A stretch of 50,496 nucleotides of DNA from Deltaproteobacteria bacterium. GTDB lineage: Bacteria; Desulfobacterota; Desulfobacteria; Desulfobacterales; Desulfatirhabdiaceae. The DNA lies in the NCBI GenBank assembly GCA_016219185.1, contig JACRBZ010000035.1, forward strand, positions 1 through 50,496, in the 5' to 3' direction. Every line of letters starts with the position of its first letter. Position 1 is the first letter of the stretch. Below are positions 1-50,496 of the stretch, one piece after another. A model generated the notes under the pieces. The model saw nothing but the letters and a program-made list of their open reading frames with translations. It searched no databases and was not told the origin of the DNA. Position numbers and translations under genes: made by a program.

Positions 1-69
1 AAATTCTGGTGCCTTCACATGTTGGAAAGATATCCAGAAACTATAGATCTACTTGTTGTGTCGATATAA
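1..69 (+). CDS. C-terminal end of an unknown gene (partial)
   Basis: The frame beginning at base 1 is open for 22 codons and stops with TAA at 67-69. It encodes the tail of a protein whose start lies outside the window. The residues MLERYPETI near the end resemble MLERFPENI in another C-terminal remnant at 44826-44972, which also lies directly upstream of a defence gene. I do not recognise the family. The downstream Gabija gene starts 33 bases later. Confidence 0.35.
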   Translation, partial: KFWCLHMLERYPETIDLLVVSI

Positions 70-102
70 AAAAACTTACGAAAAATAAAAAGGCGTACAA
101 AC

Positions 103-2214
103 TTGCATATATCCTCTTTGTCTATTCGAAATTTCAGAAATTTTAAGAGTGCAAAACTGAGGTTCAAAAAAGGTATTAATACCGTCATCGGGGAAAATGG
201 CTCTGGAAAGACAAACCTATTTTTCGCGTTGAGAATACTAATCGACGATGCCCTACCACGCTACTTCAAGTTTTATCAGACCGATTTCAATAGGACGTTG
301 GAGAGTTGGGCAGGCCACTGGATAATTATTTCAATCGCGTTTAGCGGATTAGATGCGAGCGAAGAAGCTCAAACATTAGCTATCCAGTCCATCGGACACA
401 TGGAAACAGCTAAACATGGCAGCTATTCAGTATATTTCAGGCCCAAGTACCAATTCAGAAAAGAGCTGAACGACTATTCCAAAGTAGCAGGGAAAAATGC
501 GGCTGGTCTTAAACTTCTGCTGGATAAGCTGGCAATTGAAGATTATGAAACCGTCTACCTATGCAGAGGTACGGCGGACTTTAGTAAAAATGATATTTAT
601 AAACAATATGTTGGCGACTTTGACAAAATAGAGTTTCCAGACCCCGATGATAAACAAGAATTGTTATTCGGAACGTGGCTGCCCAAGGAAATAAACATTC
701 ATAACGAGCTTTCTTGCACATTTATTAAGGCATTGAGAGATGTTGACAGCGATTTGCGTTCATATTCAAACAACCCTTTAATAAGCCTTCTCAGAGGGAA
801 AGAGAAATCAGTTGAAGTTGCCAAACAACACGAAATTATTGAAAGTATTGATAGTCTAAATGAACAGATTAGCACACTTGACGAAGTAATGGACGTTAAG
901 AATGGAATTGATAAAAGTATTAAGGATACCGTTGGGACAACCTACGCACCAAATATAGACATTAAATCAGAGCTGCCAAATGAAATGGAAAAGCTATTCC
1001 AATCCTTGAAATTATGGATTGGCGATCCAGACGAGGATGGTCATAGAGGTAGAATATCAGAATTAAGTCTAGGAGGTGCAAACCTCATATATCTGTCGTT
1101 AAAGTTGCTAGAGTATGAAAAAGTAAAAACCGATAAAGTTGCAAATTTTCTTCTGGTTGAAGAACCGGAGGCACATGTACACACTCATATTCAGAAAACG
1201 CTTTTTAACAGCCTGCAAGAAAACAAAACCCAAGTCATTATATCCACCCATTCCACTCATATCTCGTCAGTTAGCAACATAAGCCGGGTAAATATTCTGA
1301 GTCGAGGAGACAAAGAGGCACATATATTTCACCCTTCAAAAGGACTGGAACAAAACGAGGTCGTCAGGATAGAGAGATACCTGGACGCAGTCAGAAGCAA
1401 CCTCCTTTTTGCCAAGGGGGTCGTATTAGTTGAAGGCGATGCTGAACAAATATTGATACCTGAAATGTTCAAAAAGGTTTTTGGCCTAACGTTGGATGAA
1501 ATAGGCGTTAGTCTGATTAATATTGGCAGCACCGGTTTTGAAAATGTTGCCAGGATCTTTCACCCTGACAGAGTAAGGAAAAATTGTTCAATCCTTACAG
1601 ACGGAGATGCTTCCATCGTTATGCTCCCAGGCGACCCTGAGCATGACAACGAATATCAGGCCCATTGTAGAGCTTCAGAAGAAAAAGGAAGGGAAAGGAA
1701 ACTCCGACTTACAGATTTTTGCAAAGGCAACAAGTATATAAAACCTATTTATTCAAAGCATACATTCGAAGTTGATTTCCTGATGAATTACAACAGCCAT
1801 GAGTTTGTTCATTGCCTTAACAAGATTTACAAAAATGAAGCTACAATCAATAAATCCAAAGAGAAACTCGAAAACGTTTCAGTTGAAGTTGCAGGAGTCG
1901 AAGTTTTAAGACTTGCGGATAAAATTGGTAAAGGCTGGTTAGCGTTGTTGGTAGCTGAACAACTGGTCTATAATACTTACATTCCAAACTATATTCTTGA
2001 GGCCATAGCATTTGCTGCAGCACATATAAATCTACCTTCCAAAGCAAAGGCAGCACTTCATCGTCTGAAACAAATTAAGGAGCACGACGGCAATTCATTA
2101 CAGGATCAGGCCAAGAAATTTGCAATTAAAGACAAAACACATGAAGAGCTTGTGACCAGCTTCATTGATAACTTTGAAGAAGACCAATTAACAGTGTTTT
2201 TAGCACTCATATGA
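103..2214 (+). CDS. gajA: OLD-family ATP-dependent endonuclease, Gabija GajA-like
   Basis: This 703-residue protein has an N-terminal ABC/SMC-type ATPase and a C-terminal TOPRIM nuclease domain. Visible motifs are Walker A GENGSGKTN (30-38), an ABC signature-like LSLGGAN, Walker B LLVEEPEA (about 350), a switch histidine in STHSTH, the TOPRIM glutamate in VLVEGDAE (about 443) and a DGD acidic pair in LTDGDAS (about 498). In Gabija, GajA is a sequence-specific DNA nickase held inactive by nucleotides and released when phage activity depletes them. The start is TTG: an AAAAGG stretch lies about 9 bases upstream and the first residues (MHISSLSIRNFRNF) match the usual beta strand of OLD ATPases. 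It is longer than the roughly 580 residues of characterised GajA, so a related class 2 OLD pair is possible. Its stop overlaps the next start by ATGA. Confidence 0.8.
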   Translation: MHISSLSIRNFRNFKSAKLRFKKGINTVIGENGSGKTNLFFALRILIDDALPRYFKFYQTDFNRTLESWAGHWIIISIAFSGLDASEEAQTLAIQSIGHMETAKHGSYSVYFRPKYQFRKELNDYSKVAGKNAAGLKLLLDKLAIEDYETVYLCRGTADFSKNDIYKQYVGDFDKIEFPDPDDKQELLFGTWLPKEINIHNELSCTFIKALRDVDSDLRSYSNNPLISLLRGKEKSVEVAKQHEIIESIDSLNEQISTLDEVMDVKNGIDKSIKDTVGTTYAPNIDIKSELPNEMEKLFQSLKLWIGDPDEDGHRGRISELSLGGANLIYLSLKLLEYEKVKTDKVANFLLVEEPEAHVHTHIQKTLFNSLQENKTQVIISTHSTHISSVSNISRVNILSRGDKEAHIFHPSKGLEQNEVVRIERYLDAVRSNLLFAKGVVLVEGDAEQILIPEMFKKVFGLTLDEIGVSLINIGSTGFENVARIFHPDRVRKNCSILTDGDASIVMLPGDPEHDNEYQAHCRASEEKGRERKLRLTDFCKGNKYIKPIYSKHTFEVDFLMNYNSHEFVHCLNKIYKNEATINKSKEKLENVSVEVAGVEVLRLADKIGKGWLALLVAEQLVYNTYIPNYILEAIAFAAAHINLPSKAKAALHRLKQIKEHDGNSLQDQAKKFAIKDKTHEELVTSFIDNFEEDQLTVFLALI

Positions 2215-3986
2215 TATTTGCTAAATTAAATGATGAACAGAAACTGGCTGTTAAGCAAGATGGCCATGTATTATTGACGGCTTGCCCCGGTAGTGGGAAA
2301 ACGCGAGTTCTTATCCATAAGCTTGCTTACAAGCTTAGGCAGCTTCCAGACAACACAAAGAGAAGAATTGCCGCTGTTACGTTCACGGTTAGAGCGTCAG
2401 AAGAGATATTTAGGCGTTTAAACGGAATAGGAATAAACAGCAATAAAATCTGGTCCGGCACCCTGCATTCATTTTGTTTTGAATGGATAATCAAGCCTTA
2501 TTCATGTTACCTGCCTGAGTTGACAAATGGTTTTGCCATAGCCGACGAAACCTTTACTTCAGATTTGATAAGCAGCTTAAAAGCTAAGTACGGCTTGAAA
2601 GAAATTGACCCAGTTAATTTGAGAATAAATAGGGAAGGAAGTTATGTTGAACAAAAGAGCATCCAGAAAAAGCTGCTCGCAGAATACCACAGCATCTTAA
2701 CAAGTAAGAAACTCATAGATTTTGAATTAATTCTTTATTATTCTTACAAATTACTAAAAACCTACCCCAGCATACAACTTACACTATCCAATATTTTTGG
2801 GTTGATATGTGTTGACGAATATCAGGATACTCAGGATTTACTTTACGCAATTATCTCCGAGATTATCAAGGCAGGAAATGGCAAGACATCTCTGTTTCTT
2901 GTTGGAGATATAGACCAAGCAATCTATGCCTCATTGGGAGGAGTTGCAAAAAGTATCGATGATATAAAATCAGAAATCAACAATATGCCAATAACCCATT
3001 TAACCCTCACTGGAAACTACAGGTCAAATCAGAGAATCATAGATTTCTATTCAAATTTCCAAACACAGAAGATTCAAATTCATGCAATTGGAGATAATGC
3101 CAATGAAGAAGGTACGATTACTTTCAACTCAGATGTTCACCACTCTAACATCGTCGATGAAATAGCAAGATTAATTCAATTAAGCCTGGACAGTGGCATT
3201 CAAGAAAATGAAATATGTGTCCTTGTTCCTCAGTGGTGGCTAATCACTGCAGTTTCAAAAAAACTACGTGCAGCACTCCCAGATGTTCATTTTGACGCTT
3301 CTGGGTTAGCCCCAATGTCAAAGAACAGGGAAAATATTTGGTATAAACTTTCACGGCTTTTTCTAACGGAACCAAACCCTAAAATCTATTCTTCCCGGTA
3401 TAGATGGGCAACGGATTTAATTGACAGTTTTAGAGTCGAAACTAACACCGAGTTCAATGAACGTTATAGAAAAGAACGTGACATGTTGAAGCTTATCAAT
3501 TCCATTAAGTCTACAGAAACCGAAGGCATTGATTATTTGAATGATTGTTTCGACCAATTCCTGGAAGCTGTAGCTATTGATTATCTCAAGTATCCTCAAC
3601 TGATCGAAAACAGGAAAATATTCTTTGACAGCATTGAGAAGCGATTAAAGGACGATACATTTAAAGTCCCAAGTGATATTCAGTCGTTCAAGAGCTTTTA
3701 TCGTGAGATGACGGGCGTAATTATCAACACTTGTGTCGGAGTGAAGGGCGAAGAATTCGATACCGTCATAGCCTACGGGCTTCTAAACGGATACATTCCC
3801 CATTGGAATGATATCTTTGCAGGTAACGCATCAGACGCAGCAAGAAAATTAATGTATGTCATTTGCTCACGAGCCAAGACTAATTTGCACCTCATAAGCG
3901 AAACAGGCAGAACAACGAAAAAGGGAGATGATTTGGAAATCACTCCCGAATTAGCAAAGTTAACTTTTGAATATGATGATATTTAA
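2211..3986 (+). CDS. gajB: UvrD/PcrA-like SF1 helicase, Gabija GajB-like
   Basis: This 591-residue superfamily 1A helicase shows motif I ACPGSGKTRVL (24-34), motif II VDEYQDTQ (about 201), motif III GDIDQAIYA, motif IV GNYRSNQRI, a motif V-like VGVKGEEFDTV and motif VI YVICSRAK near the C-terminus. The start overlaps the stop of the OLD nuclease gene (ATGA), so the two are translationally coupled. An OLD-TOPRIM nuclease followed by a UvrD-like helicase is the defining arrangement of Gabija. GajB is thought to sense or process DNA ends and to assist nuclease activation. The helicase motifs look complete, so the gene appears intact. I see no third gene in the operon. Confidence 0.8.
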   Translation: MIFAKLNDEQKLAVKQDGHVLLTACPGSGKTRVLIHKLAYKLRQLPDNTKRRIAAVTFTVRASEEIFRRLNGIGINSNKIWSGTLHSFCFEWIIKPYSCYLPELTNGFAIADETFTSDLISSLKAKYGLKEIDPVNLRINREGSYVEQKSIQKKLLAEYHSILTSKKLIDFELILYYSYKLLKTYPSIQLTLSNIFGLICVDEYQDTQDLLYAIISEIIKAGNGKTSLFLVGDIDQAIYASLGGVAKSIDDIKSEINNMPITHLTLTGNYRSNQRIIDFYSNFQTQKIQIHAIGDNANEEGTITFNSDVHHSNIVDEIARLIQLSLDSGIQENEICVLVPQWWLITAVSKKLRAALPDVHFDASGLAPMSKNRENIWYKLSRLFLTEPNPKIYSSRYRWATDLIDSFRVETNTEFNERYRKERDMLKLINSIKSTETEGIDYLNDCFDQFLEAVAIDYLKYPQLIENRKIFFDSIEKRLKDDTFKVPSDIQSFKSFYREMTGVIINTCVGVKGEEFDTVIAYGLLNGYIPHWNDIFAGNASDAARKLMYVICSRAKTNLHLISETGRTTKKGDDLEITPELAKLTFEYDDI

Positions 3987-3997
3987 ACCATAGCACA

Positions 3998-4049
3998 GCC
4001 CAACAAGGAGGCGGCACACAGACGCTGATGCGCCCCCGCGCCGTTATTA
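3998..4049 (+). other. attC-like recombination site after the Gabija pair
   Basis: A left core GCCCAAC (3998-4004, fits RYYYAAC) is followed by a stem of GGCGGCA against TGCGCC, where one G is extrahelical, and then a GTTATTA right core (4043-4049). It sits 12 bases after the helicase stop, where a cassette attC would lie. The right core fits GTTRRRY poorly, so this may be a decayed site. A covariance search for attC would decide. Confidence 0.4.
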
Positions 4050-4401
4050 TAGCGTATCAACATTGTGGATTGCACCCGAAGAGCTTGAGGGAATCCCTGT
4101 TGATAAGTCACGTATTGGGATAAACGATGCTCTGGTCTGAGCTTAGGCACATTGCACGGGCGAACCCACGGCCAAGCGGTCAATACGGTAACGCTGATTC
4201 CACATATGCTGGAGGTGTTCATGTTGAGGGGCCAGGGATTCAAGAAGGCGCGAATATAGGCAAAAGTAACAAAATATCAAAGAAAGTTATAAAGTGGTCG
4301 TTGTCGTCCAAAAGGCGATGTTAGTCAGCACGCTTGCAGTGCCGTTCGAACGACACCAAAGAAAGGGTAAAGACTTTATCAGTCACGTAGAGGTAAACGC
4401 T
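4050..4401 (+). other. Gene-poor spacer before the QueC/HhH operon
   Basis: There is no convincing complete gene. An open frame ends at a TGA near 4138 and would encode residues such as WIAPEELEGIPVDKSRIG. It looks like a C-terminal gene remnant of unknown family. The longer reading of the next gene from 4294 lacks a ribosome binding site and family-like residues, so I treat that part as leader. A GAGGT element (about 4390-4394) marks the real start at 4402. Confidence 0.4.
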
Positions 4402-4788
4402 ATGGGAAGCACAGGTTCAGGTCATTTTTCAGACTATCCTGGTACGAAGGCCAAGAAGGACGCTGGAGACGGAACAGGTACGGCAGGCGGCGCGAGCGGC
4501 GTTGACAAATGTAAACAGGCATTTCACGTATTGCTCGATGATGTTGGAAACAGCGACTTCTATTCGAAGTTCAATAATGTCCCGGCTGTTGGCGACCAAT
4601 TGGGAATCCTCTTCGACAAGAAGCGTGTCTTCGCAGTCGATGTGAATGGTGTTAAGGTTGGAGCGCTCCCCACATCATTCAATTATCTAGTAGCGTGTCT
4701 GGAAGACGACGTAACTTATGTCGGATTGGTGAGCTCCTCCGCAGTCTTGCCCGTCCCTACCGTAGCTGCTGACTTCGTGCCTCAATAA
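4402..4788 (+). CDS. Small Gly-start protein of a QueC-associated defence-like operon
   Basis: This 128-residue protein begins MGSTGSGHFSDYPG, so Met removal would expose an N-terminal glycine in a flexible Gly/Ser-rich tail. A Gly/Ala/Lys-rich linker runs to about residue 45. The remainder is a compact, mostly beta, about 80-residue domain (GDQLGILFDKKRVFAVDVNG, then VGALPTSFNYLVACLEDDV) that vaguely recalls HIRAN-like small barrels. I do not recognise a named family. The start at 4402 is chosen because GAGGT lies 7 bases upstream. The next gene starts 2 bases after the stop. Partner proteins of QueC-like enzymes in Qat and type IV CBASS systems also begin with Met-Gly, so this is the likely substrate or target protein of the operon. 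That role is inference from context. Confidence 0.6.
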   Translation: MGSTGSGHFSDYPGTKAKKDAGDGTGTAGGASGVDKCKQAFHVLLDDVGNSDFYSKFNNVPAVGDQLGILFDKKRVFAVDVNGVKVGALPTSFNYLVACLEDDVTYVGLVSSSAVLPVPTVAADFVPQ

Positions 4789-4790
4789 TT

Positions 4791-6122
4791 ATGGCCCGCA
4801 TAGATGCTGTCCTAGTTGTTGGGGAGCTTGTTGTGGACTATACGCTCGCCCAGCATGGTGCGATGTGCAAGCTTCGTTTAGGTGGAGTCGGTCACGCCGC
4901 GAGGGGTTTATGGGCCGCAGAGCTCGAATACTCAGTTGCAGCTTTCTGCCCACAATACCTCGTTGACGAAGCAAAGGGCTACCTTGCCGAGTTCGGGTGC
5001 AAAGAGTTCATCTGGCTTGGTGACGTAGTCGGCGCACCAAACGTTATTCTTATTGGTGACGTGACGGAGGTTTCACACCAAGGTTACGAAGAGTTGATGC
5101 GTGATACCAAGGTCGTGAAATTTCATGACCCGCTACCGCGACTCGACGCTTACCAGAAGGTCGTTGTCTTTCCCGGTAGGTTCGATATCAACACTCTCGC
5201 CAGCGCGTTCGCTGAGGATGCACGGTTCTCGTTCGACATCGCGTACGACCTTGAGGACCTTTCATCGATCGAGGCGTTCAAAGGTCGCGTGGAGGCTGTC
5301 ATTATCTCGACGTCGTCCTCGCTGTTCAAACGGCTTGGCAAGATCGATATCGACACACTGATAGATTCAATAAAGACGCTTTCGTCGGACGTGTTCCTAC
5401 TCAAAGAGAATCGTGGTGGTAGCCGACTCTTTGACATGCGGAATGGCTGCGTCGAAGAGATACCAGCAACGTTGGGCCGCACCGTCAATTCAGTAGGCGT
5501 TGGGGATGTCTATACCGGCGTTATGGCAGGCCTTTCTCACAAAGGATGGAGCGAAGCGGCGTGGCGCGGATGCCAGGCCGCCACGGCGTACTCCCAGTCG
5601 ACATTTCCCGACGACATCAAGCGCGATGTGCAGCGCGGGTTCCGGCTCTCGCTGGAGGTGCTGCAAGCGCTCGGTGGAACGGTGCTCCCATGGCACCACC
5701 GCCAAAACTATTCAATCTACCTTGCCGGTCCGGACTTCTCGTACGTTGAAAAGCAGGAGCTTGATTGTGCTGCGGATAGTCTCACGTATCACAACTTCAA
5801 GGTGCGACGTCCCATCCTGAAGAATGGGGAGTTAAAGCGACCCGCGAGCGAGAGCGACCTGCGCCGCACGTATCAGATGGACTGTCATCTGCTAAAAGAA
5901 TGCGATGTGGTCTTCGCGGTTCCTCTCGACCGTGATCCTGGCACGCTCGTTGAGCTCGGAATGGCAATTGAGATGGGCAAGCCGGTCATCACCTACGACC
6001 CTCGGTGTGAAAATGAGAATACGATGGTGGTCGCCGGAAGTTCGATATACTCTGCGGACCTAGATACTTGCCTCAACGGTACTTTCAACGTTATTGCTAA
6101 ATTGAGGGCTGAATCGCAATGA
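4791..6122 (+). CDS. PfkB-family sugar/nucleoside kinase fused to a nucleoside 2-deoxyribosyltransferase-like domain
   Basis: Residues 1 to about 295 are a PfkB/ribokinase fold: a GGVGHAARG substrate loop (31-39) and the C-terminal anion-hole motif NSVGVGDVYTG (233-243), with Asp239 as the expected catalytic base. The usual GAGD reads GVGD. Residues about 306-440 match the nucleoside 2-deoxyribosyltransferase/DNPH1 fold: IYLAGPDF (309-316) and the catalytic-type Glu388 in GTLVELGMAIEMGKPVI. The fusion suggests handling of a (deoxy)nucleoside or freed base, for instance glycosidic bond cleavage or transfer with phosphorylation of the sugar. It lies between a Gly-start small protein and a QueC-like gene whose start it overlaps (ATGA). 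Alternatives are a dNTP-depleting effector or a supplier of a modified base. The domain calls are firm, the role is not. Confidence 0.75.
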   Translation: MARIDAVLVVGELVVDYTLAQHGAMCKLRLGGVGHAARGLWAAELEYSVAAFCPQYLVDEAKGYLAEFGCKEFIWLGDVVGAPNVILIGDVTEVSHQGYEELMRDTKVVKFHDPLPRLDAYQKVVVFPGRFDINTLASAFAEDARFSFDIAYDLEDLSSIEAFKGRVEAVIISTSSSLFKRLGKIDIDTLIDSIKTLSSDVFLLKENRGGSRLFDMRNGCVEEIPATLGRTVNSVGVGDVYTGVMAGLSHKGWSEAAWRGCQAATAYSQSTFPDDIKRDVQRGFRLSLEVLQALGGTVLPWHHRQNYSIYLAGPDFSYVEKQELDCAADSLTYHNFKVRRPILKNGELKRPASESDLRRTYQMDCHLLKECDVVFAVPLDRDPGTLVELGMAIEMGKPVITYDPRCENENTMVVAGSSIYSADLDTCLNGTFNVIAKLRAESQ

Positions 6123-6739
6123 AAAAAGTGCTACTTCTGGCTTCTGGCGGCCTGGACTCAACAACTGTTGGATACCAGCTCGCGGCAGCAGGTGTGGATG
6201 TCGTACCAATCTTTTTTGACTACGGGCAGCATTGCGTAGACATTGAGTGGAGTCGTGTAAATGAAGTTCTACCTTCCGATATGCAGCGGCCTGAACGTTT
6301 AAATATATCGGACATCTTCCGAGGTTCGCATTCGCGGTTGATTCGTGAAGCTGATCTCTGGACTGAAGAGATTAAGGATGACGATTTGTACATCCCATAC
6401 AGAACAATGCTATTCTTCGCCGCTACGGCGGCGCGTGCACAGACTGTTGGTATCCTGGATGCATATACTGGCTTCATCAACAGCAATCACGCCAAAGAAA
6501 TTGACTGTACTACCGAGTATATGGATAACCTTGACGGACTCACATCGAGTATTGGTTCCGTTCGCTTTCACTCGCCATTCCGCCATTCGTCCAAGGCCGA
6601 TGTAGCCAGGGCAGCTGCTGAGCTTGGTGTGCCTATCGGACGAACCTACTCGTGCCAAGTGTCCGCACAGTTTCCGTGCGGCGCGTGTCCAAATTGCGTC
6701 GAGCGCTTGAATGCATTGAAAGAGGCTAAGTTGGTATGA
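6119..6739 (+). CDS. QueC-like 7-cyano-7-deazaguanine synthase homologue (defence type)
   Basis: This 206-residue PP-loop ATPase has SGGLDST at 9-15, a QueC-type IPYRTM segment, and the C-terminal zinc-binding cysteines C179, C187, C190 and C193 (TYSCQVSAQFPCGACPNC). Housekeeping QueC converts 7-carboxy-7-deazaguanine to preQ0 with ATP and ammonia. No queD, queE or queF lies nearby, and the neighbours are a Gly-start small protein and a DNA glycosylase, which argues against queuosine synthesis. QueC homologues recur in Qat (QatC) and type IV CBASS (Cap9) defence operons. I infer that this enzyme activates and attaches a nucleobase, or forms an amide or nitrile, on the partner protein. ATGA overlaps link it to both adjacent genes. 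Confidence 0.8.
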   Translation: MKKVLLLASGGLDSTTVGYQLAAAGVDVVPIFFDYGQHCVDIEWSRVNEVLPSDMQRPERLNISDIFRGSHSRLIREADLWTEEIKDDDLYIPYRTMLFFAATAARAQTVGILDAYTGFINSNHAKEIDCTTEYMDNLDGLTSSIGSVRFHSPFRHSSKADVARAAAELGVPIGRTYSCQVSAQFPCGACPNCVERLNALKEAKLV

Positions 6740-7386
6740 CTAGTTCCGCAATAGAGGTGTTGCTCGTAGCGCGTCGCATCGCTAATCAAGCGAAGGATGA
6801 AGGTGTGCTCTTTGAGGAGAAATATCAGCGTGTTACTTGCGAGCACCTGGGAGCCGTTCTCGCGGATTCTGTGCTCCAGGCCGGGCTCAATTACACGACG
6901 GTTGTGCGTCCACGGGTGCTATCCATTCTGCAAGCGCATCCGAGTCGCCATTCGATTTCCTTATTGGTCTCGCTGATTAAGGACGGGGGGACAGGTGCAT
7001 TCTTGAATTGGCGTCATCACGAGAAGGTGAGCCGTTTCGAGGCACTGGTAGTTTTCTTGCAGAGGTGGGGAGTAGAGGATGTACAGGATTTGCGTGCAGG
7101 TCTATCATCTGACGAATTCTGCTATGCAATTCAAAGTGTTAGAGGTATCGGTCCGAAGACCGTCGATTATATGGCGTGCCTCGTCGGCATCGAGTCCATC
7201 GCAGTTGACCGCCACGTTCGCACGTTCGCAAAAGCGGTTGGTGTCGAGAATGACGACTATCACTTTCTGCGCGCGTCATTTTGCTGCGCTGCTGACCTTC
7301 TCTCACTTTCACGCCGAGAGTTTGACGCCTGGCTCTGGCGTCGAGCCGCAGCGCCGGCTCAGGTGCAGTTGGCTCTTACAGTATAG
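6736..7386 (+). CDS. HhH-GPD superfamily DNA glycosylase/lyase-like protein
   Basis: This 216-residue protein has a helix-hairpin-helix motif VRGIGPKTVDYMA (135-147). Lys141 sits where bifunctional glycosylases carry the Schiff-base lysine, and Asp158 in IAVDRHVRTF is the conserved catalytic aspartate. The endonuclease III 4Fe-4S cysteine cluster is absent at the C-terminus, so the protein is closer to OGG-like or compact HhH proteins. Type IV CBASS operons pair a QueC-like protein with an OGG-like glycosylase, so the same pairing here suggests a common chemistry around a modified base. It overlaps the QueC-like gene by ATGA and is the last gene of the operon. A hairpin at 7446-7488 follows. 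Confidence 0.75.
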   Translation: MTSSAIEVLLVARRIANQAKDEGVLFEEKYQRVTCEHLGAVLADSVLQAGLNYTTVVRPRVLSILQAHPSRHSISLLVSLIKDGGTGAFLNWRHHEKVSRFEALVVFLQRWGVEDVQDLRAGLSSDEFCYAIQSVRGIGPKTVDYMACLVGIESIAVDRHVRTFAKAVGVENDDYHFLRASFCCAADLLSLSRREFDAWLWRRAAAPAQVQLALTV

Positions 7387-7445
7387 ACACACTTTATTCT
7401 CTCGAACCAACAGATAGAATTCTGGGGACACAATACTTAATTCCA

Positions 7446-7488
7446 GCAAAAACATGCTGCGGACAAGCCGCAGATGTTTGCGTTATGC
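7446..7488 (+). other. Hairpin with attC-like layout
   Basis: The stem CTGCGG-ACAAG-CCGCAG (7457-7473) is extended by ACAT/ATGT with an unpaired G, and is followed directly by GTTATGC (7482-7488), a common attC right core. GCAAAAAC (7446-7453) could be the left core. It separates the QueC/HhH operon from the next gene. It is short for an attC and could be an ordinary hairpin. No T-run follows, so it is not a clear terminator. Confidence 0.4.
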
Positions 7489-7529
7489 TTGCGTAACGAG
7501 ACGAACTACGAAAAAGGGCAGGGCTACAG

Positions 7530-8294
7530 ATGAACAAGCAAACCTTCGCCACTAAGGTCAGAATGCTCTACGAAAAGGCCCGCATGCCGCTGGCTTACAT
7601 GCTTGTAATAGCGGCAGTTGGACTGCGTTTCATACCTGGTAAGGAATATGCCTTTGGGGCGCTGATTGCCCTTTGTCTCGTGATGCTGTCGATCCTCTTT
7701 GAAATCCACAAGTCTGTCACCTCAAAGGAATCGCCCCGATGCTTTACATCGTTTACTACGGCTACGATCAGCATTCAACAGGCTCTGGACTCCTATATTC
7801 AAAACACTCGCAATCCATCAATCCGGGTTTTGGGCATTGTGCTTTACCACCAATGGCAGATGCTGGACACTTATCTTTCACACACCTTATTGAGCCCAAA
7901 TCCACCGCAGTTGAATCTTCAAATTGCTTTACTATATCCAGATTGGAGTGAATCGGCTCAGTTAAACAAAGTATTCCCTGTATATGCCAACTCCAACATC
8001 GCTTCAATTGAAGGCTTTATTAACCAGCATAAAGAAAGAGTAGTGAAGCAAGGTTGGAATATCGAGGTCTGGACGTACCGTTACACTCCGCATTGGTTCG
8101 GTATACTCGCTGGCGAAAACCTCTTGTTCCTTGGCAGATCGTTTTGGGATAATGGAGTTCTCCGAGGTGGTTCAAATGGAATGGAAATGCTTGTCACCGG
8201 CGACGATTTCCTCGGATCACAGAAGATTGAGGAGTTTCAGGGATGGTTCCAGCAATGCCAGCAGCAGAAAGTGGAGATCGGTATGAACAAATGA
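7530..8294 (+). CDS. Membrane protein with two N-terminal TM segments and a cytoplasmic domain of uncertain (PLD-like?) fold
   Basis: The 254-residue protein has two closely spaced hydrophobic segments (about 19-37 and 41-60), followed by a soluble domain of about 190 residues. In that domain, a strand-rich RVLGIVLYHQW, then IASIEGFINQH and the late WFGILAGENLLFLGRSFW recall phospholipase D-like domains. I see no HxKxxxxD motif, so it would be catalytically dead or a different fold. Two TM helices plus a sensor or effector domain is common in defence effectors. An AGGGCAGGG stretch about 10 bases upstream may serve as ribosome binding site. It is placed between two attC-like sites, so it is probably the sole gene of its cassette. 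Function unknown. Confidence 0.55.
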   Translation: MNKQTFATKVRMLYEKARMPLAYMLVIAAVGLRFIPGKEYAFGALIALCLVMLSILFEIHKSVTSKESPRCFTSFTTATISIQQALDSYIQNTRNPSIRVLGIVLYHQWQMLDTYLSHTLLSPNPPQLNLQIALLYPDWSESAQLNKVFPVYANSNIASIEGFINQHKERVVKQGWNIEVWTYRYTPHWFGILAGENLLFLGRSFWDNGVLRGGSNGMEMLVTGDDFLGSQKIEEFQGWFQQCQQQKVEIGMNK

Positions 8295-8666
8295 ATGTGC
8301 TCGGCATTGAAAACGTGTTTCATTGTAAGCGGAGGGCATAACCCATAAGGTTTGATATGATCTGGCGACGTGAATAGAGTGCAAAAAGCTGGTCTTTCTC
8401 TCCCGGTCAGAATCAATCCCTTGTTCAAGAAGCCCGGTTAAAGAGACACCATTTATAAGGGGATTGCTCCGAAAGAGGATGCGGGTATAGCGGTATAATT
8501 GGAGAGTGACCATCACGGCTTTAAGCCCAAAACAGACTGGCAAACAGTGATGATAGTAGTTGAATTCGCTGTATCAAATTGATTTGCATCCTTAGATGGT
8601 ATGGTCAGGTATTCTATAGCGCAGAAATAATGCACTTGCACGTATAAACTGCCGCGGATCGGCTTA
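8295..8666 (+). other. Non-coding stretch upstream of an attC site
   Basis: No frame longer than about 25 codons with a plausible start is seen on the + strand. Frames on the - strand are shadow-like. The stretch may be the decayed 3-prime part of a cassette. I see no clear hairpin or promoter. Confidence 0.3.
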
Positions 8667-8758
8667 CTTGAACGAGTGCGTGAACCGGACGCGCGGGGAC
8701 AAGTGGTGCTGTTTTCTTCAAGCTCCTTGGCCGCGCACCGGTTACGCTGGTGTTGGGC
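8667..8758 (+). other. attC: Integron attC site
   Basis: Left arm GCGTGAACCGG (8678-8688) pairs with CCGGTTACGC (8738-8747) with one unpaired base, and GCGCGG (8691-8696) pairs with CCGCGC (8731-8736). The outer right core is GTTGGGC (8752-8758, fits GTTRRRY), with a degenerate AAC-ended left core near 8667-8673. The arms are imperfect with extrahelical bases, and the loop between them is about 34 bases. This is typical of attC sites and unlike a terminator. The toxin cassette begins immediately after. Confidence 0.75.
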
Positions 8759-8799
8759 GGATCACCTGGAATCACTATGAATAATGGAGGAAAGGCATA

Positions 8800-9126
8800 A
8801 TGGAAAAGGCAGTATGGATGAGCTTCGACCTTGGAGTCAGGGGCGATTATGAAGGCTTGTACGCATGGCTTGACTCAAAAAGAGCCATTGAATGTGGAGA
8901 TAGCTTTGCATTTTTTAAATATGATGTTTCGAAGGATATTGTTGAAAGCCTTAAGAAGGAAATCAAAGAAAATGTGGAAGTAAACAAGAAGACACGTATT
9001 TATGTAATTTTCCGTGATGCTATAACAAAGAAAATGAAAGGAAAATTTATTTTTGGCAGTAGAAAGGCTGCTCCTTGGGCCGGATATTCAGGTAGTCAAG
9101 ATCAGACGGAAGAAGAGGAGCTATAG
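8800..9126 (+). CDS. Putative antitoxin of a PIN-domain toxin pair
   Basis: A 108-residue soluble acidic protein has a strong ribosome binding site (GGAGG about 13 bases upstream). It ends 3 bases before the PIN gene. Segments such as WMSFDLGVRGDYEGLYAWLD and an alternating strand/helix pattern do not match an antitoxin family I know well. The antitoxin role is inferred from its position in front of, and tight spacing to, a PIN toxin. Toxin-antitoxin pairs are frequent in integron arrays and are thought to stabilise them. An attC site ends 41 bases upstream, so the gene opens the cassette. Confidence 0.6.
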   Translation: MEKAVWMSFDLGVRGDYEGLYAWLDSKRAIECGDSFAFFKYDVSKDIVESLKKEIKENVEVNKKTRIYVIFRDAITKKMKGKFIFGSRKAAPWAGYSGSQDQTEEEEL

Positions 9127-9129
9127 CTG

Positions 9130-9549
9130 ATGGAATATGCTCTTGCTGACACGGGTGTGTGGTACGGGATATTTGATAGCCGAGATTCGAGGTATAATGA
9201 GGCACAGTCAAAGGTTGAATTCTTTGACCTTTTCACGATAGTGATTCCATGGCCTACGGTTTATGAAACACTCCGGACTCGTTTTGTGAGAAACAGAACT
9301 GGACTTCAGCTATTTGAGATATTTTTGAAGACCCATCATATTGTGTATATTGACGATGATATCTACAAAAACGAGGCTCTTGACCTATCCATAGAATCCT
9401 CATTGCGAAAACGCAGACCACTCAGCATGGTAGATTGTTTACTTAGGCTGATTATTGATGATCCGAATGTAAAAATAGATTACCTGTTAACCTTTAACCA
9501 GCCTGATTTCATCGATGCATGTAGAAAGAATCGTGTGGAAATTCTGTAA
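9130..9549 (+). CDS. PIN-domain ribonuclease toxin (VapC-like)
   Basis: The 139-residue PIN protein has the acidic residues expected for the active site: Asp7 in ALADTGVWYG, a Glu in PTVYETLRT (about 52), and Asp in SMVDCLLRLIID (about 104). A fourth lies in FNQPDF. PIN toxins cleave tRNA or mRNA and are neutralised by the cognate antitoxin encoded just upstream. The last 214 bases of the gene recur at 15112-15324 as a broken copy that is followed by an attC site. The original copy here is followed instead by unrelated sequence. This suggests that the attC originally belonging to this cassette was lost or moved. Confidence 0.75.
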   Translation: MEYALADTGVWYGIFDSRDSRYNEAQSKVEFFDLFTIVIPWPTVYETLRTRFVRNRTGLQLFEIFLKTHHIVYIDDDIYKNEALDLSIESSLRKRRPLSMVDCLLRLIIDDPNVKIDYLLTFNQPDFIDACRKNRVEIL

Positions 9550-9588
9550 GCAGGCCTCTTGTTTCAGTTGTACAGTTTGGGAGCTGTC

Positions 9589-10443
9589 ATGGTTGAATTG
9601 TCTCAACAGTCGCAAATGGAGTCCCCGCTCTCCGTAAGGGTGGAGTACACACCGTTCATAAACTTCGCGACGCAGCAGAACGCAGTCCCACTGCTTCGGG
9701 CGCTCGCTGTGACGAATTTCTCCGACAAGCAGGCCACTCACCTGGTTGTCCGCGTGTGGAGCGACCCGCCGGTCGTCGCGGAGAAGACGTTGAGGGTGGA
9801 CGCAATAGCCCCGGGTGCGAACTACGCATTTTCGGACTTTGCCCTCACGCTCTTACGCGACCCCCTCCGGAAACAGTCCGAGTGCGAGGAGGGTCACCTG
9901 TGGATTGAAGTCGCCGCCGACGGGGTTATGCCTGCACGGAAGACGTTTCCCTTAAGCGTACTTGCCTACAACGAGTGGTACGGCGTTTCCTCGCTGCCGG
10001 AGATCATCGCCGCCCACGTGCTTCCTAACGACCCCGCCGTGGAGCGCATCCTGGCCGATGCATCGAAGCTGCTGCTGGAGAAGACGAAGGACGGCTCACT
10101 ATCCGGATACCAAAGCGGCGATCCTCGCCGCGCTTACATCCAGGCCGCAGGGATATACTTCGCGTCGGCCCGCCAGAAAATCAGCTATATTAACCCTGGA
10201 GAGAGGGACCCGAAGACGCGCACGGCAGAAGAAATCTGCCCGGAGGAGATCGCCAATGCGGCGGCCCAAGTCCTCACCCTACACATCAGCATGGGCCATG
10301 ATGACCTTGCACGAGAGGCCGCCAACGTGTTCGGCATCACGCGGCTCGGTAACAAGGTGCGGTCGTCCTTCGTGGAGGGCATAGAACTCATGAAGAAGAA
10401 CGGCGGGTGTCGAGTCGAGGAGGAAAACCTCGTCGCACCGTGA
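9589..10443 (+). pseudogene. Internally deleted relic of a DUF4011/DUF3320-type giant helicase
   Basis: Residues 1 to about 195 match the N-terminal region of very large DUF4011 helicase-like proteins: a beta-rich domain, then LAYNEWYGVSSLPEIIAAHV and NDPAVERIL, ending in a YINPGERDPKTRTAEEI-like segment. The remaining 80 residues (PEEIANAAAQVLTLHIS, DDLAREAANVFGITRLGNKV) resemble the DUF3320 domain that ends those proteins. The family is normally well over 1,000 residues, so the whole ATPase core is missing while the reading frame is kept open. ATG 9589 with GGGAG upstream is the likely start. It may be a dead relic, or a stripped adaptor protein maintained by selection. It is placed between the PIN toxin gene and an attC-like site. 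Confidence 0.55.
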
Positions 10444-10497
10444 GGAGGGGAGTATTCGATGCACTTTCTCTGGCCGAAGAAAGGCTTATATCAACGG

Positions 10498-10561
10498 CCT
10501 CAACACGGACTTATTACAGCACTGCCGCACTGTAATAAGCCGGTAAGGCCTGCCGTTATGG
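10498..10561 (+). other. attC: Probable attC site (10-bp perfect stem)
   Basis: CTTATTACAG (10510-10519) pairs perfectly with CTGTAATAAG (10530-10539). The stem continues CGG/CCG past one extrahelical A (10509). A left core CCTCAAC lies at 10498-10504. The right core is either GTTATGG (10555-10561) or GTAAGGC just after the stem. No T-run follows, so it is not a standard terminator. It lies just upstream of an exported-protein gene. Confidence 0.6.
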
Positions 10562-10569
10562 CAAGGACG

Positions 10570-10977
10570 ATGAAAATGAAAACCACGGTAATCGTAGCGG
10601 TCATACTTCTCATTGCGGGGAGTGCCATCGCGTCGCGGGAAGGCGTATTGCCATTCTCTGAATTCAAAATCCAGTCAGAGGGCATCGGTGAGTCCGGCGC
10701 CGTTACCGTCGAAGGAAAGAAGGATTCCGCTGGAAACTACCAAATGATATTGGTAAAGGCTTTCGGCAAGACGATCGAAATCTCTGAAGAACTTCTCGGA
10801 AAAATCCCATCGAAATACCAGAACGGCATCCAGCTTTCCTATGAACGGGGATATGAGGTGCTGGGCGGCAGAACCATTTACATCATGTTCTTGTCAGGAT
10901 TTACTTCCGGAAATAGGGAGAGCTTCGTAATAGAGGTAACAGAGAAAGGGCAACAGAGTATTTTAAAGACGCCATAA
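10570..10977 (+). CDS. Small exported protein of unknown function
   Basis: Starting at ATG 10570 gives about 135 residues with a Sec signal peptide (MKMKTTVIVAVILLIAG, cleavage after SAIA). The mature part is about 110 residues and beta-rich, with SGAVTVEGKKDSAGNYQMI and a FVIEVTEKGQQSI end. I do not recognise a family. An upstream frame to 10459 exists but runs through the attC-like hairpin, so I prefer the later start. The stop codon lies inside the left core of the next attC site (CCATAAC), a typical cassette arrangement. The gene is therefore probably a one-gene cassette. Confidence 0.6.
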   Translation: MKMKTTVIVAVILLIAGSAIASREGVLPFSEFKIQSEGIGESGAVTVEGKKDSAGNYQMILVKAFGKTIEISEELLGKIPSKYQNGIQLSYERGYEVLGGRTIYIMFLSGFTSGNRESFVIEVTEKGQQSILKTP

Positions 10978-11028
10978 CAGATTAATGGAGCCGACTCCCT
11001 ACAGTCGTGGCTCATCATCATGTTGGGT
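10972..11028 (+). other. attC: Integron attC site
   Basis: The left core CCATAAC (10972-10978) overlaps the preceding stop codon. The stem GAGCCGAC (10988-10995) against GTCGTGGCTC (11004-11013) has two extrahelical bases. The right core GTTGGGT is at 11022-11028. The length of 57 bases and the asymmetrical bulges fit attC. Confidence 0.7.
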
Positions 11029-11061
11029 GCGATATTAATCAGAAGTAGAGGAAAACAAAGA

Positions 11062-12246
11062 ATGAAAATTAAACAATTGGATATCGAGGGATTCCGTTCT
11101 CTCCGAAAGGTAAACTGGTCTCCTGGTGACCTCAATGTGATTATTGGTCCCAATGGGACTGGCAAATCAAATTTGCTACGTTTTTTAGAATTAATTTCCA
11201 TATCAGCACAAGGTAAATTAGGTAAATATATTCAATCGTTAGGCGGAATGGACCCAATCGTTTGGGATGGATCCGCCACTTCCATAAAGTTTGTTCTTGA
11301 ATCAACGCCTGAAGGCGGGGAGTTAGGCCCTGAACATTATGAGCTTGAACTTGCTCGGCTAGGGCCAGGGAGTTCTTATAAGGTCGAAAAAGAACTTTTG
11401 ATAAATTCTCATAAATTAAAGAAACGTATTGAAAGAAAACCGTTTAAATTTTTAGAACGTTATTCAAAAACTGCCGTTATTTTTGATGAAAAAGAACGTA
11501 CCTTTACCACCCCTGAAGAGTTTATCTCAGACGAAGAGAGCCTCCTTTCAATAACGTCTGGACCATTTATTAATAATCACTTCATCCCGCCATATCAAAG
11601 GGCACTGGCTTCAATAGCAGTTTATCATGATCTGCATACCAATAAGAATGCTTCCGTTCGTCAACCAGCTATTTCTCGCATGGAAAAGCGAGTTGACCCT
11701 GATGGACAAAATCTTATATCTGTGATGCACACACTTTACACAGGAGACCGTGATTTCAAAAAAGACATTAATTCTGCAATGCAAGCTGCATTTGGCGATG
11801 ATTTTGAAGAGTTAGTTTTCCCACCCGCTTCTGATCAGAGAATTCAAATGCGGATTCGTTGGAAATCACTGAGACGAGAACAATCGGCTGCTGAACTTTC
11901 AGATGGAACACTCCGCTTCTTGTTTTTGTTAACGGTTTTGGCAAGCCCGACACCAGCTCCAATCATTGCAATTGATGAGCCTGAAACAGGTCTCCATCCA
12001 TCAATGCTTCCGCTGGTTGCGGAATATGCGGCTGACGCGGCCAACAGATCTCAAGTCATACTCACAACGCATTCTCCACAATTTCTGGATGCTTTCGTTG
12101 GGGTTCGACCCACGACAACTGTTGCAAAATGGGAAAATGGTGAAACCATATTGCAAACACTGAAAGAGAAAGAACTTGACTACTGGCTGAAGGAATACTC
12201 GCTTGGGTCTCTTTTTAAATCCGGGGAATTGGAGCAAATGGGATGA
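11062..12246 (+). CDS. AAA/OLD-like ABC ATPase of a two-gene defence module
   Basis: This 394-residue ATPase shows Walker A GPNGTGKSN (29-37), a degenerate ABC signature ELSDGTLRFLFLL, Walker B IIAIDEPETGLHP (about 298-310) and an H-loop LTTHSPQF. It has the AAA_21/RecF-like head without a TOPRIM domain. The partner encoded next is a DUF4276 protein that could supply a TOPRIM-like function. ATPase plus TOPRIM-like two-gene layouts include PARIS (AriA/AriB) and related systems, in which the ATPase senses the phage and releases the effector. Start 11062 is chosen over 11020 because MKIKQLDIEGFRSL is the standard N-terminal strand of these ATPases and the upstream residues fall next to the attC core. 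It overlaps the next gene by ATGA. Confidence 0.75.
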   Translation: MKIKQLDIEGFRSLRKVNWSPGDLNVIIGPNGTGKSNLLRFLELISISAQGKLGKYIQSLGGMDPIVWDGSATSIKFVLESTPEGGELGPEHYELELARLGPGSSYKVEKELLINSHKLKKRIERKPFKFLERYSKTAVIFDEKERTFTTPEEFISDEESLLSITSGPFINNHFIPPYQRALASIAVYHDLHTNKNASVRQPAISRMEKRVDPDGQNLISVMHTLYTGDRDFKKDINSAMQAAFGDDFEELVFPPASDQRIQMRIRWKSLRREQSAAELSDGTLRFLFLLTVLASPTPAPIIAIDEPETGLHPSMLPLVAEYAADAANRSQVILTTHSPQFLDAFVGVRPTTTVAKWENGETILQTLKEKELDYWLKEYSLGSLFKSGELEQMG

Positions 12247-12863
12247 AATTTATTCTTTTTGTTGAAGGATATACAGAAGACAAGGCGTTGCCAAAATTTT
12301 TTAGAAAATGGCTTGATCCAAAATTAAACAATCCTATCGGAATCAAAACCGTTCGCTTTGAAGGCTGGCCTGAACTCGTGAAAGATGCTCCGCTGAAAGC
12401 AAAAATGCATTTGAGCGGTCCATATAAAGACGATATTGTTGCTGTAATATCATTATTGGACCTTTACGGTCCGACCTTTTATCCCAATAATCTAAAAGGC
12501 TGCGATGAACGATACAAATGGGCCAAGCTGGATATCGAAAAAAAGGTAAATCATCCAAAATTTTTTCAATTTTTTGCGGTTCATGAAGTTGAGGCTTGGC
12601 TTCTTAGTCAGCCAGAACTCTTCCCTTTGGAAGTCAAAAATGCATTCCCAAAAAAAATCCAAAAACCAGAAACGGTAAACTTCAATGAGCCGCCGGCAAA
12701 ATTACTGGAACGTCTTTATCCTATGCATATGAAGCGGTCATATAAAAAGGTAGTGAATGGCAAAGAGCTTTTCGGCAGACTCGATCCGAACATCGCATAT
12801 CAAAAATGTCCAAAACTTAAAGAACTCATAGACAAAATGCTGGAGTTGGCCCAACCGCATTAA
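12243..12863 (+). CDS. DUF4276-family (TOPRIM-like) protein, partner of the ATPase
   Basis: This 206-residue protein has the DUF4276 pattern: an N-terminal strand with FVEGYTEDKALPKF (Glu8 the first acidic residue), AVISLLDLYGP with a second acidic site, and VHEVEAWLLSQPELF with further acidic residues. The DUF4276 family has been compared with TOPRIM nucleases and commonly follows an AAA ATPase gene, as here. It starts inside the ATPase gene (ATGA overlap) and ends inside the left arm of an attC site, so ATPase and DUF4276 form one cassette of about 1.9 kb. Likely role: the effector nuclease, or an RNase, released or switched on by the ATPase. The effector role is inference. Confidence 0.7.
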   Translation: MKFILFVEGYTEDKALPKFFRKWLDPKLNNPIGIKTVRFEGWPELVKDAPLKAKMHLSGPYKDDIVAVISLLDLYGPTFYPNNLKGCDERYKWAKLDIEKKVNHPKFFQFFAVHEVEAWLLSQPELFPLEVKNAFPKKIQKPETVNFNEPPAKLLERLYPMHMKRSYKKVVNGKELFGRLDPNIAYQKCPKLKELIDKMLELAQPH

Positions 12864-12940
12864 GGCCGACGCCATAAACCTGGCCGGGCGCTACGCGGCA
12901 AGGTGGTGTTGGGTGGCGCGGCTTATGCGGAACGTTGAAC
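12849..12940 (+). other. attC: Integron attC site
   Basis: Left core GCCCAAC (12849-12855) and right core GTTGAAC (12934-12940) both fit consensus. Between them CGCATTAAGGCCGACGCC pairs with GGCGCGGCTTATGCG through small bulges, and the loop contains the rest. The stop codon of the DUF4276 gene lies inside the left arm. This is one of the clearest sites in the window. Confidence 0.85.
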
Positions 12941-13202
12941 ACTGTATGAAACTTGAGATAAGCGGCCTGAGGCAGTTCGAGATCTTTTTTTTAACCTCGG
13001 ATCGTTGCTCATCCTAACCATTTCTATAGGAGAGGCAACTTATGAAAGCGATAAGACTTAAAGGATCCGGTGGGCTCGATCGCCTGACGGTGGTCGAGAT
13101 GAACGAGCCGGGTGCGCCGTGGGAGGGCGAAATCCTGGTGCGGCTGCACGCCAGCTCGCTGAACTATCATGATTATCTGGTCGCGCTTGGGACGATTCCC
13201 AC
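12934..13202 (+). repeat. Direct repeat A, copy 1 (array end plus dehydrogenase 5-prime end)
   Basis: About 270 bases starting at the attC right core GTTGAAC are repeated at 15380-15652 with scattered mismatches. The repeat carries the dehydrogenase leader, its ribosome binding site (GGAGAGG) and the first 54 or so codons. Copy 1 breaks off at 13202, whereas copy 2 continues into the full gene. Confidence 0.85.
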
Positions 13203-13242
13203 CGGCGGATCGGGGTCGGGCCATGATAACACATTAACATAG
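13042..13242 (+). pseudogene. Truncated 5-prime copy of the zinc-type alcohol dehydrogenase
   Basis: The first 54 residues (MKAIRLKGSGGLDRLTVVEM and onward) are nearly identical to the intact dehydrogenase at 15492-16499. The frame then runs into repeat B and stops after 12 unrelated residues. No nucleotide-binding domain is present, so this is a non-functional duplicate created with repeat A. Confidence 0.85.
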
Positions 13243-13284
13243 CTGGTCATTAACCGATAATGGATGTGGTTTTTGGCGCAATAA
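13207..13284 (+). repeat. Direct repeat B, copy 1
   Basis: A 78-base segment beginning GGATCGGGGTCGGGCC is repeated at 15005-15082 with about two mismatches. It contains CATTA/TAATG inverted arms and ends with the first codons of a DUF4276-like gene (MDVVF). Its role is unknown. It may be the promoter/leader of a lost cassette gene. Confidence 0.8.
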
Positions 13285-13466
13285 CAAATATTGTCGAAGG
13301 ACAAACAGAAGAAACTTTCGTTAATAAGATACTCGGGCCGCATTTGAGCACTTTCAATGTCTTCGTCAGTGCACGATGTTTAGAAACTGGGAGAAAACGT
13401 GGCAGAATATTCAGGGGTGGGATGATTTCATATCTTAAGGCCCCAAAAGATATTAAATTAGTAGGG
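13260..13466 (+). pseudogene. N-terminal fragment of a DUF4276-family gene
   Basis: The frame from 13260 (MDVVFGAITNIVEGQTEETF) matches the start of DUF4276 proteins: IVEGQTEETFVNKIL, then ARCLETGRKRGRIFRGGM. After about 65 residues the similarity ends and the frame runs on into the methyltransferase gene in another phase, stopping near 13580. Family members are about 200 residues, so two thirds are missing. It is distinct in sequence from the intact DUF4276 protein at 12243-12863. The first codons lie in repeat B. Confidence 0.65.
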
Positions 13467-13477
13467 AGGGAATTAAG

Positions 13478-14299
13478 TTGGTTAAAAAATCTGGATGGCC
13501 CGTTAATGGGACGGCTTCAGAAGCCTATGAACGATATATTGTTCCCGCATGGATGGGGGAATGGGCGCAACTGCTTGTAGATAGTGCTCGAATTGATATT
13601 GGCAATAAAGTGCTTGATGTAGCTTGTGGTACTGGAGTCGTTGCCAGAAAGGCTGCTCGTCTAATTGGAGCAGACGGGAAGGTTGCAGGGCTTGACGCTG
13701 ATAAAGCCATGCTTATCGCGGCAAAACAGTTCGCTGAGAAGGAGGATATATATCCGATAGAATGGTATCATAGCGACGCTATATCCATGCCATTTGGAAA
13801 AAATGAATATGATGTTGTTTTATGCCAACAGGGCCTTCAGTTTTTTCCTGATAGACTGGCAGCCTTGCAGGAAATGTTTAGGGTAATGGTCCCAAATGGA
13901 CGGATTGCGATTAGTATTTGGAGGTCACTTGATCGTTGCCCATTTTTAGCTGTTCTGGCAGATGTAATTGGGACGTATCTCGGTGCCCATTTAACAACCG
14001 GCTTCCATGCATCATGCTCGCTATTCGACCGTGAGGAAATTCGAGATATGCTAAGTAGTACAGGATTCCATGACAATTATATCCGTCTTGAATCACGAGT
14101 TGCCCGGTATCCATCATTGGAAGAATTTCTCTCAGGGTATCTTTCGGTATTTCCATTTATTGTTGCTAAAATCGTTGAAATGGCAGATGAGGAACGTGTG
14201 AAAATGTTCAGCGAGATTAATAGATCGTTGCAGGTTTATGTTGACGATTACGGTTTAGCAGCACCTATGGAAAGCCATATTATAATAGCAAATAAGTAG
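13478..14299 (+). CDS. Class I SAM-dependent methyltransferase (UbiE-like)
   Basis: This 273-residue protein has motif I VLDVACGTGVVARKAA (about 44-59), an acidic loop GLDADKAML, and a post-I DVVLCQQGLQFFPDRLAALQ typical of UbiE/methyltransferase type 11 small-molecule enzymes. The start is TTG at 13478, 7 bases after a strong GGGAGGG ribosome binding site. No other start has a comparable signal. The substrate is unknown. It follows a truncated DUF4276 gene and precedes a small membrane protein gene, so it is likely an independent cassette-borne gene. No sign of damage. Confidence 0.75.
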   Translation: MVKKSGWPVNGTASEAYERYIVPAWMGEWAQLLVDSARIDIGNKVLDVACGTGVVARKAARLIGADGKVAGLDADKAMLIAAKQFAEKEDIYPIEWYHSDAISMPFGKNEYDVVLCQQGLQFFPDRLAALQEMFRVMVPNGRIAISIWRSLDRCPFLAVLADVIGTYLGAHLTTGFHASCSLFDREEIRDMLSSTGFHDNYIRLESRVARYPSLEEFLSGYLSVFPFIVAKIVEMADEERVKMFSEINRSLQVYVDDYGLAAPMESHIIIANK

Positions 14300-14346
14300 A
14301 GAAAAAATGAAATTTTGAAGCAAAATTATTTTAACCTTTCTCTGCG

Positions 14347-14372
14347 GCCGATCGCATAAAGACAGCGTCGGC
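14347..14372 (+). other. Hairpin, possibly a decayed attC
   Basis: GCCGATCGC (14347-14355) pairs with GCGTCGGC (14365-14372), leaving one extrahelical T, across a 9-base loop. The single unpaired base is attC-like and TTAAC lies 16 bases upstream, but there is no GTTRRRY core downstream. It could simply be a structured spacer. Confidence 0.3.
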
Positions 14373-14400
14373 TGACTTCTGCATTCCGGAGGAGAGCGAA

Positions 14401-14838
14401 GTGACAGAGTCCTATAACGTAGTACTGATTGTGGCGGCATGTCTCAGTGCAGTAGCCGCGATATTACACATTGTCATCATGGTTGGTGGGCCGGCTTGGT
14501 ATCGTTTCTTTGGTGCAGGCGAGCGTTTGGCTACTGCAGCCGAATCTGGGAGTTGGTATCCAGCGGTGGTCACTGTAGCCATTGCGTTGGTTTTGGGTGC
14601 ATGGGCGGTCTATGCATTGTCGGGGGCTGGTGTTGTTCGGCCTTTGCCCTTTCTCAAGATAGCCTTGGTGCTCATCACTGCTGTCTATGTTCTGCGCGGG
14701 ATCGCCGTCTTGCCATTACTGGTGTTCGCAAGAGCAAAGGCTACAGCGTTCTTGCTATGGAGTTCACTCATATGTTTGGGCTTCGGCGCCACTCATTTGC
14801 TCGGGCTTATTCAGGTATGGCCATATCTCGGATGGTAA
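14401..14838 (+). CDS. Small four-TM membrane protein
   Basis: The 145-residue protein has four predicted hydrophobic segments (about 8-28, 53-75, 83-105, 117-138). It starts at GTG 14401 behind a strong GGAGGAG. Charged residues are few. I do not recognise a functional family. Small uncharacterised membrane proteins are common integron cassette products. The 166 bases that follow, up to repeat B copy 2, hold no gene or clear signal. Confidence 0.6.
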   Translation: MTESYNVVLIVAACLSAVAAILHIVIMVGGPAWYRFFGAGERLATAAESGSWYPAVVTVAIALVLGAWAVYALSGAGVVRPLPFLKIALVLITAVYVLRGIAVLPLLVFARAKATAFLLWSSLICLGFGATHLLGLIQVWPYLGW

Positions 14839-15004
14839 TAAAACTGAAGGATATATAAGCGCCCATTGAAAAGATTAAGTAAAAGCAGTTTCCCAACTCG
14901 ACAGTTCAGCAGATACGGAACTACGCAGAGAGAATGCTCTGGTGGGCTACGGTGTTGTCCGATGCGCCCTTGGCGGCAACAGACCGACCAATCAGGGATC
15001 GGAG

Positions 15005-15082
15005 GGATCGGGGTCGGGCCATGATAACGCATTAACATAGCTGGTCATTAACCGATAATGGATGTGGTTTTTTGCGCAATAA
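15005..15082 (+). repeat. Direct repeat B, copy 2
   Basis: Second copy of the 78-base segment at 13207-13284. Here the DUF4276-like start is lost after about six codons and the sequence joins, through about 30 bases, to the toxin remnant. Confidence 0.8.
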
Positions 15083-15111
15083 TAGCTTTTGGGATGGCAA
15101 AAAGAGGAGTT

Positions 15112-15324
15112 TTATTGTGTATATTTAAGATGATACCTACAAAAACGAGGCTCTTGACCTATCCATAGAATCCTCATTGCGAAAACGCAGACCACTCAGC
15201 ATGGTAGATTGTTTACTTAGGCTGATTATTGATGATCCGAATGTAAAAATAGATTACCTATTAACCTTTAACCAGCCTGATTTCATCGATGCATGTAGAA
15301 AGAATCGTGTGGAAATTCTGTAAG
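15112..15324 (+). pseudogene. 3-prime fragment of the PIN toxin gene
   Basis: About 213 bases are nearly identical to the end of the PIN toxin gene (9339-9552), from codons for IVYI to the stop. An Asp codon of the intact gene is changed to TAA early in the fragment and the 5-prime two thirds are absent, so it cannot make toxin. An attC site follows 4 bases later, which is the expected end of a toxin cassette. Confidence 0.85.
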
Positions 15325-15327
15325 ACT

Positions 15328-15386
15328 GCCCAACCCAAACCTTAAACCGGACGCAAAAAGACGCGCCGGTTAAGGTTGCGTTGAAC
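15328..15386 (+). other. attC: Integron attC site
   Basis: Left core GCCCAAC (15328-15334) and right core GTTGAAC (15380-15386) frame the arms CCTTAAACCGG and CCGGTTAAGG, which pair with one extrahelical A. ACGC/GCG pairs inside with another unpaired A, around a short A-rich loop. The 59-base length, two core pairs and one-sided bulges match attC closely. Confidence 0.9.
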
Positions 15387-15652
15387 AATGAATGAAACCT
15401 GAGATAAGCGGCCTGAGACAGTTCGACATCTTTTTTTTAACCTCAGACCGCTCTGCTCATCCTAACCCTTTCAACATAGGAGAGGCAACTTATGAAAGCG
15501 ATGAGACTTAAAGGATCCGGTGGACTCGAGCGCCTGACGGTGGTCGAGATGGACGAGCCGGGTGCGCCGCGGGAGGGCGAAATCCTGGTGCGGCTGCACG
15601 CCAGCTCGCTGAACTATCATGATTATCTGGTCGCGCTTGGGACGATTCCCAC
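15380..15652 (+). repeat. Direct repeat A, copy 2
   Basis: Counterpart of 12934-13202. It includes an untranslated leader with an imperfect inverted repeat (GCGGCCTGAG at 15408-15417 against CTCAGACCGC at 15442-15451) around a T8 run, then the GGAGAGG ribosome binding site and start of the intact dehydrogenase. Confidence 0.85.
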
Positions 15653-16499
15653 TGCGGACGGACTCATCCCGTTGTCCGATGGAGCGGGAATCGTCGAAAG
15701 GATCGGGGAAGGCGTCAGCGAGTTTGCCGTGGGCGATCACGTCGTCTCCTGTTTTTTCCCCGAGTGGCAAAACGGCGAAGCCGTATCATCCGGGTTCGCC
15801 AAGACGCCTGGCGATGGCTTGGATGGTTATGCGCGGGAGAGGGTGGTGCGGCCGGCGAATTGGTTTACTCGCGCGCCCAAGAATTACAGCCATACGGAAG
15901 CGGCGACTTTGACCACCGCCGGTCTTACGGCGTGGCGCGCACTTGTCAGTGATGGTCCATTGAAGGCCGGCGAGACGGTATTGGCTTTGGGTACGGGCGG
16001 CGTGTCGATGTTCGCCCTGCAGTTCGCAAAAATGATGGGCGCATTGACGATCGTCACTTCGTCATCGGATGAAAAACTGGCACGCACACGCGCTCTGGGC
16101 GCCGACAATACGATCAACTACAAGCAGTATCCAAACTGGGCGGATCAGGTTTTAGACCGGACAGGCGGACGCGGCGTTGATCATGTCATCGAAGTGGGCG
16201 GTCCGGACACGCTGCCGCAGTCGATCAGCGCGTGCCGCGTCGGCGGGCATATCGCGCTGATCGGCGTCCTGACGGGTTTCTCCGGTCCGATTCCGACCGT
16301 GGCGCTGTTGACGCGACAAGTGAGGCTTCAGGGGCTGACAGTCGGAAACCGCCGGCAGCAGATCGAGATGATCCGCGCTCTGGATGCCAATGGCATGAAG
16401 CCGGTCATCGATAAGACCTTTCCTCTACAAGACCTGATCGAGGCATTTCGTTACGAGGCGAGCGGAGCGCATTTCGGCAAAATCTGCATCGAAGTGTGA
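15492..16499 (+). CDS. Zinc-type (MDR superfamily) NAD(P)-dependent alcohol dehydrogenase / quinone reductase-like
   Basis: The 335-residue MDR protein has an N-terminal GroES-like domain and a Rossmann domain with VLALGTGGVSMFALQFAKMMGA (about 158-179) as the dinucleotide-binding loop and VDHVIEVGGPDTL downstream. The classic catalytic-zinc cysteine (GHE region) and the four structural-zinc cysteines are not evident, so it belongs near the zinc-independent quinone oxidoreductase branch. It probably reduces an alkenal, ketone or quinone with NAD(P)H. GGAGAGG lies 7 bases before the ATG. It abuts the last attC core of the array, and its 5-prime part is duplicated at 13042. Confidence 0.75.
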   Translation: MKAMRLKGSGGLERLTVVEMDEPGAPREGEILVRLHASSLNYHDYLVALGTIPTADGLIPLSDGAGIVERIGEGVSEFAVGDHVVSCFFPEWQNGEAVSSGFAKTPGDGLDGYARERVVRPANWFTRAPKNYSHTEAATLTTAGLTAWRALVSDGPLKAGETVLALGTGGVSMFALQFAKMMGALTIVTSSSDEKLARTRALGADNTINYKQYPNWADQVLDRTGGRGVDHVIEVGGPDTLPQSISACRVGGHIALIGVLTGFSGPIPTVALLTRQVRLQGLTVGNRRQQIEMIRALDANGMKPVIDKTFPLQDLIEAFRYEASGAHFGKICIEV

Positions 16500-16519
16500 A
16501 TCGGTACGAACGCTTGAGA

Positions 16520-16557
16520 ACCGAACCAGGCCGGACCAAGCGGCTTTTGCATTCGGT
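16520..16557 (+). terminator. Possible terminator after the dehydrogenase
   Basis: An inner stem GCCG-gaccaag-CGGC is followed by TTTT (16530-16548), inside an outer ACCGAA/TTCGGT pairing (16520-16557). It lies 20 bases after the stop. The stem is short, so the call is weak. Confidence 0.35.
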
Positions 16558-16604
16558 ATTCCATTGAGACGAACCTTATAAACAGTTGAAAAAGGAGGGT
16601 TGAT

Positions 16605-17645
16605 ATGAAAACCATCTTGCGAATGAGGGTATTGTTTTCCATGTTATTTATGATGGTTGGTTGTTCCGGTATCCGTTTGCCCGGCGAACCACATCTGCGG
16701 GTTGCCAATCGCTCGGTAGACATTACGGAGGGGACGATCCAGAACACGGTTCGGAAAATCCGCGTTTATGCACTCATGTCCGAACTGGCCTATCGGAAAT
16801 ATGACAAAGGGGACCGGCCGCCACAAAATAGTACCGATGAAGCACCGCAAAAAACAGATGAAAAATCTGAAAAAGAATCCAGGGCGGATAAGGAACGTGC
16901 TCAAGGCTGGCTGGTTTTGGATAATTGGCTGAAGGAACGCAAATGGGAATTCCAAAAGCATTTTAAACTTCCTTGCGGAAATAACTCCGAAAATCTTGAA
17001 TTTGATATCTGGATCAATAAGTCCAGCCAGCCCCCTGAAGTGGTTGTCGCTTTCCGTGGGACGGACGATTTTTCGGATTGGCCGTCGAACCTTAGAGGGC
17101 TTTTGCTGTATCATAGGGGTCATGACCAGTATGCCCGGCTTCAAAATACCGGCGATGTCATGAAAGCGGTGGCGGATGCCTGCCTAAAGGCCGGTCCTGC
17201 AGCCGAAGTGACCTCTACCGGCCATTCCCTGGGGGGCGGTCTTGCGCAGAATCTTTTTTATACCAGCCAACTATGGCCATCCAACCGAATAACCCGTATT
17301 ACGGTTTTTAACTCGTCTCCTATGACAGGTTGGTATCAGTTCGGAGACAAGGAACGCAGAAAACAAGCAATGACAAATTTCGATAAAACCATGGAAGAGA
17401 TGACAAAGGGTTGGCAATATCCCGAAATCATGTCACAGAAATATGGTTTTGGCACCATGAGAGTGAATGAACGTGGAGAAATCCTTGCTTATTTCCGTTA
17501 TATATTTCGGGTCTTCTGTCCTGAAGATCCTTTTATTTCGGTGCTCAACTTTAATTTCACCCAGGGAGAGACCGTCAAACAGCACAGTATGGCAAATTTT
17601 GCCTTCCACTTGCTGCGTTATCCTGATGACGCCTCGCAGCTTTAA
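16605..17645 (+). CDS. Lipase class 3-like lipoprotein
   Basis: The 346-residue protein starts with a lipoprotein signal (lipobox MMVGCS, Cys21 or so) behind a strong GGAGG. A charged Lys/Glu-rich linker lies near residues 65-100. The lipase core shows VVVAFRGTDDFSDW (oxyanion region) and the nucleophile elbow TGHSLGGGLA (about 206-215, Ser in GHSLG). Later Asp and His residues (CPEDPF; VKQHSMANF) could complete the triad. It would act on lipids or esters in the periplasm or outer membrane. It is a single gene, and a repeat (C) starts just after it. Confidence 0.75.
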   Translation: MKTILRMRVLFSMLFMMVGCSGIRLPGEPHLRVANRSVDITEGTIQNTVRKIRVYALMSELAYRKYDKGDRPPQNSTDEAPQKTDEKSEKESRADKERAQGWLVLDNWLKERKWEFQKHFKLPCGNNSENLEFDIWINKSSQPPEVVVAFRGTDDFSDWPSNLRGLLLYHRGHDQYARLQNTGDVMKAVADACLKAGPAAEVTSTGHSLGGGLAQNLFYTSQLWPSNRITRITVFNSSPMTGWYQFGDKERRKQAMTNFDKTMEEMTKGWQYPEIMSQKYGFGTMRVNERGEILAYFRYIFRVFCPEDPFISVLNFNFTQGETVKQHSMANFAFHLLRYPDDASQL

Positions 17646-17686
17646 GGAACGCAACATCGGCTCGGACCACGGGAAGTGCACCGAAA

Positions 17687-17980
17687 AAATGCTAAACAGG
17701 AAGCAGGGCAAACCAATTCGCCAAAGCTGCGGGCGAGTCGCAGGGGACCGTTTCTAACCGCCGGTCCGCCGGATTATGGCCGGGCCGCTCAGCGGGTAGA
17801 AGATTGAAAGGGTATGGCAATCCAGGCTGAATAACTATTTATAAGGAGGATTCCCATGGTGATTGACGACATAACACGTGAAGCATTGGACAGCGGCCGC
17901 AATCAGGCGACGAGAGTTTTGGAACTTCGGGCCGTTTCGCTCAAGAAGCGGGAGAAGGCGTTGAAGACTTACGCCAGAAA
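17687..17980 (+). repeat. Direct repeat C, copy 1
   Basis: About 294 bases are repeated at 23123-23416 with few mismatches. The repeat covers an untranslated leader, the AAGGAGG ribosome binding site and the first 41 or so codons of an SGNH hydrolase gene. Confidence 0.85.
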
Positions 17981-18570
17981 GGTTGGCAAAAAAGAACTTA
18001 AAGCAGGAGCTGCTGAAGGTGCGGCAGCGCGGGGCTTTGCCTTGCCGTCAATTTCCGGCAAACCGGAAACGGCGGGAATTCTGGTTGCGGAAGGTGACTC
18101 ATGGTTTGATTATCCCATGCACGACATACTCAAACTGCTGGAGGATAATCACGGTTATGATGTGGAGTCGATGGCGCACAAGGGGGATCCCATTGAAGTG
18201 ATGGCCTATGGGGAGCATCAACTAAGCGACTGTACATGGCTATGACTACCCGGTGCCTGATGGGCGCGGCTTCATGGGGGGATGGGGGCCGCTTCCGGGA
18301 CCATGGCTGGAGCCCGGTTTCCGGGAAAAAGGTTTTGAGGATTTGGAACAGCGCGTAGCCTTGACCCAGGTGCTGATCGATCGGTTCAACGCCATGCTGG
18401 ATGGGGTGGTGAGCCTTCCGGACTTTGCGCATGTGAAGTACATCGACCTGCGGAATACCCTGTCCTCTGGCGCGGGATACAAGAAGTACTGGGCGAATGA
18501 GTTGCACCCGAACGGGGACGGGTTCGCCAGGGTAACGGAAAAGTTTGCGAAGGTGCTTGGGGAGGTGTAG
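17856..18570 (+). pseudogene. SGNH/GDSL hydrolase gene with internal deletion and frameshift
   Basis: The 5-prime part (to about 18230) encodes a helical N-terminus, then the SGNH block I-like segment ILVAEGDSWFDYP and GDPIEVMAYGEHQL. The 3-prime part in another frame (from about 18235) encodes HGYDYPVPDGRGF, ending with WANELHPNGDGF, which carries the block V His. The middle of the family, including the GGNDI-type block that supplies the oxyanion Asn, is missing, and the join is out of frame, giving an early TGA at 18243-18245. The nucleophile and the His are thus on separate frames and the gene is dead. The 5-prime end is duplicated at 23292. Confidence 0.8.
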
Positions 18571-18579
18571 GGAAATCCA

Positions 18580-18829
18580 CGCAAACACCATTGACCCTAC
18601 GATCCGTATATGGGAAGATATTCTGCTGTTCATCCGTCCCCGCCGGTTCGGTAAAAGCCTGCTGCTGGCCATGCTGGAGAATTATTACGATGTGGGCATG
18701 GCCGATCAATTCGATGCTCTTCGGGAATTTGAAGATCGGGCAGCAACCCACACCGCTTCATAACCGGTTTTTTATCCTGAAATGGGATTTTTCCAGTGTG
18801 GATCAGACGCGTAGTGTCAACGATATCCG
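18580..18829 (+). pseudogene. Fragment of an AAA-ATPase-like (PF09820-type) gene, frameshifted
   Basis: One frame encodes DILLFIRPRRFGKSLLLAML (Walker A RRFGKS) and ENYYDVGMADQFD. After a +1/-1 shift near 18715 the other frame continues LFGNLKIGQQPTPLHNRFF and LKWDFSSVD. This is the start of the AAA-ATPase/PD-(D/E)XK proteins found in many anaerobes, normally about 500 residues. Both ends are missing. The fragment is fused at 18829 to the last codons of a second gene (repeat D). Confidence 0.7.
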
Positions 18830-18951
18830 GAAATCGAGCAATCTATGGGGAAGTAGGGGACTGAGAATTAAGGCACGTCATGGGAATATAGAGTAGATAA
18901 AGGTTTTAAGCTTTTTGAATGAAGAAACCAATAAACCAATAGACGTCCCTC
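18829..18951 (+). repeat. Direct repeat D, copy 1
   Basis: About 123 bases match 23806-23929. The repeat begins with the last eight codons (EIEQSMGK) of the HTH/coiled-coil gene intact in copy 2, then a non-coding tail. The tail holds arms ACGTC (18875-18879) and GACGT (18942-18946). Confidence 0.8.
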
Positions 18952-18967
18952 TAACCTGAGTATATTT

Positions 18968-20581
18968 ATGCCGAAAACATTAAAGCAATTCTCGCCTCGG
19001 GCCATTCTGACAGGGACATTCATCATATTTTTCTTGCCATTTCTGATGGTGGAATTGCTCCCATCCCAACTTGACAAGGTAATGGAGAAAAGTTCCTACC
19101 TGGTTTTCCACAACATTGCCGAGTTCTTCAGCATCATGGTTTCCCTGTGCGTGTTCAGCGTAGGGTGGTACACCTACGACCAGTCAAAGGACAGGCGCGC
19201 ACTTTTCCTGGGCACTGTTTTTCTTGCCGTCGGACTCCTTGATTTCATGCATACATTGAGCAATGCGGCCATGCCCGCCTTTGTAACGCAGAACACCACC
19301 AACAAATCGACTCAATTCTGGATTGTTGCACGGCTGCTCGACGCTTCAGCATTCCTGGCCAGCGCATTCGTGAATCCGGTCAAGCAATACCGATGGATTA
19401 CGAAGACGAATATGATGGCGGGAGCGGTCGTTTTGACGGGACTGGCCTTCTCGGCGATAACGTTCTTTCCCGCGTACCTGCCTGCCACCGCCGTTCAGGG
19501 GATCGGACTCACCCCGTTGAAAAGATGCCTGGAATATGTGGTCATCATTCTCTTGGCTTGTTCATGGGTGGTGTATTGGAAACGGATGACCAAGACCGGA
19601 GACAGGCACCTCATCTATTTTCTTGCCGCCTTCATCATCTGCATTTTCAGCGAGGCGGCCTTTGCTTCCTACAAGACCGGATTCGACACGTACAACATAC
19701 TGGGACACGTCTATAAGGTGGTGGCGTTCTACCTGATCTACGAAGGGATATTTGCATCAGCGGTCCGCAAGCCTTACCTGCAACTGTCCGAGGCGAATGC
19801 GCAGCTCCTTCATCTGAACGAAACCGAAAGGGCATTGAAGGAGGAAACCCTGGAGCGTCTGCGCGTCATGGAGTCTCTGCATGAGAAAGAAAATATGCTC
19901 ATCCGTCAGAGCCGTCAGGCGGCCATGGGGGAGATGATCGGCAATATCGCCCACCAGTGGCGTCAGCCTTTAAACACGCTTGGGCTATCGATCCAGCAAA
20001 TTTCGCTGTTTTATGATCTCGGAGAACTCAACAAGGAATATTTGGACCACAGTGTCGACACTTCGATGGAACTCATCAAACACATGTCCAAAACCATTGA
20101 CGATTTCAGAAACTACTTCAGACCGGATAAGGAAAAGGCCGAGTTCAAAGTGAACGAGGCAATCACCAATACATTGTCACTTATTGAAGATAGTTTTAAT
20201 AATCAGCATATCGTTTTCGAAGTCGTGGCAAGGGATGATCCTTCCATTTTTGGATATCGGAATGAATTCGCGCAGGCGCTCCTGAATATCCTGAACAACG
20301 CCAGGGACGCATTGGTGGAAAGGAAAACAGGCAATCCCCGGGTGACGATAACCATATGCAGCGAAGACGACAGGGCAGTCATAACCATTTCCGACAACGC
20401 CGGCGGCATACCCGATAAGATCATGGGCAAGATCTTCGATCCCTACTTTACCACAAAGGGGTTTCAGGCCGGAACGGGGGTCGGCCTGTTCATGTCTAAG
20501 GCGATCATAGAAAAAAACATGGGCGGCAGGCTTGCCGCACGCAACGCCAATGAAGGCGCCGAATTCAGGATAGAGGTGTGA
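18968..20581 (+). CDS. MASE3-type membrane sensor histidine kinase
   Basis: The 537-residue protein has about seven or eight hydrophobic segments (residues 12-275) of the MASE3 type, then a coiled-coil linker (LSEANAQLLHLNETERALKE). The HisKA box is GNIAHQWRQPLNTLGLS with the phospho-accepting His. The HATPase_c motifs are N box NILNNARDALVE, G1 DNAGGIPD, F box IFDPYFTT and G2 GTGVGLFMSK. MASE3 probably senses a small or lipophilic ligand in the membrane. The response regulator gene follows after 1 base, so the two form a two-component pair. The regulator has no output domain, so the next step is a protein partner or phosphorelay elsewhere. The gene is intact. Confidence 0.85.
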   Translation: MPKTLKQFSPRAILTGTFIIFFLPFLMVELLPSQLDKVMEKSSYLVFHNIAEFFSIMVSLCVFSVGWYTYDQSKDRRALFLGTVFLAVGLLDFMHTLSNAAMPAFVTQNTTNKSTQFWIVARLLDASAFLASAFVNPVKQYRWITKTNMMAGAVVLTGLAFSAITFFPAYLPATAVQGIGLTPLKRCLEYVVIILLACSWVVYWKRMTKTGDRHLIYFLAAFIICIFSEAAFASYKTGFDTYNILGHVYKVVAFYLIYEGIFASAVRKPYLQLSEANAQLLHLNETERALKEETLERLRVMESLHEKENMLIRQSRQAAMGEMIGNIAHQWRQPLNTLGLSIQQISLFYDLGELNKEYLDHSVDTSMELIKHMSKTIDDFRNYFRPDKEKAEFKVNEAITNTLSLIEDSFNNQHIVFEVVARDDPSIFGYRNEFAQALLNILNNARDALVERKTGNPRVTITICSEDDRAVITISDNAGGIPDKIMGKIFDPYFTTKGFQAGTGVGLFMSKAIIEKNMGGRLAARNANEGAEFRIEV

Positions 20582-20582
20582 A

Positions 20583-20990
20583 ATGGGATCCGTTATCAAT
20601 CAGGGATTGACGATTTCGATACTGGTTGTTGAAGATGAAGCTATTGCCTTGTTATATCTCGTCACCACGCTCGCCAAGAAATATCCGAATGTCATGATCC
20701 ATAAAGCCGCAAACGGCAGGGCGGGTTTGGAACTCTTCAAAACACACATGCCCGAAATCGTCATCACCGACATTAATATGCCGGAAATGGGGGGAGCGCA
20801 GATGGCCGAAAAAATCCGCGAGATCAAACCGGACACAAAATTCATCGTCCTTACAGGTTTTTCGGGAAAACCCGGTGAGGAAAATTCTATCGGAAACGGG
20901 TTTGAAAACGATCATTGCATCGTTAAACCGATCATTTTCAAAGAGTTGTTCGACGCGATCGAGCAGTGCGTTGGCTGTATTCATCAGTGA
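20583..20990 (+). CDS. Single-domain response regulator (CheY-like)
   Basis: The 135-residue receiver domain has acidic VVEDEA (Asp/Glu pair about 16-18), the phosphorylation site Asp in VITDINMPEMGG (about 61), Thr in VLTGFSG and the switch Lys in CIVKPI (about 117). No DNA-binding or enzymatic output domain follows. It is probably phosphorylated by the MASE3 kinase directly upstream. The 212 bases to the next gene contain no recognised signal. Confidence 0.85.
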   Translation: MGSVINQGLTISILVVEDEAIALLYLVTTLAKKYPNVMIHKAANGRAGLELFKTHMPEIVITDINMPEMGGAQMAEKIREIKPDTKFIVLTGFSGKPGEENSIGNGFENDHCIVKPIIFKELFDAIEQCVGCIHQ

Positions 20991-21202
20991 GAAAACGCAC
21001 AGTTGTCGCCCTTGCAAATCCCATCAACTTGAGCGATGGCGGCAGTCGATATCCTGGATACGATCGATCTCCGGCAGCCGGTGAGGCTCCTTTTGGTGCT
21101 TGCTGTTTCGGTATCATTTCCCTGCCCGTCAATATTCATCTCTAAATCAGTACGGCGTGAGTTATTCAATAGGATTGAACAGTAAAAGAATGGAGAAGAC
21201 AA

Positions 21203-22162
21203 ATGAAACGCCAAGAAATAAAAAGCATTGGCTATTTGACAGCAGTAATGGTTTTTGGACTGATTTTGATTGCGGGCTGCGCCACTATGCAAACATGGCC
21301 GGATGATCAAAGAACTGCAGAGAATAAGATGGATGCAATCCGGGAGAAAATTGAGGACGGGCTGAAAACCGGTACGCTGACCCCCGATCAGTCCCAGAGT
21401 TTTCTGAAGAAACTGAAATTTCTTCAAACCGACTATTCTGCGCTGCAAGGTAAAAGCGTCTACCGGGATGACTGGGACAGTCTTATAAGAAGACTTGATG
21501 CACTCGATGCAGAGATCAACTCCCGCAGGCTCGATTTATTGGAATCGGATATAAATCGAACCAAAAGAATCGAAGAATCAAGGAACGCGGACGGGATAAT
21601 TTATCATGGAAGTGCCAACGCTCAGGAATACGCCCCGACCCCAGTGGATTATTCTCTGTATGGCAGACCGCCGATTCCGGTGAATATTCTGCTGCTGATT
21701 CCAGCCGAGTTTGAGAGCTTCGATCATGTCGGCAACTATGAGAGGGGCAGCATCCGTTATCACCTCGGCCGGGAAGCGGAACTGGAATTGAGAAAAGCCT
21801 TTGGGATCGAATTTGCCAAAGTTGATGTATGGCCGGTGCGAAGCGAAGCCAGGGCAAGAGAGATGCTTTTGACAAATGATCCGGATCATGACCGGGTGCG
21901 GACTTACGATTATGTGTCGATTCCTAAATTCCTGCGCACCGATTCCCTGGAACGCAAAGGGAAGTATGAATTTGAAATCGATCTTCAGGTGGAGTTTGAC
22001 GCCAATAATGGCTCAAACATCACTTTCAAAGGCCATGGATCGTTCATAACCGGAAAATACGCACAATCGACGCCGGAAAAAGGCGCAAGCCTGGCACTGC
22101 AGTATGCGGTTTCCGCCCTTCTGGATGGCATTGAAAAAAGTCGAAATCTTTTTGTGCACTGA
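21203..22162 (+). CDS. Lipoprotein of unknown function
   Basis: The 319-residue protein has a lipoprotein signal (LILIAGCATM, lipobox Cys25 or so) and a helical, charged segment (residues 35-125) likely to be coiled coil. Its C-terminal domain (IPVNILLLIPAEFESF; LQVEFDANNGSNITFKGHGS) resembles small periplasmic/outer-membrane lipoproteins that end with a drug or LPS-like binding fold, but I cannot name a family. It is a stand-alone gene. Possible role in envelope maintenance. Confidence 0.6.
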   Translation: MKRQEIKSIGYLTAVMVFGLILIAGCATMQTWPDDQRTAENKMDAIREKIEDGLKTGTLTPDQSQSFLKKLKFLQTDYSALQGKSVYRDDWDSLIRRLDALDAEINSRRLDLLESDINRTKRIEESRNADGIIYHGSANAQEYAPTPVDYSLYGRPPIPVNILLLIPAEFESFDHVGNYERGSIRYHLGREAELELRKAFGIEFAKVDVWPVRSEARAREMLLTNDPDHDRVRTYDYVSIPKFLRTDSLERKGKYEFEIDLQVEFDANNGSNITFKGHGSFITGKYAQSTPEKGASLALQYAVSALLDGIEKSRNLFVH

Positions 22163-22335
22163 AGCGCTCGTTCCGTAATTGGTTGCCACTATGAAAAGTA
22201 TCTCGTTCTTTCTTATGATGGTCATTCGGGTGGCGAAAAGAGGCTGCCAAGATATGAAAATACTCTCACATGGCAAATTTATGATGTAAATACGATATGA
22301 TAGCCTGGTTCGATCCTGTCCTCTTGTCATACTGC

Positions 22336-22379
22336 TTGACAAGCACCATTTGTATCAATATAGTCCGTGATATATATCA
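22336..22379 (+). promoter_or_regulatory. Sigma-70 promoter and palindromic operator of vapBC
   Basis: TTGACA (22336-22341), a 17-base spacer, and TATAGT (22359-22364) form a near-consensus promoter. Directly downstream lies a perfect 12-base palindrome TGATATATATCA (22368-22379), a good candidate for autoregulation by the AbrB-like VapB. The AAGGAGG ribosome binding site follows, 6 bases or so before the ATG at 22394. Confidence 0.65.
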
Positions 22380-22393
22380 AAAGGAGGTTTATC

Positions 22394-22636
22394 ATGCAAA
22401 CCGCCAAATTATTTGTAAACGGACGAAGTCAGGCAGTCAGGTTGCCCAAGGACTTCCGACTGCCCGGCAGCGATGTTTTTATTAAAAAAATCGGAAATAT
22501 CGTTATCCTGATTCCCAAGGATGATCCCTGGTCATCCCTGCTGAACAGTCTTGATCAGTTTACCGATGACTTTATGGAAGACAGAAATCAGCCGAATCAA
22601 GATAGCCGGGAAGCCCTCGATGATTTACATGCTTGA
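22394..22636 (+). CDS. vapB: VapB-type antitoxin (AbrB/SpoVT fold)
   Basis: The 80-residue protein has the VapB swapped-hairpin pattern TAKLFVNGRSQAVRLPKDFRL, then VFIKKIGNIVILIPKDD. Its acidic tail (FMEDRNQPNQD and onward) would wrap the toxin. It binds and neutralises VapC and represses its own promoter. Start 22394 is chosen for its AAGGAGG. The upstream extension to 22367 would translate the operator. The gene overlaps vapC. Confidence 0.85.
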   Translation: MQTAKLFVNGRSQAVRLPKDFRLPGSDVFIKKIGNIVILIPKDDPWSSLLNSLDQFTDDFMEDRNQPNQDSREALDDLHA

Positions 22637-23021
22637 TACCAATACCTGTATTTATATCATTAAGCGCAAACCACCTGATGTCATCAAGCGGTTTCTTCAA
22701 GTACAGATTTCTCAGGTTGGCATCTCTTCCATAACCTTGAGTGAACTTTCATACGGTGTTGCGAAAAGCTCAAAACCCGTCCAAAACCAGTTTGCCTTGG
22801 CGCAATTCGCAGCGCCTCTGGAGATATTTCCTTACGGCGATGAAGCGGCGCATCATTATGGGATACTGCGGTCTTACCTTAAAAAAAACGGCACGCCGAT
22901 CGGCTCCCTTGATATGCTGATTGCTGCTCATGCCCTGTCCATTGGCTGCATTTTGGTCACCAATAATGAAAAGGAATTCATTCGAATTCCAAATCTTAAA
23001 ATCGAGAATTGGATTAAGTGA
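22620..23021 (+). CDS. vapC: VapC-type PIN ribonuclease toxin
   Basis: The PIN domain of about 133 residues has the acidic residues Asp in MLDTNTCIY, Glu in TLSELSYGV, and Asp in IGSLDMLIAAHAL, plus the late TNNEKEF segment. It cleaves initiator tRNA or a related RNA when free of VapB. Starts at 22620 (MIYMLDTN) or 22629 (MLDTN) are both possible inside the vapB end. Close relatives usually begin MIYMLDTN. It lies between the two copies of the SGNH-locus repeats, whose excision it could counter-select. Confidence 0.85.
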   Translation: MIYMLDTNTCIYIIKRKPPDVIKRFLQVQISQVGISSITLSELSYGVAKSSKPVQNQFALAQFAAPLEIFPYGDEAAHHYGILRSYLKKNGTPIGSLDMLIAAHALSIGCILVTNNEKEFIRIPNLKIENWIK

Positions 23022-23122
23022 TTTTTGCGGGTCGGTGGTCCGACCCCGAACCGGCAACGTGAACTCCGCGTTATGGAGGTACGATGGCATTTCACATTGA
23101 AACTCCCCTTGTTGAATCTCGC

Positions 23123-23416
23123 AAATGCTAAACAGGAAGCAGGGTAAACCACATTCGCCAAAGCTGCGGGCGAGTCGCAGGGGACCGTTTCTAACCTCCG
23201 ATCCGCCGGATTATGGCCGGGCCGCTCAGCGGGTAGAAGACTGAAAGGGTATGGCAATCCAGGCTGAATAACTATTTATAAGGAGGATTCCATGGCGATT
23301 GACGACATAACACGTGAAGCGTTGGACAGCGGCCGCAATCAGGCGACGAGAGTTTTGGGACTGCGGGCCGTTTCGCTCAAGAAGCGGGAGAAGGCGTTGA
23401 AGACTTACGCCAGAAA
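23123..23416 (+). repeat. Direct repeat C, copy 2
   Basis: Second copy of the leader and 5-prime end of the SGNH hydrolase gene (see 17687-17980), in the same orientation and about 5.4 kb away. Confidence 0.85.
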
Positions 23417-23441
23417 ATATACTACAAACGGCCCTGAGTGA
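23292..23441 (+). pseudogene. Truncated start of an SGNH hydrolase gene (49 codons)
   Basis: The first 42 residues (MAIDDITREALDSGRNQATR and onward) match the pseudogene at 17856. The frame then departs (YTTNGPE) and stops. No catalytic residue is present. The ribosome binding site AAGGAGG is intact, so a short helical peptide could still be made. Confidence 0.8.
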
Positions 23442-23497
23442 AACCCTTATGTGGATGCTGAATTTTATAATATTTTGATTGTTGGGAGAGATGAGAA

Positions 23498-23833
23498 ATG
23501 GCTGAATATGGTGAATGGAACCGCAAGGGCTCAACGCTGAGTGATACGAGTGCTCAAAAAGAATATGGCGTGGACCGGAGTTTTATTGTGAAAGGCATCA
23601 AAGCGGAAAAGCTGGAATATCGGGAAGGGTCCCTATATGGCAATCCCTGGCTGAGAATTTTAAGAAGCCAGCTTGAGCAGTACATCGCGGAGGAACTGGG
23701 AGCCGCTTACCTGTCCGACATGAAAAACCGGACCGAATTACGCAAAATCAAAAAAGAAGTGACCGATCTGAAAAAGCGGCTGGATGTGCTTCAGGCACGA
23801 AAAACGGAAATCGAGCAATCCATGGGGAAGTAG
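23498..23833 (+). CDS. Small HTH/coiled-coil protein of unknown function
   Basis: The 111-residue protein has an N-terminal half that may form a helix-turn-helix (DTSAQKEYGVDRSFIVKGIK) and a C-terminal coiled coil rich in Lys/Glu (LRKIKKEVTDLKKRLDVLQ). The ribosome binding site is TTGGGAGAG. Its last eight codons also survive at 18829 as the start of repeat D, so a second copy was present at the other SGNH locus before deletion. It could be a DNA-binding or partner protein, and function is unassigned. Confidence 0.6.
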   Translation: MAEYGEWNRKGSTLSDTSAQKEYGVDRSFIVKGIKAEKLEYREGSLYGNPWLRILRSQLEQYIAEELGAAYLSDMKNRTELRKIKKEVTDLKKRLDVLQARKTEIEQSMGK

Positions 23834-23929
23834 GAGACTGAGAATTCGGGTGTGTCCATTGGAATATTGAGTAGATAAAGGTTTTAAGCTTTTTGAATAA
23901 AGAAACCAATAAACCAATGGACATCCCTC
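23806..23929 (+). repeat. Direct repeat D, copy 2
   Basis: Counterpart of 18829-18951. Its non-coding tail has a perfect 10-base inverted repeat TGTCCATTGG (23853-23862) and CCAATGGACA (23914-23923), with GGTTTTAAGC and an A-rich stretch between. Relative to copy 1 the arm bases differ on both sides in a way that keeps pairing. Confidence 0.8.
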
Positions 23930-24013
23930 AAGGCCTTGTTTGAGTAATCTCGGATGTTGTTGCCGGAGCCTGTCATACGGTCGAAATTGGACCGCAGTGA
24001 CGAGGGAAAAATT

Positions 24014-26674
24014 TCAGAACGCCTGCTTATACAAGGCTGCGACTTCACCCGGATCACTAACCGGCCGGGCGTTAAACAGGCAGGCCGTATCGCAGATGGC
24101 GTGGAACGCGGCCATATCCAGAGCGTCCGCTTCGATGCCGACGTCTCGCAGCTTCAGCGGATGCCCCACTTTTTTCATTAAGGCCTCTATCGCGTCTGCT
24201 GCGGCCAGTGCCGCATCATGTTCTTTCATGCCCTTCGTATCGACTTGCAGCGCCTGTGCCACCTGCGCGAGCGCTGATGTCGCGTAATCAACGTTATATC
24301 GCATGACGCCTGGCAGCATCAGGCCGCATGCCTCACCATGGGGCAGATGAAAGAGAGTGCCCAGCGTATGCGCCATGGCGTGACCCAGACCAACCTGAGA
24401 TACGTTAAATGCCCAGCCGGCAAGCGTTGCCGCAATCTGCAAATTGAGCCTGGCCCGCTCATTTTGGCCGTCGGCCGCAGCCAGCGGCAGGTTTTCATTG
24501 ATCAAACGTATTGCCTGCAGTGCATTGCCGTCGGATATTCTGTTGGACAGGGAACCCATCATCGCTTCAACGGCATGTGTCATTGCATCCATAGCCGATC
24601 CAACGGTCATGCGTTTGGGTAATGACATCGTAAAGCGGGGATCCAGGATAGCCGCATTCGGCGTGATGAATTTATCCGCGATGAAAAGCTTGCGTCCCGC
24701 ACCATGGCTCGTCAGGACCGAAATATTGGTAACTTCGGAACCGGTGCCCGCCGTGGTGGGGATGACGATATGCGGCGTCTGGGGTTCGGTCAGTATCAGC
24801 AGATTCAGATGGTCATTGGCCTTGCCGCCGTTCTTTAAAGTGACGCAAACGCCTTTGCCCGTATCGATGACGCTTCCCCCGCCGACACTGACGATGCAAT
24901 CGGCCTTGACTTCGCGGGCATGTGCGGTTGCCGCGTCGACTGTTTCCAGATCAGGATCGGAAGGGATCCTGTCATATATCCTGACGCAAAAATCACCCAG
25001 AGCGTTTTTCGCCAGTTCAGCAAGGCCTGCCTGATTGACGCCGGAATCAGTAAGGATCAAAGCCCGGCGGCAATTGAAATCCGTTACGACTTTCATGATG
25101 GAAGCCAGTGATCCATGGCCGGCAATGACTGCTGTCGGATTGTAATAGGTAAAACCGTCCACCTTTTTGTAGTCGGAAAGCATCTGCCAGGTCATATTGG
25201 ATTTGGCATCGGCCATGCCACTGATATGAACACGTTTGACTTGCGAATAGTCGTGGAGGCATTCCATGCCGAAATCGCGGCCCACACCGGATTGCTTGTA
25301 CCCGCCGAAAGGGCAGAAATCAGCAAACATGTGATAATTGTTGATCCACATGGTACCGGTGCGTACGCCTCGGGCAATCCGTTCGGCCCGTGCCGTATTG
25401 CTGGAAAAGACGCCGCCGGCCAAGCCATAGATGGAATCATTGGCAATGGCGATGGCTTCCTCGTCGCTGTCGTATCGGATCACGGAGACAACCGGTCCGA
25501 AGATTTCTTCCTGCGCTATGCGCATGCTGTTTTTGACATTGGTGAAAATGGTGGGTTTATAATAGTATCCGCCTTCCAGTCCCGGTACTTCGGCACGCGC
25601 GCCGCCGGTAATCAATTCCGCGCCTTCTTCCTTACCGATTTTTACATAGCTGTCGACTCTTGCAAACTGCTCACGACTCACCAGAGGCCCCAAATGTGAA
25701 TTGGGATCAAGCTGGTAACCGATGCGGTAAGCCTCGGCTCTTTTTTTCATCTTGCTGACAAATTCATCATAAATTTTGGCGTGAACGAACACACGCGTGC
25801 CGGATGAACAAACCTGTCCCTGATGGAAGAAGGTGCCGAAACACGCACCTTCCACGGCCAGATCCATATCCGCATCGTCTAGAATGATATTGGCTGATTT
25901 GCCACCTAGTTCCAACGTGACTTTTTTCACCGTGTCGGCAGCTAATTTCATGATTTCGCGGCCGACTTCCGTGGAGCCGGTAAGCGATATCTTGTCCACA
26001 TCTTTATGCGTGCACAGAACCTTGCCCAGTTCGCCGCCCGGGCCGGGAATGATATTGAGAACACCGTCGGGGATGCCCGCCGCCTTGGCGGCTTCGGCGA
26101 TAATGAGGGCCGAAAGCGGTGTCAGCGATGCGGGTTTCAACACCATGGTATTGCCCATAATCAAGGCGGGAGCGATTTTCCACATGGCAATATACATGGG
26201 GAAGTTCCAGGGAACAATACCCACGCATACACCGATAGGTTCCCGCCGGATATAGTCCCGTCCCGAGTAGAGGATATTGCCGGAAGCGGGAATTTCTTCT
26301 TCCCAGGGAAACTTTCTGGTTGCCGCCAAGCTTAAATTGCGCATAAACGTAACCATTGCAAGCGGCCATAATTTGCACAGGTTGACAATCTGGCCGGAAT
26401 CCATACTCTCCGTTGCCGCCAATCGCAGTCCCTGTTGGGCAACCTGGTCCGCGAAATCCTGCATTTTGGCCATGCGCGCAGCAGGATTCAATCCGCTCCA
26501 GACACCGCTGTCGAAAGCCCGGCGTGCCGCGGCAATTGCCGCCTCGGCATCGGCCACTCCCGCTCTGGCCACCGATGCGATGGGCGTGCCACTGCCCGGA
26601 TCGATGGTTTCAAACGTTTTTTTGCTTGCCGCATCCACAAATTTGCCGTCAATAAATAATTTATAGCTATCCAT
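24014..26674 (-). CDS. Aldehyde dehydrogenase fused to iron-containing alcohol dehydrogenase
   Basis: The protein is 886 residues from ATG 26674. The N-terminal half is a classic non-acylating ALDH: GIVPWNFPMY, LELGGKS with the general-base Glu, and the nucleophile Cys in QGQVCSSGTR, with FGPVVSV near the end. After a linker at about residue 500 comes a complete group III Fe-ADH: GGGSVIDTGKG for NAD, and the metal ligands in MDAMTHAVEAM and GLGHAMAHTLG. AdhE also fuses ALDH and Fe-ADH, but there the ALDH is CoA-acylating, whereas this half looks like the betaine-aldehyde type that yields a free acid. It may interconvert alcohol, aldehyde and acid by passing the aldehyde between sites. The start is 26674 because GAGGGAGG lies 5 bases upstream. 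The TTG at 26689 is spurious. Confidence 0.85.
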   Translation of the reverse strand: MDSYKLFIDGKFVDAASKKTFETIDPGSGTPIASVARAGVADAEAAIAAARRAFDSGVWSGLNPAARMAKMQDFADQVAQQGLRLAATESMDSGQIVNLCKLWPLAMVTFMRNLSLAATRKFPWEEEIPASGNILYSGRDYIRREPIGVCVGIVPWNFPMYIAMWKIAPALIMGNTMVLKPASLTPLSALIIAEAAKAAGIPDGVLNIIPGPGGELGKVLCTHKDVDKISLTGSTEVGREIMKLAADTVKKVTLELGGKSANIILDDADMDLAVEGACFGTFFHQGQVCSSGTRVFVHAKIYDEFVSKMKKRAEAYRIGYQLDPNSHLGPLVSREQFARVDSYVKIGKEEGAELITGGARAEVPGLEGGYYYKPTIFTNVKNSMRIAQEEIFGPVVSVIRYDSDEEAIAIANDSIYGLAGGVFSSNTARAERIARGVRTGTMWINNYHMFADFCPFGGYKQSGVGRDFGMECLHDYSQVKRVHISGMADAKSNMTWQMLSDYKKVDGFTYYNPTAVIAGHGSLASIMKVVTDFNCRRALILTDSGVNQAGLAELAKNALGDFCVRIYDRIPSDPDLETVDAATAHAREVKADCIVSVGGGSVIDTGKGVCVTLKNGGKANDHLNLLILTEPQTPHIVIPTTAGTGSEVTNISVLTSHGAGRKLFIADKFITPNAAILDPRFTMSLPKRMTVGSAMDAMTHAVEAMMGSLSNRISDGNALQAIRLINENLPLAAADGQNERARLNLQIAATLAGWAFNVSQVGLGHAMAHTLGTLFHLPHGEACGLMLPGVMRYNVDYATSALAQVAQALQVDTKGMKEHDAALAAADAIEALMKKVGHPLKLRDVGIEADALDMAAFHAICDTACLFNARPVSDPGEVAALYKQAF

Positions 26675-26740
26675 ATCACCCTCCCTCAAATTGAATTTTG
26701 TTCTTGACTATCGGAGCCACTTCTGCCTGTATATGTTGCT

Positions 26741-26791
26741 GTAAAATGACTGTCAATAATTAGGAGTGTTTTATTGAAAATATCATTTTAC
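26741..26791. promoter_or_regulatory. Inverted repeat in the divergent intergenic region
   Basis: GTAAAATGA (26741-26749) and TCATTTTAC (26783-26791) are perfect 9-base inverted copies, 33 bases apart, between the ALDH-FeADH gene and the divergent 744-residue gene. CTGTAAAA also occurs as a direct repeat at both arms. It is a candidate shared operator. No regulator gene is adjacent. Confidence 0.35.
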
Positions 26792-26893
26792 TGTAAAACA
26801 TATTCGCGTTTCCGTTGTTTTCAAACAAGGCGTCATAAAACAGAAAAATATGTATTTGGAAATTAAATCTTATAATTGCGGGATGAATTCATA

Positions 26894-29125
26894 ATGAATG
26901 CAAAAGATAACGCATTATCCGCATTGCTTTCGTCTTTCCCGACGCAGGAAGCCTGGATGGCGTTTTCCCAAAACAAGGACAACATCTTGATTCGGGATTC
27001 GTTTGTAAATTTTGCCGTTCGCTTCGGCCTGATCAAGACTCGGGATACCCCATCCCTGGAAGCATTCATTCTTAAGCATACCGTCCATCGAACGGCCTTC
27101 AAACCTCCCGGGCATCTTGATTTTGAAGAACTGCTCGATAAAAGAAAAGATTACCTGCGGATCAATTTGTCGCTTCGGGCTTTGACCGAACGCATCAACG
27201 CGCTTCTGACCGAAAAACAAATCGCGCTGCCAAAAGTGACGAATTCCATGCTCACCCGGTTAAAAAATGAGCCCGTCAATACCGCTTACAAACAGAATGT
27301 GTTAAGAAGCCTGGCCTTCTGGCTGGCCTACGAGCGGTCGGATATCGCCAGCGACTGGCATTACGGTACATTGCTTTCAATTTGCAGGGAAGGAAAACAG
27401 ACGGAAAGTTATAAGGAAGGGGCGCGAATCGGCTTTGCCCTCTATAGCCGCGGGGATGTCATCGATCATGAAATCCTCGGCTGGTTGCGTAAAACACTCA
27501 AGAATTATATCGATGAGTCCATCAGCCATTTTTCATACGGGCGCTGGGGCAAGGTGAAGGCGCATGATATTACGACCCTTTATGTGGATTTTCCCAAGGA
27601 AAAAGAGGCGGGCGATCTGGTCTCTTACCAGCACTGCCTGCGCAGTGCGGCTGACCTTGCCCATCAGATTACCATCCGCTGGGCATTGTCCCGCTACTGC
27701 ACTAAGAACCGTTTCTTATCCATTGCCATTGCCGCCGGAGAATACTCTGGTCTTGATAATTACCTGCTTCCCATGCTTAATGCCAAACTGTCCGATGATC
27801 CCGTCATTCGGGTGTCGGACTATGCCCGTCAATGTCTGCTGATTAACGATATTCGTGTCGTTCTTTGCCAGAATCCAAAAGAAACGGCGCTGTTCAACGG
27901 AGAAGCCTTAACCATATGGTGGGTCACAGCGCTCTGGAGTTCACTTTATTTTGATTTTGTCAGTGATCTGCTGACGGATAAAATATTACAGAACAATCCG
28001 GCTGCCATTGAAAAACTCAACCGTCTTTTGTTGTTTCCTGAAGAGCTGGATAAAAACACCGGTAAAGCAGAGGAACCCAATGCGGTTTCCTCGTTTTTCA
28101 AGTTTCCGCACAATTCTCTTCTGGGAGTGGAAATTGCCAAGACGCTCTATTATAGACAACGATTTGAGGAAGCTTTGGAAATCCTGCGGATTGTTCTGTC
28201 AATTAATCCTACCGATTTGATAGCGCGGACGCTACGCATGGTACTTTTCCGGAATATGGCTGTTGAAGCGGAAACTTACCCGATTGCCCAGGGTCTTTTC
28301 AAAAAAGCCGAACAGGAAGCCATATTTATCCAGAATAACTGTTCCCACCAGTTTGAAGATTTTTACTGTGAATACGGTGTTGTTTTCATTGCGCAGGCAA
28401 TGCTCACATTGCGCCATTCTCGTAGCAATAAGGAAATCGCCTCGGACCGGAAAACAATCCGTCAGTTAAAACAGAGGGTTTTTAAGGCGCTGGATCGTGC
28501 GGATGATCTTTTTGATAAAGGGATGACCGTTTCACCATCGGGCATTCGCTCATCCTATCTGCTGACCAGTGCAAGGCTGCTGACGGCGATTCTGCAAAAT
28601 GATGAAGATATCTTTGTCAATCCAAATAAACCTGTTGATGCTGATTTCAAGACGGTGCGTAACCCGTCATGGGAACTCCATAATCAGATCGGAATTGTCC
28701 GTCGTGATCTGCCGGAAAAGCTCAATAATGAATTTACGGAAAAAAGCATGATGAAAAAAATCCAGATTCATGATGATGCCATATCGCTGCAAAGTTACCG
28801 GACGACAACCTATTTTTGTAACGCGGTGGCGCTCTGGGATTATTTATCCGTGCGTACGGTAGGAACAACGAAATTTGTATTGAATACATTGCGAAAATCC
28901 ATCGAGATTGCCCGAACAATTGAAAAAGACGATGTTTGCATATATTCTTACACCCGAACTTATGGCGAGATGATACCCGTGGCTGAATTCATCGGTCATC
29001 TGGAAAAATGCATCGCCATGATTGAAGCGGTAGCCGGAAAAGATGTATATGACCGGGAAGATGCAGAAATCATTTCCCGGAAAGGCCCACTGTCATCCCT
29101 GCTGATGACGGTGAATTTTTCGTAA
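26894..29125 (+). CDS. Large protein of unknown function with a central TPR-like segment
   Basis: The 743-744-residue soluble protein is mostly helical. A TPR-like helix pair is visible around residues 420-450 (ETAKTLYYRQRFEEALEIL-type pattern, then RIVLSINPTDLIARTL). The N-terminal 130 residues hold FEELLDKRKDYLRINLSLRA and an HTH-compatible TERINALLTEKQIALPKV. No signal peptide or catalytic motif is seen. I do not recognise the family. It is divergent from the ALDH-FeADH gene, and an ABC importer follows 59 bases after, possibly cotranscribed. Start 26894 (MNAKDN) is preferred over 26876. Confidence 0.5.
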   Translation: MNAKDNALSALLSSFPTQEAWMAFSQNKDNILIRDSFVNFAVRFGLIKTRDTPSLEAFILKHTVHRTAFKPPGHLDFEELLDKRKDYLRINLSLRALTERINALLTEKQIALPKVTNSMLTRLKNEPVNTAYKQNVLRSLAFWLAYERSDIASDWHYGTLLSICREGKQTESYKEGARIGFALYSRGDVIDHEILGWLRKTLKNYIDESISHFSYGRWGKVKAHDITTLYVDFPKEKEAGDLVSYQHCLRSAADLAHQITIRWALSRYCTKNRFLSIAIAAGEYSGLDNYLLPMLNAKLSDDPVIRVSDYARQCLLINDIRVVLCQNPKETALFNGEALTIWWVTALWSSLYFDFVSDLLTDKILQNNPAAIEKLNRLLLFPEELDKNTGKAEEPNAVSSFFKFPHNSLLGVEIAKTLYYRQRFEEALEILRIVLSINPTDLIARTLRMVLFRNMAVEAETYPIAQGLFKKAEQEAIFIQNNCSHQFEDFYCEYGVVFIAQAMLTLRHSRSNKEIASDRKTIRQLKQRVFKALDRADDLFDKGMTVSPSGIRSSYLLTSARLLTAILQNDEDIFVNPNKPVDADFKTVRNPSWELHNQIGIVRRDLPEKLNNEFTEKSMMKKIQIHDDAISLQSYRTTTYFCNAVALWDYLSVRTVGTTKFVLNTLRKSIEIARTIEKDDVCIYSYTRTYGEMIPVAEFIGHLEKCIAMIEAVAGKDVYDREDAEIISRKGPLSSLLMTVNFS

Positions 29126-29184
29126 ATTGAAGTCTACAGTTTCGCAGGCGATAAACGTGTCTGCGGTTTCAGTGGAGGGTAAAA

Positions 29185-30204
29185 ATGGAAAAGATGAAAT
29201 ATTTCATTATGTGCGGCATTCTTACTTTTTTAATAAACGGTATCTGTTTTGCGGACGAAACTAAATTGAATGTCGGAGTCTTGAAATTAACCAGTTCGGC
29301 TCCGGTATTTATCGGAATTGAAAAAGGTTTTTTTAAGGATGAGGGATTGAATATCGAACTTCAATGGTTTGAAGCTGCTCAGCCGATTGCCGTTGCAACG
29401 GCATCCAACAAAGTTGAAGTCGGTGCCACCGGCATTACGGCAGGTCTTTTTAATATGGTGGCCGGAGGGCAGAAACTTTTAATTGTCGCGGATAAAGGCC
29501 GTGAGTCTAAAGGCTATTCTTCATCGGCGGTTCTTGTGAATACCGAACAATGGAATAAGGGCGTAAAAAAGATTAAGGATTTAAAAGGAAAGAAGATTGG
29601 GATAACGCAAATCGGTTCTACTTTTCATTACATGATCGGTAGACTTCTTGAAGCAGATGGTTTAACCTTGAAAGATGTGGAACTGGTGCCTCTTTCAAAA
29701 ATCAGTGCCTTGATGGCCAGTTTGCAGAGTCAACAGGTGGATGCGGTTATTTTGAATGAACCCAATATCACAAAGGTATTAAAAGACGGTTACGGCAAGC
29801 TCATCATTCAGGTCGGTGATGTCATGGATTATCAGACTTCGGGAATTTTCTTTTCTCCCGATTTTGCAAAAAACAGTCGCGCTAATGCCGTCAAGTTTTT
29901 AAAAGGATATATCAAAGCGACACGTTATTATTACGATGCTGTTTTAACGAAAAAAGGCGAAAAGGCCGTTCCCGGAAAAAATTATGATGAAGTCATCGGA
30001 ATAATTTCAAAATATACCGGAACGCCTGTCGAGGATGTTAAAAACGGTCTTCCCAATATGGACCGCGACGGCAAACTTCTGGAAGAAGATATTCAAACCC
30101 AGATCGATTGGTACGTGGCCAATCAAATGATCGAAAAGACAATCTCCTCAAAAGAAGTGACCGATGCAACGCTCTGGGAAGCTGCTTTGCAACAGTTAAA
30201 GTAA
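29185..30204 (+). CDS. ABC transporter periplasmic binding protein (SsuA/NMT1 family)
   Basis: The 339-residue protein has a Sec signal (cleavage after GICFA), then the NMT1/SsuA pattern LNVGVLKLTSSAPVFIGIEK, FFKDEGLNIEL and KDLKGKKIGITQIGSTFHYM. Family members capture aliphatic sulfonates, taurine, nitrate or thiamine precursors. The ligand cannot be told from sequence. The ATPase gene starts 128 bases later and the permease gene follows, forming a complete importer. The ribosome binding site is GTGGAGGG. Confidence 0.85.
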   Translation: MEKMKYFIMCGILTFLINGICFADETKLNVGVLKLTSSAPVFIGIEKGFFKDEGLNIELQWFEAAQPIAVATASNKVEVGATGITAGLFNMVAGGQKLLIVADKGRESKGYSSSAVLVNTEQWNKGVKKIKDLKGKKIGITQIGSTFHYMIGRLLEADGLTLKDVELVPLSKISALMASLQSQQVDAVILNEPNITKVLKDGYGKLIIQVGDVMDYQTSGIFFSPDFAKNSRANAVKFLKGYIKATRYYYDAVLTKKGEKAVPGKNYDEVIGIISKYTGTPVEDVKNGLPNMDRDGKLLEEDIQTQIDWYVANQMIEKTISSKEVTDATLWEAALQQLK

Positions 30205-30332
30205 TGCTCCGACATGTGTGGGCAGGTTTGTTAAAAATGGCTGTCTGAAGAATTCATCGCGGAAGTGGTTTTCGATTGTCCCGCGGCGATGCCGATTTTT
30301 CCGTTACAGCCGTTTTTTTGGAGAAGTTTTTG

Positions 30333-31109
30333 ATGAAAGTTGTTATTGAAAATGTTTCGAAAAAATATAGCGACAGGCATGGAAAAGAATTGCTCGCGCT
30401 TTCCGATATATCGCTGACTTTACATGAAGAGGAATTCGTTGTTCTCCTGGGTCCGAGCGGTTGCGGCAAATCGACGCTGTTAAACATGGTCGCCGGCATA
30501 TTAAGTTCAAGTTCCGGCCGGATTTACTTCGATGAATTGACCGAAGACAAAGACCCCAGGGTTGCGATGGTTTTCCAGGATGCCGGTCTTTTTCCGTGGC
30601 GCTCGGTTTATAAAAATATCGCCTTTGGTCTTGAAGAGATGAAACTGGATAAGAACGAAGTCCATCAACGGGTTTGTGAATATACAAAAATGGTGGGTCT
30701 GGCGGGTTTTGAAAAATGTTACCCGCATCAGCTTTCCGGCGGAATGCGTCAGCGTGTCGGAATTGCGCGCGCTCTTTCCATTAAGCCCGATTTGCTGATG
30801 ATGGATGAGCCTTTTTCCGCTTTGGATGCGCAAACCAGAACCTTGATGCAGGAAGAATTGTTGAAAATCTGGACCCAGACCCGTTTAACGACGCTTTATG
30901 TAACGCATAATATTCAGGAAGCGGTTTATCTGGCGGACAGGATCGTCGTGTTATCACGCCGTCCTGGAAAAATAACCAGTGAAATTAAAGTCGAAATTTC
31001 TAAATTCGAAAGAGATAACGATAAGCATCTGGAATCCTTTAACGGATATGTTGATAAAATATGGCATCTTATCCGTAAAGACGCTGAAGATGCCTTGCTT
31101 GAGGTTTAA
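30333..31109 (+). CDS. ABC transporter ATP-binding protein (SsuB/TauB type)
   Basis: This ATPase of 258 residues has Walker A GPSGCGKST (about 39-47), Q-loop MVFQDAGLFPWRSV, signature LSGGMRQRVGIARAL, Walker B LLMMDEPFSALD and H-loop YVTHNIQEAVYLADR. It energises import with the adjacent permease. Start 30333 is chosen over 30276: the MKVVIENVSKKY beginning is standard for the family and the upstream extension is not. The permease start follows immediately after the TAA. Confidence 0.85.
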   Translation: MKVVIENVSKKYSDRHGKELLALSDISLTLHEEEFVVLLGPSGCGKSTLLNMVAGILSSSSGRIYFDELTEDKDPRVAMVFQDAGLFPWRSVYKNIAFGLEEMKLDKNEVHQRVCEYTKMVGLAGFEKCYPHQLSGGMRQRVGIARALSIKPDLLMMDEPFSALDAQTRTLMQEELLKIWTQTRLTTLYVTHNIQEAVYLADRIVVLSRRPGKITSEIKVEISKFERDNDKHLESFNGYVDKIWHLIRKDAEDALLEV

Positions 31110-31907
31110 ATGGCTACAACTTTTCGCAGGGAAATAAAAAATAAGTTCGCGTTTATGGAAAAAGAAATCCCCGCATGGGTCAGTGTTTCAGGAATGATCG
31201 TACTTGTCGTTTCATGGGAGATGATTTGCCGTCTGGGTGTGGTTTCGGAATTGTATCTTCCTTCACCGGCTTCGATTTTGAAAGCTTCCTGGATGATGCT
31301 TGCAAACGGTGAACTTGTCGGCAGTGCAAAAGCAAGTTTGTATAGAATCGGCATGGGATTTTCCATCGGAAGCAGCGCCGGTATTTTAATCGGGCTTATT
31401 CTTGGTTTTTCAAAAATTGCGGAAGCGCTGGGAAATCCTCTGATTTATTCGATTTATCCCATTCCCAAAATCGCGCTGCTGCCTTTAATCATTTTATGGT
31501 TGGGAATAGGGGAAATTTCAAAAGTTACGATAATTAGCCTGGGCGTTTTTTTTCCTGTCGTCATCAACACGTATTCCGGTGTAAAGCATGTCGATAAATC
31601 ATTGATCAAGGTTGCGATCAGTTTCGGGTCCACGCGGTTTAGTTTGATTCGAAAAGTAATTTTGCCAGGAGCCCTGCCCATGATTTTTACAGGATTGAAA
31701 CTGGCTGCTGGAACTTCGCTTCTCTTACTCGTTGCCGCCGAGATGATTGCCGCAAAAGAAGGAATCGGATCCATTATTTTGCATTACGGCGATCTGATGC
31801 TGACAACAAAACTGATGGTAGGCGTTCTTGCTTTATCGGTACTCGGGGTTTTGTTTACGAATTTAATCGGATGGATTGAAAAACTGGTTATCCGATGGAA
31901 AAAATAG
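31110..31907 (+). CDS. ABC transporter permease (SsuC/TauC type)
   Basis: The 265-residue protein has six hydrophobic segments and the EAA-like cytoplasmic loop (about 158-180, VAISFGSTRFSLIRKVILPG), typical of BPD_transp_1 permeases for sulfonate/nitrate-type importers. It starts directly after the stop of the ATPase gene, which indicates coupled translation. It is the last gene of the importer operon. Confidence 0.85.
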   Translation: MATTFRREIKNKFAFMEKEIPAWVSVSGMIVLVVSWEMICRLGVVSELYLPSPASILKASWMMLANGELVGSAKASLYRIGMGFSIGSSAGILIGLILGFSKIAEALGNPLIYSIYPIPKIALLPLIILWLGIGEISKVTIISLGVFFPVVINTYSGVKHVDKSLIKVAISFGSTRFSLIRKVILPGALPMIFTGLKLAAGTSLLLLVAAEMIAAKEGIGSIILHYGDLMLTTKLMVGVLALSVLGVLFTNLIGWIEKLVIRWKK

Positions 31908-32009
31908 CGGGTTTCTTTTGAGGTAACCTTTCTTCCATGGATCATAGCACTTGCTCATAGTCCCATGACGTGATACCTTCGCGATTTTTTCACTACCGGG
32001 CGATAAGCG

Positions 32010-33647
32010 ATGATTCATCTAACCAATATCTGTAAACAACACGGCGCGCAGATCCTTTTTCAGGACGCCAGCCTCCAGATTCTTCCCAATACCCGCACCG
32101 GTCTCGTCGGTCCGAACGGAGCGGGCAAAACCACGATCTTTCGCCTCGTCACCGGCGAGGAGGAGGCTGATCGCGGAGAGATAACCTGCGCCAAAAAGAC
32201 AGTCATCGGCTATTTTTCCCAGGATGTCGGTGAGATGGCCGGAAGATCCGTGCTTGCCGAAGTCATGTCGGCGGCTGGCGAAATCGTCGAGATGGGGTGC
32301 CGAATGCGGGAGATGGAGGCGCGGATGAGCGAACCGATGCCCGACGAGGAAATGGTTGCCCTCCTCGAGCGCTACGGTGACATCGTCGAAATCTTCGAAC
32401 ATCGCGGCGGCTACGAACTCGACGCAAGGGCCAGGGCCGTGCTCACCGGTCTCGGCGTTTCTCCGGACGAGTTTGATCTACCGGTCGAATCCTTCAGCGG
32501 CGGCTGGAAGATGCGCGTGGCCCTGGCAAAAATCCTGACCATCAATCCCGATGTCCTGCTTCTTGACGAGCCGACCAACCATCTCGATGTGGAATCCATC
32601 GTCTGGCTTGAAGAATGGCTGGCGAACGACTACAAAGGTGCCCTGCTCATGACCTGCCACGACCGGGAGTTCATGAACCGCGTCGTCAGTCGCATCATCG
32701 AGGTGGCCAACCGCACGATCACCACCTACAGCGGCAACTACGACTTCTATCTACAGGAAAGGGAAATCCGCCGTGAACAACTGCTGGCAAGTTTTCGTCG
32801 GCAGCAGGAGATGCTGGCCAAGGAAGAGGAGTTTATTGCCCGTTTCGCGGCCCGGGCCTCCCATGCGGCCCAGGTCCAGTCCCGGGTGAAGAAGCTGGAG
32901 AAGATCGAGCGTATCGAACTGCCGCCCGAACAGCGGACCATCCACTTCAATTTCCCCGTCCCGCCCAGGAGCGGCGACGACGTCCTGCACCTGTTGGATC
33001 TCGGCAAGGTCTGGCAGATCCCGGAAGGCAAGGAGAAAAAAGTCTTCAGCGGCCTCACCGGCACAGTCAGACGACAGGAGAAGATCGCCGTGGTCGGAAT
33101 CAACGGCGCCGGCAAGTCAACGCTCCTGAAGATCATCAGCGGCAGGACCGAGCCCAGCATGGGCCGGATCAGCCTCGGCGCCAGCCTGAATGCCGGCTAT
33201 TTCAGCCAGCATGCCATGGACATCCTGAACCCGGACCATACGGTTTTCGAGGCTGTCCAGGAGGCCATGCCGCTTGAGAACATCGGCGTCATCCGCAACC
33301 TCTGCGCCGCCTTCCTCTTCCAGGGCGACGATATCCACAAACGAATCGCAAATCTGTCCGGGGGCGAAAAGAGCCGGGTCGTCCTGGCCAAACTGCTGGC
33401 CCAGCCCCTCAATCTACTGATACTCGACGAGCCGACCAACCACCTGGACATCCAGTCCCGCGAGGTCTTGCTTGCGGCACTGCAAAAGTTCGACGGCACG
33501 GTCATCCTGGTCAGCCATGACCGGCACTTTCTCCGCAGCCTTGTCAACCGGGTCTTTGAGATCGATCACGGCCAGATGCGGATCTACGATGGCAATTATG
33601 ACGACTACCTGTGCCGGACCCGCACCTGCCCGTCGTCATTGCGTTGA
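32010..33647 (+). CDS. ABC-F family ATPase (translation-associated)
   Basis: The 545-residue protein has two ABC domains in tandem and no membrane segments: Walker A GPNGAGKTT and GINGAGKST, signatures FSGGWKMRVALAK and LSGGEKSRVVLAK, Walker B LLLDEPTNHLD and LLILDEPTNHLD. A charged linker (RREQLLASFRRQQEMLAKE) lies between them. ABC-F proteins act on the ribosome (EttA, Uup, YheS-like). The C-terminus ends in YLCRTRTCPSSLR without the usual coiled-coil extension and overlaps the convergent gene by 43 bases, so a small 3-prime truncation is possible. It is more GC-rich than the importer genes upstream. Confidence 0.85.
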   Translation: MIHLTNICKQHGAQILFQDASLQILPNTRTGLVGPNGAGKTTIFRLVTGEEEADRGEITCAKKTVIGYFSQDVGEMAGRSVLAEVMSAAGEIVEMGCRMREMEARMSEPMPDEEMVALLERYGDIVEIFEHRGGYELDARARAVLTGLGVSPDEFDLPVESFSGGWKMRVALAKILTINPDVLLLDEPTNHLDVESIVWLEEWLANDYKGALLMTCHDREFMNRVVSRIIEVANRTITTYSGNYDFYLQEREIRREQLLASFRRQQEMLAKEEEFIARFAARASHAAQVQSRVKKLEKIERIELPPEQRTIHFNFPVPPRSGDDVLHLLDLGKVWQIPEGKEKKVFSGLTGTVRRQEKIAVVGINGAGKSTLLKIISGRTEPSMGRISLGASLNAGYFSQHAMDILNPDHTVFEAVQEAMPLENIGVIRNLCAAFLFQGDDIHKRIANLSGGEKSRVVLAKLLAQPLNLLILDEPTNHLDIQSREVLLAALQKFDGTVILVSHDRHFLRSLVNRVFEIDHGQMRIYDGNYDDYLCRTRTCPSSLR

Positions 33648-34093
33648 ATTTTTGTAGTCCTTCGAATTTTTGATCCGATGGCTATTCCCAAAAGAAGACA
33701 ACCCAAACCAACTGCGGCGGATATTTCCATCCACAGACTACGAGAGCTTTCAGCTTTTGCTATATTTTGTTGTGCCAGTTCTTTATCTTTTTGTGCGTTC
33801 CCCTTCATCAGCGTCTCAACTTGGAGTTGATTTTCAAGATCACTTATTTTTGACTGTAAGGACTCCTTCATCTGCCGCTCATATTGGAGTTGAGCTTCAA
33901 GGTCATTAACTTTCGTTTCTGCGTCCTCCTTCATTTGCCTCTCAGCCTGGAGTTGCTTATCAAGATTATTTATTTTTGTTTGTGCATTGTTTTTCCAGGG
34001 ATGAAGAGGGAAGGGCCAGATAGCCCAACTATACGAAGCCAGGAAAATCGAGCAAATAGAAATTACCATCGCAATAATAAATATTTTTTTCAT
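33605..34093 (-). CDS. Membrane-anchored coiled-coil protein with 21-residue repeats
   Basis: About 162 residues: an N-terminal membrane segment or signal (MKKIFIIAMVISICSIFL), a coiled coil, then a second TM segment (AAVGLGCLLLGIAIGSKI) and a basic tail. The coil has three 21-residue repeats of the form KINNLDKQLQAERQMKEDAE, matching three heptads. Both ends therefore are membrane-associated with a periplasmic or cytoplasmic rod between. Function unknown. The start at 34093 is chosen because GGCGGAAG precedes it. Its 3-prime end overlaps the convergent ABC-F gene. Confidence 0.55.
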   Translation of the reverse strand: MKKIFIIAMVISICSIFLASYSWAIWPFPLHPWKNNAQTKINNLDKQLQAERQMKEDAETKVNDLEAQLQYERQMKESLQSKISDLENQLQVETLMKGNAQKDKELAQQNIAKAESSRSLWMEISAAVGLGCLLLGIAIGSKIRRTTKIQRNDDGQVRVRHR

Positions 34094-34301
34094 TACTTCC
34101 GCCGTTTCATAACTGATGAATTTATTCCAGTTCGCATTCAAGCTGATACCTTTGTCAGCTTCACTGCGCTGCGATTCGACGTACTAAATGTACAGTCTCA
34201 TCGCTGCTCGTTCGCTTTCGCGGTCTCAGCCTGAATGCTTGCTGGAATATCATTTTGAATGCAAAATGGAATTAACACAATTGACATGTAATCCGATCCG
34301 T

Positions 34302-36419
34302 CTATTTGTATGCATCTCTGAGAATCGCCGAGGCGTTATTACCTAATTTGGCAAGTGTTCTGGCTTTGTCAACCGACAGACCCTGACCATGCCCCTTGCC
34401 GATGCCTTGAAATATCCAGGTGCCGGTTGCGGCATCGCATTGAATGGACTCCGGGCAGGACGGCAATTTCAATTTGCCGCGAAAGACTTCACAAGGGATA
34501 CTCTCCTCTGTTTCCGGATACATCAGGTGGATCACGATTTCTCCGCTTCTTGTCCTTTCCCGCCGAAGCTCAAGGACCGCGGATTCGTTCACGAGCGCAT
34601 TCAGGTCCCGGAAGGGAATTTGCTTTTCCCATCCCTGGACTCCGCCTTCGGAAAAAGCAAGCCAGTCGAGCTTTTTTTGCGCCGCCACTTCGTCCAGAAG
34701 CTTGAGAAGGGAAAGGTCGGTCTTGGCTGGCGGCTTTCCGGATCCGTCCGAAGCCCGTCCCTGAAAGACCATGCAGTGGGTCGAGTCGCAAAGGGATTGG
34801 GTGTCCGGATGGCGATGGCCGCCATGAACCCCGTTCCAGACAATGGCGGCACGAAGTGCCTTTTTGGCCTCGCCCTGCAGATCCTGGGCTTCCGAGGACA
34901 GCACCGCATCCGCATAGGTCTCGGGGTCGGTTTGAAGGACGACCGCATTGCCGTCCGATGCGCTCTGGAGAAGTCCCGAAACCCACCTTTCCGAGCGGCT
35001 TCCGCGGGCAGATGAGACGATTTTAAACCTTCCGCAGGTACTGAAACGAACGCTTCGGCCACCGGGCTCCTGCCTTTCCAGACTCGGGCATGCGTCCTGG
35101 ATCTCCCATGAAGTGCGGGGCGTGAGCGTCAGAAGCCGGACCCGCACCCGGCCGTATGCGGGTGCGTAGCGGGAAGACCAGGCATGCAGGACATCCGAAG
35201 CCAGGCGGATATTTGAAGCGCCGTTGCCGCCGTTACCGCGGAATATTGCCAGGAACACGGGGTCTTCCTGTGGCCAGGCCACCATGAGATGCCCCACCAG
35301 TGGATTTCCCCGCTCATCGGAGACCGTTCCGGTTTTGCACATGGCATGAAGGCGCTTAAGGATTGCTTTTTGTTGTTCAGGCTCATGATACAGCGTCGAG
35401 CCGGGGATGAAGCCGTTTTTGGAGAGCCCGCGAAAGCGCTCCGGTTTCAGCAGAAGAGATGCGCGCAGCACCAGGGAAAGCTCTTTCAGGTTCGCTTCAA
35501 ATGGAAAACCGCCTTCCTGGCTTCGTTCCCCGATAAACTGGTGCCAGAAGTGATCGTCCTTGCCCGAAACCTCTTGAGTCCCAAGGCTATCGACAAGCGG
35601 AGCATCCTTGACAATGGCGGTAAGGAAACGGAACTGCTCGGGAGAAAAGGAGCGCTTCCGGTTCAAAAGCTTGATCGTATCGCTTGCGCAAAGCTCTTCG
35701 CCGACTGCCGCGTCTCCGGCATCTAACAGCGAGGCGGCATACGGGATTTTAAGAAGGGAGCCGGGGGGATACCGGGTCTTTAGATCTCCCTTTGCATCGA
35801 GAAGCTCTCCGGAAAGCAGGCTGATGAGGATATAGCTGAAACCGGACCTGGCCGGGTCGCTTCGCAAAAGCTTTTCCATCTCCCTGGAAACGGCGCAGGG
35901 CTCGGATGGCCAGCCATGGGAAGACACGAGCTTTGAAAGCGCGCCGTAACTCGCAGCATCAAGCCCCGCGCCGACGCGGACCTTTTCCCTTAAATGATCG
36001 AGCTCGCTCTCGGCCATCGGCCCCGATATCGACTGAGTCTTCAGCTCTCCGCTGAAACTGATGGCCGCGGCTTCCTCGGCCCAAAGGGGCAGCCTGCCCG
36101 CGCAGGTGCGATAGCTTGCCTCATGCATCAATTCATGCCGCAGGTAGATCCCGGGGCCGGATGATCCTGTGGGGTCCTCCCGCAGGGAAATCACGCCGGG
36201 ATGCCAGCCTCCCGCATGGGCCGCGGAAAAAGCGGAACCGGTTTTTGCCGGATACACCCGGACGGGCTCGGATGGGCTCGGCGTCCGGTACCCCAGGGAC
36301 TGAAGCTCACTCAGGGCCGAATCGCCGTCCCTGGCCAGTTCCGGGCGGGCGATAAGCGATCCGAAAAAAAGGATCGCGGCCCCGGCCTCCAGCAACATGG
36401 CCTTTCGGAAAAACCCCAT
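34302..36419 (-). CDS. yfaQ: DUF2300/YfaQ-like protein: HExxH, PBP-like and SpoIID-like domains
   Basis: The 705-residue protein has an N-terminal signal or anchor, then a gluzincin-like segment RHELMHEA (HELMH 95-99) with a following WAEEAAA as possible third ligand. A serine-transpeptidase/beta-lactamase-like domain shows SLLK (221-224) and KTG (362-364). The C-terminal 270 residues resemble SpoIID/LytB: ETYADAVLSSEAQ with Glu511 at the catalytic position, and GKGHGQGLS near the end. Family members occur only next to YfaS-type alpha-2-macroglobulin, so it probably acts on peptidoglycan or on trapped proteases. It starts 2 bases after the macroglobulin stop. Domain naming rests on motifs only. 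Confidence 0.7.
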   Translation of the reverse strand: MGFFRKAMLLEAGAAILFFGSLIARPELARDGDSALSELQSLGYRTPSPSEPVRVYPAKTGSAFSAAHAGGWHPGVISLREDPTGSSGPGIYLRHELMHEASYRTCAGRLPLWAEEAAAISFSGELKTQSISGPMAESELDHLREKVRVGAGLDAASYGALSKLVSSHGWPSEPCAVSREMEKLLRSDPARSGFSYILISLLSGELLDAKGDLKTRYPPGSLLKIPYAASLLDAGDAAVGEELCASDTIKLLNRKRSFSPEQFRFLTAIVKDAPLVDSLGTQEVSGKDDHFWHQFIGERSQEGGFPFEANLKELSLVLRASLLLKPERFRGLSKNGFIPGSTLYHEPEQQKAILKRLHAMCKTGTVSDERGNPLVGHLMVAWPQEDPVFLAIFRGNGGNGASNIRLASDVLHAWSSRYAPAYGRVRVRLLTLTPRTSWEIQDACPSLERQEPGGRSVRFSTCGRFKIVSSARGSRSERWVSGLLQSASDGNAVVLQTDPETYADAVLSSEAQDLQGEAKKALRAAIVWNGVHGGHRHPDTQSLCDSTHCMVFQGRASDGSGKPPAKTDLSLLKLLDEVAAQKKLDWLAFSEGGVQGWEKQIPFRDLNALVNESAVLELRRERTRSGEIVIHLMYPETEESIPCEVFRGKLKLPSCPESIQCDAATGTWIFQGIGKGHGQGLSVDKARTLAKLGNNASAILRDAYK

Positions 36420-36421
36420 GT

Positions 36422-39400
36422 CTACTCGACCCGGATGCCCTGGGCTCCTGTGTTGCCCCGGATGCTCTCATCATACATGTCAAAGGCATGGGCCGGCGGT
36501 ATCGTTGCCTTTCCTGCAAAAGTCACCCGCCAGACCTGGTACAACTTCATTTCCCCCGCGGGGAGGACCCTTGCGATCCGGACCGTTCTTTCGGGATATC
36601 GCTGCGTCTGCTTGACGGACGCCCAGTAATCATCGTCGTCGGCCTGAACCCCGGCATCGGCAAGATAGGTCGCATCGTCATCGATTGCCTGGCCAAGAGA
36701 GGGGATCCCGTCCTCCACAACCAGAAACTGGCTTTGAACGGATCTGGCATCCCGTATCGGCACGCGCTTGAGGCTGACCTCGCTGATCACGACATCTCCT
36801 TTATGCAGGGGCCGGGTGAGATCCAGGGCCTCATTGCCGGTTGCGGTAATTCGCATGAATCGCCGCTTGATCGTCACCCCGTCGGATTTGGATTCAACCG
36901 CCGGATAGGGAACGTTTGCGGTGATCACGGAAAATGCGGACTCAGTCGATTCCAGCCCGTCGACAAAGATCTGTGAAAGTAGATCGGGCGCTCCCGGATC
37001 TTGGAATTTACCGATAAACCCGGAGGGGATGCGGGTGAGCTCGCCCATCTGGGTGCCGTCTTTCTTCCGGACGAGGACCTTTCTCGCCTTTGATTCCTTC
37101 TCCCTTTCAAAAACGGCGGCCTCCCTGCTCAGGATTCCGCGCGAATTAAAGATCACCTGGGCCGAGTCGAAGGTCGAAATCCAGTACCCGTTTTTCATTT
37201 GCGAGATAAGCAGCCGCTTCATTCCGGTTTCCAGCTCGGGCGGCAGGGCGCCGAGATCGTCCAGCACGCCGATGGCCGAAGAAACAAGATACGGCAAACC
37301 GAATCCAAACCCGAGTGCGTCAAAAAACCGCGCATCTGCCCTGGCAGTTTTCCACTCAGCCTCGGAATCAAACTGACTCAGGGCTTTCTTTAATTTTTCG
37401 ATCAGCTCCGCTTTGACGTTCGTATTCTTAAAGTTCTCATTGAAGCGGTTCCAGTTTTGATTCTTATACGCCGCAAAGATTTTAAGCCCATGGACAAGGC
37501 GCAGCAAGGACGGATTCGCCTCTTGCCCAAGCGCCTCCACATAGGCGATCTGCTGTTTCCAGGGCTGGCTGTACAATCCGACCTCGGCCATTCTGGAAAG
37601 ATTGTATCCGTCGAGCGCCGCGGCATTCTGCTCATTATCTCTTACCTGCTCCGACAGCCAGCCGATTCCCCGGTCAAATGCCCCTTCCGCGCCTTCAATC
37701 CTGAGCTCTTTTGCAAATTTCAGGGCATAGAGCGCCGTTGCCGTTATCGCGGGAGACGCATCGGAATCCGCCGGCCAGAGGCTGAATCCGCCGTTTCCTT
37801 TTTGGTTCTGTTTGATTTTCCGGATGCCCAGGGCTGCATTTCTTTCCGCCTTTTCCAGAGGTTCGGCCAGGGGTCCCAGCTCATCCCGCGAAATGCCCGC
37901 GCGCCTGACAAGCTCCATCAGGACAAGGTTGGGAATCGTGGAATGGACCAGTTGCTCGGTACATCCGTAAGGGTAGGAAACCAGAATGGATGCGGCGTTA
38001 AGGGCCGCGCCCAGAAGCCCCGAATTGACCTGGACCTTTACTTCATTGATCCGGGCTGCATCGGGCAGCCGGGTGACGAGCGTATTCTCCTTTTGCACGC
38101 CCGAAAAAATCTGCTTCATGGCCGAGGGTTTCAGCGGAACGTCATATTCTTCGGGCCCGCCCACGTGGATTTTCTCCTGGGTCTCGAGCGACACCTTCAG
38201 GGTTGCGGCGCCTTTCTCGCCCTTGGCTTCAATCACCAGGGGCAAAATATTTTCTCCCTGCTTTTCAAGCGTGAATGAGACCTCCAGCACCCCGGACTTC
38301 ACCAGGGCATCACCCGCAACTTCCATTCTGGACGTGATATCAAGGCTTCGGGAAAGATGATTGACGCTTGAAACCTTGAGCTCGGCCGCTTCCCCCTGGC
38401 GCAAAAAAAGAGGGGATTGGACATCGACGGAGATATCGGTCAGGGTCCGAAATCTTGCCTTGGTTTCGCCGACACGGCCTTCTTTATCCGCGGCAACCGC
38501 TGTAATCAGCCATTCCGTGACATTGCCGGGAAGATCCACCGTGATGGAGGCACGGCCCTCGGAATCCGTGACAACATGCGGGAACCAGCCGGCCGTATCC
38601 CGCATGGATTTCTTGGTGATCTTATTCTGGCTTTTCAGGGCTCCCAGCTTAAAATTCGGCTTCTTCAGGATATCGGCGTAACCGTATCCTTGCAGCTCGT
38701 CCGAATAAAAAGTCGCCAGATTCAGCCTCGGCAGCGGATAGAAAAAGTCAAAGACACCGGGCCGAAACTCCGGCTGGACCGCATAGACGGCCCGATCGAC
38801 AATGGTTACCGCAAGCTCGGTGTCGGGCGAAGGCTTTCCGTCTGCGTTTTTCACCTGAAAATCGATCTTGAAGGGTTTTAAAGGCTCGGCCTCTTCCCGT
38901 TCGGGCGAAACCGTGATGTTCAGTCGTTTGGTCCACGGGATGATCCGAAATCCCAGGGTCTGCTCCGCGTATTTCCCGCCGCTCAAAGGCACGCCGACCG
39001 TATGATAGAAACCGGTATTATACTCGGGCTTGGCCTCCACCTCGAACCAGCGGCTTCTTCCCTTGAACGTGGACGACCTGGTGTCATGAATCCTGCTTCC
39101 GGAAATCGTTTCCCAGACCACCCCGCTTTCGGACTTGCCCCAGTTGACCGGAAGGAGCGCCAGAACCTGCGCCTTCTCGCCGGGGCTAAGGATGGTGCTT
39201 GCCGTGTAGAGCTCGAGTTCCCGGTTGTCAAGGATGGCTTCCCCCTGCAGATCGCCGGCGATGAGTATTGCGGGCTGCGATGTGCTGGGGCGGACCATGG
39301 GTTTGGCGTCGAGTGTTTCCAGAACGGCGATGGCGCGCAGCCGTCCGGCCTTGCCGAGTTCGGGAAGGGCCAGCTTGCACTGGCCCTTGTCGTCGGTTGT

Positions 39401-41299
39401 AAAGGGCAGCTTGACGAATTCTTCCGATTTGGCGCCGACCTGCTCCAGACCGATATTTAATACACCGCCTGCCCTGGGCGCGGGCTTTCCGTCCGGATAC
39501 GTGGAACGCAGAAAGACCGAAATCCCTTTTTCTCCGATCCGGGCCACGGTTTTTGAAAACTGGACCGACGGCTGGGCCTCGGAGAGTGTGATGTAGATAT
39601 TTTCGGTAAGAAGGGCCTGGGAACCCGCTGCATCGAGGGCCCGTACCATGACGGTGTAAATCCATTCCTGTTCGGCCGCCTCATCGATCTTCGGCAGATC
39701 GAATTCATAGGTGGCCTCGCCCGATTCATCCATCACGGCGGCTGACTCCCAGGTGTTTGACGGACTCAAAGTCCCGTCCGCAAGCCGCGACTCCACGGAG
39801 CTGTAAATCCGCTTGGGTTCGGTGAGGGCCGAGGCGGATTTTATCTCGCCCTGATAGTCCGTGCCGGCACTCAGGCCGCCGCCCGCCTCAACGACCCACT
39901 GGGGCGCCTCAAACTTCTTTCGATAAAGAAATACCTCGTATTTCAAATTGCTCGGCACGCCGCCGCTGTATCGTTTGGCCCTGAACTTGACGAAAAAACT
40001 CCCGCCGGCAGTGATTGTCGGGCTGCGATCGATGAGCTCCAGATAGAACGTGGGCTTCACGTAATCGCGGACACGGAACTCACCCCCGTACGGCTTGCCG
40101 CCGATTTCAGCGATCAGCCTGTACAGACCCGGCGTCTGCCCCGCGTCCAGGGAGAAATTACCGCTGAATGAGCCGAACGGCGTCATGGGCACGTCGGCAT
40201 GCAGGTCCGTTGCGGGACCGCTAAAGGGAATAAGGCTCACCTTGGCCTGATTGCCTTCGAACCGGGGCACCCGGAGCAGGCCTTTTTCAAAGGCCCGAAC
40301 CGTGCCTTTATAAAAAAAGGTCTCGCCGGGCTTAAAAATCGGGCGGTCCGTGATGATGAAAACGGAATCGTCATTGGATACGGTGGGCAGAAAATCGGTG
40401 TCAACGAGCGCCTGACGGCCGTCGGGGTTTTCAACTTTAATTACCAGCTTGCCGTCGAGGGCGCCTTCCGGGCTTACGAACGCAATTTCTCCGGCCGAAT
40501 CCGTCTTTTTATTCAGCCCCACCCACTTTCCCCGGCCATCCCGATAGCCGACGGATGCACCGGCAATGGGGTTCAGCTCCCGGTCGATCACCCTTACCAC
40601 AAGCTGCTCCGTCGACTGCTTTACCTGAACCGAGAGGCTGCTGACCTGCATCAGGCACTGGGCTTCAGTTTTTCCCTGTACGGCCTGGATCAGGTAAACC
40701 CCGTCGGGCAGCGGGTCAAGCTCGATCTTTCGGATCTTGTACCGGTTCTCGCTCCAAGCCTTTTCCCCGAACCACCAGCCCAGGTCATCGACCGCCGTGC
40801 CCAGGTACTTCAGGTCGATGAACATGTCGCGCACGACGCTGAATCCCCGCGGCGGACCCTGAATGATATCTTCGGGAGGAAGGGCGATCTGTCCCGGTGT
40901 CGTGTCCTGGATGGCTTTACTCACGGACGTTTCTATGAAGTTCTCCCGGAATTTGGAATCCAGCATATTTCGGGTGACCTTCAGGGGCGATTCCATTCTG
41001 TTGAGCCCGTTGATGAAGAAGTGTCCGGGGTTCAGCTCTGCCATGGGCTGCTCGTAGCTTCTGCTGATCTGAAACTGTCCGTCCAGAAAGCGTTCCAGAT
41101 TTTCCGGGCGAAGGATGCGAATCAGCATCGGTTTGTCCGTCGATGTATAGTCGAGCCTCACCCGAGGTTTCTCGCTATTGGAGAAACTTCTTTCCACCGT
41201 AAGATAAAATGGACTTCCCGCAAGGGCCGGAGCCGCCGCGATCACCGGAAGTAAAAAAACCACCGCCAACATCAAAGAGAGAATTTGAATGCGCTTCAT
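36422..41299 (-). CDS. yfaS: Bacterial alpha-2-macroglobulin with CTEQ thioester, YfaS-like
   Basis: The 1625-residue protein has a Sec signal peptide (cleavage near APALAG) and macroglobulin-like beta domains. A thioester motif YPYGCTEQL lies at Cys1113 or so, followed by the alpha/alpha toroid (thioester domain, WPADSDASPAITATALYALK) and a receptor-binding-like end. Proteases that cleave the bait region trigger collapse, and the thioester covalently traps them in the periplasm. E. coli YfaS lacks the CxEQ while YhfM-type ECAM has it. Here the yfa-type neighbourhood carries a thioester version. It overlaps the upstream gene by ATGA. No lipobox is seen, so it is likely soluble or complexed with anchored partners. 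Confidence 0.85.
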   Translation of the reverse strand: MKRIQILSLMLAVVFLLPVIAAAPALAGSPFYLTVERSFSNSEKPRVRLDYTSTDKPMLIRILRPENLERFLDGQFQISRSYEQPMAELNPGHFFINGLNRMESPLKVTRNMLDSKFRENFIETSVSKAIQDTTPGQIALPPEDIIQGPPRGFSVVRDMFIDLKYLGTAVDDLGWWFGEKAWSENRYKIRKIELDPLPDGVYLIQAVQGKTEAQCLMQVSSLSVQVKQSTEQLVVRVIDRELNPIAGASVGYRDGRGKWVGLNKKTDSAGEIAFVSPEGALDGKLVIKVENPDGRQALVDTDFLPTVSNDDSVFIITDRPIFKPGETFFYKGTVRAFEKGLLRVPRFEGNQAKVSLIPFSGPATDLHADVPMTPFGSFSGNFSLDAGQTPGLYRLIAEIGGKPYGGEFRVRDYVKPTFYLELIDRSPTITAGGSFFVKFRAKRYSGGVPSNLKYEVFLYRKKFEAPQWVVEAGGGLSAGTDYQGEIKSASALTEPKRIYSSVESRLADGTLSPSNTWESAAVMDESGEATYEFDLPKIDEAAEQEWIYTVMVRALDAAGSQALLTENIYITLSEAQPSVQFSKTVARIGEKGISVFLRSTYPDGKPAPRAGGVLNIGLEQVGAKSEEFVKLPFTTDDKGQCKLALPELGKAGRLRAIAVLETLDAKPMVRPSTSQPAILIAGDLQGEAILDNRELELYTASTILSPGEKAQVLALLPVNWGKSESGVVWETISGSRIHDTRSSTFKGRSRWFEVEAKPEYNTGFYHTVGVPLSGGKYAEQTLGFRIIPWTKRLNITVSPEREEAEPLKPFKIDFQVKNADGKPSPDTELAVTIVDRAVYAVQPEFRPGVFDFFYPLPRLNLATFYSDELQGYGYADILKKPNFKLGALKSQNKITKKSMRDTAGWFPHVVTDSEGRASITVDLPGNVTEWLITAVAADKEGRVGETKARFRTLTDISVDVQSPLFLRQGEAAELKVSSVNHLSRSLDITSRMEVAGDALVKSGVLEVSFTLEKQGENILPLVIEAKGEKGAATLKVSLETQEKIHVGGPEEYDVPLKPSAMKQIFSGVQKENTLVTRLPDAARINEVKVQVNSGLLGAALNAASILVSYPYGCTEQLVHSTIPNLVLMELVRRAGISRDELGPLAEPLEKAERNAALGIRKIKQNQKGNGGFSLWPADSDASPAITATALYALKFAKELRIEGAEGAFDRGIGWLSEQVRDNEQNAAALDGYNLSRMAEVGLYSQPWKQQIAYVEALGQEANPSLLRLVHGLKIFAAYKNQNWNRFNENFKNTNVKAELIEKLKKALSQFDSEAEWKTARADARFFDALGFGFGLPYLVSSAIGVLDDLGALPPELETGMKRLLISQMKNGYWISTFDSAQVIFNSRGILSREAAVFEREKESKARKVLVRKKDGTQMGELTRIPSGFIGKFQDPGAPDLLSQIFVDGLESTESAFSVITANVPYPAVESKSDGVTIKRRFMRITATGNEALDLTRPLHKGDVVISEVSLKRVPIRDARSVQSQFLVVEDGIPSLGQAIDDDATYLADAGVQADDDDYWASVKQTQRYPERTVRIARVLPAGEMKLYQVWRVTFAGKATIPPAHAFDMYDESIRGNTGAQGIRVE

Positions 41300-43026
41300 T
41301 TTGCCGTCCCTTGTCTGACGTTAACCCCTTTAAGCTCGACCATCTTGGCCGTCGGTGCCACGCTTCCGGAATAGGCGAAGATGGGAAGATCGCCCAAAAC
41401 CTTTTCGCTGTCCGTGCGCATCCCGGCCTTGGCTTTTTCATATTGCTTCTTCCATTGGTTCGCGGGATCGATCTGATCGTTTTTCCTGGCGCCGCCGGCA
41501 AGAAAAAGCTCCCGCATTCCCGCCCCCGGATTCAGAAAGAAAAGAAGCTGTCCGGAGCTGAATTCTTCCGCAAGCGCTCCGCGCTCCCAATCGAGCACGC
41601 TCAGCGACTGGCGTACGCAGGCCTCTTTCATGCGGGTGAGAAGAAGCTCGGATGTGGCGGCCAGAAAGACCGTGCCGCCCCCGCACTCGGCCGTAAGATT
41701 CGAATTGGTGAAAAAGCTTTTAAATCGTTTGGCCTCATCCGGAGCACCCTGGCTGGCAATGACGACCCCCATGTTTGTAACCTCATCTCCTTCCGATGAA
41801 AGGTCCCATATAAAGGCAATGCCGCCTTCCTCAGGGCCTTTTGCCGGCGGTTCGTCGGGTCCCTCCATTGCCAGCTTTCGCCACGCTTCGGGCGACATAT
41901 CCGGCGGCAGATAAAAACTAGTTACAACCGCCGCGAAAGCATCGTGCGGGATACCGGCAAGGACGCCTTTAAAAATCTTCGGACGCAGATGCCCGCCGAA
42001 CTTGCCCGCGGGAAAACGCAGCACATCCGGGGTTTCCCTGGACAGCCCGAACCCGAGGTCCATCTCGAAAACGGGCTGACCGGTCATCACCGGAAGCAGG
42101 TTGTCAAGAAACGCCTCCGCCCGTACGCTGAGCACGATCGGGGTATTCGGCGCATCCGTCCCCGTGGGCGGCTGAATGCTTTCCATGACATTGATCAGTG
42201 CTTCAAGGCCGTTTGCAATAAAAACCCTTGTTTCGTATTCGGTTATAAAGACTCGCTGGAGGCCGATTCTCATCTCCAGGATCGGCTCTTTGAGCTTTGG
42301 CACCTTATATCCGCTTCGGGCAAGGACCCGGCAAATGACTGGCAAGGCCTTTGCGGCATACGGGCATTCGTTCCGGACAAAGGAATAGACAAATCCCTTC
42401 CTGCCGTGAACCACATCGTAGTGGAGCTGGCCGTGGGCCGCGATCGACTCCTTTACCAGCGTTGCGATAAACGTCCCCTCAAGTCCCTGAAGGCCCAGGT
42501 CTTCGGCGCGAATGCTCGCATTTCGAAGCGGATCATAAAAGATTCCCTGGATAAACCGGCTTTGGCGGATCTCATTAAAGGCCCCGTTTTTTTCAACAAA
42601 CGACAGCACTTTTTTCGGATCGGTGAAATAAAGGGACATCCCGATCGGGTGGCGCTTGACGACCCATTTGGCCGTCTTCGGGCACTTCTCGGAAAGCTTG
42701 TCCCCGGCCTTGGTCTCGGAGCCGCCCCGGATGTCGCCGCCTATGATCTCGGGGCAGGCATCGGTGCCGGCCCCGGGTACTTTCCCGCGCACCGGGGTCT
42801 TGCTTGCAAGCCGGGTCTCCCCGGCCGGGACCTCATCGCCCTTGATGTCGATAAACTGAAGCTCGAGATCGAGCATCGGCAGATCACTCCGGACAAATGT
42901 GCTCAAGCCGGCTTTCGGGAGCGCTTTCAGGGTCCAGAGAAAGAAGGCCGCAATGAGTGCCACGACAACCAGTACAATGGCCGTGCCTATGAAACGCTTT
43001 GATTTCCAGGAAGTAGTCGATTCCAC
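41296..43026 (-). CDS. yfaA: DUF2138 (YfaA-like) membrane-anchored protein
   Basis: The 576-residue protein has one N-terminal TM helix ([20 protein letters not shown]) and a large periplasmic domain of the DUF2138 type: [18 protein letters not shown], then [20 protein letters not shown] and [22 protein letters not shown]. Function is unknown. It always accompanies yfaS-type operons. The start is GTG 43026, where GGAGT lies about 8 bases upstream. The beginning overlaps the previous gene by 40 bases and the end overlaps yfaS by 4, so the operon is tightly coupled. Confidence 0.75.
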
Positions 43027-44504
43027 TCGTAGACTCCTAAGAAATGGGGGTTATTGGCGATCGGTAGCCAGACCGGGTCGGGTGATTCCATGAGATCGCT
43101 GATCCTCACCACGCGAACCTGAGCATCCGCTTTGCCGGCGCCGTTGTGATAGACGACGAGGGCGTCGGCACGGTCTTCCACGAAAATCATCAGATGATAG
43201 GGCTCATCGCTCTCCAGGCTCTTTTGAAAGACGATCAAATCGCCGTTTCGAGCCAGGGCCAGGTCCCGCGTTTTCTTTCTGAAATTAAAACCGATCAGCG
43301 TCTCCGCATCCGCGAACGCGCCGAAACGCGGTTTGCCGTCTTTATCAAAACCTATCTGCCAGATTCGCGACAGGTCCGCAAAAATCTTTCTGGATGACTC
43401 GGATACCTCGGGCAGATACAAGGCGTTCGGGATGCCGAGCTTCTGCCCGTCACCGGGAGACCGAACCCGGATGGCTTCGCGATACGCAAACCGGACCAGT
43501 CCGGCGCAATCCCGCTGGGTCTCTTCCCACCGGGGGCTCAGCTTTTTTGCCTGAAACAAAGCCAGCCGGGTTACGGAATTGCGCAAGGCCTTTTCATCGG
43601 ATGGAGATATATAGCTCATATCCCCTTGTTCCGGAACCGGCTCCCCCTTTTTTTTGTACGCCTTGACCTCGGGCGGCATATCGGCGTCGGGATCCTGATC
43701 GGGCACGAAAATCTTCGGAGGCTGGTTGTTTCCCTGGATGACGACATAGGCAAGGGTCTGGGTCTCGCCGGGCCGGGCCAGGGGCTTTCGGATACGCTTT
43801 CTGCTTTCGGTGGGCAGGCCCTCATCCGTGATCACATCCAGATTGGCCAGCGTGTGCTGAACGGCATTACCGGGCCAGTAATTGGCGTCCACACGAAAAA
43901 CGCCGACCGGAGGCGCGGGATGAACATAAAGATATGGCCCGTACCCCGGCTGATCGAAGGATCCGCCCTGCGAGTTCAGGAAAAATATCCCCCCCGAAGG
44001 CGAGTTCGTACTTGCCCAGTAAACATGTGTTTTGTCCGGCTCATAGACGTGCAGATCGGTATAGACCCCATCCATGTCGCTGGTGAGAACAAACTTCAGC
44101 GGGATGGGATTGATAACGGCATCGACCGTGGTGCTTGCATGCGCGACGCCGGCCTTGTTCGCGCATTCAACGATGACCGTGTTCTTCCCTTTCGAGGCGG
44201 GAAATTTCCGTGAAAACCGGCCCTCGAAAGATCGGATGTAGTAGCGGACCCCGTTGATGTTGACGAGAATCGGGTCGGCGGTCGCATCCGAACAGGTTCC
44301 GGCCACTTCAAGCTGCAGACTGGTGGTCCAGCCGCCTTCCGGCTTGGTAAGCGTAAGAACGGGCATCTCCGTTCCCTGGCCGGTCATCTCTTTGCCCCGC
44401 CGCGAAACGACATCCGGGTCATCCGAAGGCGTACCGCTTGCCGCGGAAACAAACAACTGAAACATGCAAGCCACAACAGCACAGGATAAAAAAGGAATTT
44501 TCAT
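42987..44504 (-). CDS. DUF2135-DUF1175 fusion (YfaP + YfaT), exported
   Basis: The protein is about 505 residues from ATG 44504, with a signal peptide ([19 protein letters not shown]). Residues about 150-240 match DUF2135 of Yfa[20 protein letters not shown], then [20 protein letters not shown]. The C-terminal 230 residues match DUF1175 of YfaT, an NlpC/P60-like fold: [14 protein letters not shown] with the Cys in position, then [10 protein letters not shown] and PYHLMIFVE with a His. In E. coli these are separate genes of the yfaPQSTA cluster. Here they are fused and lead the operon. GAGGGGG precedes the start. Likely a cell wall or macroglobulin accessory protein. Confidence 0.75.
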
Positions 44505-44825
44505 GAAAGAAACCCCCTCGTAAATTGTGGAAGAATTTTGCAAGGCAAGTCAATAACAGCAATAAGGAGGACAGCGGGAGAAACCCCACAAAGAAGCGAT
44601 ATCATGATCGACTTGGAGTGTCAATTCAGAGTTCATTTACAGAACAGCTATCATCATAACCGATCTGTTTCTCAAAAGCGCCTCAAATTATGCTTTCAAC
44701 TGAAACGGGATGCTGTTCAAGAATAATATTCAGAAGCTGATATATTCATTTTCTTTGCATAGAATGCGGGAAAAAATTAAAGTGTCAGAAATGTCTTGTC
44801 AAAGTATTATGCCATAATATATTGA
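44505..44825. other. Intergenic region between the yfa operon and the methyltransferase module
   Basis: About 320 bases with no convincing gene. Composition shifts from GC-rich to AT-rich around 44,580, marking the boundary between the yfa operon and the right-hand accessory module. No clear promoter, tRNA or attachment site is visible. Confidence 0.35.
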
Positions 44826-44972
44826 AAGATTGGAAAGAGAAAGTGGATTACATGCGGACAGAATAAAATTCCGATATCGCAGGTACATCCTGACATCTCT
44901 CAGATGTTGGAAAGATTTCCAGAAAATATTAAATCTCATGTTGGAAAATGGAATTGGGATCGAAGATGTTAA
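44826..44972 (+). pseudogene. C-terminal remnant of an unknown gene
   Basis: A frame without a start, opened after TGA 44823-44825, ends at TAA 44970-44972, overlapping the methyltransferase start (ATGTTAA). It encodes about 48 residues ending HPDISQMLERFPENI, SHVGKWNWDRRC. The MLERFPENI segment resembles the partial gene at the left window edge. The gene may have been cut by insertion of the module. Family unknown. Confidence 0.35.
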
Positions 44973-46258
44973 TACCACGCAATCCAAAACGAACAAATCA
45001 GAACTCGCCGACTCATATTAACTGGTTTCCATACTATGCAGGCTTCAGTTCCGAATTCGTTCACGATGTGTTGAGCAGTTTTACGCTTCGAAAAGAAGAC
45101 ACTATCCTTGATCCGTGGAACGGTAGCGGCACCACGACCACCACGGCGTACAGGCTAGGGGCAAAGGTCATCGGCTGTGATATCAACCCGGTCATGGTCG
45201 TGGCTGCAAAAAGTGCTCTTCTCGAACCCGGTATCTCACCAAGCCTTGTGCCACTATCCGAAGAGATCCTACACGCAACAGACACAATTGAGCTTTCAAT
45301 GGCCAATGATCCTCTATCTGCTTGGTACACCCCTTCGAGTGCGATTGAGTTACGTCGTATTCACTTAGCCATTTGGAGGGCGCTAGTCAACTCAGATTCA
45401 CCGCCGTCTCTTCATTCCCGTGATATTTCGAACATGTCAACGATAGCGGCTTTTTTCTTGATCGCACTTATGCGAACAGCCCGTCACTTTCTCGCCGCCT
45501 TCGTGGGATCAAATCCAACTTGGATTCGAACGCCAGATTCACCTGCTAAACGAGTTCGCCCTTCAAAAGACAGCCTGTTCACCCATTTCAGAACCGAAGT
45601 TCGTAGGATGGCGGGGACACTATCGGCAGCGCGTGCGAACGGACTTGAAACATCTCGTCAAGGGGCAAGCCCAACGATTTCTATGATGTCCTCCACGTCG
45701 CTACCATTTAACTCAGGGTCAATTAAGGCGGTTGTCTCATCTCCGCCATACCTAACCCGCATTGACTATGCTGTAGCAACAAAACCTGAATTAGCGGCTC
45801 TCGGAATGCCGCTTTCTGAAGATTTCGATACGCTTCGAAAGTCTATGATTGGTACCCCGTCTGTCCGTCAGAATTTCTTACATCCTCTTTTGACGGGCAA
45901 GACGTGTGATTCATTCTTAAAAGCGGTCGAAAAGCATCATTCAAAAGGGTCGCACAATTACTATCACAAATTGTTTGTGCAATATTTTTCAGACATGTCG
46001 GATTCACTCAAAGAGATCGCTCGTCTGCTAGTCAAGAAGGGGAATTGCGTTCTTGTTGTCCAAGATTCTTTCTACAAGGAGATTCACGTCGATCTTGCAC
46101 AGTTCGTTATTGAAATTGCACAGAACAAAGGCTTATCCTTAATTGACCGTCACGATTTCAAATGGGACCGAAACATGGTACGAGTCAACACTCGTGCCCG
46201 CAAGTACCGGGAATCTGCTGCCGCTGTTGAGTCCGTTATCTGCTTCAGAAAAGATTAG
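44966..46258 (+). CDS. DNA methyltransferase (N4-C / N6-A type)
   Basis: About 430 residues, with motif I DPWNGSGTTTTTAYRLGA and a following acidic VIGCDINPVM, and motif IV VVSSPPYLTRIDY. SPPY is typical of N4-cytosine and some N6-adenine enzymes. A recognition-like region lies between motif I and IV, and the second half has a helix-rich NYYHKLFVQYFSDM. Target sequence unknown. ATG 44966 (MLIPRNPKRTNQN) is preferred to 44948. It is the first gene of a three-gene set with a DUF262 protein (9-base gap) and a HEPN protein, so it may mark self DNA or a modified target. Confidence 0.75.
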   Translation: MLIPRNPKRTNQNSPTHINWFPYYAGFSSEFVHDVLSSFTLRKEDTILDPWNGSGTTTTTAYRLGAKVIGCDINPVMVVAAKSALLEPGISPSLVPLSEEILHATDTIELSMANDPLSAWYTPSSAIELRRIHLAIWRALVNSDSPPSLHSRDISNMSTIAAFFLIALMRTARHFLAAFVGSNPTWIRTPDSPAKRVRPSKDSLFTHFRTEVRRMAGTLSAARANGLETSRQGASPTISMMSSTSLPFNSGSIKAVVSSPPYLTRIDYAVATKPELAALGMPLSEDFDTLRKSMIGTPSVRQNFLHPLLTGKTCDSFLKAVEKHHSKGSHNYYHKLFVQYFSDMSDSLKEIARLLVKKGNCVLVVQDSFYKEIHVDLAQFVIEIAQNKGLSLIDRHDFKWDRNMVRVNTRARKYRESAAAVESVICFRKD

Positions 46259-46267
46259 GAGAGCAAA

Positions 46268-47401
46268 ATGCCACCCATCGACGCAACAGCCCTCATACAA
46301 GCGGCTGACGAACAAGTTGCTAAAGTTCGCACGCAGGGCAAGGACTACTCGTTTAACGAACTTCTAAGCATGTACGAGGACAATGAGTTGATCATCGATC
46401 CTGATTATCAAAGACTGTTTCGTTGGTCAGAAGTTCAAGCTTCCCGTTTCATCGAATCCGTGATACTTGAACTCCCTCTTCCTCCTATATTTGTTATCGA
46501 GATCGACGATGGGAAATACGAATTAATCGATGGTTTGCAACGTATCTCCTCGTATTTCTATTTTCGTGGGAAGTTGAAGGCACCACACAGAAATATCAAT
46601 CCCGGCGATGTGCTTGCACTTGATGGTTGCGATATTGTGACCGAGCTCGACGGCTATACGTATGAATCTTTGCCCCGTGCATTGGAAATTAAACTTAAGA
46701 GGCATACGATCAGAGTTGAGGTCATTCGAAAAGAAAGCGAAAGCCGTATTCGTTATCACATGTTTAAGCGTTTGAACAAGGGAGGTTCCGTCCTTTCCGA
46801 ACAGGAGATCCGCAACTGTACCATCAGGCTGCTTGACAATACAGTGAACAAATTCCTCATTGAGTGTAGTAAGAACATAGATTTTGCCAACACTGTATCC
46901 CCGATAAATCAGCAGCGAATGGATGAACGTTTCGATCAGGAACTTGTGCTTCGTTTCTTCGCTTTCAAGAACTGGCGAAATAACTACGTTCATGAAGTTG
47001 GTGAGTTCTTGACCAAATACATGGAGTCGGTTGCCGACCCAGACAAAGATGATGTCACTTTGGACTATGATGCGGAACAAAATGTATTCGAGAAGACGTT
47101 TCGAATACTGAACGCGTCGATGGGGAATGATGCTTATGCAATAGTAGATAAAAGAGGGCGAACTCTTCCGTTTAGTGTGTATCACTTTGAAGCGTTTTCG
47201 CTTGGACTTCAACCTCATATGGCAGAGATAGATCCCAACAACGAGGACCAGATGAAGAAGCTGTCAGAGTGCTTCTGGGAAATCAAGAAGGACGGAGTAT
47301 TTCGAGACATTACTACGGGAGGTGGAAAGAATTTCCTCAATCCTTTGAATCAACGAATTGTTTTCGTTGCCGATCGGATCGGAGGAATCAAATGGACGTA
47401 G
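46268..47401 (+). CDS. DUF262 (ParB-like/GmrS-type) protein
   Basis: The 377-residue protein has the DUF262 pattern NELLSMYEDNELIIDPDYQR, FRWSEVQASRFIESVIL and PPIFVIEID, with the DGLQRISS nucleotide-binding loop (about 90-97). DUF262 proteins bind or hydrolyse NTPs and often sense modified DNA (GmrS, BrxU). No HNH/DUF1524 nuclease domain follows, so the effector is probably the next gene. Good frame and no lesions. Start codon overlaps: HEPN starts at 47392, 10 bases before the end of this gene. Confidence 0.8.
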   Translation: MPPIDATALIQAADEQVAKVRTQGKDYSFNELLSMYEDNELIIDPDYQRLFRWSEVQASRFIESVILELPLPPIFVIEIDDGKYELIDGLQRISSYFYFRGKLKAPHRNINPGDVLALDGCDIVTELDGYTYESLPRALEIKLKRHTIRVEVIRKESESRIRYHMFKRLNKGGSVLSEQEIRNCTIRLLDNTVNKFLIECSKNIDFANTVSPINQQRMDERFDQELVLRFFAFKNWRNNYVHEVGEFLTKYMESVADPDKDDVTLDYDAEQNVFEKTFRILNASMGNDAYAIVDKRGRTLPFSVYHFEAFSLGLQPHMAEIDPNNEDQMKKLSECFWEIKKDGVFRDITTGGGKNFLNPLNQRIVFVADRIGGIKWT

Positions 47402-48087
47402 CGGAGGTCAGAGCCGAGCTTGAGGAAGAGTTGAGTTGCCGCCTCGAAGAAATCCGCTTCTTCCGCAATCAGCTCGGAGAAATGCATAGGGTTGACGACA
47501 AGGAGCGTTACTGCAAATGCCTTGTGGTCATGCTTTATGCTCACTTCGAGGGATTCTGGAAGGCGGCTTTCAGTATCTACCTAAAAGCGATCAATAAAGA
47601 AAACATTAAGTGTAGAGACGCTGTCGCACAGATTGTAGCTGCGAGTATGAGTGATCTATTCAACGCACTATCCGATTCGAACAGTAAGTGTGCATTCTTT
47701 CGGAAATCTGCTCCCGACGACACGAAATTACATCGGTTTGCTCGCCATTCTGAGTTTGCAGGACGAATCGACAAAGCGTTTGAAGCCACTGTCAAGATCC
47801 CAATCGATGACGTTGTTGATACCGAGTCGAATCTATCGACAGTCGTTCTTCGGAAGAACCTGTTTAGGCTTGGTTTCTCCCATGAGGAATTCAAAAGAGA
47901 AGAGGGGACAATCAATGAATTGTTACGGCGTCGGAACGACATTGCTCACGGAAGTGCGCGCAAAGGTGTGCCATTAGATTTGTACTCGAACCTCGAATTT
48001 GCTGTGATTGGTGTCATGAAACGTGTTGTCATATTGATATTCGACTCTTTGAATGCACGGAGGTTTCTTCGTTCAGTTGCCACTTGA
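47392..48087 (+). CDS. HEPN-domain RNase-like protein (MAE_28990/MAE_18760 type)
   Basis: The protein has 231 residues from ATG 47392, which lies inside the end of the DUF262 gene. The fold is all-helical with the HEPN catalytic motif RNDIAHG (Rx4-6H type) near residue 179 and an aromatic YCKCLVVMLYAHFEGFWKAA helix typical of the MAE_28990 family. HEPN proteins of this type are RNase toxins or effectors. I infer that the DUF262 partner controls it, with the methyltransferase giving self-recognition. The upstream frame to 47269 is only a reading inside the DUF262 gene. Confidence 0.75.
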   Translation: MDVAEVRAELEEELSCRLEEIRFFRNQLGEMHRVDDKERYCKCLVVMLYAHFEGFWKAAFSIYLKAINKENIKCRDAVAQIVAASMSDLFNALSDSNSKCAFFRKSAPDDTKLHRFARHSEFAGRIDKAFEATVKIPIDDVVDTESNLSTVVLRKNLFRLGFSHEEFKREEGTINELLRRRNDIAHGSARKGVPLDLYSNLEFAVIGVMKRVVILIFDSLNARRFLRSVAT

Positions 48088-48246
48088 TGTTACCTCGAAT
48101 TTAGGTGGGAGATATGGAGGGGCCGGTTAAAACCTACATGAAGAATAGTGAGGGGCTTTAAAGCCAAGTCGGTTATGGAGTGAGGTGGTGGGAAATCAAT
48201 GGACACTTTGTTAAGTGTGGATTGATATTTCACCAGGAGGTGTTCA

Positions 48247-48376
48247 ATGGAAAAGAAGAGAAGGGAATACCCACTGGAATTTAAAGAAGAAGCGGGTAAG
48301 CTGATTACTGGAAAGGGGGCATCATAAATTACCGATGCCCTCCGGAATTTCTGAGTCAATGACAACATATTGAAGT
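48247..48376 (+). pseudogene. Degenerate IS3-family transposase OrfA remnant
   Basis: ATG 48247 opens MEKKRREYPLEFKEEAGKLI, the usual start of IS3 OrfA, and stops at 48325-48327. In another frame ITDALRNF, VNDNILK resembles the AARNLGVNDNILRRW-type end of the helix-turn-helix. Frameshifts and stops are present and OrfB is absent. Upstream, ACACTT-TGTT-AAGTGT (about 48203-48218) may be the relic of the terminal repeat. The rest of 48088-48596 holds nothing else I can name. Confidence 0.65.
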
Positions 48377-48596
48377 GATGAAGTCGTTAGGTTGAAGGAG
48401 TCTGAGAAGACGCTCAGGGTTTACAAGTTGAAATAGCAAAGTTGGCAGAACAACTTAACCCTTCGGAAAGATTATAAGCGCTTGAATTCCGCAGAGACAC
48501 CTTACTTAATTCCTGGCTGACTATGATTATCCTTAATAATTATGTAGGGTGTTCTCAGAATCCCCCAGAATTCTTTAACAATAGATCGGAGTAACA

Positions 48597-49412
48597 ATGA
48601 GCCTCTTAATATACTTTATGTTTTTAATCACTAGCATTTTTGTAATCTTTATCGCCCAGCCAAACACTCCTGTTTCAACGTTGGCTTATAGTGTTGCAGC
48701 AGCTCTCTTAACAATGATAGTTCAAATCATTGCAAGTATAACGACAAATATACGTGAAGGACTGAATTTTGTGTATATTTTCTGTTTGTATTATAATAAA
48801 GTAGTTAGAGTATCAATATCGTATCTTTTCAGAATAAAAATTGAAAATAAATACCTCCTTGTAAAAGGTGCTCGTCTAAAACATCAATTTCAACCAGTTG
48901 GAGGCGTATACAAGTATTTACCTTCAGCTAGCAGTATTTTAAAATGCCTTGATGTGCACGACGACAATATGGTCTGTATTGATGGTGTTGCAAAAGAAGA
49001 TTTGCGCATAAGAATTAAAGGTAAACATTACCACTCGTTATTCAAATGGTTTTTCTCTAATAAAAACAGAGAAACTTCTCCTTATAGGGAATTCTTTGAA
49101 GAATTGGTTTCTTCTGGAATTCTAAGCCGTGATAATTTTTCATATATATTTTACGAGTATATTGGTTCACGGTCATTAATGAACAAATTTTCCCATTTTG
49201 CACAAAGCCCTGAGGTTATATATGCGAACATTTACGAACTGACCCCGACAAAAAAACAAAAAGAAGAGCTGAAGCAATTACTATCAAAAGGAAATACAGA
49301 GAACTATATTTGGGTAACATATGAAGAAATTATGAAGGAAGGTGTTATGGATCAAATTGACAATACTAGCAGAATCAAAATCATCTCAAGAACTGCACAA
49401 TGGGTAGCTTAG
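48597..49412 (+). CDS. Two-TM protein with SMODS-associated-type NUDIX domain
   Basis: The 271-residue protein has two N-terminal TM helices (about 2-20 and 27-50), then a NUDIX-like domain: YLLVKGARLKHQFQPVGGVY, DLRIRIKG, and REFFEELVSSGIL matching the NUDIX box REUxEExGU. The layout resembles the NUDIX proteins linked to CD-NTase (SMODS) systems, which are thought to hydrolyse or sense a nucleotide-type signal at the membrane. No CD-NTase is in the window. The next gene encodes a nucleotide kinase-ParB fusion 12 bases later. GGAG lies 6 bases before the ATG. The role is inference. Confidence 0.7.
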   Translation: MSLLIYFMFLITSIFVIFIAQPNTPVSTLAYSVAAALLTMIVQIIASITTNIREGLNFVYIFCLYYNKVVRVSISYLFRIKIENKYLLVKGARLKHQFQPVGGVYKYLPSASSILKCLDVHDDNMVCIDGVAKEDLRIRIKGKHYHSLFKWFFSNKNRETSPYREFFEELVSSGILSRDNFSYIFYEYIGSRSLMNKFSHFAQSPEVIYANIYELTPTKKQKEELKQLLSKGNTENYIWVTYEEIMKEGVMDQIDNTSRIKIISRTAQWVA

Positions 49413-49424
49413 GAGATAATTTAA

Positions 49425-50342
49425 ATGTCTAACATAATAACTATAACAGGCGATTTGGGGAGTGGAAAAACCACTATTGCAAGTCGGTTAGCGGAATATC
49501 TGCATATTGATTTTGTTTCGACTGGTATTATTCAACGTGATATTGCGTCTAAATATGGAATGAATACTTTAGAATTAAACAAATATGCTGAAAATAATCC
49601 AAAAATAGATGACGAAATTGACGGAATTATTAAAAACCTTGGAAAAGCTAATAAAGACATTGTCGTTGATTCCAGGCTTGCTTGGTTTTTTCTTGGTAAC
49701 TCACTAAAAATATACCTTTTCGCAAATATCGAAGTTGCAGCAAAACGCATTATGAGTGCAGATAACCGAAAAGAGGAAAAATATGATAGCATTGAACATG
49801 CGATTCGAGATATCAAAGCTCGCAGGGCAAGTGAAGACTCCCGTTTCAAAAGTTACTATGGAGCAGATTGCCGAGACTTGAATAACTTTGATATAATAAT
49901 CGATACCTCTTTTGCTCCTATTTCATATATATTTGATATAATATTGAAAAATATTGATAATTGGAGAAAAAATCTTGCTATGCCTCATTGCTGGTTGTCA
50001 CCTAAAAATATATATCCAACCCAAAATATTGTTCAGATAGCAAGAGAAGATGCTAAAGAAATATTGAATTCTATAAAAGAATTCGGATACCAGGTCACTG
50101 CTCCAGTTAGCGTTGCAGAATATAAGGGATATCTATTTATTGTGGATGGGCATAAAAGAGTAAGCGCTTCTATTTTTCAAAATCTTACCTTAATTCCGGC
50201 AAAACTTGTAGCGAACGATCAAAATCCTCTTAGCTGGGGAAGCTCTGTAAAGCAATTTGTTCAAGACCATTATAAACCATCTTGGATATATGATTGGGAA
50301 GATGCTCATAAATTTAGGTTTTATAGTTATTTCGAACAATGA
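49425..50342 (+). CDS. Nucleotide (CMP/AMP-type) kinase fused to a ParB-like domain
   Basis: The 305-residue protein: residues 1-180 are a P-loop nucleotide kinase like cytidylate/adenylate kinase, with GDLGSGKTT (8-16), STGIIQRD and VVDSRLAWF, and an LID-like RRASEDSRFKSYYG with Arg residues. Residues about 200-300 contain a ParB/Srx-like domain: YPTQNIVQIAREDA and VDGHKRVSASIFQNL, the pattern DGHxR for CTP or phosphate binding. Fused kinase and ParB domains are unusual. It lies 12 bases after the 2TM-NUDIX gene with AGGAGAT ahead, so they form one module. The kinase could make or mark a nucleotide signal, and the ParB domain bind it. Function unproven. Confidence 0.7.
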   Translation: MSNIITITGDLGSGKTTIASRLAEYLHIDFVSTGIIQRDIASKYGMNTLELNKYAENNPKIDDEIDGIIKNLGKANKDIVVDSRLAWFFLGNSLKIYLFANIEVAAKRIMSADNRKEEKYDSIEHAIRDIKARRASEDSRFKSYYGADCRDLNNFDIIIDTSFAPISYIFDIILKNIDNWRKNLAMPHCWLSPKNIYPTQNIVQIAREDAKEILNSIKEFGYQVTAPVSVAEYKGYLFIVDGHKRVSASIFQNLTLIPAKLVANDQNPLSWGSSVKQFVQDHYKPSWIYDWEDAHKFRFYSYFEQ

Positions 50343-50496
50343 ATACTTCCAATAATATTGGACTTTGGACAAACATATCCTGTAAGCTTCGAATAGACGC
50401 TTCAAAACGGCTATTTTTGCATGGTTTTCCGACCCAAAAATACTTTTCAGGGCGATCGATCACGCTTTTGGCCCTTTTGGGCAATCTTTTTGATCA
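50343..50496. other. Non-coding end of the window
   Basis: About 150 AT-rich bases after the kinase-ParB gene. A short GCCC-TTTT-GGGC stem followed by AATCTTTTT (50468-50486) could be a weak terminator. No gene is supported. Confidence 0.3.

Follow-up and report, generated by a model that had tools for sequence, protein, structure and literature searches.

A conserved four-gene operon pairing a QueC-like enzyme with a Gly/Ser-tailed small protein: a candidate anti-phage system

A compact operon at positions 4402-7386 on the forward strand of the window (the whole stretch of 50,496 nucleotides that was analysed) is probably a QueC-family anti-phage system, in which the QueC-like enzyme would join a carboxyl-bearing, purine-like base to the N-terminal glycine of a small protein encoded beside it. 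The small protein (128 aa, 4402..4788, + strand), which carries a Gly/Ser tail on a predicted HIRAN fold and is the likely modification substrate, is followed on the same strand by a fusion of a PfkB-like half with a nucleoside 2-deoxyribosyltransferase-family (NDT) half (443 aa, 4791..6122), by a QueC-like PP-loop enzyme that is the likely base-to-protein ligase (206 aa, 6119..6739), and by an HhH-GPD/OGG-like DNA-glycosylase-family protein (216 aa, 6736..7386). We read the operon as akin in its mode of action to type IV CBASS and Qat but as belonging to neither.

Operon Organisation and Recurrence

An earlier reading of the sequence alone had proposed a tightly coupled four-gene operon, and all four genes were found in place, the small-protein and fusion genes separated by a 2-base gap and the fusion/QueC-like and QueC-like/HhH junctions each formed by an ATGA overlap. 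The mechanical open reading frame of the small protein begins upstream, at GTG 4294, but its start was placed at 4402 because homologues begin MGSS or MGST (98 of the 120 homologues listed, with three MGTS and one VGSS). When the gene order was checked elsewhere, small protein-NDT fusion-QueC-HhH was found to recur in 49 of 55 related loci from distantly related bacteria, which rules out chance clustering; four of the other six loci reach a contig end and two are broken inside the contig. On sequence grounds, the gene set is a conserved unit. The locus scans were partly seeded on the tail pattern, and the three loci that the fusion protein, rather than the tail, picked out in the plasmid collection all carry the tail as well.

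Comparison was made with two further kinds of locus, a second type and a TIR type, which were drawn from 15 of 37 plasmid records covering at least 80% of the query, from 3 of 22 E. coli records and from five near-full-length IMG/VR loci.

The Tailed Small Protein

The first 35 residues of the small protein (MGSTGSGHFSDYPG..., 4402..4506, + strand) were assigned as a disordered N-terminal tail from the conservation of Gly2 and from low pLDDT, the AF2 model falling below 50 at residues 1-5 and 12-31. A protein search returned 204 homologues at E<=1e-3, and in an alignment of the 120 of these that were listed, Gly2 was kept in all 116 rows covering the tail. The MGSTGSG opening singled out earlier was confirmed. 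The pattern [MV]GS[ST]GSG was present in 55 of 56 small proteins, and the tail consensus is MGS[ST]GSGxFSDY.

A tail-like composition was found in none of 357 ORFs of control loci and, at the 43 genome loci, in one of the roughly 772 remaining ORFs. The same rule applied beside other QueC paralogs identified a tail in 15 of 17 second-type loci (two fail it), in all five TIR-type loci, where it sits on the TIR protein, and on the single type IV CBASS cyclase included; the second-type count omits L069, in which the tail gene is cut by an IS, and L075, a fragment. The carriers are unrelated proteins, namely the CBASS cyclase, TIR proteins and other HIRAN-like small proteins, and the likeness drawn earlier between the Gly-start partner and type IV CBASS is thus borne out by a kind of tail common to both. 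Fourteen of the 17 second-type tails begin MS rather than with Gly, and therefore the acceptor there would be Ser.

The body of the small protein is predicted to adopt a HIRAN fold (residues 40-128, 4519..4785, + strand): a fold search with the AF2 model returned HIRAN, and DNA complexes were named among the matches. The HIRAN domain of HLTF provides a precedent for binding of DNA 3' ends. This fold had not been noticed in the sequence-only reading.

The PfkB-like/Deoxyribosyltransferase Fusion

The claim of a PfkB-deoxyribosyltransferase fusion held directly for the deoxyribosyltransferase half, which matches PF05014 with 56.3 bits (4.4e-15) against a cut-off of 28.8 (Pfam), and is tentative for the PfkB half, for which no Pfam match to PF00294 was obtained in the window fusion. 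The PfkB-like assignment instead relies on a GVGD motif (residues 236-239, 5496..5507, + strand), whose residues are each conserved in 95% or more of 52 distinct sequences, and on an hhalign profile match to second-type fusions (E 3.1e-21, covering residues 194-427 only), one of which hits PF00294. The deoxyribosyltransferase motif DPGTLVE (5934..5954, + strand) retains D382, G384, T385 and E388 in at least 95% of the same 52 sequences, and its Asp382 and Glu388 are presumably catalytic, as in the deoxyribosyltransferase family. This motif (DxGTxxE) is kept in the window type and in all eight aligned second-type fusions and is lost in TIR-type fusions, and TGT genes were detected by tblastn in 0 of 59 window-type, 0 of 17 second-type and 5 of 5 TIR-type loci. 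The earlier suggestion that the fusion takes the place of a TGT therefore seems right, as an intact NDT motif and a TGT replace each other between variants; since the TIR variant that lost the motif carries a TGT, a base-exchange enzyme seems able to stand in for the NDT activity.

The alternative that survives best, although we consider it unlikely, is a nucleoside salvage or nucleotide-pool cluster, in which the PfkB-like kinase, the deoxyribosyltransferase and the QueC paralog would handle modified (deoxy)nucleosides and the small protein would act as a regulator or scaffold. Purine salvage has been proposed for QueC paralogs with PF00294-PF05014 neighbours (PMC13329287), the fusion motifs are conserved, and dGTPase genes were found by tblastn near 4 of 59 window-type and 5 of 17 second-type loci. 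However, one such dGTPase, scanned alone (L063), matches the PADLOC dGTPase model, the spread of the operon is patchy and island-bound (with Gabija and other defence neighbours), and a conserved tail as found on the CBASS cyclase and TIR proteins would be unexpected in such a cluster.

Some retrons have NDT-like effectors that are toxic N-glycosidases. Next in probability, and unlikely as well, is an abortive effector, whereby the deoxyribosyltransferase half would be a toxic N-glycosidase restrained by the small protein and freed on infection, with the QueC-like enzyme serving only as a switch. This would fit the retention of DxGTxxE in the window type and the second-type fusions, and the term nucleoside deoxyribosyltransferase does occur in three papers on retrons; against it, no PADLOC model matched the fusion at E<=0.01, and the TIR variant keeps a fusion whose NDT motif is lost, with a TGT and a TIR protein instead.

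The HhH Glycosylase-Family Protein

Lys141 (7156-7158) and Asp158 (7207-7209), both of which had been pointed out earlier, are each conserved in 95% or more of 47 sequences. The PADLOC OGG model matched with 3e-6. Searching the PDB by sequence yielded no firm match for the protein, and its assignment was settled by a structure model, which predicts the HhH-GPD glycosylase fold bearing the catalytic Lys and Asp.

Such a protein could alternatively belong to a cassette for modifying or repairing DNA bases. The QueC-like enzyme would then supply a modified base, which the fusion would convert into a deoxynucleotide and the HhH protein would edit in DNA, and the HIRAN protein would target DNA ends. 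DNA-binding-type folds are predicted in two of the four proteins, and DNA adenine methylase and OGG-type genes lie beside second-type loci. We nevertheless regard this explanation as improbable: no TGT-like transglycosylase was found with two TGT queries in the 59 window-type loci, some hosts are without a 7-deazaguanine pathway, and the tail motif would be left unexplained.

The QueC-like Enzyme and the Host Pathway

The QueC-like protein matches PF06508 with 100.7 bits (1e-28; Pfam) and the PADLOC QueC model with 1.2e-22, and its best solved-structure match is Cap9 (9nto_B, 1.5e-8), followed by E. coli QueC (5.5e-8). Conservation was assessed over 50 distinct sequences, the window included. 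The intact PP-loop and four Zn cysteines reported earlier were corroborated, with SGGLDS (residues 9-14, 6143..6160, + strand) and the cysteines of the Zn motif CQ(x)6CGACPNC (Cys179, Cys187, Cys190 and Cys193; 6653..6697, + strand) each present in at least 95% of the set, as is EIDC (residues 127-130, 6497..6508, + strand), which occupies the site of the canonical substrate motif YPDC. Relative to YPDC, Asp129 is retained and Tyr is replaced by Glu. Asp129 does not vary across the 14 rows of an alignment of 13 paralogs and one canonical sequence, and the Asp at this place is the base-reading residue of Cap9 and QueC (PMC13279940); the base-stacking Tyr is replaced by Glu in window-type, by His in second-type and by Phe in TIR-type enzymes. 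The window QueC groups with the TIR type and Cap9 in a clade of weak support (89/86) and long branches.

An ordinary second QueC for queuosine was rejected as almost certainly wrong, despite the PF06508 match above cut-off and the absence of another full-length QueC-family match from 16 of 30 hosts, since the protein scores 87 bits against the 150.3-bit TIGR00364 equivalog cut-off and has EIDC for YPDC, the window's own genome holds a separate canonical QueC (255 bits, with a QueE-like gene adjoining), and 9 of the 16 hosts are also without QueD and QueE and so have no queuosine pathway to serve.

The host-pathway searches for canonical QueC, QueD and QueE took in 30 of the 43 genomes; QueE was sought in the 16 genomes without canonical QueC, in four others and in the window's own genome. 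None of the three was found in 9 of the 30 host genomes (two QueE models; completeness unstated; two of the nine are labelled as MAGs), and hence 7-carboxy-7-deazaguanine would be unavailable there by known enzymes. Judged from this gene content, any base attached may well be other than 7-carboxy-7-deazaguanine.

Comparison with Known Systems

An OGG-like protein is a usual part of type IV CBASS, together with a CD-NTase, the QueC-like Cap9 and the TGT Cap10. The window operon shares with it a small QueC-like enzyme whose best solved match is Cap9, an OGG-like HhH protein and a Gly/Ser-tailed partner (MGGSGGGFFS on the L162 cyclase), but here the tail is borne by a predicted HIRAN protein, the operon includes a PfkB-like/NDT fusion, and Glu stands in for the Tyr of YxDC. 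Searches with tblastn over the window plus 58 sister loci (some with short flanks) upheld the absence of a CD-NTase and a TGT asserted earlier: the L162 cyclase gave 0 of 59 matches, two TGT (Cap10) queries likewise 0 of 59, and no PADLOC CD-NTase match was obtained in the four operon proteins. Membership of type IV CBASS was rejected on this basis. Set against the Cap9-like motifs given in PMC13329287 (YxDC, Y/FxQ(x)5E and CE(x)6CxxCxxCxD), the window enzyme has YGQ(x)5E and CQ(x)6CxxCxxCxE, with EIDC for YxDC.

There is precedent for the proposed chemistry: Cap9 modifies its cyclase at Gly2, and the Gly2 residue is likewise indispensable in QatB (PMC13279940, PMC11996544). Qat resembles the operon in having a QueC-family enzyme and a Gly-start partner with an unstructured N-terminal tail (PMC13279940). 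In contrast, QatC is a protein of about 400 aa with N- and C-terminal extensions (PMC13329287), compared with 206 aa here, its substrate site is Thr-x-Thr and QatB is helical (PMC13279940). The claimed absence of a KAP ATPase was verified in the window's own genome, which has no PF07693 match and thus no QatA, and Qat membership was rejected for this reason and for the size of the QueC-like protein.

The second type corresponds to Cluster 4 of PF06508, QueC paralogs with PF00294-PF05014 neighbours described by Libby et al. (PMC13329287). There too, a PfkB-NDT fusion adjoins a QueC paralog and a small tailed protein, profile-related to that of the window, lies ahead of the fusion. The second type is nonetheless set apart by its Zn motif (CH(x)5CxxCxGCxK versus CQ(x)6CGACPNCVE in the window) and by the tree, in which the window enzyme lies in a separate clade (100/99); second-type tails are mostly MSGSG, and the OGG-type gene, where seen, is upstream or on the opposite strand. 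The accessible sections of PMC13329287 make no mention of a tail protein or a defence role for Cluster 4. The earlier statement that the set is not a named system consequently stands for the exact four genes, no name for which, or for the tail protein, was found in CC-licensed PMC literature or 2023 PADLOC, but not for the pairing of a QueC paralog with PfkB-NDT, which is in print as Cluster 4.

The TIR type of Rhizobium/Agrobacterium (L073, L074, L078, L079 and the viral contig L086), for which the same two sources likewise yielded no name, also combines a PfkB-type protein, an HhH protein, a QueC paralog and a Gly-tailed partner. It departs from the window type in carrying the tail on a TIR protein, in encoding a TIR-TGT fusion and in having lost the NDT motif.

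Proposed Mechanism

In the anti-phage reading that we prefer, Met would be removed from the small protein to expose Gly2, and the tail would enter the active site of the QueC-like enzyme, the way it does in Cap9 and in the QatC model. The enzyme would use ATP to activate the carboxyl-bearing, purine-like base and would then join it to Gly2. The deoxyribosyltransferase half, which seems to fill the TGT slot of type IV CBASS and the TIR variant, would bind or exchange the tail base, perhaps adding deoxyribose, which the PfkB-like half could phosphorylate. The HhH protein may recognise or remove the base, or survey DNA, and the HIRAN body may sense DNA ends in infection, the modification arming or releasing it. 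The simplest form of this model is weakened by the host genomes in which QueC, QueD and QueE were all missed, by the conserved Glu in place of the stacking Tyr and by the Ser start of most second-type tails.

A broader and doubtful extension, offered as speculation, is a modular immunity chemistry built around a portable Gly/Ser tail: unrelated sensors (HIRAN, TIR, cyclase) would have their tails charged by QueC-family enzymes with some base that is not 7-carboxy-7-deazaguanine, and an NDT or TGT would swap that base onto a sugar; with the PfkB-like kinase, the HIRAN sensor would become a protein-deoxynucleotide conjugate at DNA ends. If the anti-phage reading is true, base-to-protein conjugation would extend beyond the two oddities of type IV CBASS and Qat to a whole family of immune systems with a common tail tag, within which sensors and base-exchange enzymes would be interchangeable, and a new kind of protein marking would be added to bacterial immunity. 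HIRAN-fold proteins, PfkB-NDT fusions and OGG-like proteins, now filed under salvage or repair, would gain a function, and it would become testable what QueC-family enzymes attach without a 7-deazaguanine pathway, a question that also applies to Qat (PMC13279940).

Distribution and Genomic Context

No phage record matched the window-type fusion, and no E. coli genome matched the operon copy of Kosakonia by blastn. For the second-type fusion, 0 of 14 phage records covered 80% (the matches being partial), most of the fusion was covered in only 5 of 80 retained IMG/VR loci, and 1 of 389 genomes of the host's class gave a match, itself partial (L075). The operon is patchy in distribution and likely mobile, as suggested by the absence of the fusion gene from all 56 relatives of the host and yet 88% DNA identity to the copy in Billgrantia pellis.

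Flanks were scanned at 20 of the 43 genome loci, with up to seven flanking ORFs per locus (greedy, 100-1300 aa) each scanned alone, and compared with 20 control stretches taken from the neighbourhood of QueC or QueD genes in host genomes. At 1e-20, 92 PADLOC families were matched versus 22 for the controls, counts that refer to overlapping models rather than proteins, and one control stretch, the Dpd locus L167, is itself a defence island that accounts for 20 of the 22 control matches. In the window, a Gabija system was identified directly upstream of the operon (PADLOC), a gene pair that the sequence-only reading had passed over.

Gene content and conservation

The four-gene system is real and conserved. 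Its genes are coupled at 4402-7386 of the + strand through one 2-base gap and two ATGA overlaps, as the sequence-only reading had described. In a Pfam search the QueC-like protein matched PF06508 (1e-28) and the C-terminal part of the PfkB-like/deoxyribosyltransferase (NDT) fusion matched PF05014 (4.4e-15), with no family returned for the small protein or the HhH protein; PADLOC models for QueC and OGG matched the operon at 1.2e-22 and 3e-6, respectively. A search with the small protein gave 204 homologues at E≤1e-3; among the 120 listed, 98 begin with MGSS or MGST, three with MGTS and one with VGSS. Because of these N-termini, ATG 4402 was taken as its start, not GTG 4294 of the mechanical ORF call.

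The gene order recurs elsewhere: all four genes stand in the window's order in 49 of the 55 loci collected from a species-genome scan (43) and a viral-contig scan (12). The six misses comprise four operons cut by a contig end (L011, L053, L058, L059) and two broken inside the contig, L044 in the fusion gene and L047 inside QueC; the HhH gene of L008, divided over two frames, was scored as present. Judging by record titles, the hosts are presumably Gamma-, Beta- and Alphaproteobacteria and Bacteroidota.

The Gly/Ser tail

The system likely defends against phage through N-terminal protein modification of the QueC-family kind, a role predicted from sequence. The tail M-G-S-[ST]-G-S-G opens 55/56 small proteins (with V for M once), a conservation that is partly by construction since the scans were partly seeded on this motif; FSDY, LSDY or FTDY follows in 55/55 tail-bearing proteins, and the sole tail-less one (L013) lies at a contig end. 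Three plasmid-collection loci reached via the fusion protein rather than the tail motif (L060-L062) bear MGSSGSGNFSDY, MGSTGSGSFSDY and MGSTGSGSFTDY. To pass a fixed rule, a tail needed G or S at residue 2, at least five G or S within residues 2-8 and no fewer than two G. In control loci 0/357 ORFs passed it, and in the 43 genome loci one of ~772 further ORFs did (785 minus 13 small proteins counted among them).

Tails also turn up on other proteins that neighbour other QueC paralogs. In the second type, which combines a QueC paralog, a PfkB-NDT fusion and a small tailed protein related to the window's (profile comparison, E 3.2e-10), 15/17 loci satisfy the rule, the failures being L070 and L080; position 2 is Ser in 14/17 and Gly in 3/17, a count that includes L063 and L067, which are alike, and L068, which is like them over the first 12 residues. 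The TIR proteins of the TIR-type loci are tailed in 5/5 cases (MGGGSSGS, MGGGGGGD, MGGGGGGN, MGGSSTGG), and the cyclase of the type IV CBASS locus L162 bears MGGSGGGFFSNSD. According to PMC11996544 and PMC13279940, Cap9 of type IV CBASS attaches a 7-deazaguanine to Gly2 of the cyclase, and Gly2 of QatB is essential in Qat.

Predicted base-exchange enzymes and host pathway

The earlier point that a deoxyribosyltransferase stands in place of a TGT seems to hold: tblastn gave a TGT in 0/59 window-type loci, some with short flanks, and in 0/17 second-type loci, and the D-x-GT-x-x-E motif is conserved in the window type and invariant in 8/8 aligned second-type fusions. A TGT was found in 5/5 TIR-type loci (in L073 also by the PADLOC TGT model, 1.8e-22) and in the CBASS locus; TIR-type fusions have lost the motif in 5/5 cases and retain GxGD. 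TGT and NDT motif thus alternate, and a single base-exchange enzyme, one or the other, seems to be present per variant, which favours a role for that enzyme on a base carried by the tail.

That this base is simply a deazaguanine is opposed by the Ser start of most second-type tails and by hosts lacking the pathway. Among 30 of the 43 genomes, canonical-type QueC (>180 bits, besides the paralog) was found in 14 and a PF01242 (QueD-type) match in 21; both were missing in nine, where two QueE models also gave nothing at 1e-5 (L016, L020, L022, L024, L025, L030, L035, L036, L039; L022 and L036 are MAGs by record title, and completeness is not stated for the nine). In these nine the base would be taken up, or made by unknown enzymes, or replaced by another carboxyl-bearing base. 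The window's own genome has QueC, QueD-type and QueE-like genes, the QueE-like match being below its cut-off. A VUT-family protein with a queuosine-salvage annotation is encoded just behind the second-type operon of L072, at 8492-9067.

Defence neighbourhood and probable mobility

A complete Gabija pair identified by PADLOC (103-3986; GajA 5.1e-285, GajB 4.4e-232) adjoins the operon upstream, ending 415 bases away, with a G+C of 38.7% versus 53.1% for the operon. PADLOC also marked a HEC-01-like pair (11020-12863), an AAA-type ATPase with a weaker-scoring partner, and the far end of the window holds a second defence patch (44948-50342) of methyltransferase, NsnA-like, 2TM/NUDIX-effector-like and pVip-kinase-like genes. 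In the 139 ORFs scanned next to 20 loci, 92 PADLOC families were matched at E≤1e-20, versus 22 in 138 control ORFs; the models overlap, so that these are counts of families and not of proteins, and 20/22 control matches came from one stretch, L167, a Dpd island. L167 (DpdA, two DpdB, DpdC, DpdF) surrounds a QueC/QueD/QueE cluster in a Chelativorans genome that also has the operon (L042). The 25 flank matches listed include dGTPase (three proteins), type I restriction enzyme, NsnB, mad3 and HEC-03B (two each), type III restriction, PtuA, KwaB, AbiEii and Dsr1 (one each), and two RtcR-type regulators, by themselves no defence genes.

The fusion was found in 0/56 relatives of the host, and the operon DNA is 88% identical to a Billgrantia pellis copy; horizontal spread is therefore likely, and the system is probably mobile.

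Relation to known systems

The window's system resembles type IV CBASS and Qat in its predicted way of working; however, it lacks defining features of both, and membership in either was rejected. Cluster 4 QueC paralogs have PF00294-PF05014 in ~88% of operons, read as purine salvage (Libby et al., PMC13329287); in the portion consulted, the account of Cluster 4 speaks of no small protein with a tail and of no part in defence, and the words HhH and glycosylase are absent from the main text. The Cluster 4 Zn motif CH(x)5CxxCxGCxK fits the second type in most rows, but not the window type.

In the TIR type (L073, L074, L078, L079 and viral contig L086), a PfkB-type protein that lacks the NDT motif is accompanied by a TIR-TGT fusion, HhH, a QueC paralog and, as a protein of its own, a TIR protein with a Gly tail; one such locus is on a Ti plasmid record. 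With this make-up the TIR type seems to link type IV CBASS to the PfkB-NDT systems. Of 5426 E. coli genomes, 22 matched a second-type query, and in 18 the match spanned at least 80% of the query. The second-type system of L067, L068 and L063 comprises the tailed protein, PfkB-NDT, QueC paralog and a nitroreductase-like gene, along with OGG and Dam on the opposite strand, and dGTPase. Second-type operons of L066 and L071 adjoin multiubiquitin/ThiF genes, likely another protein-conjugation system. The haloarchaeal second-type loci L065 and L077 have MGGG tails and, by eye, two HIRAN-like repeats, the L065 tail being very long and acidic.
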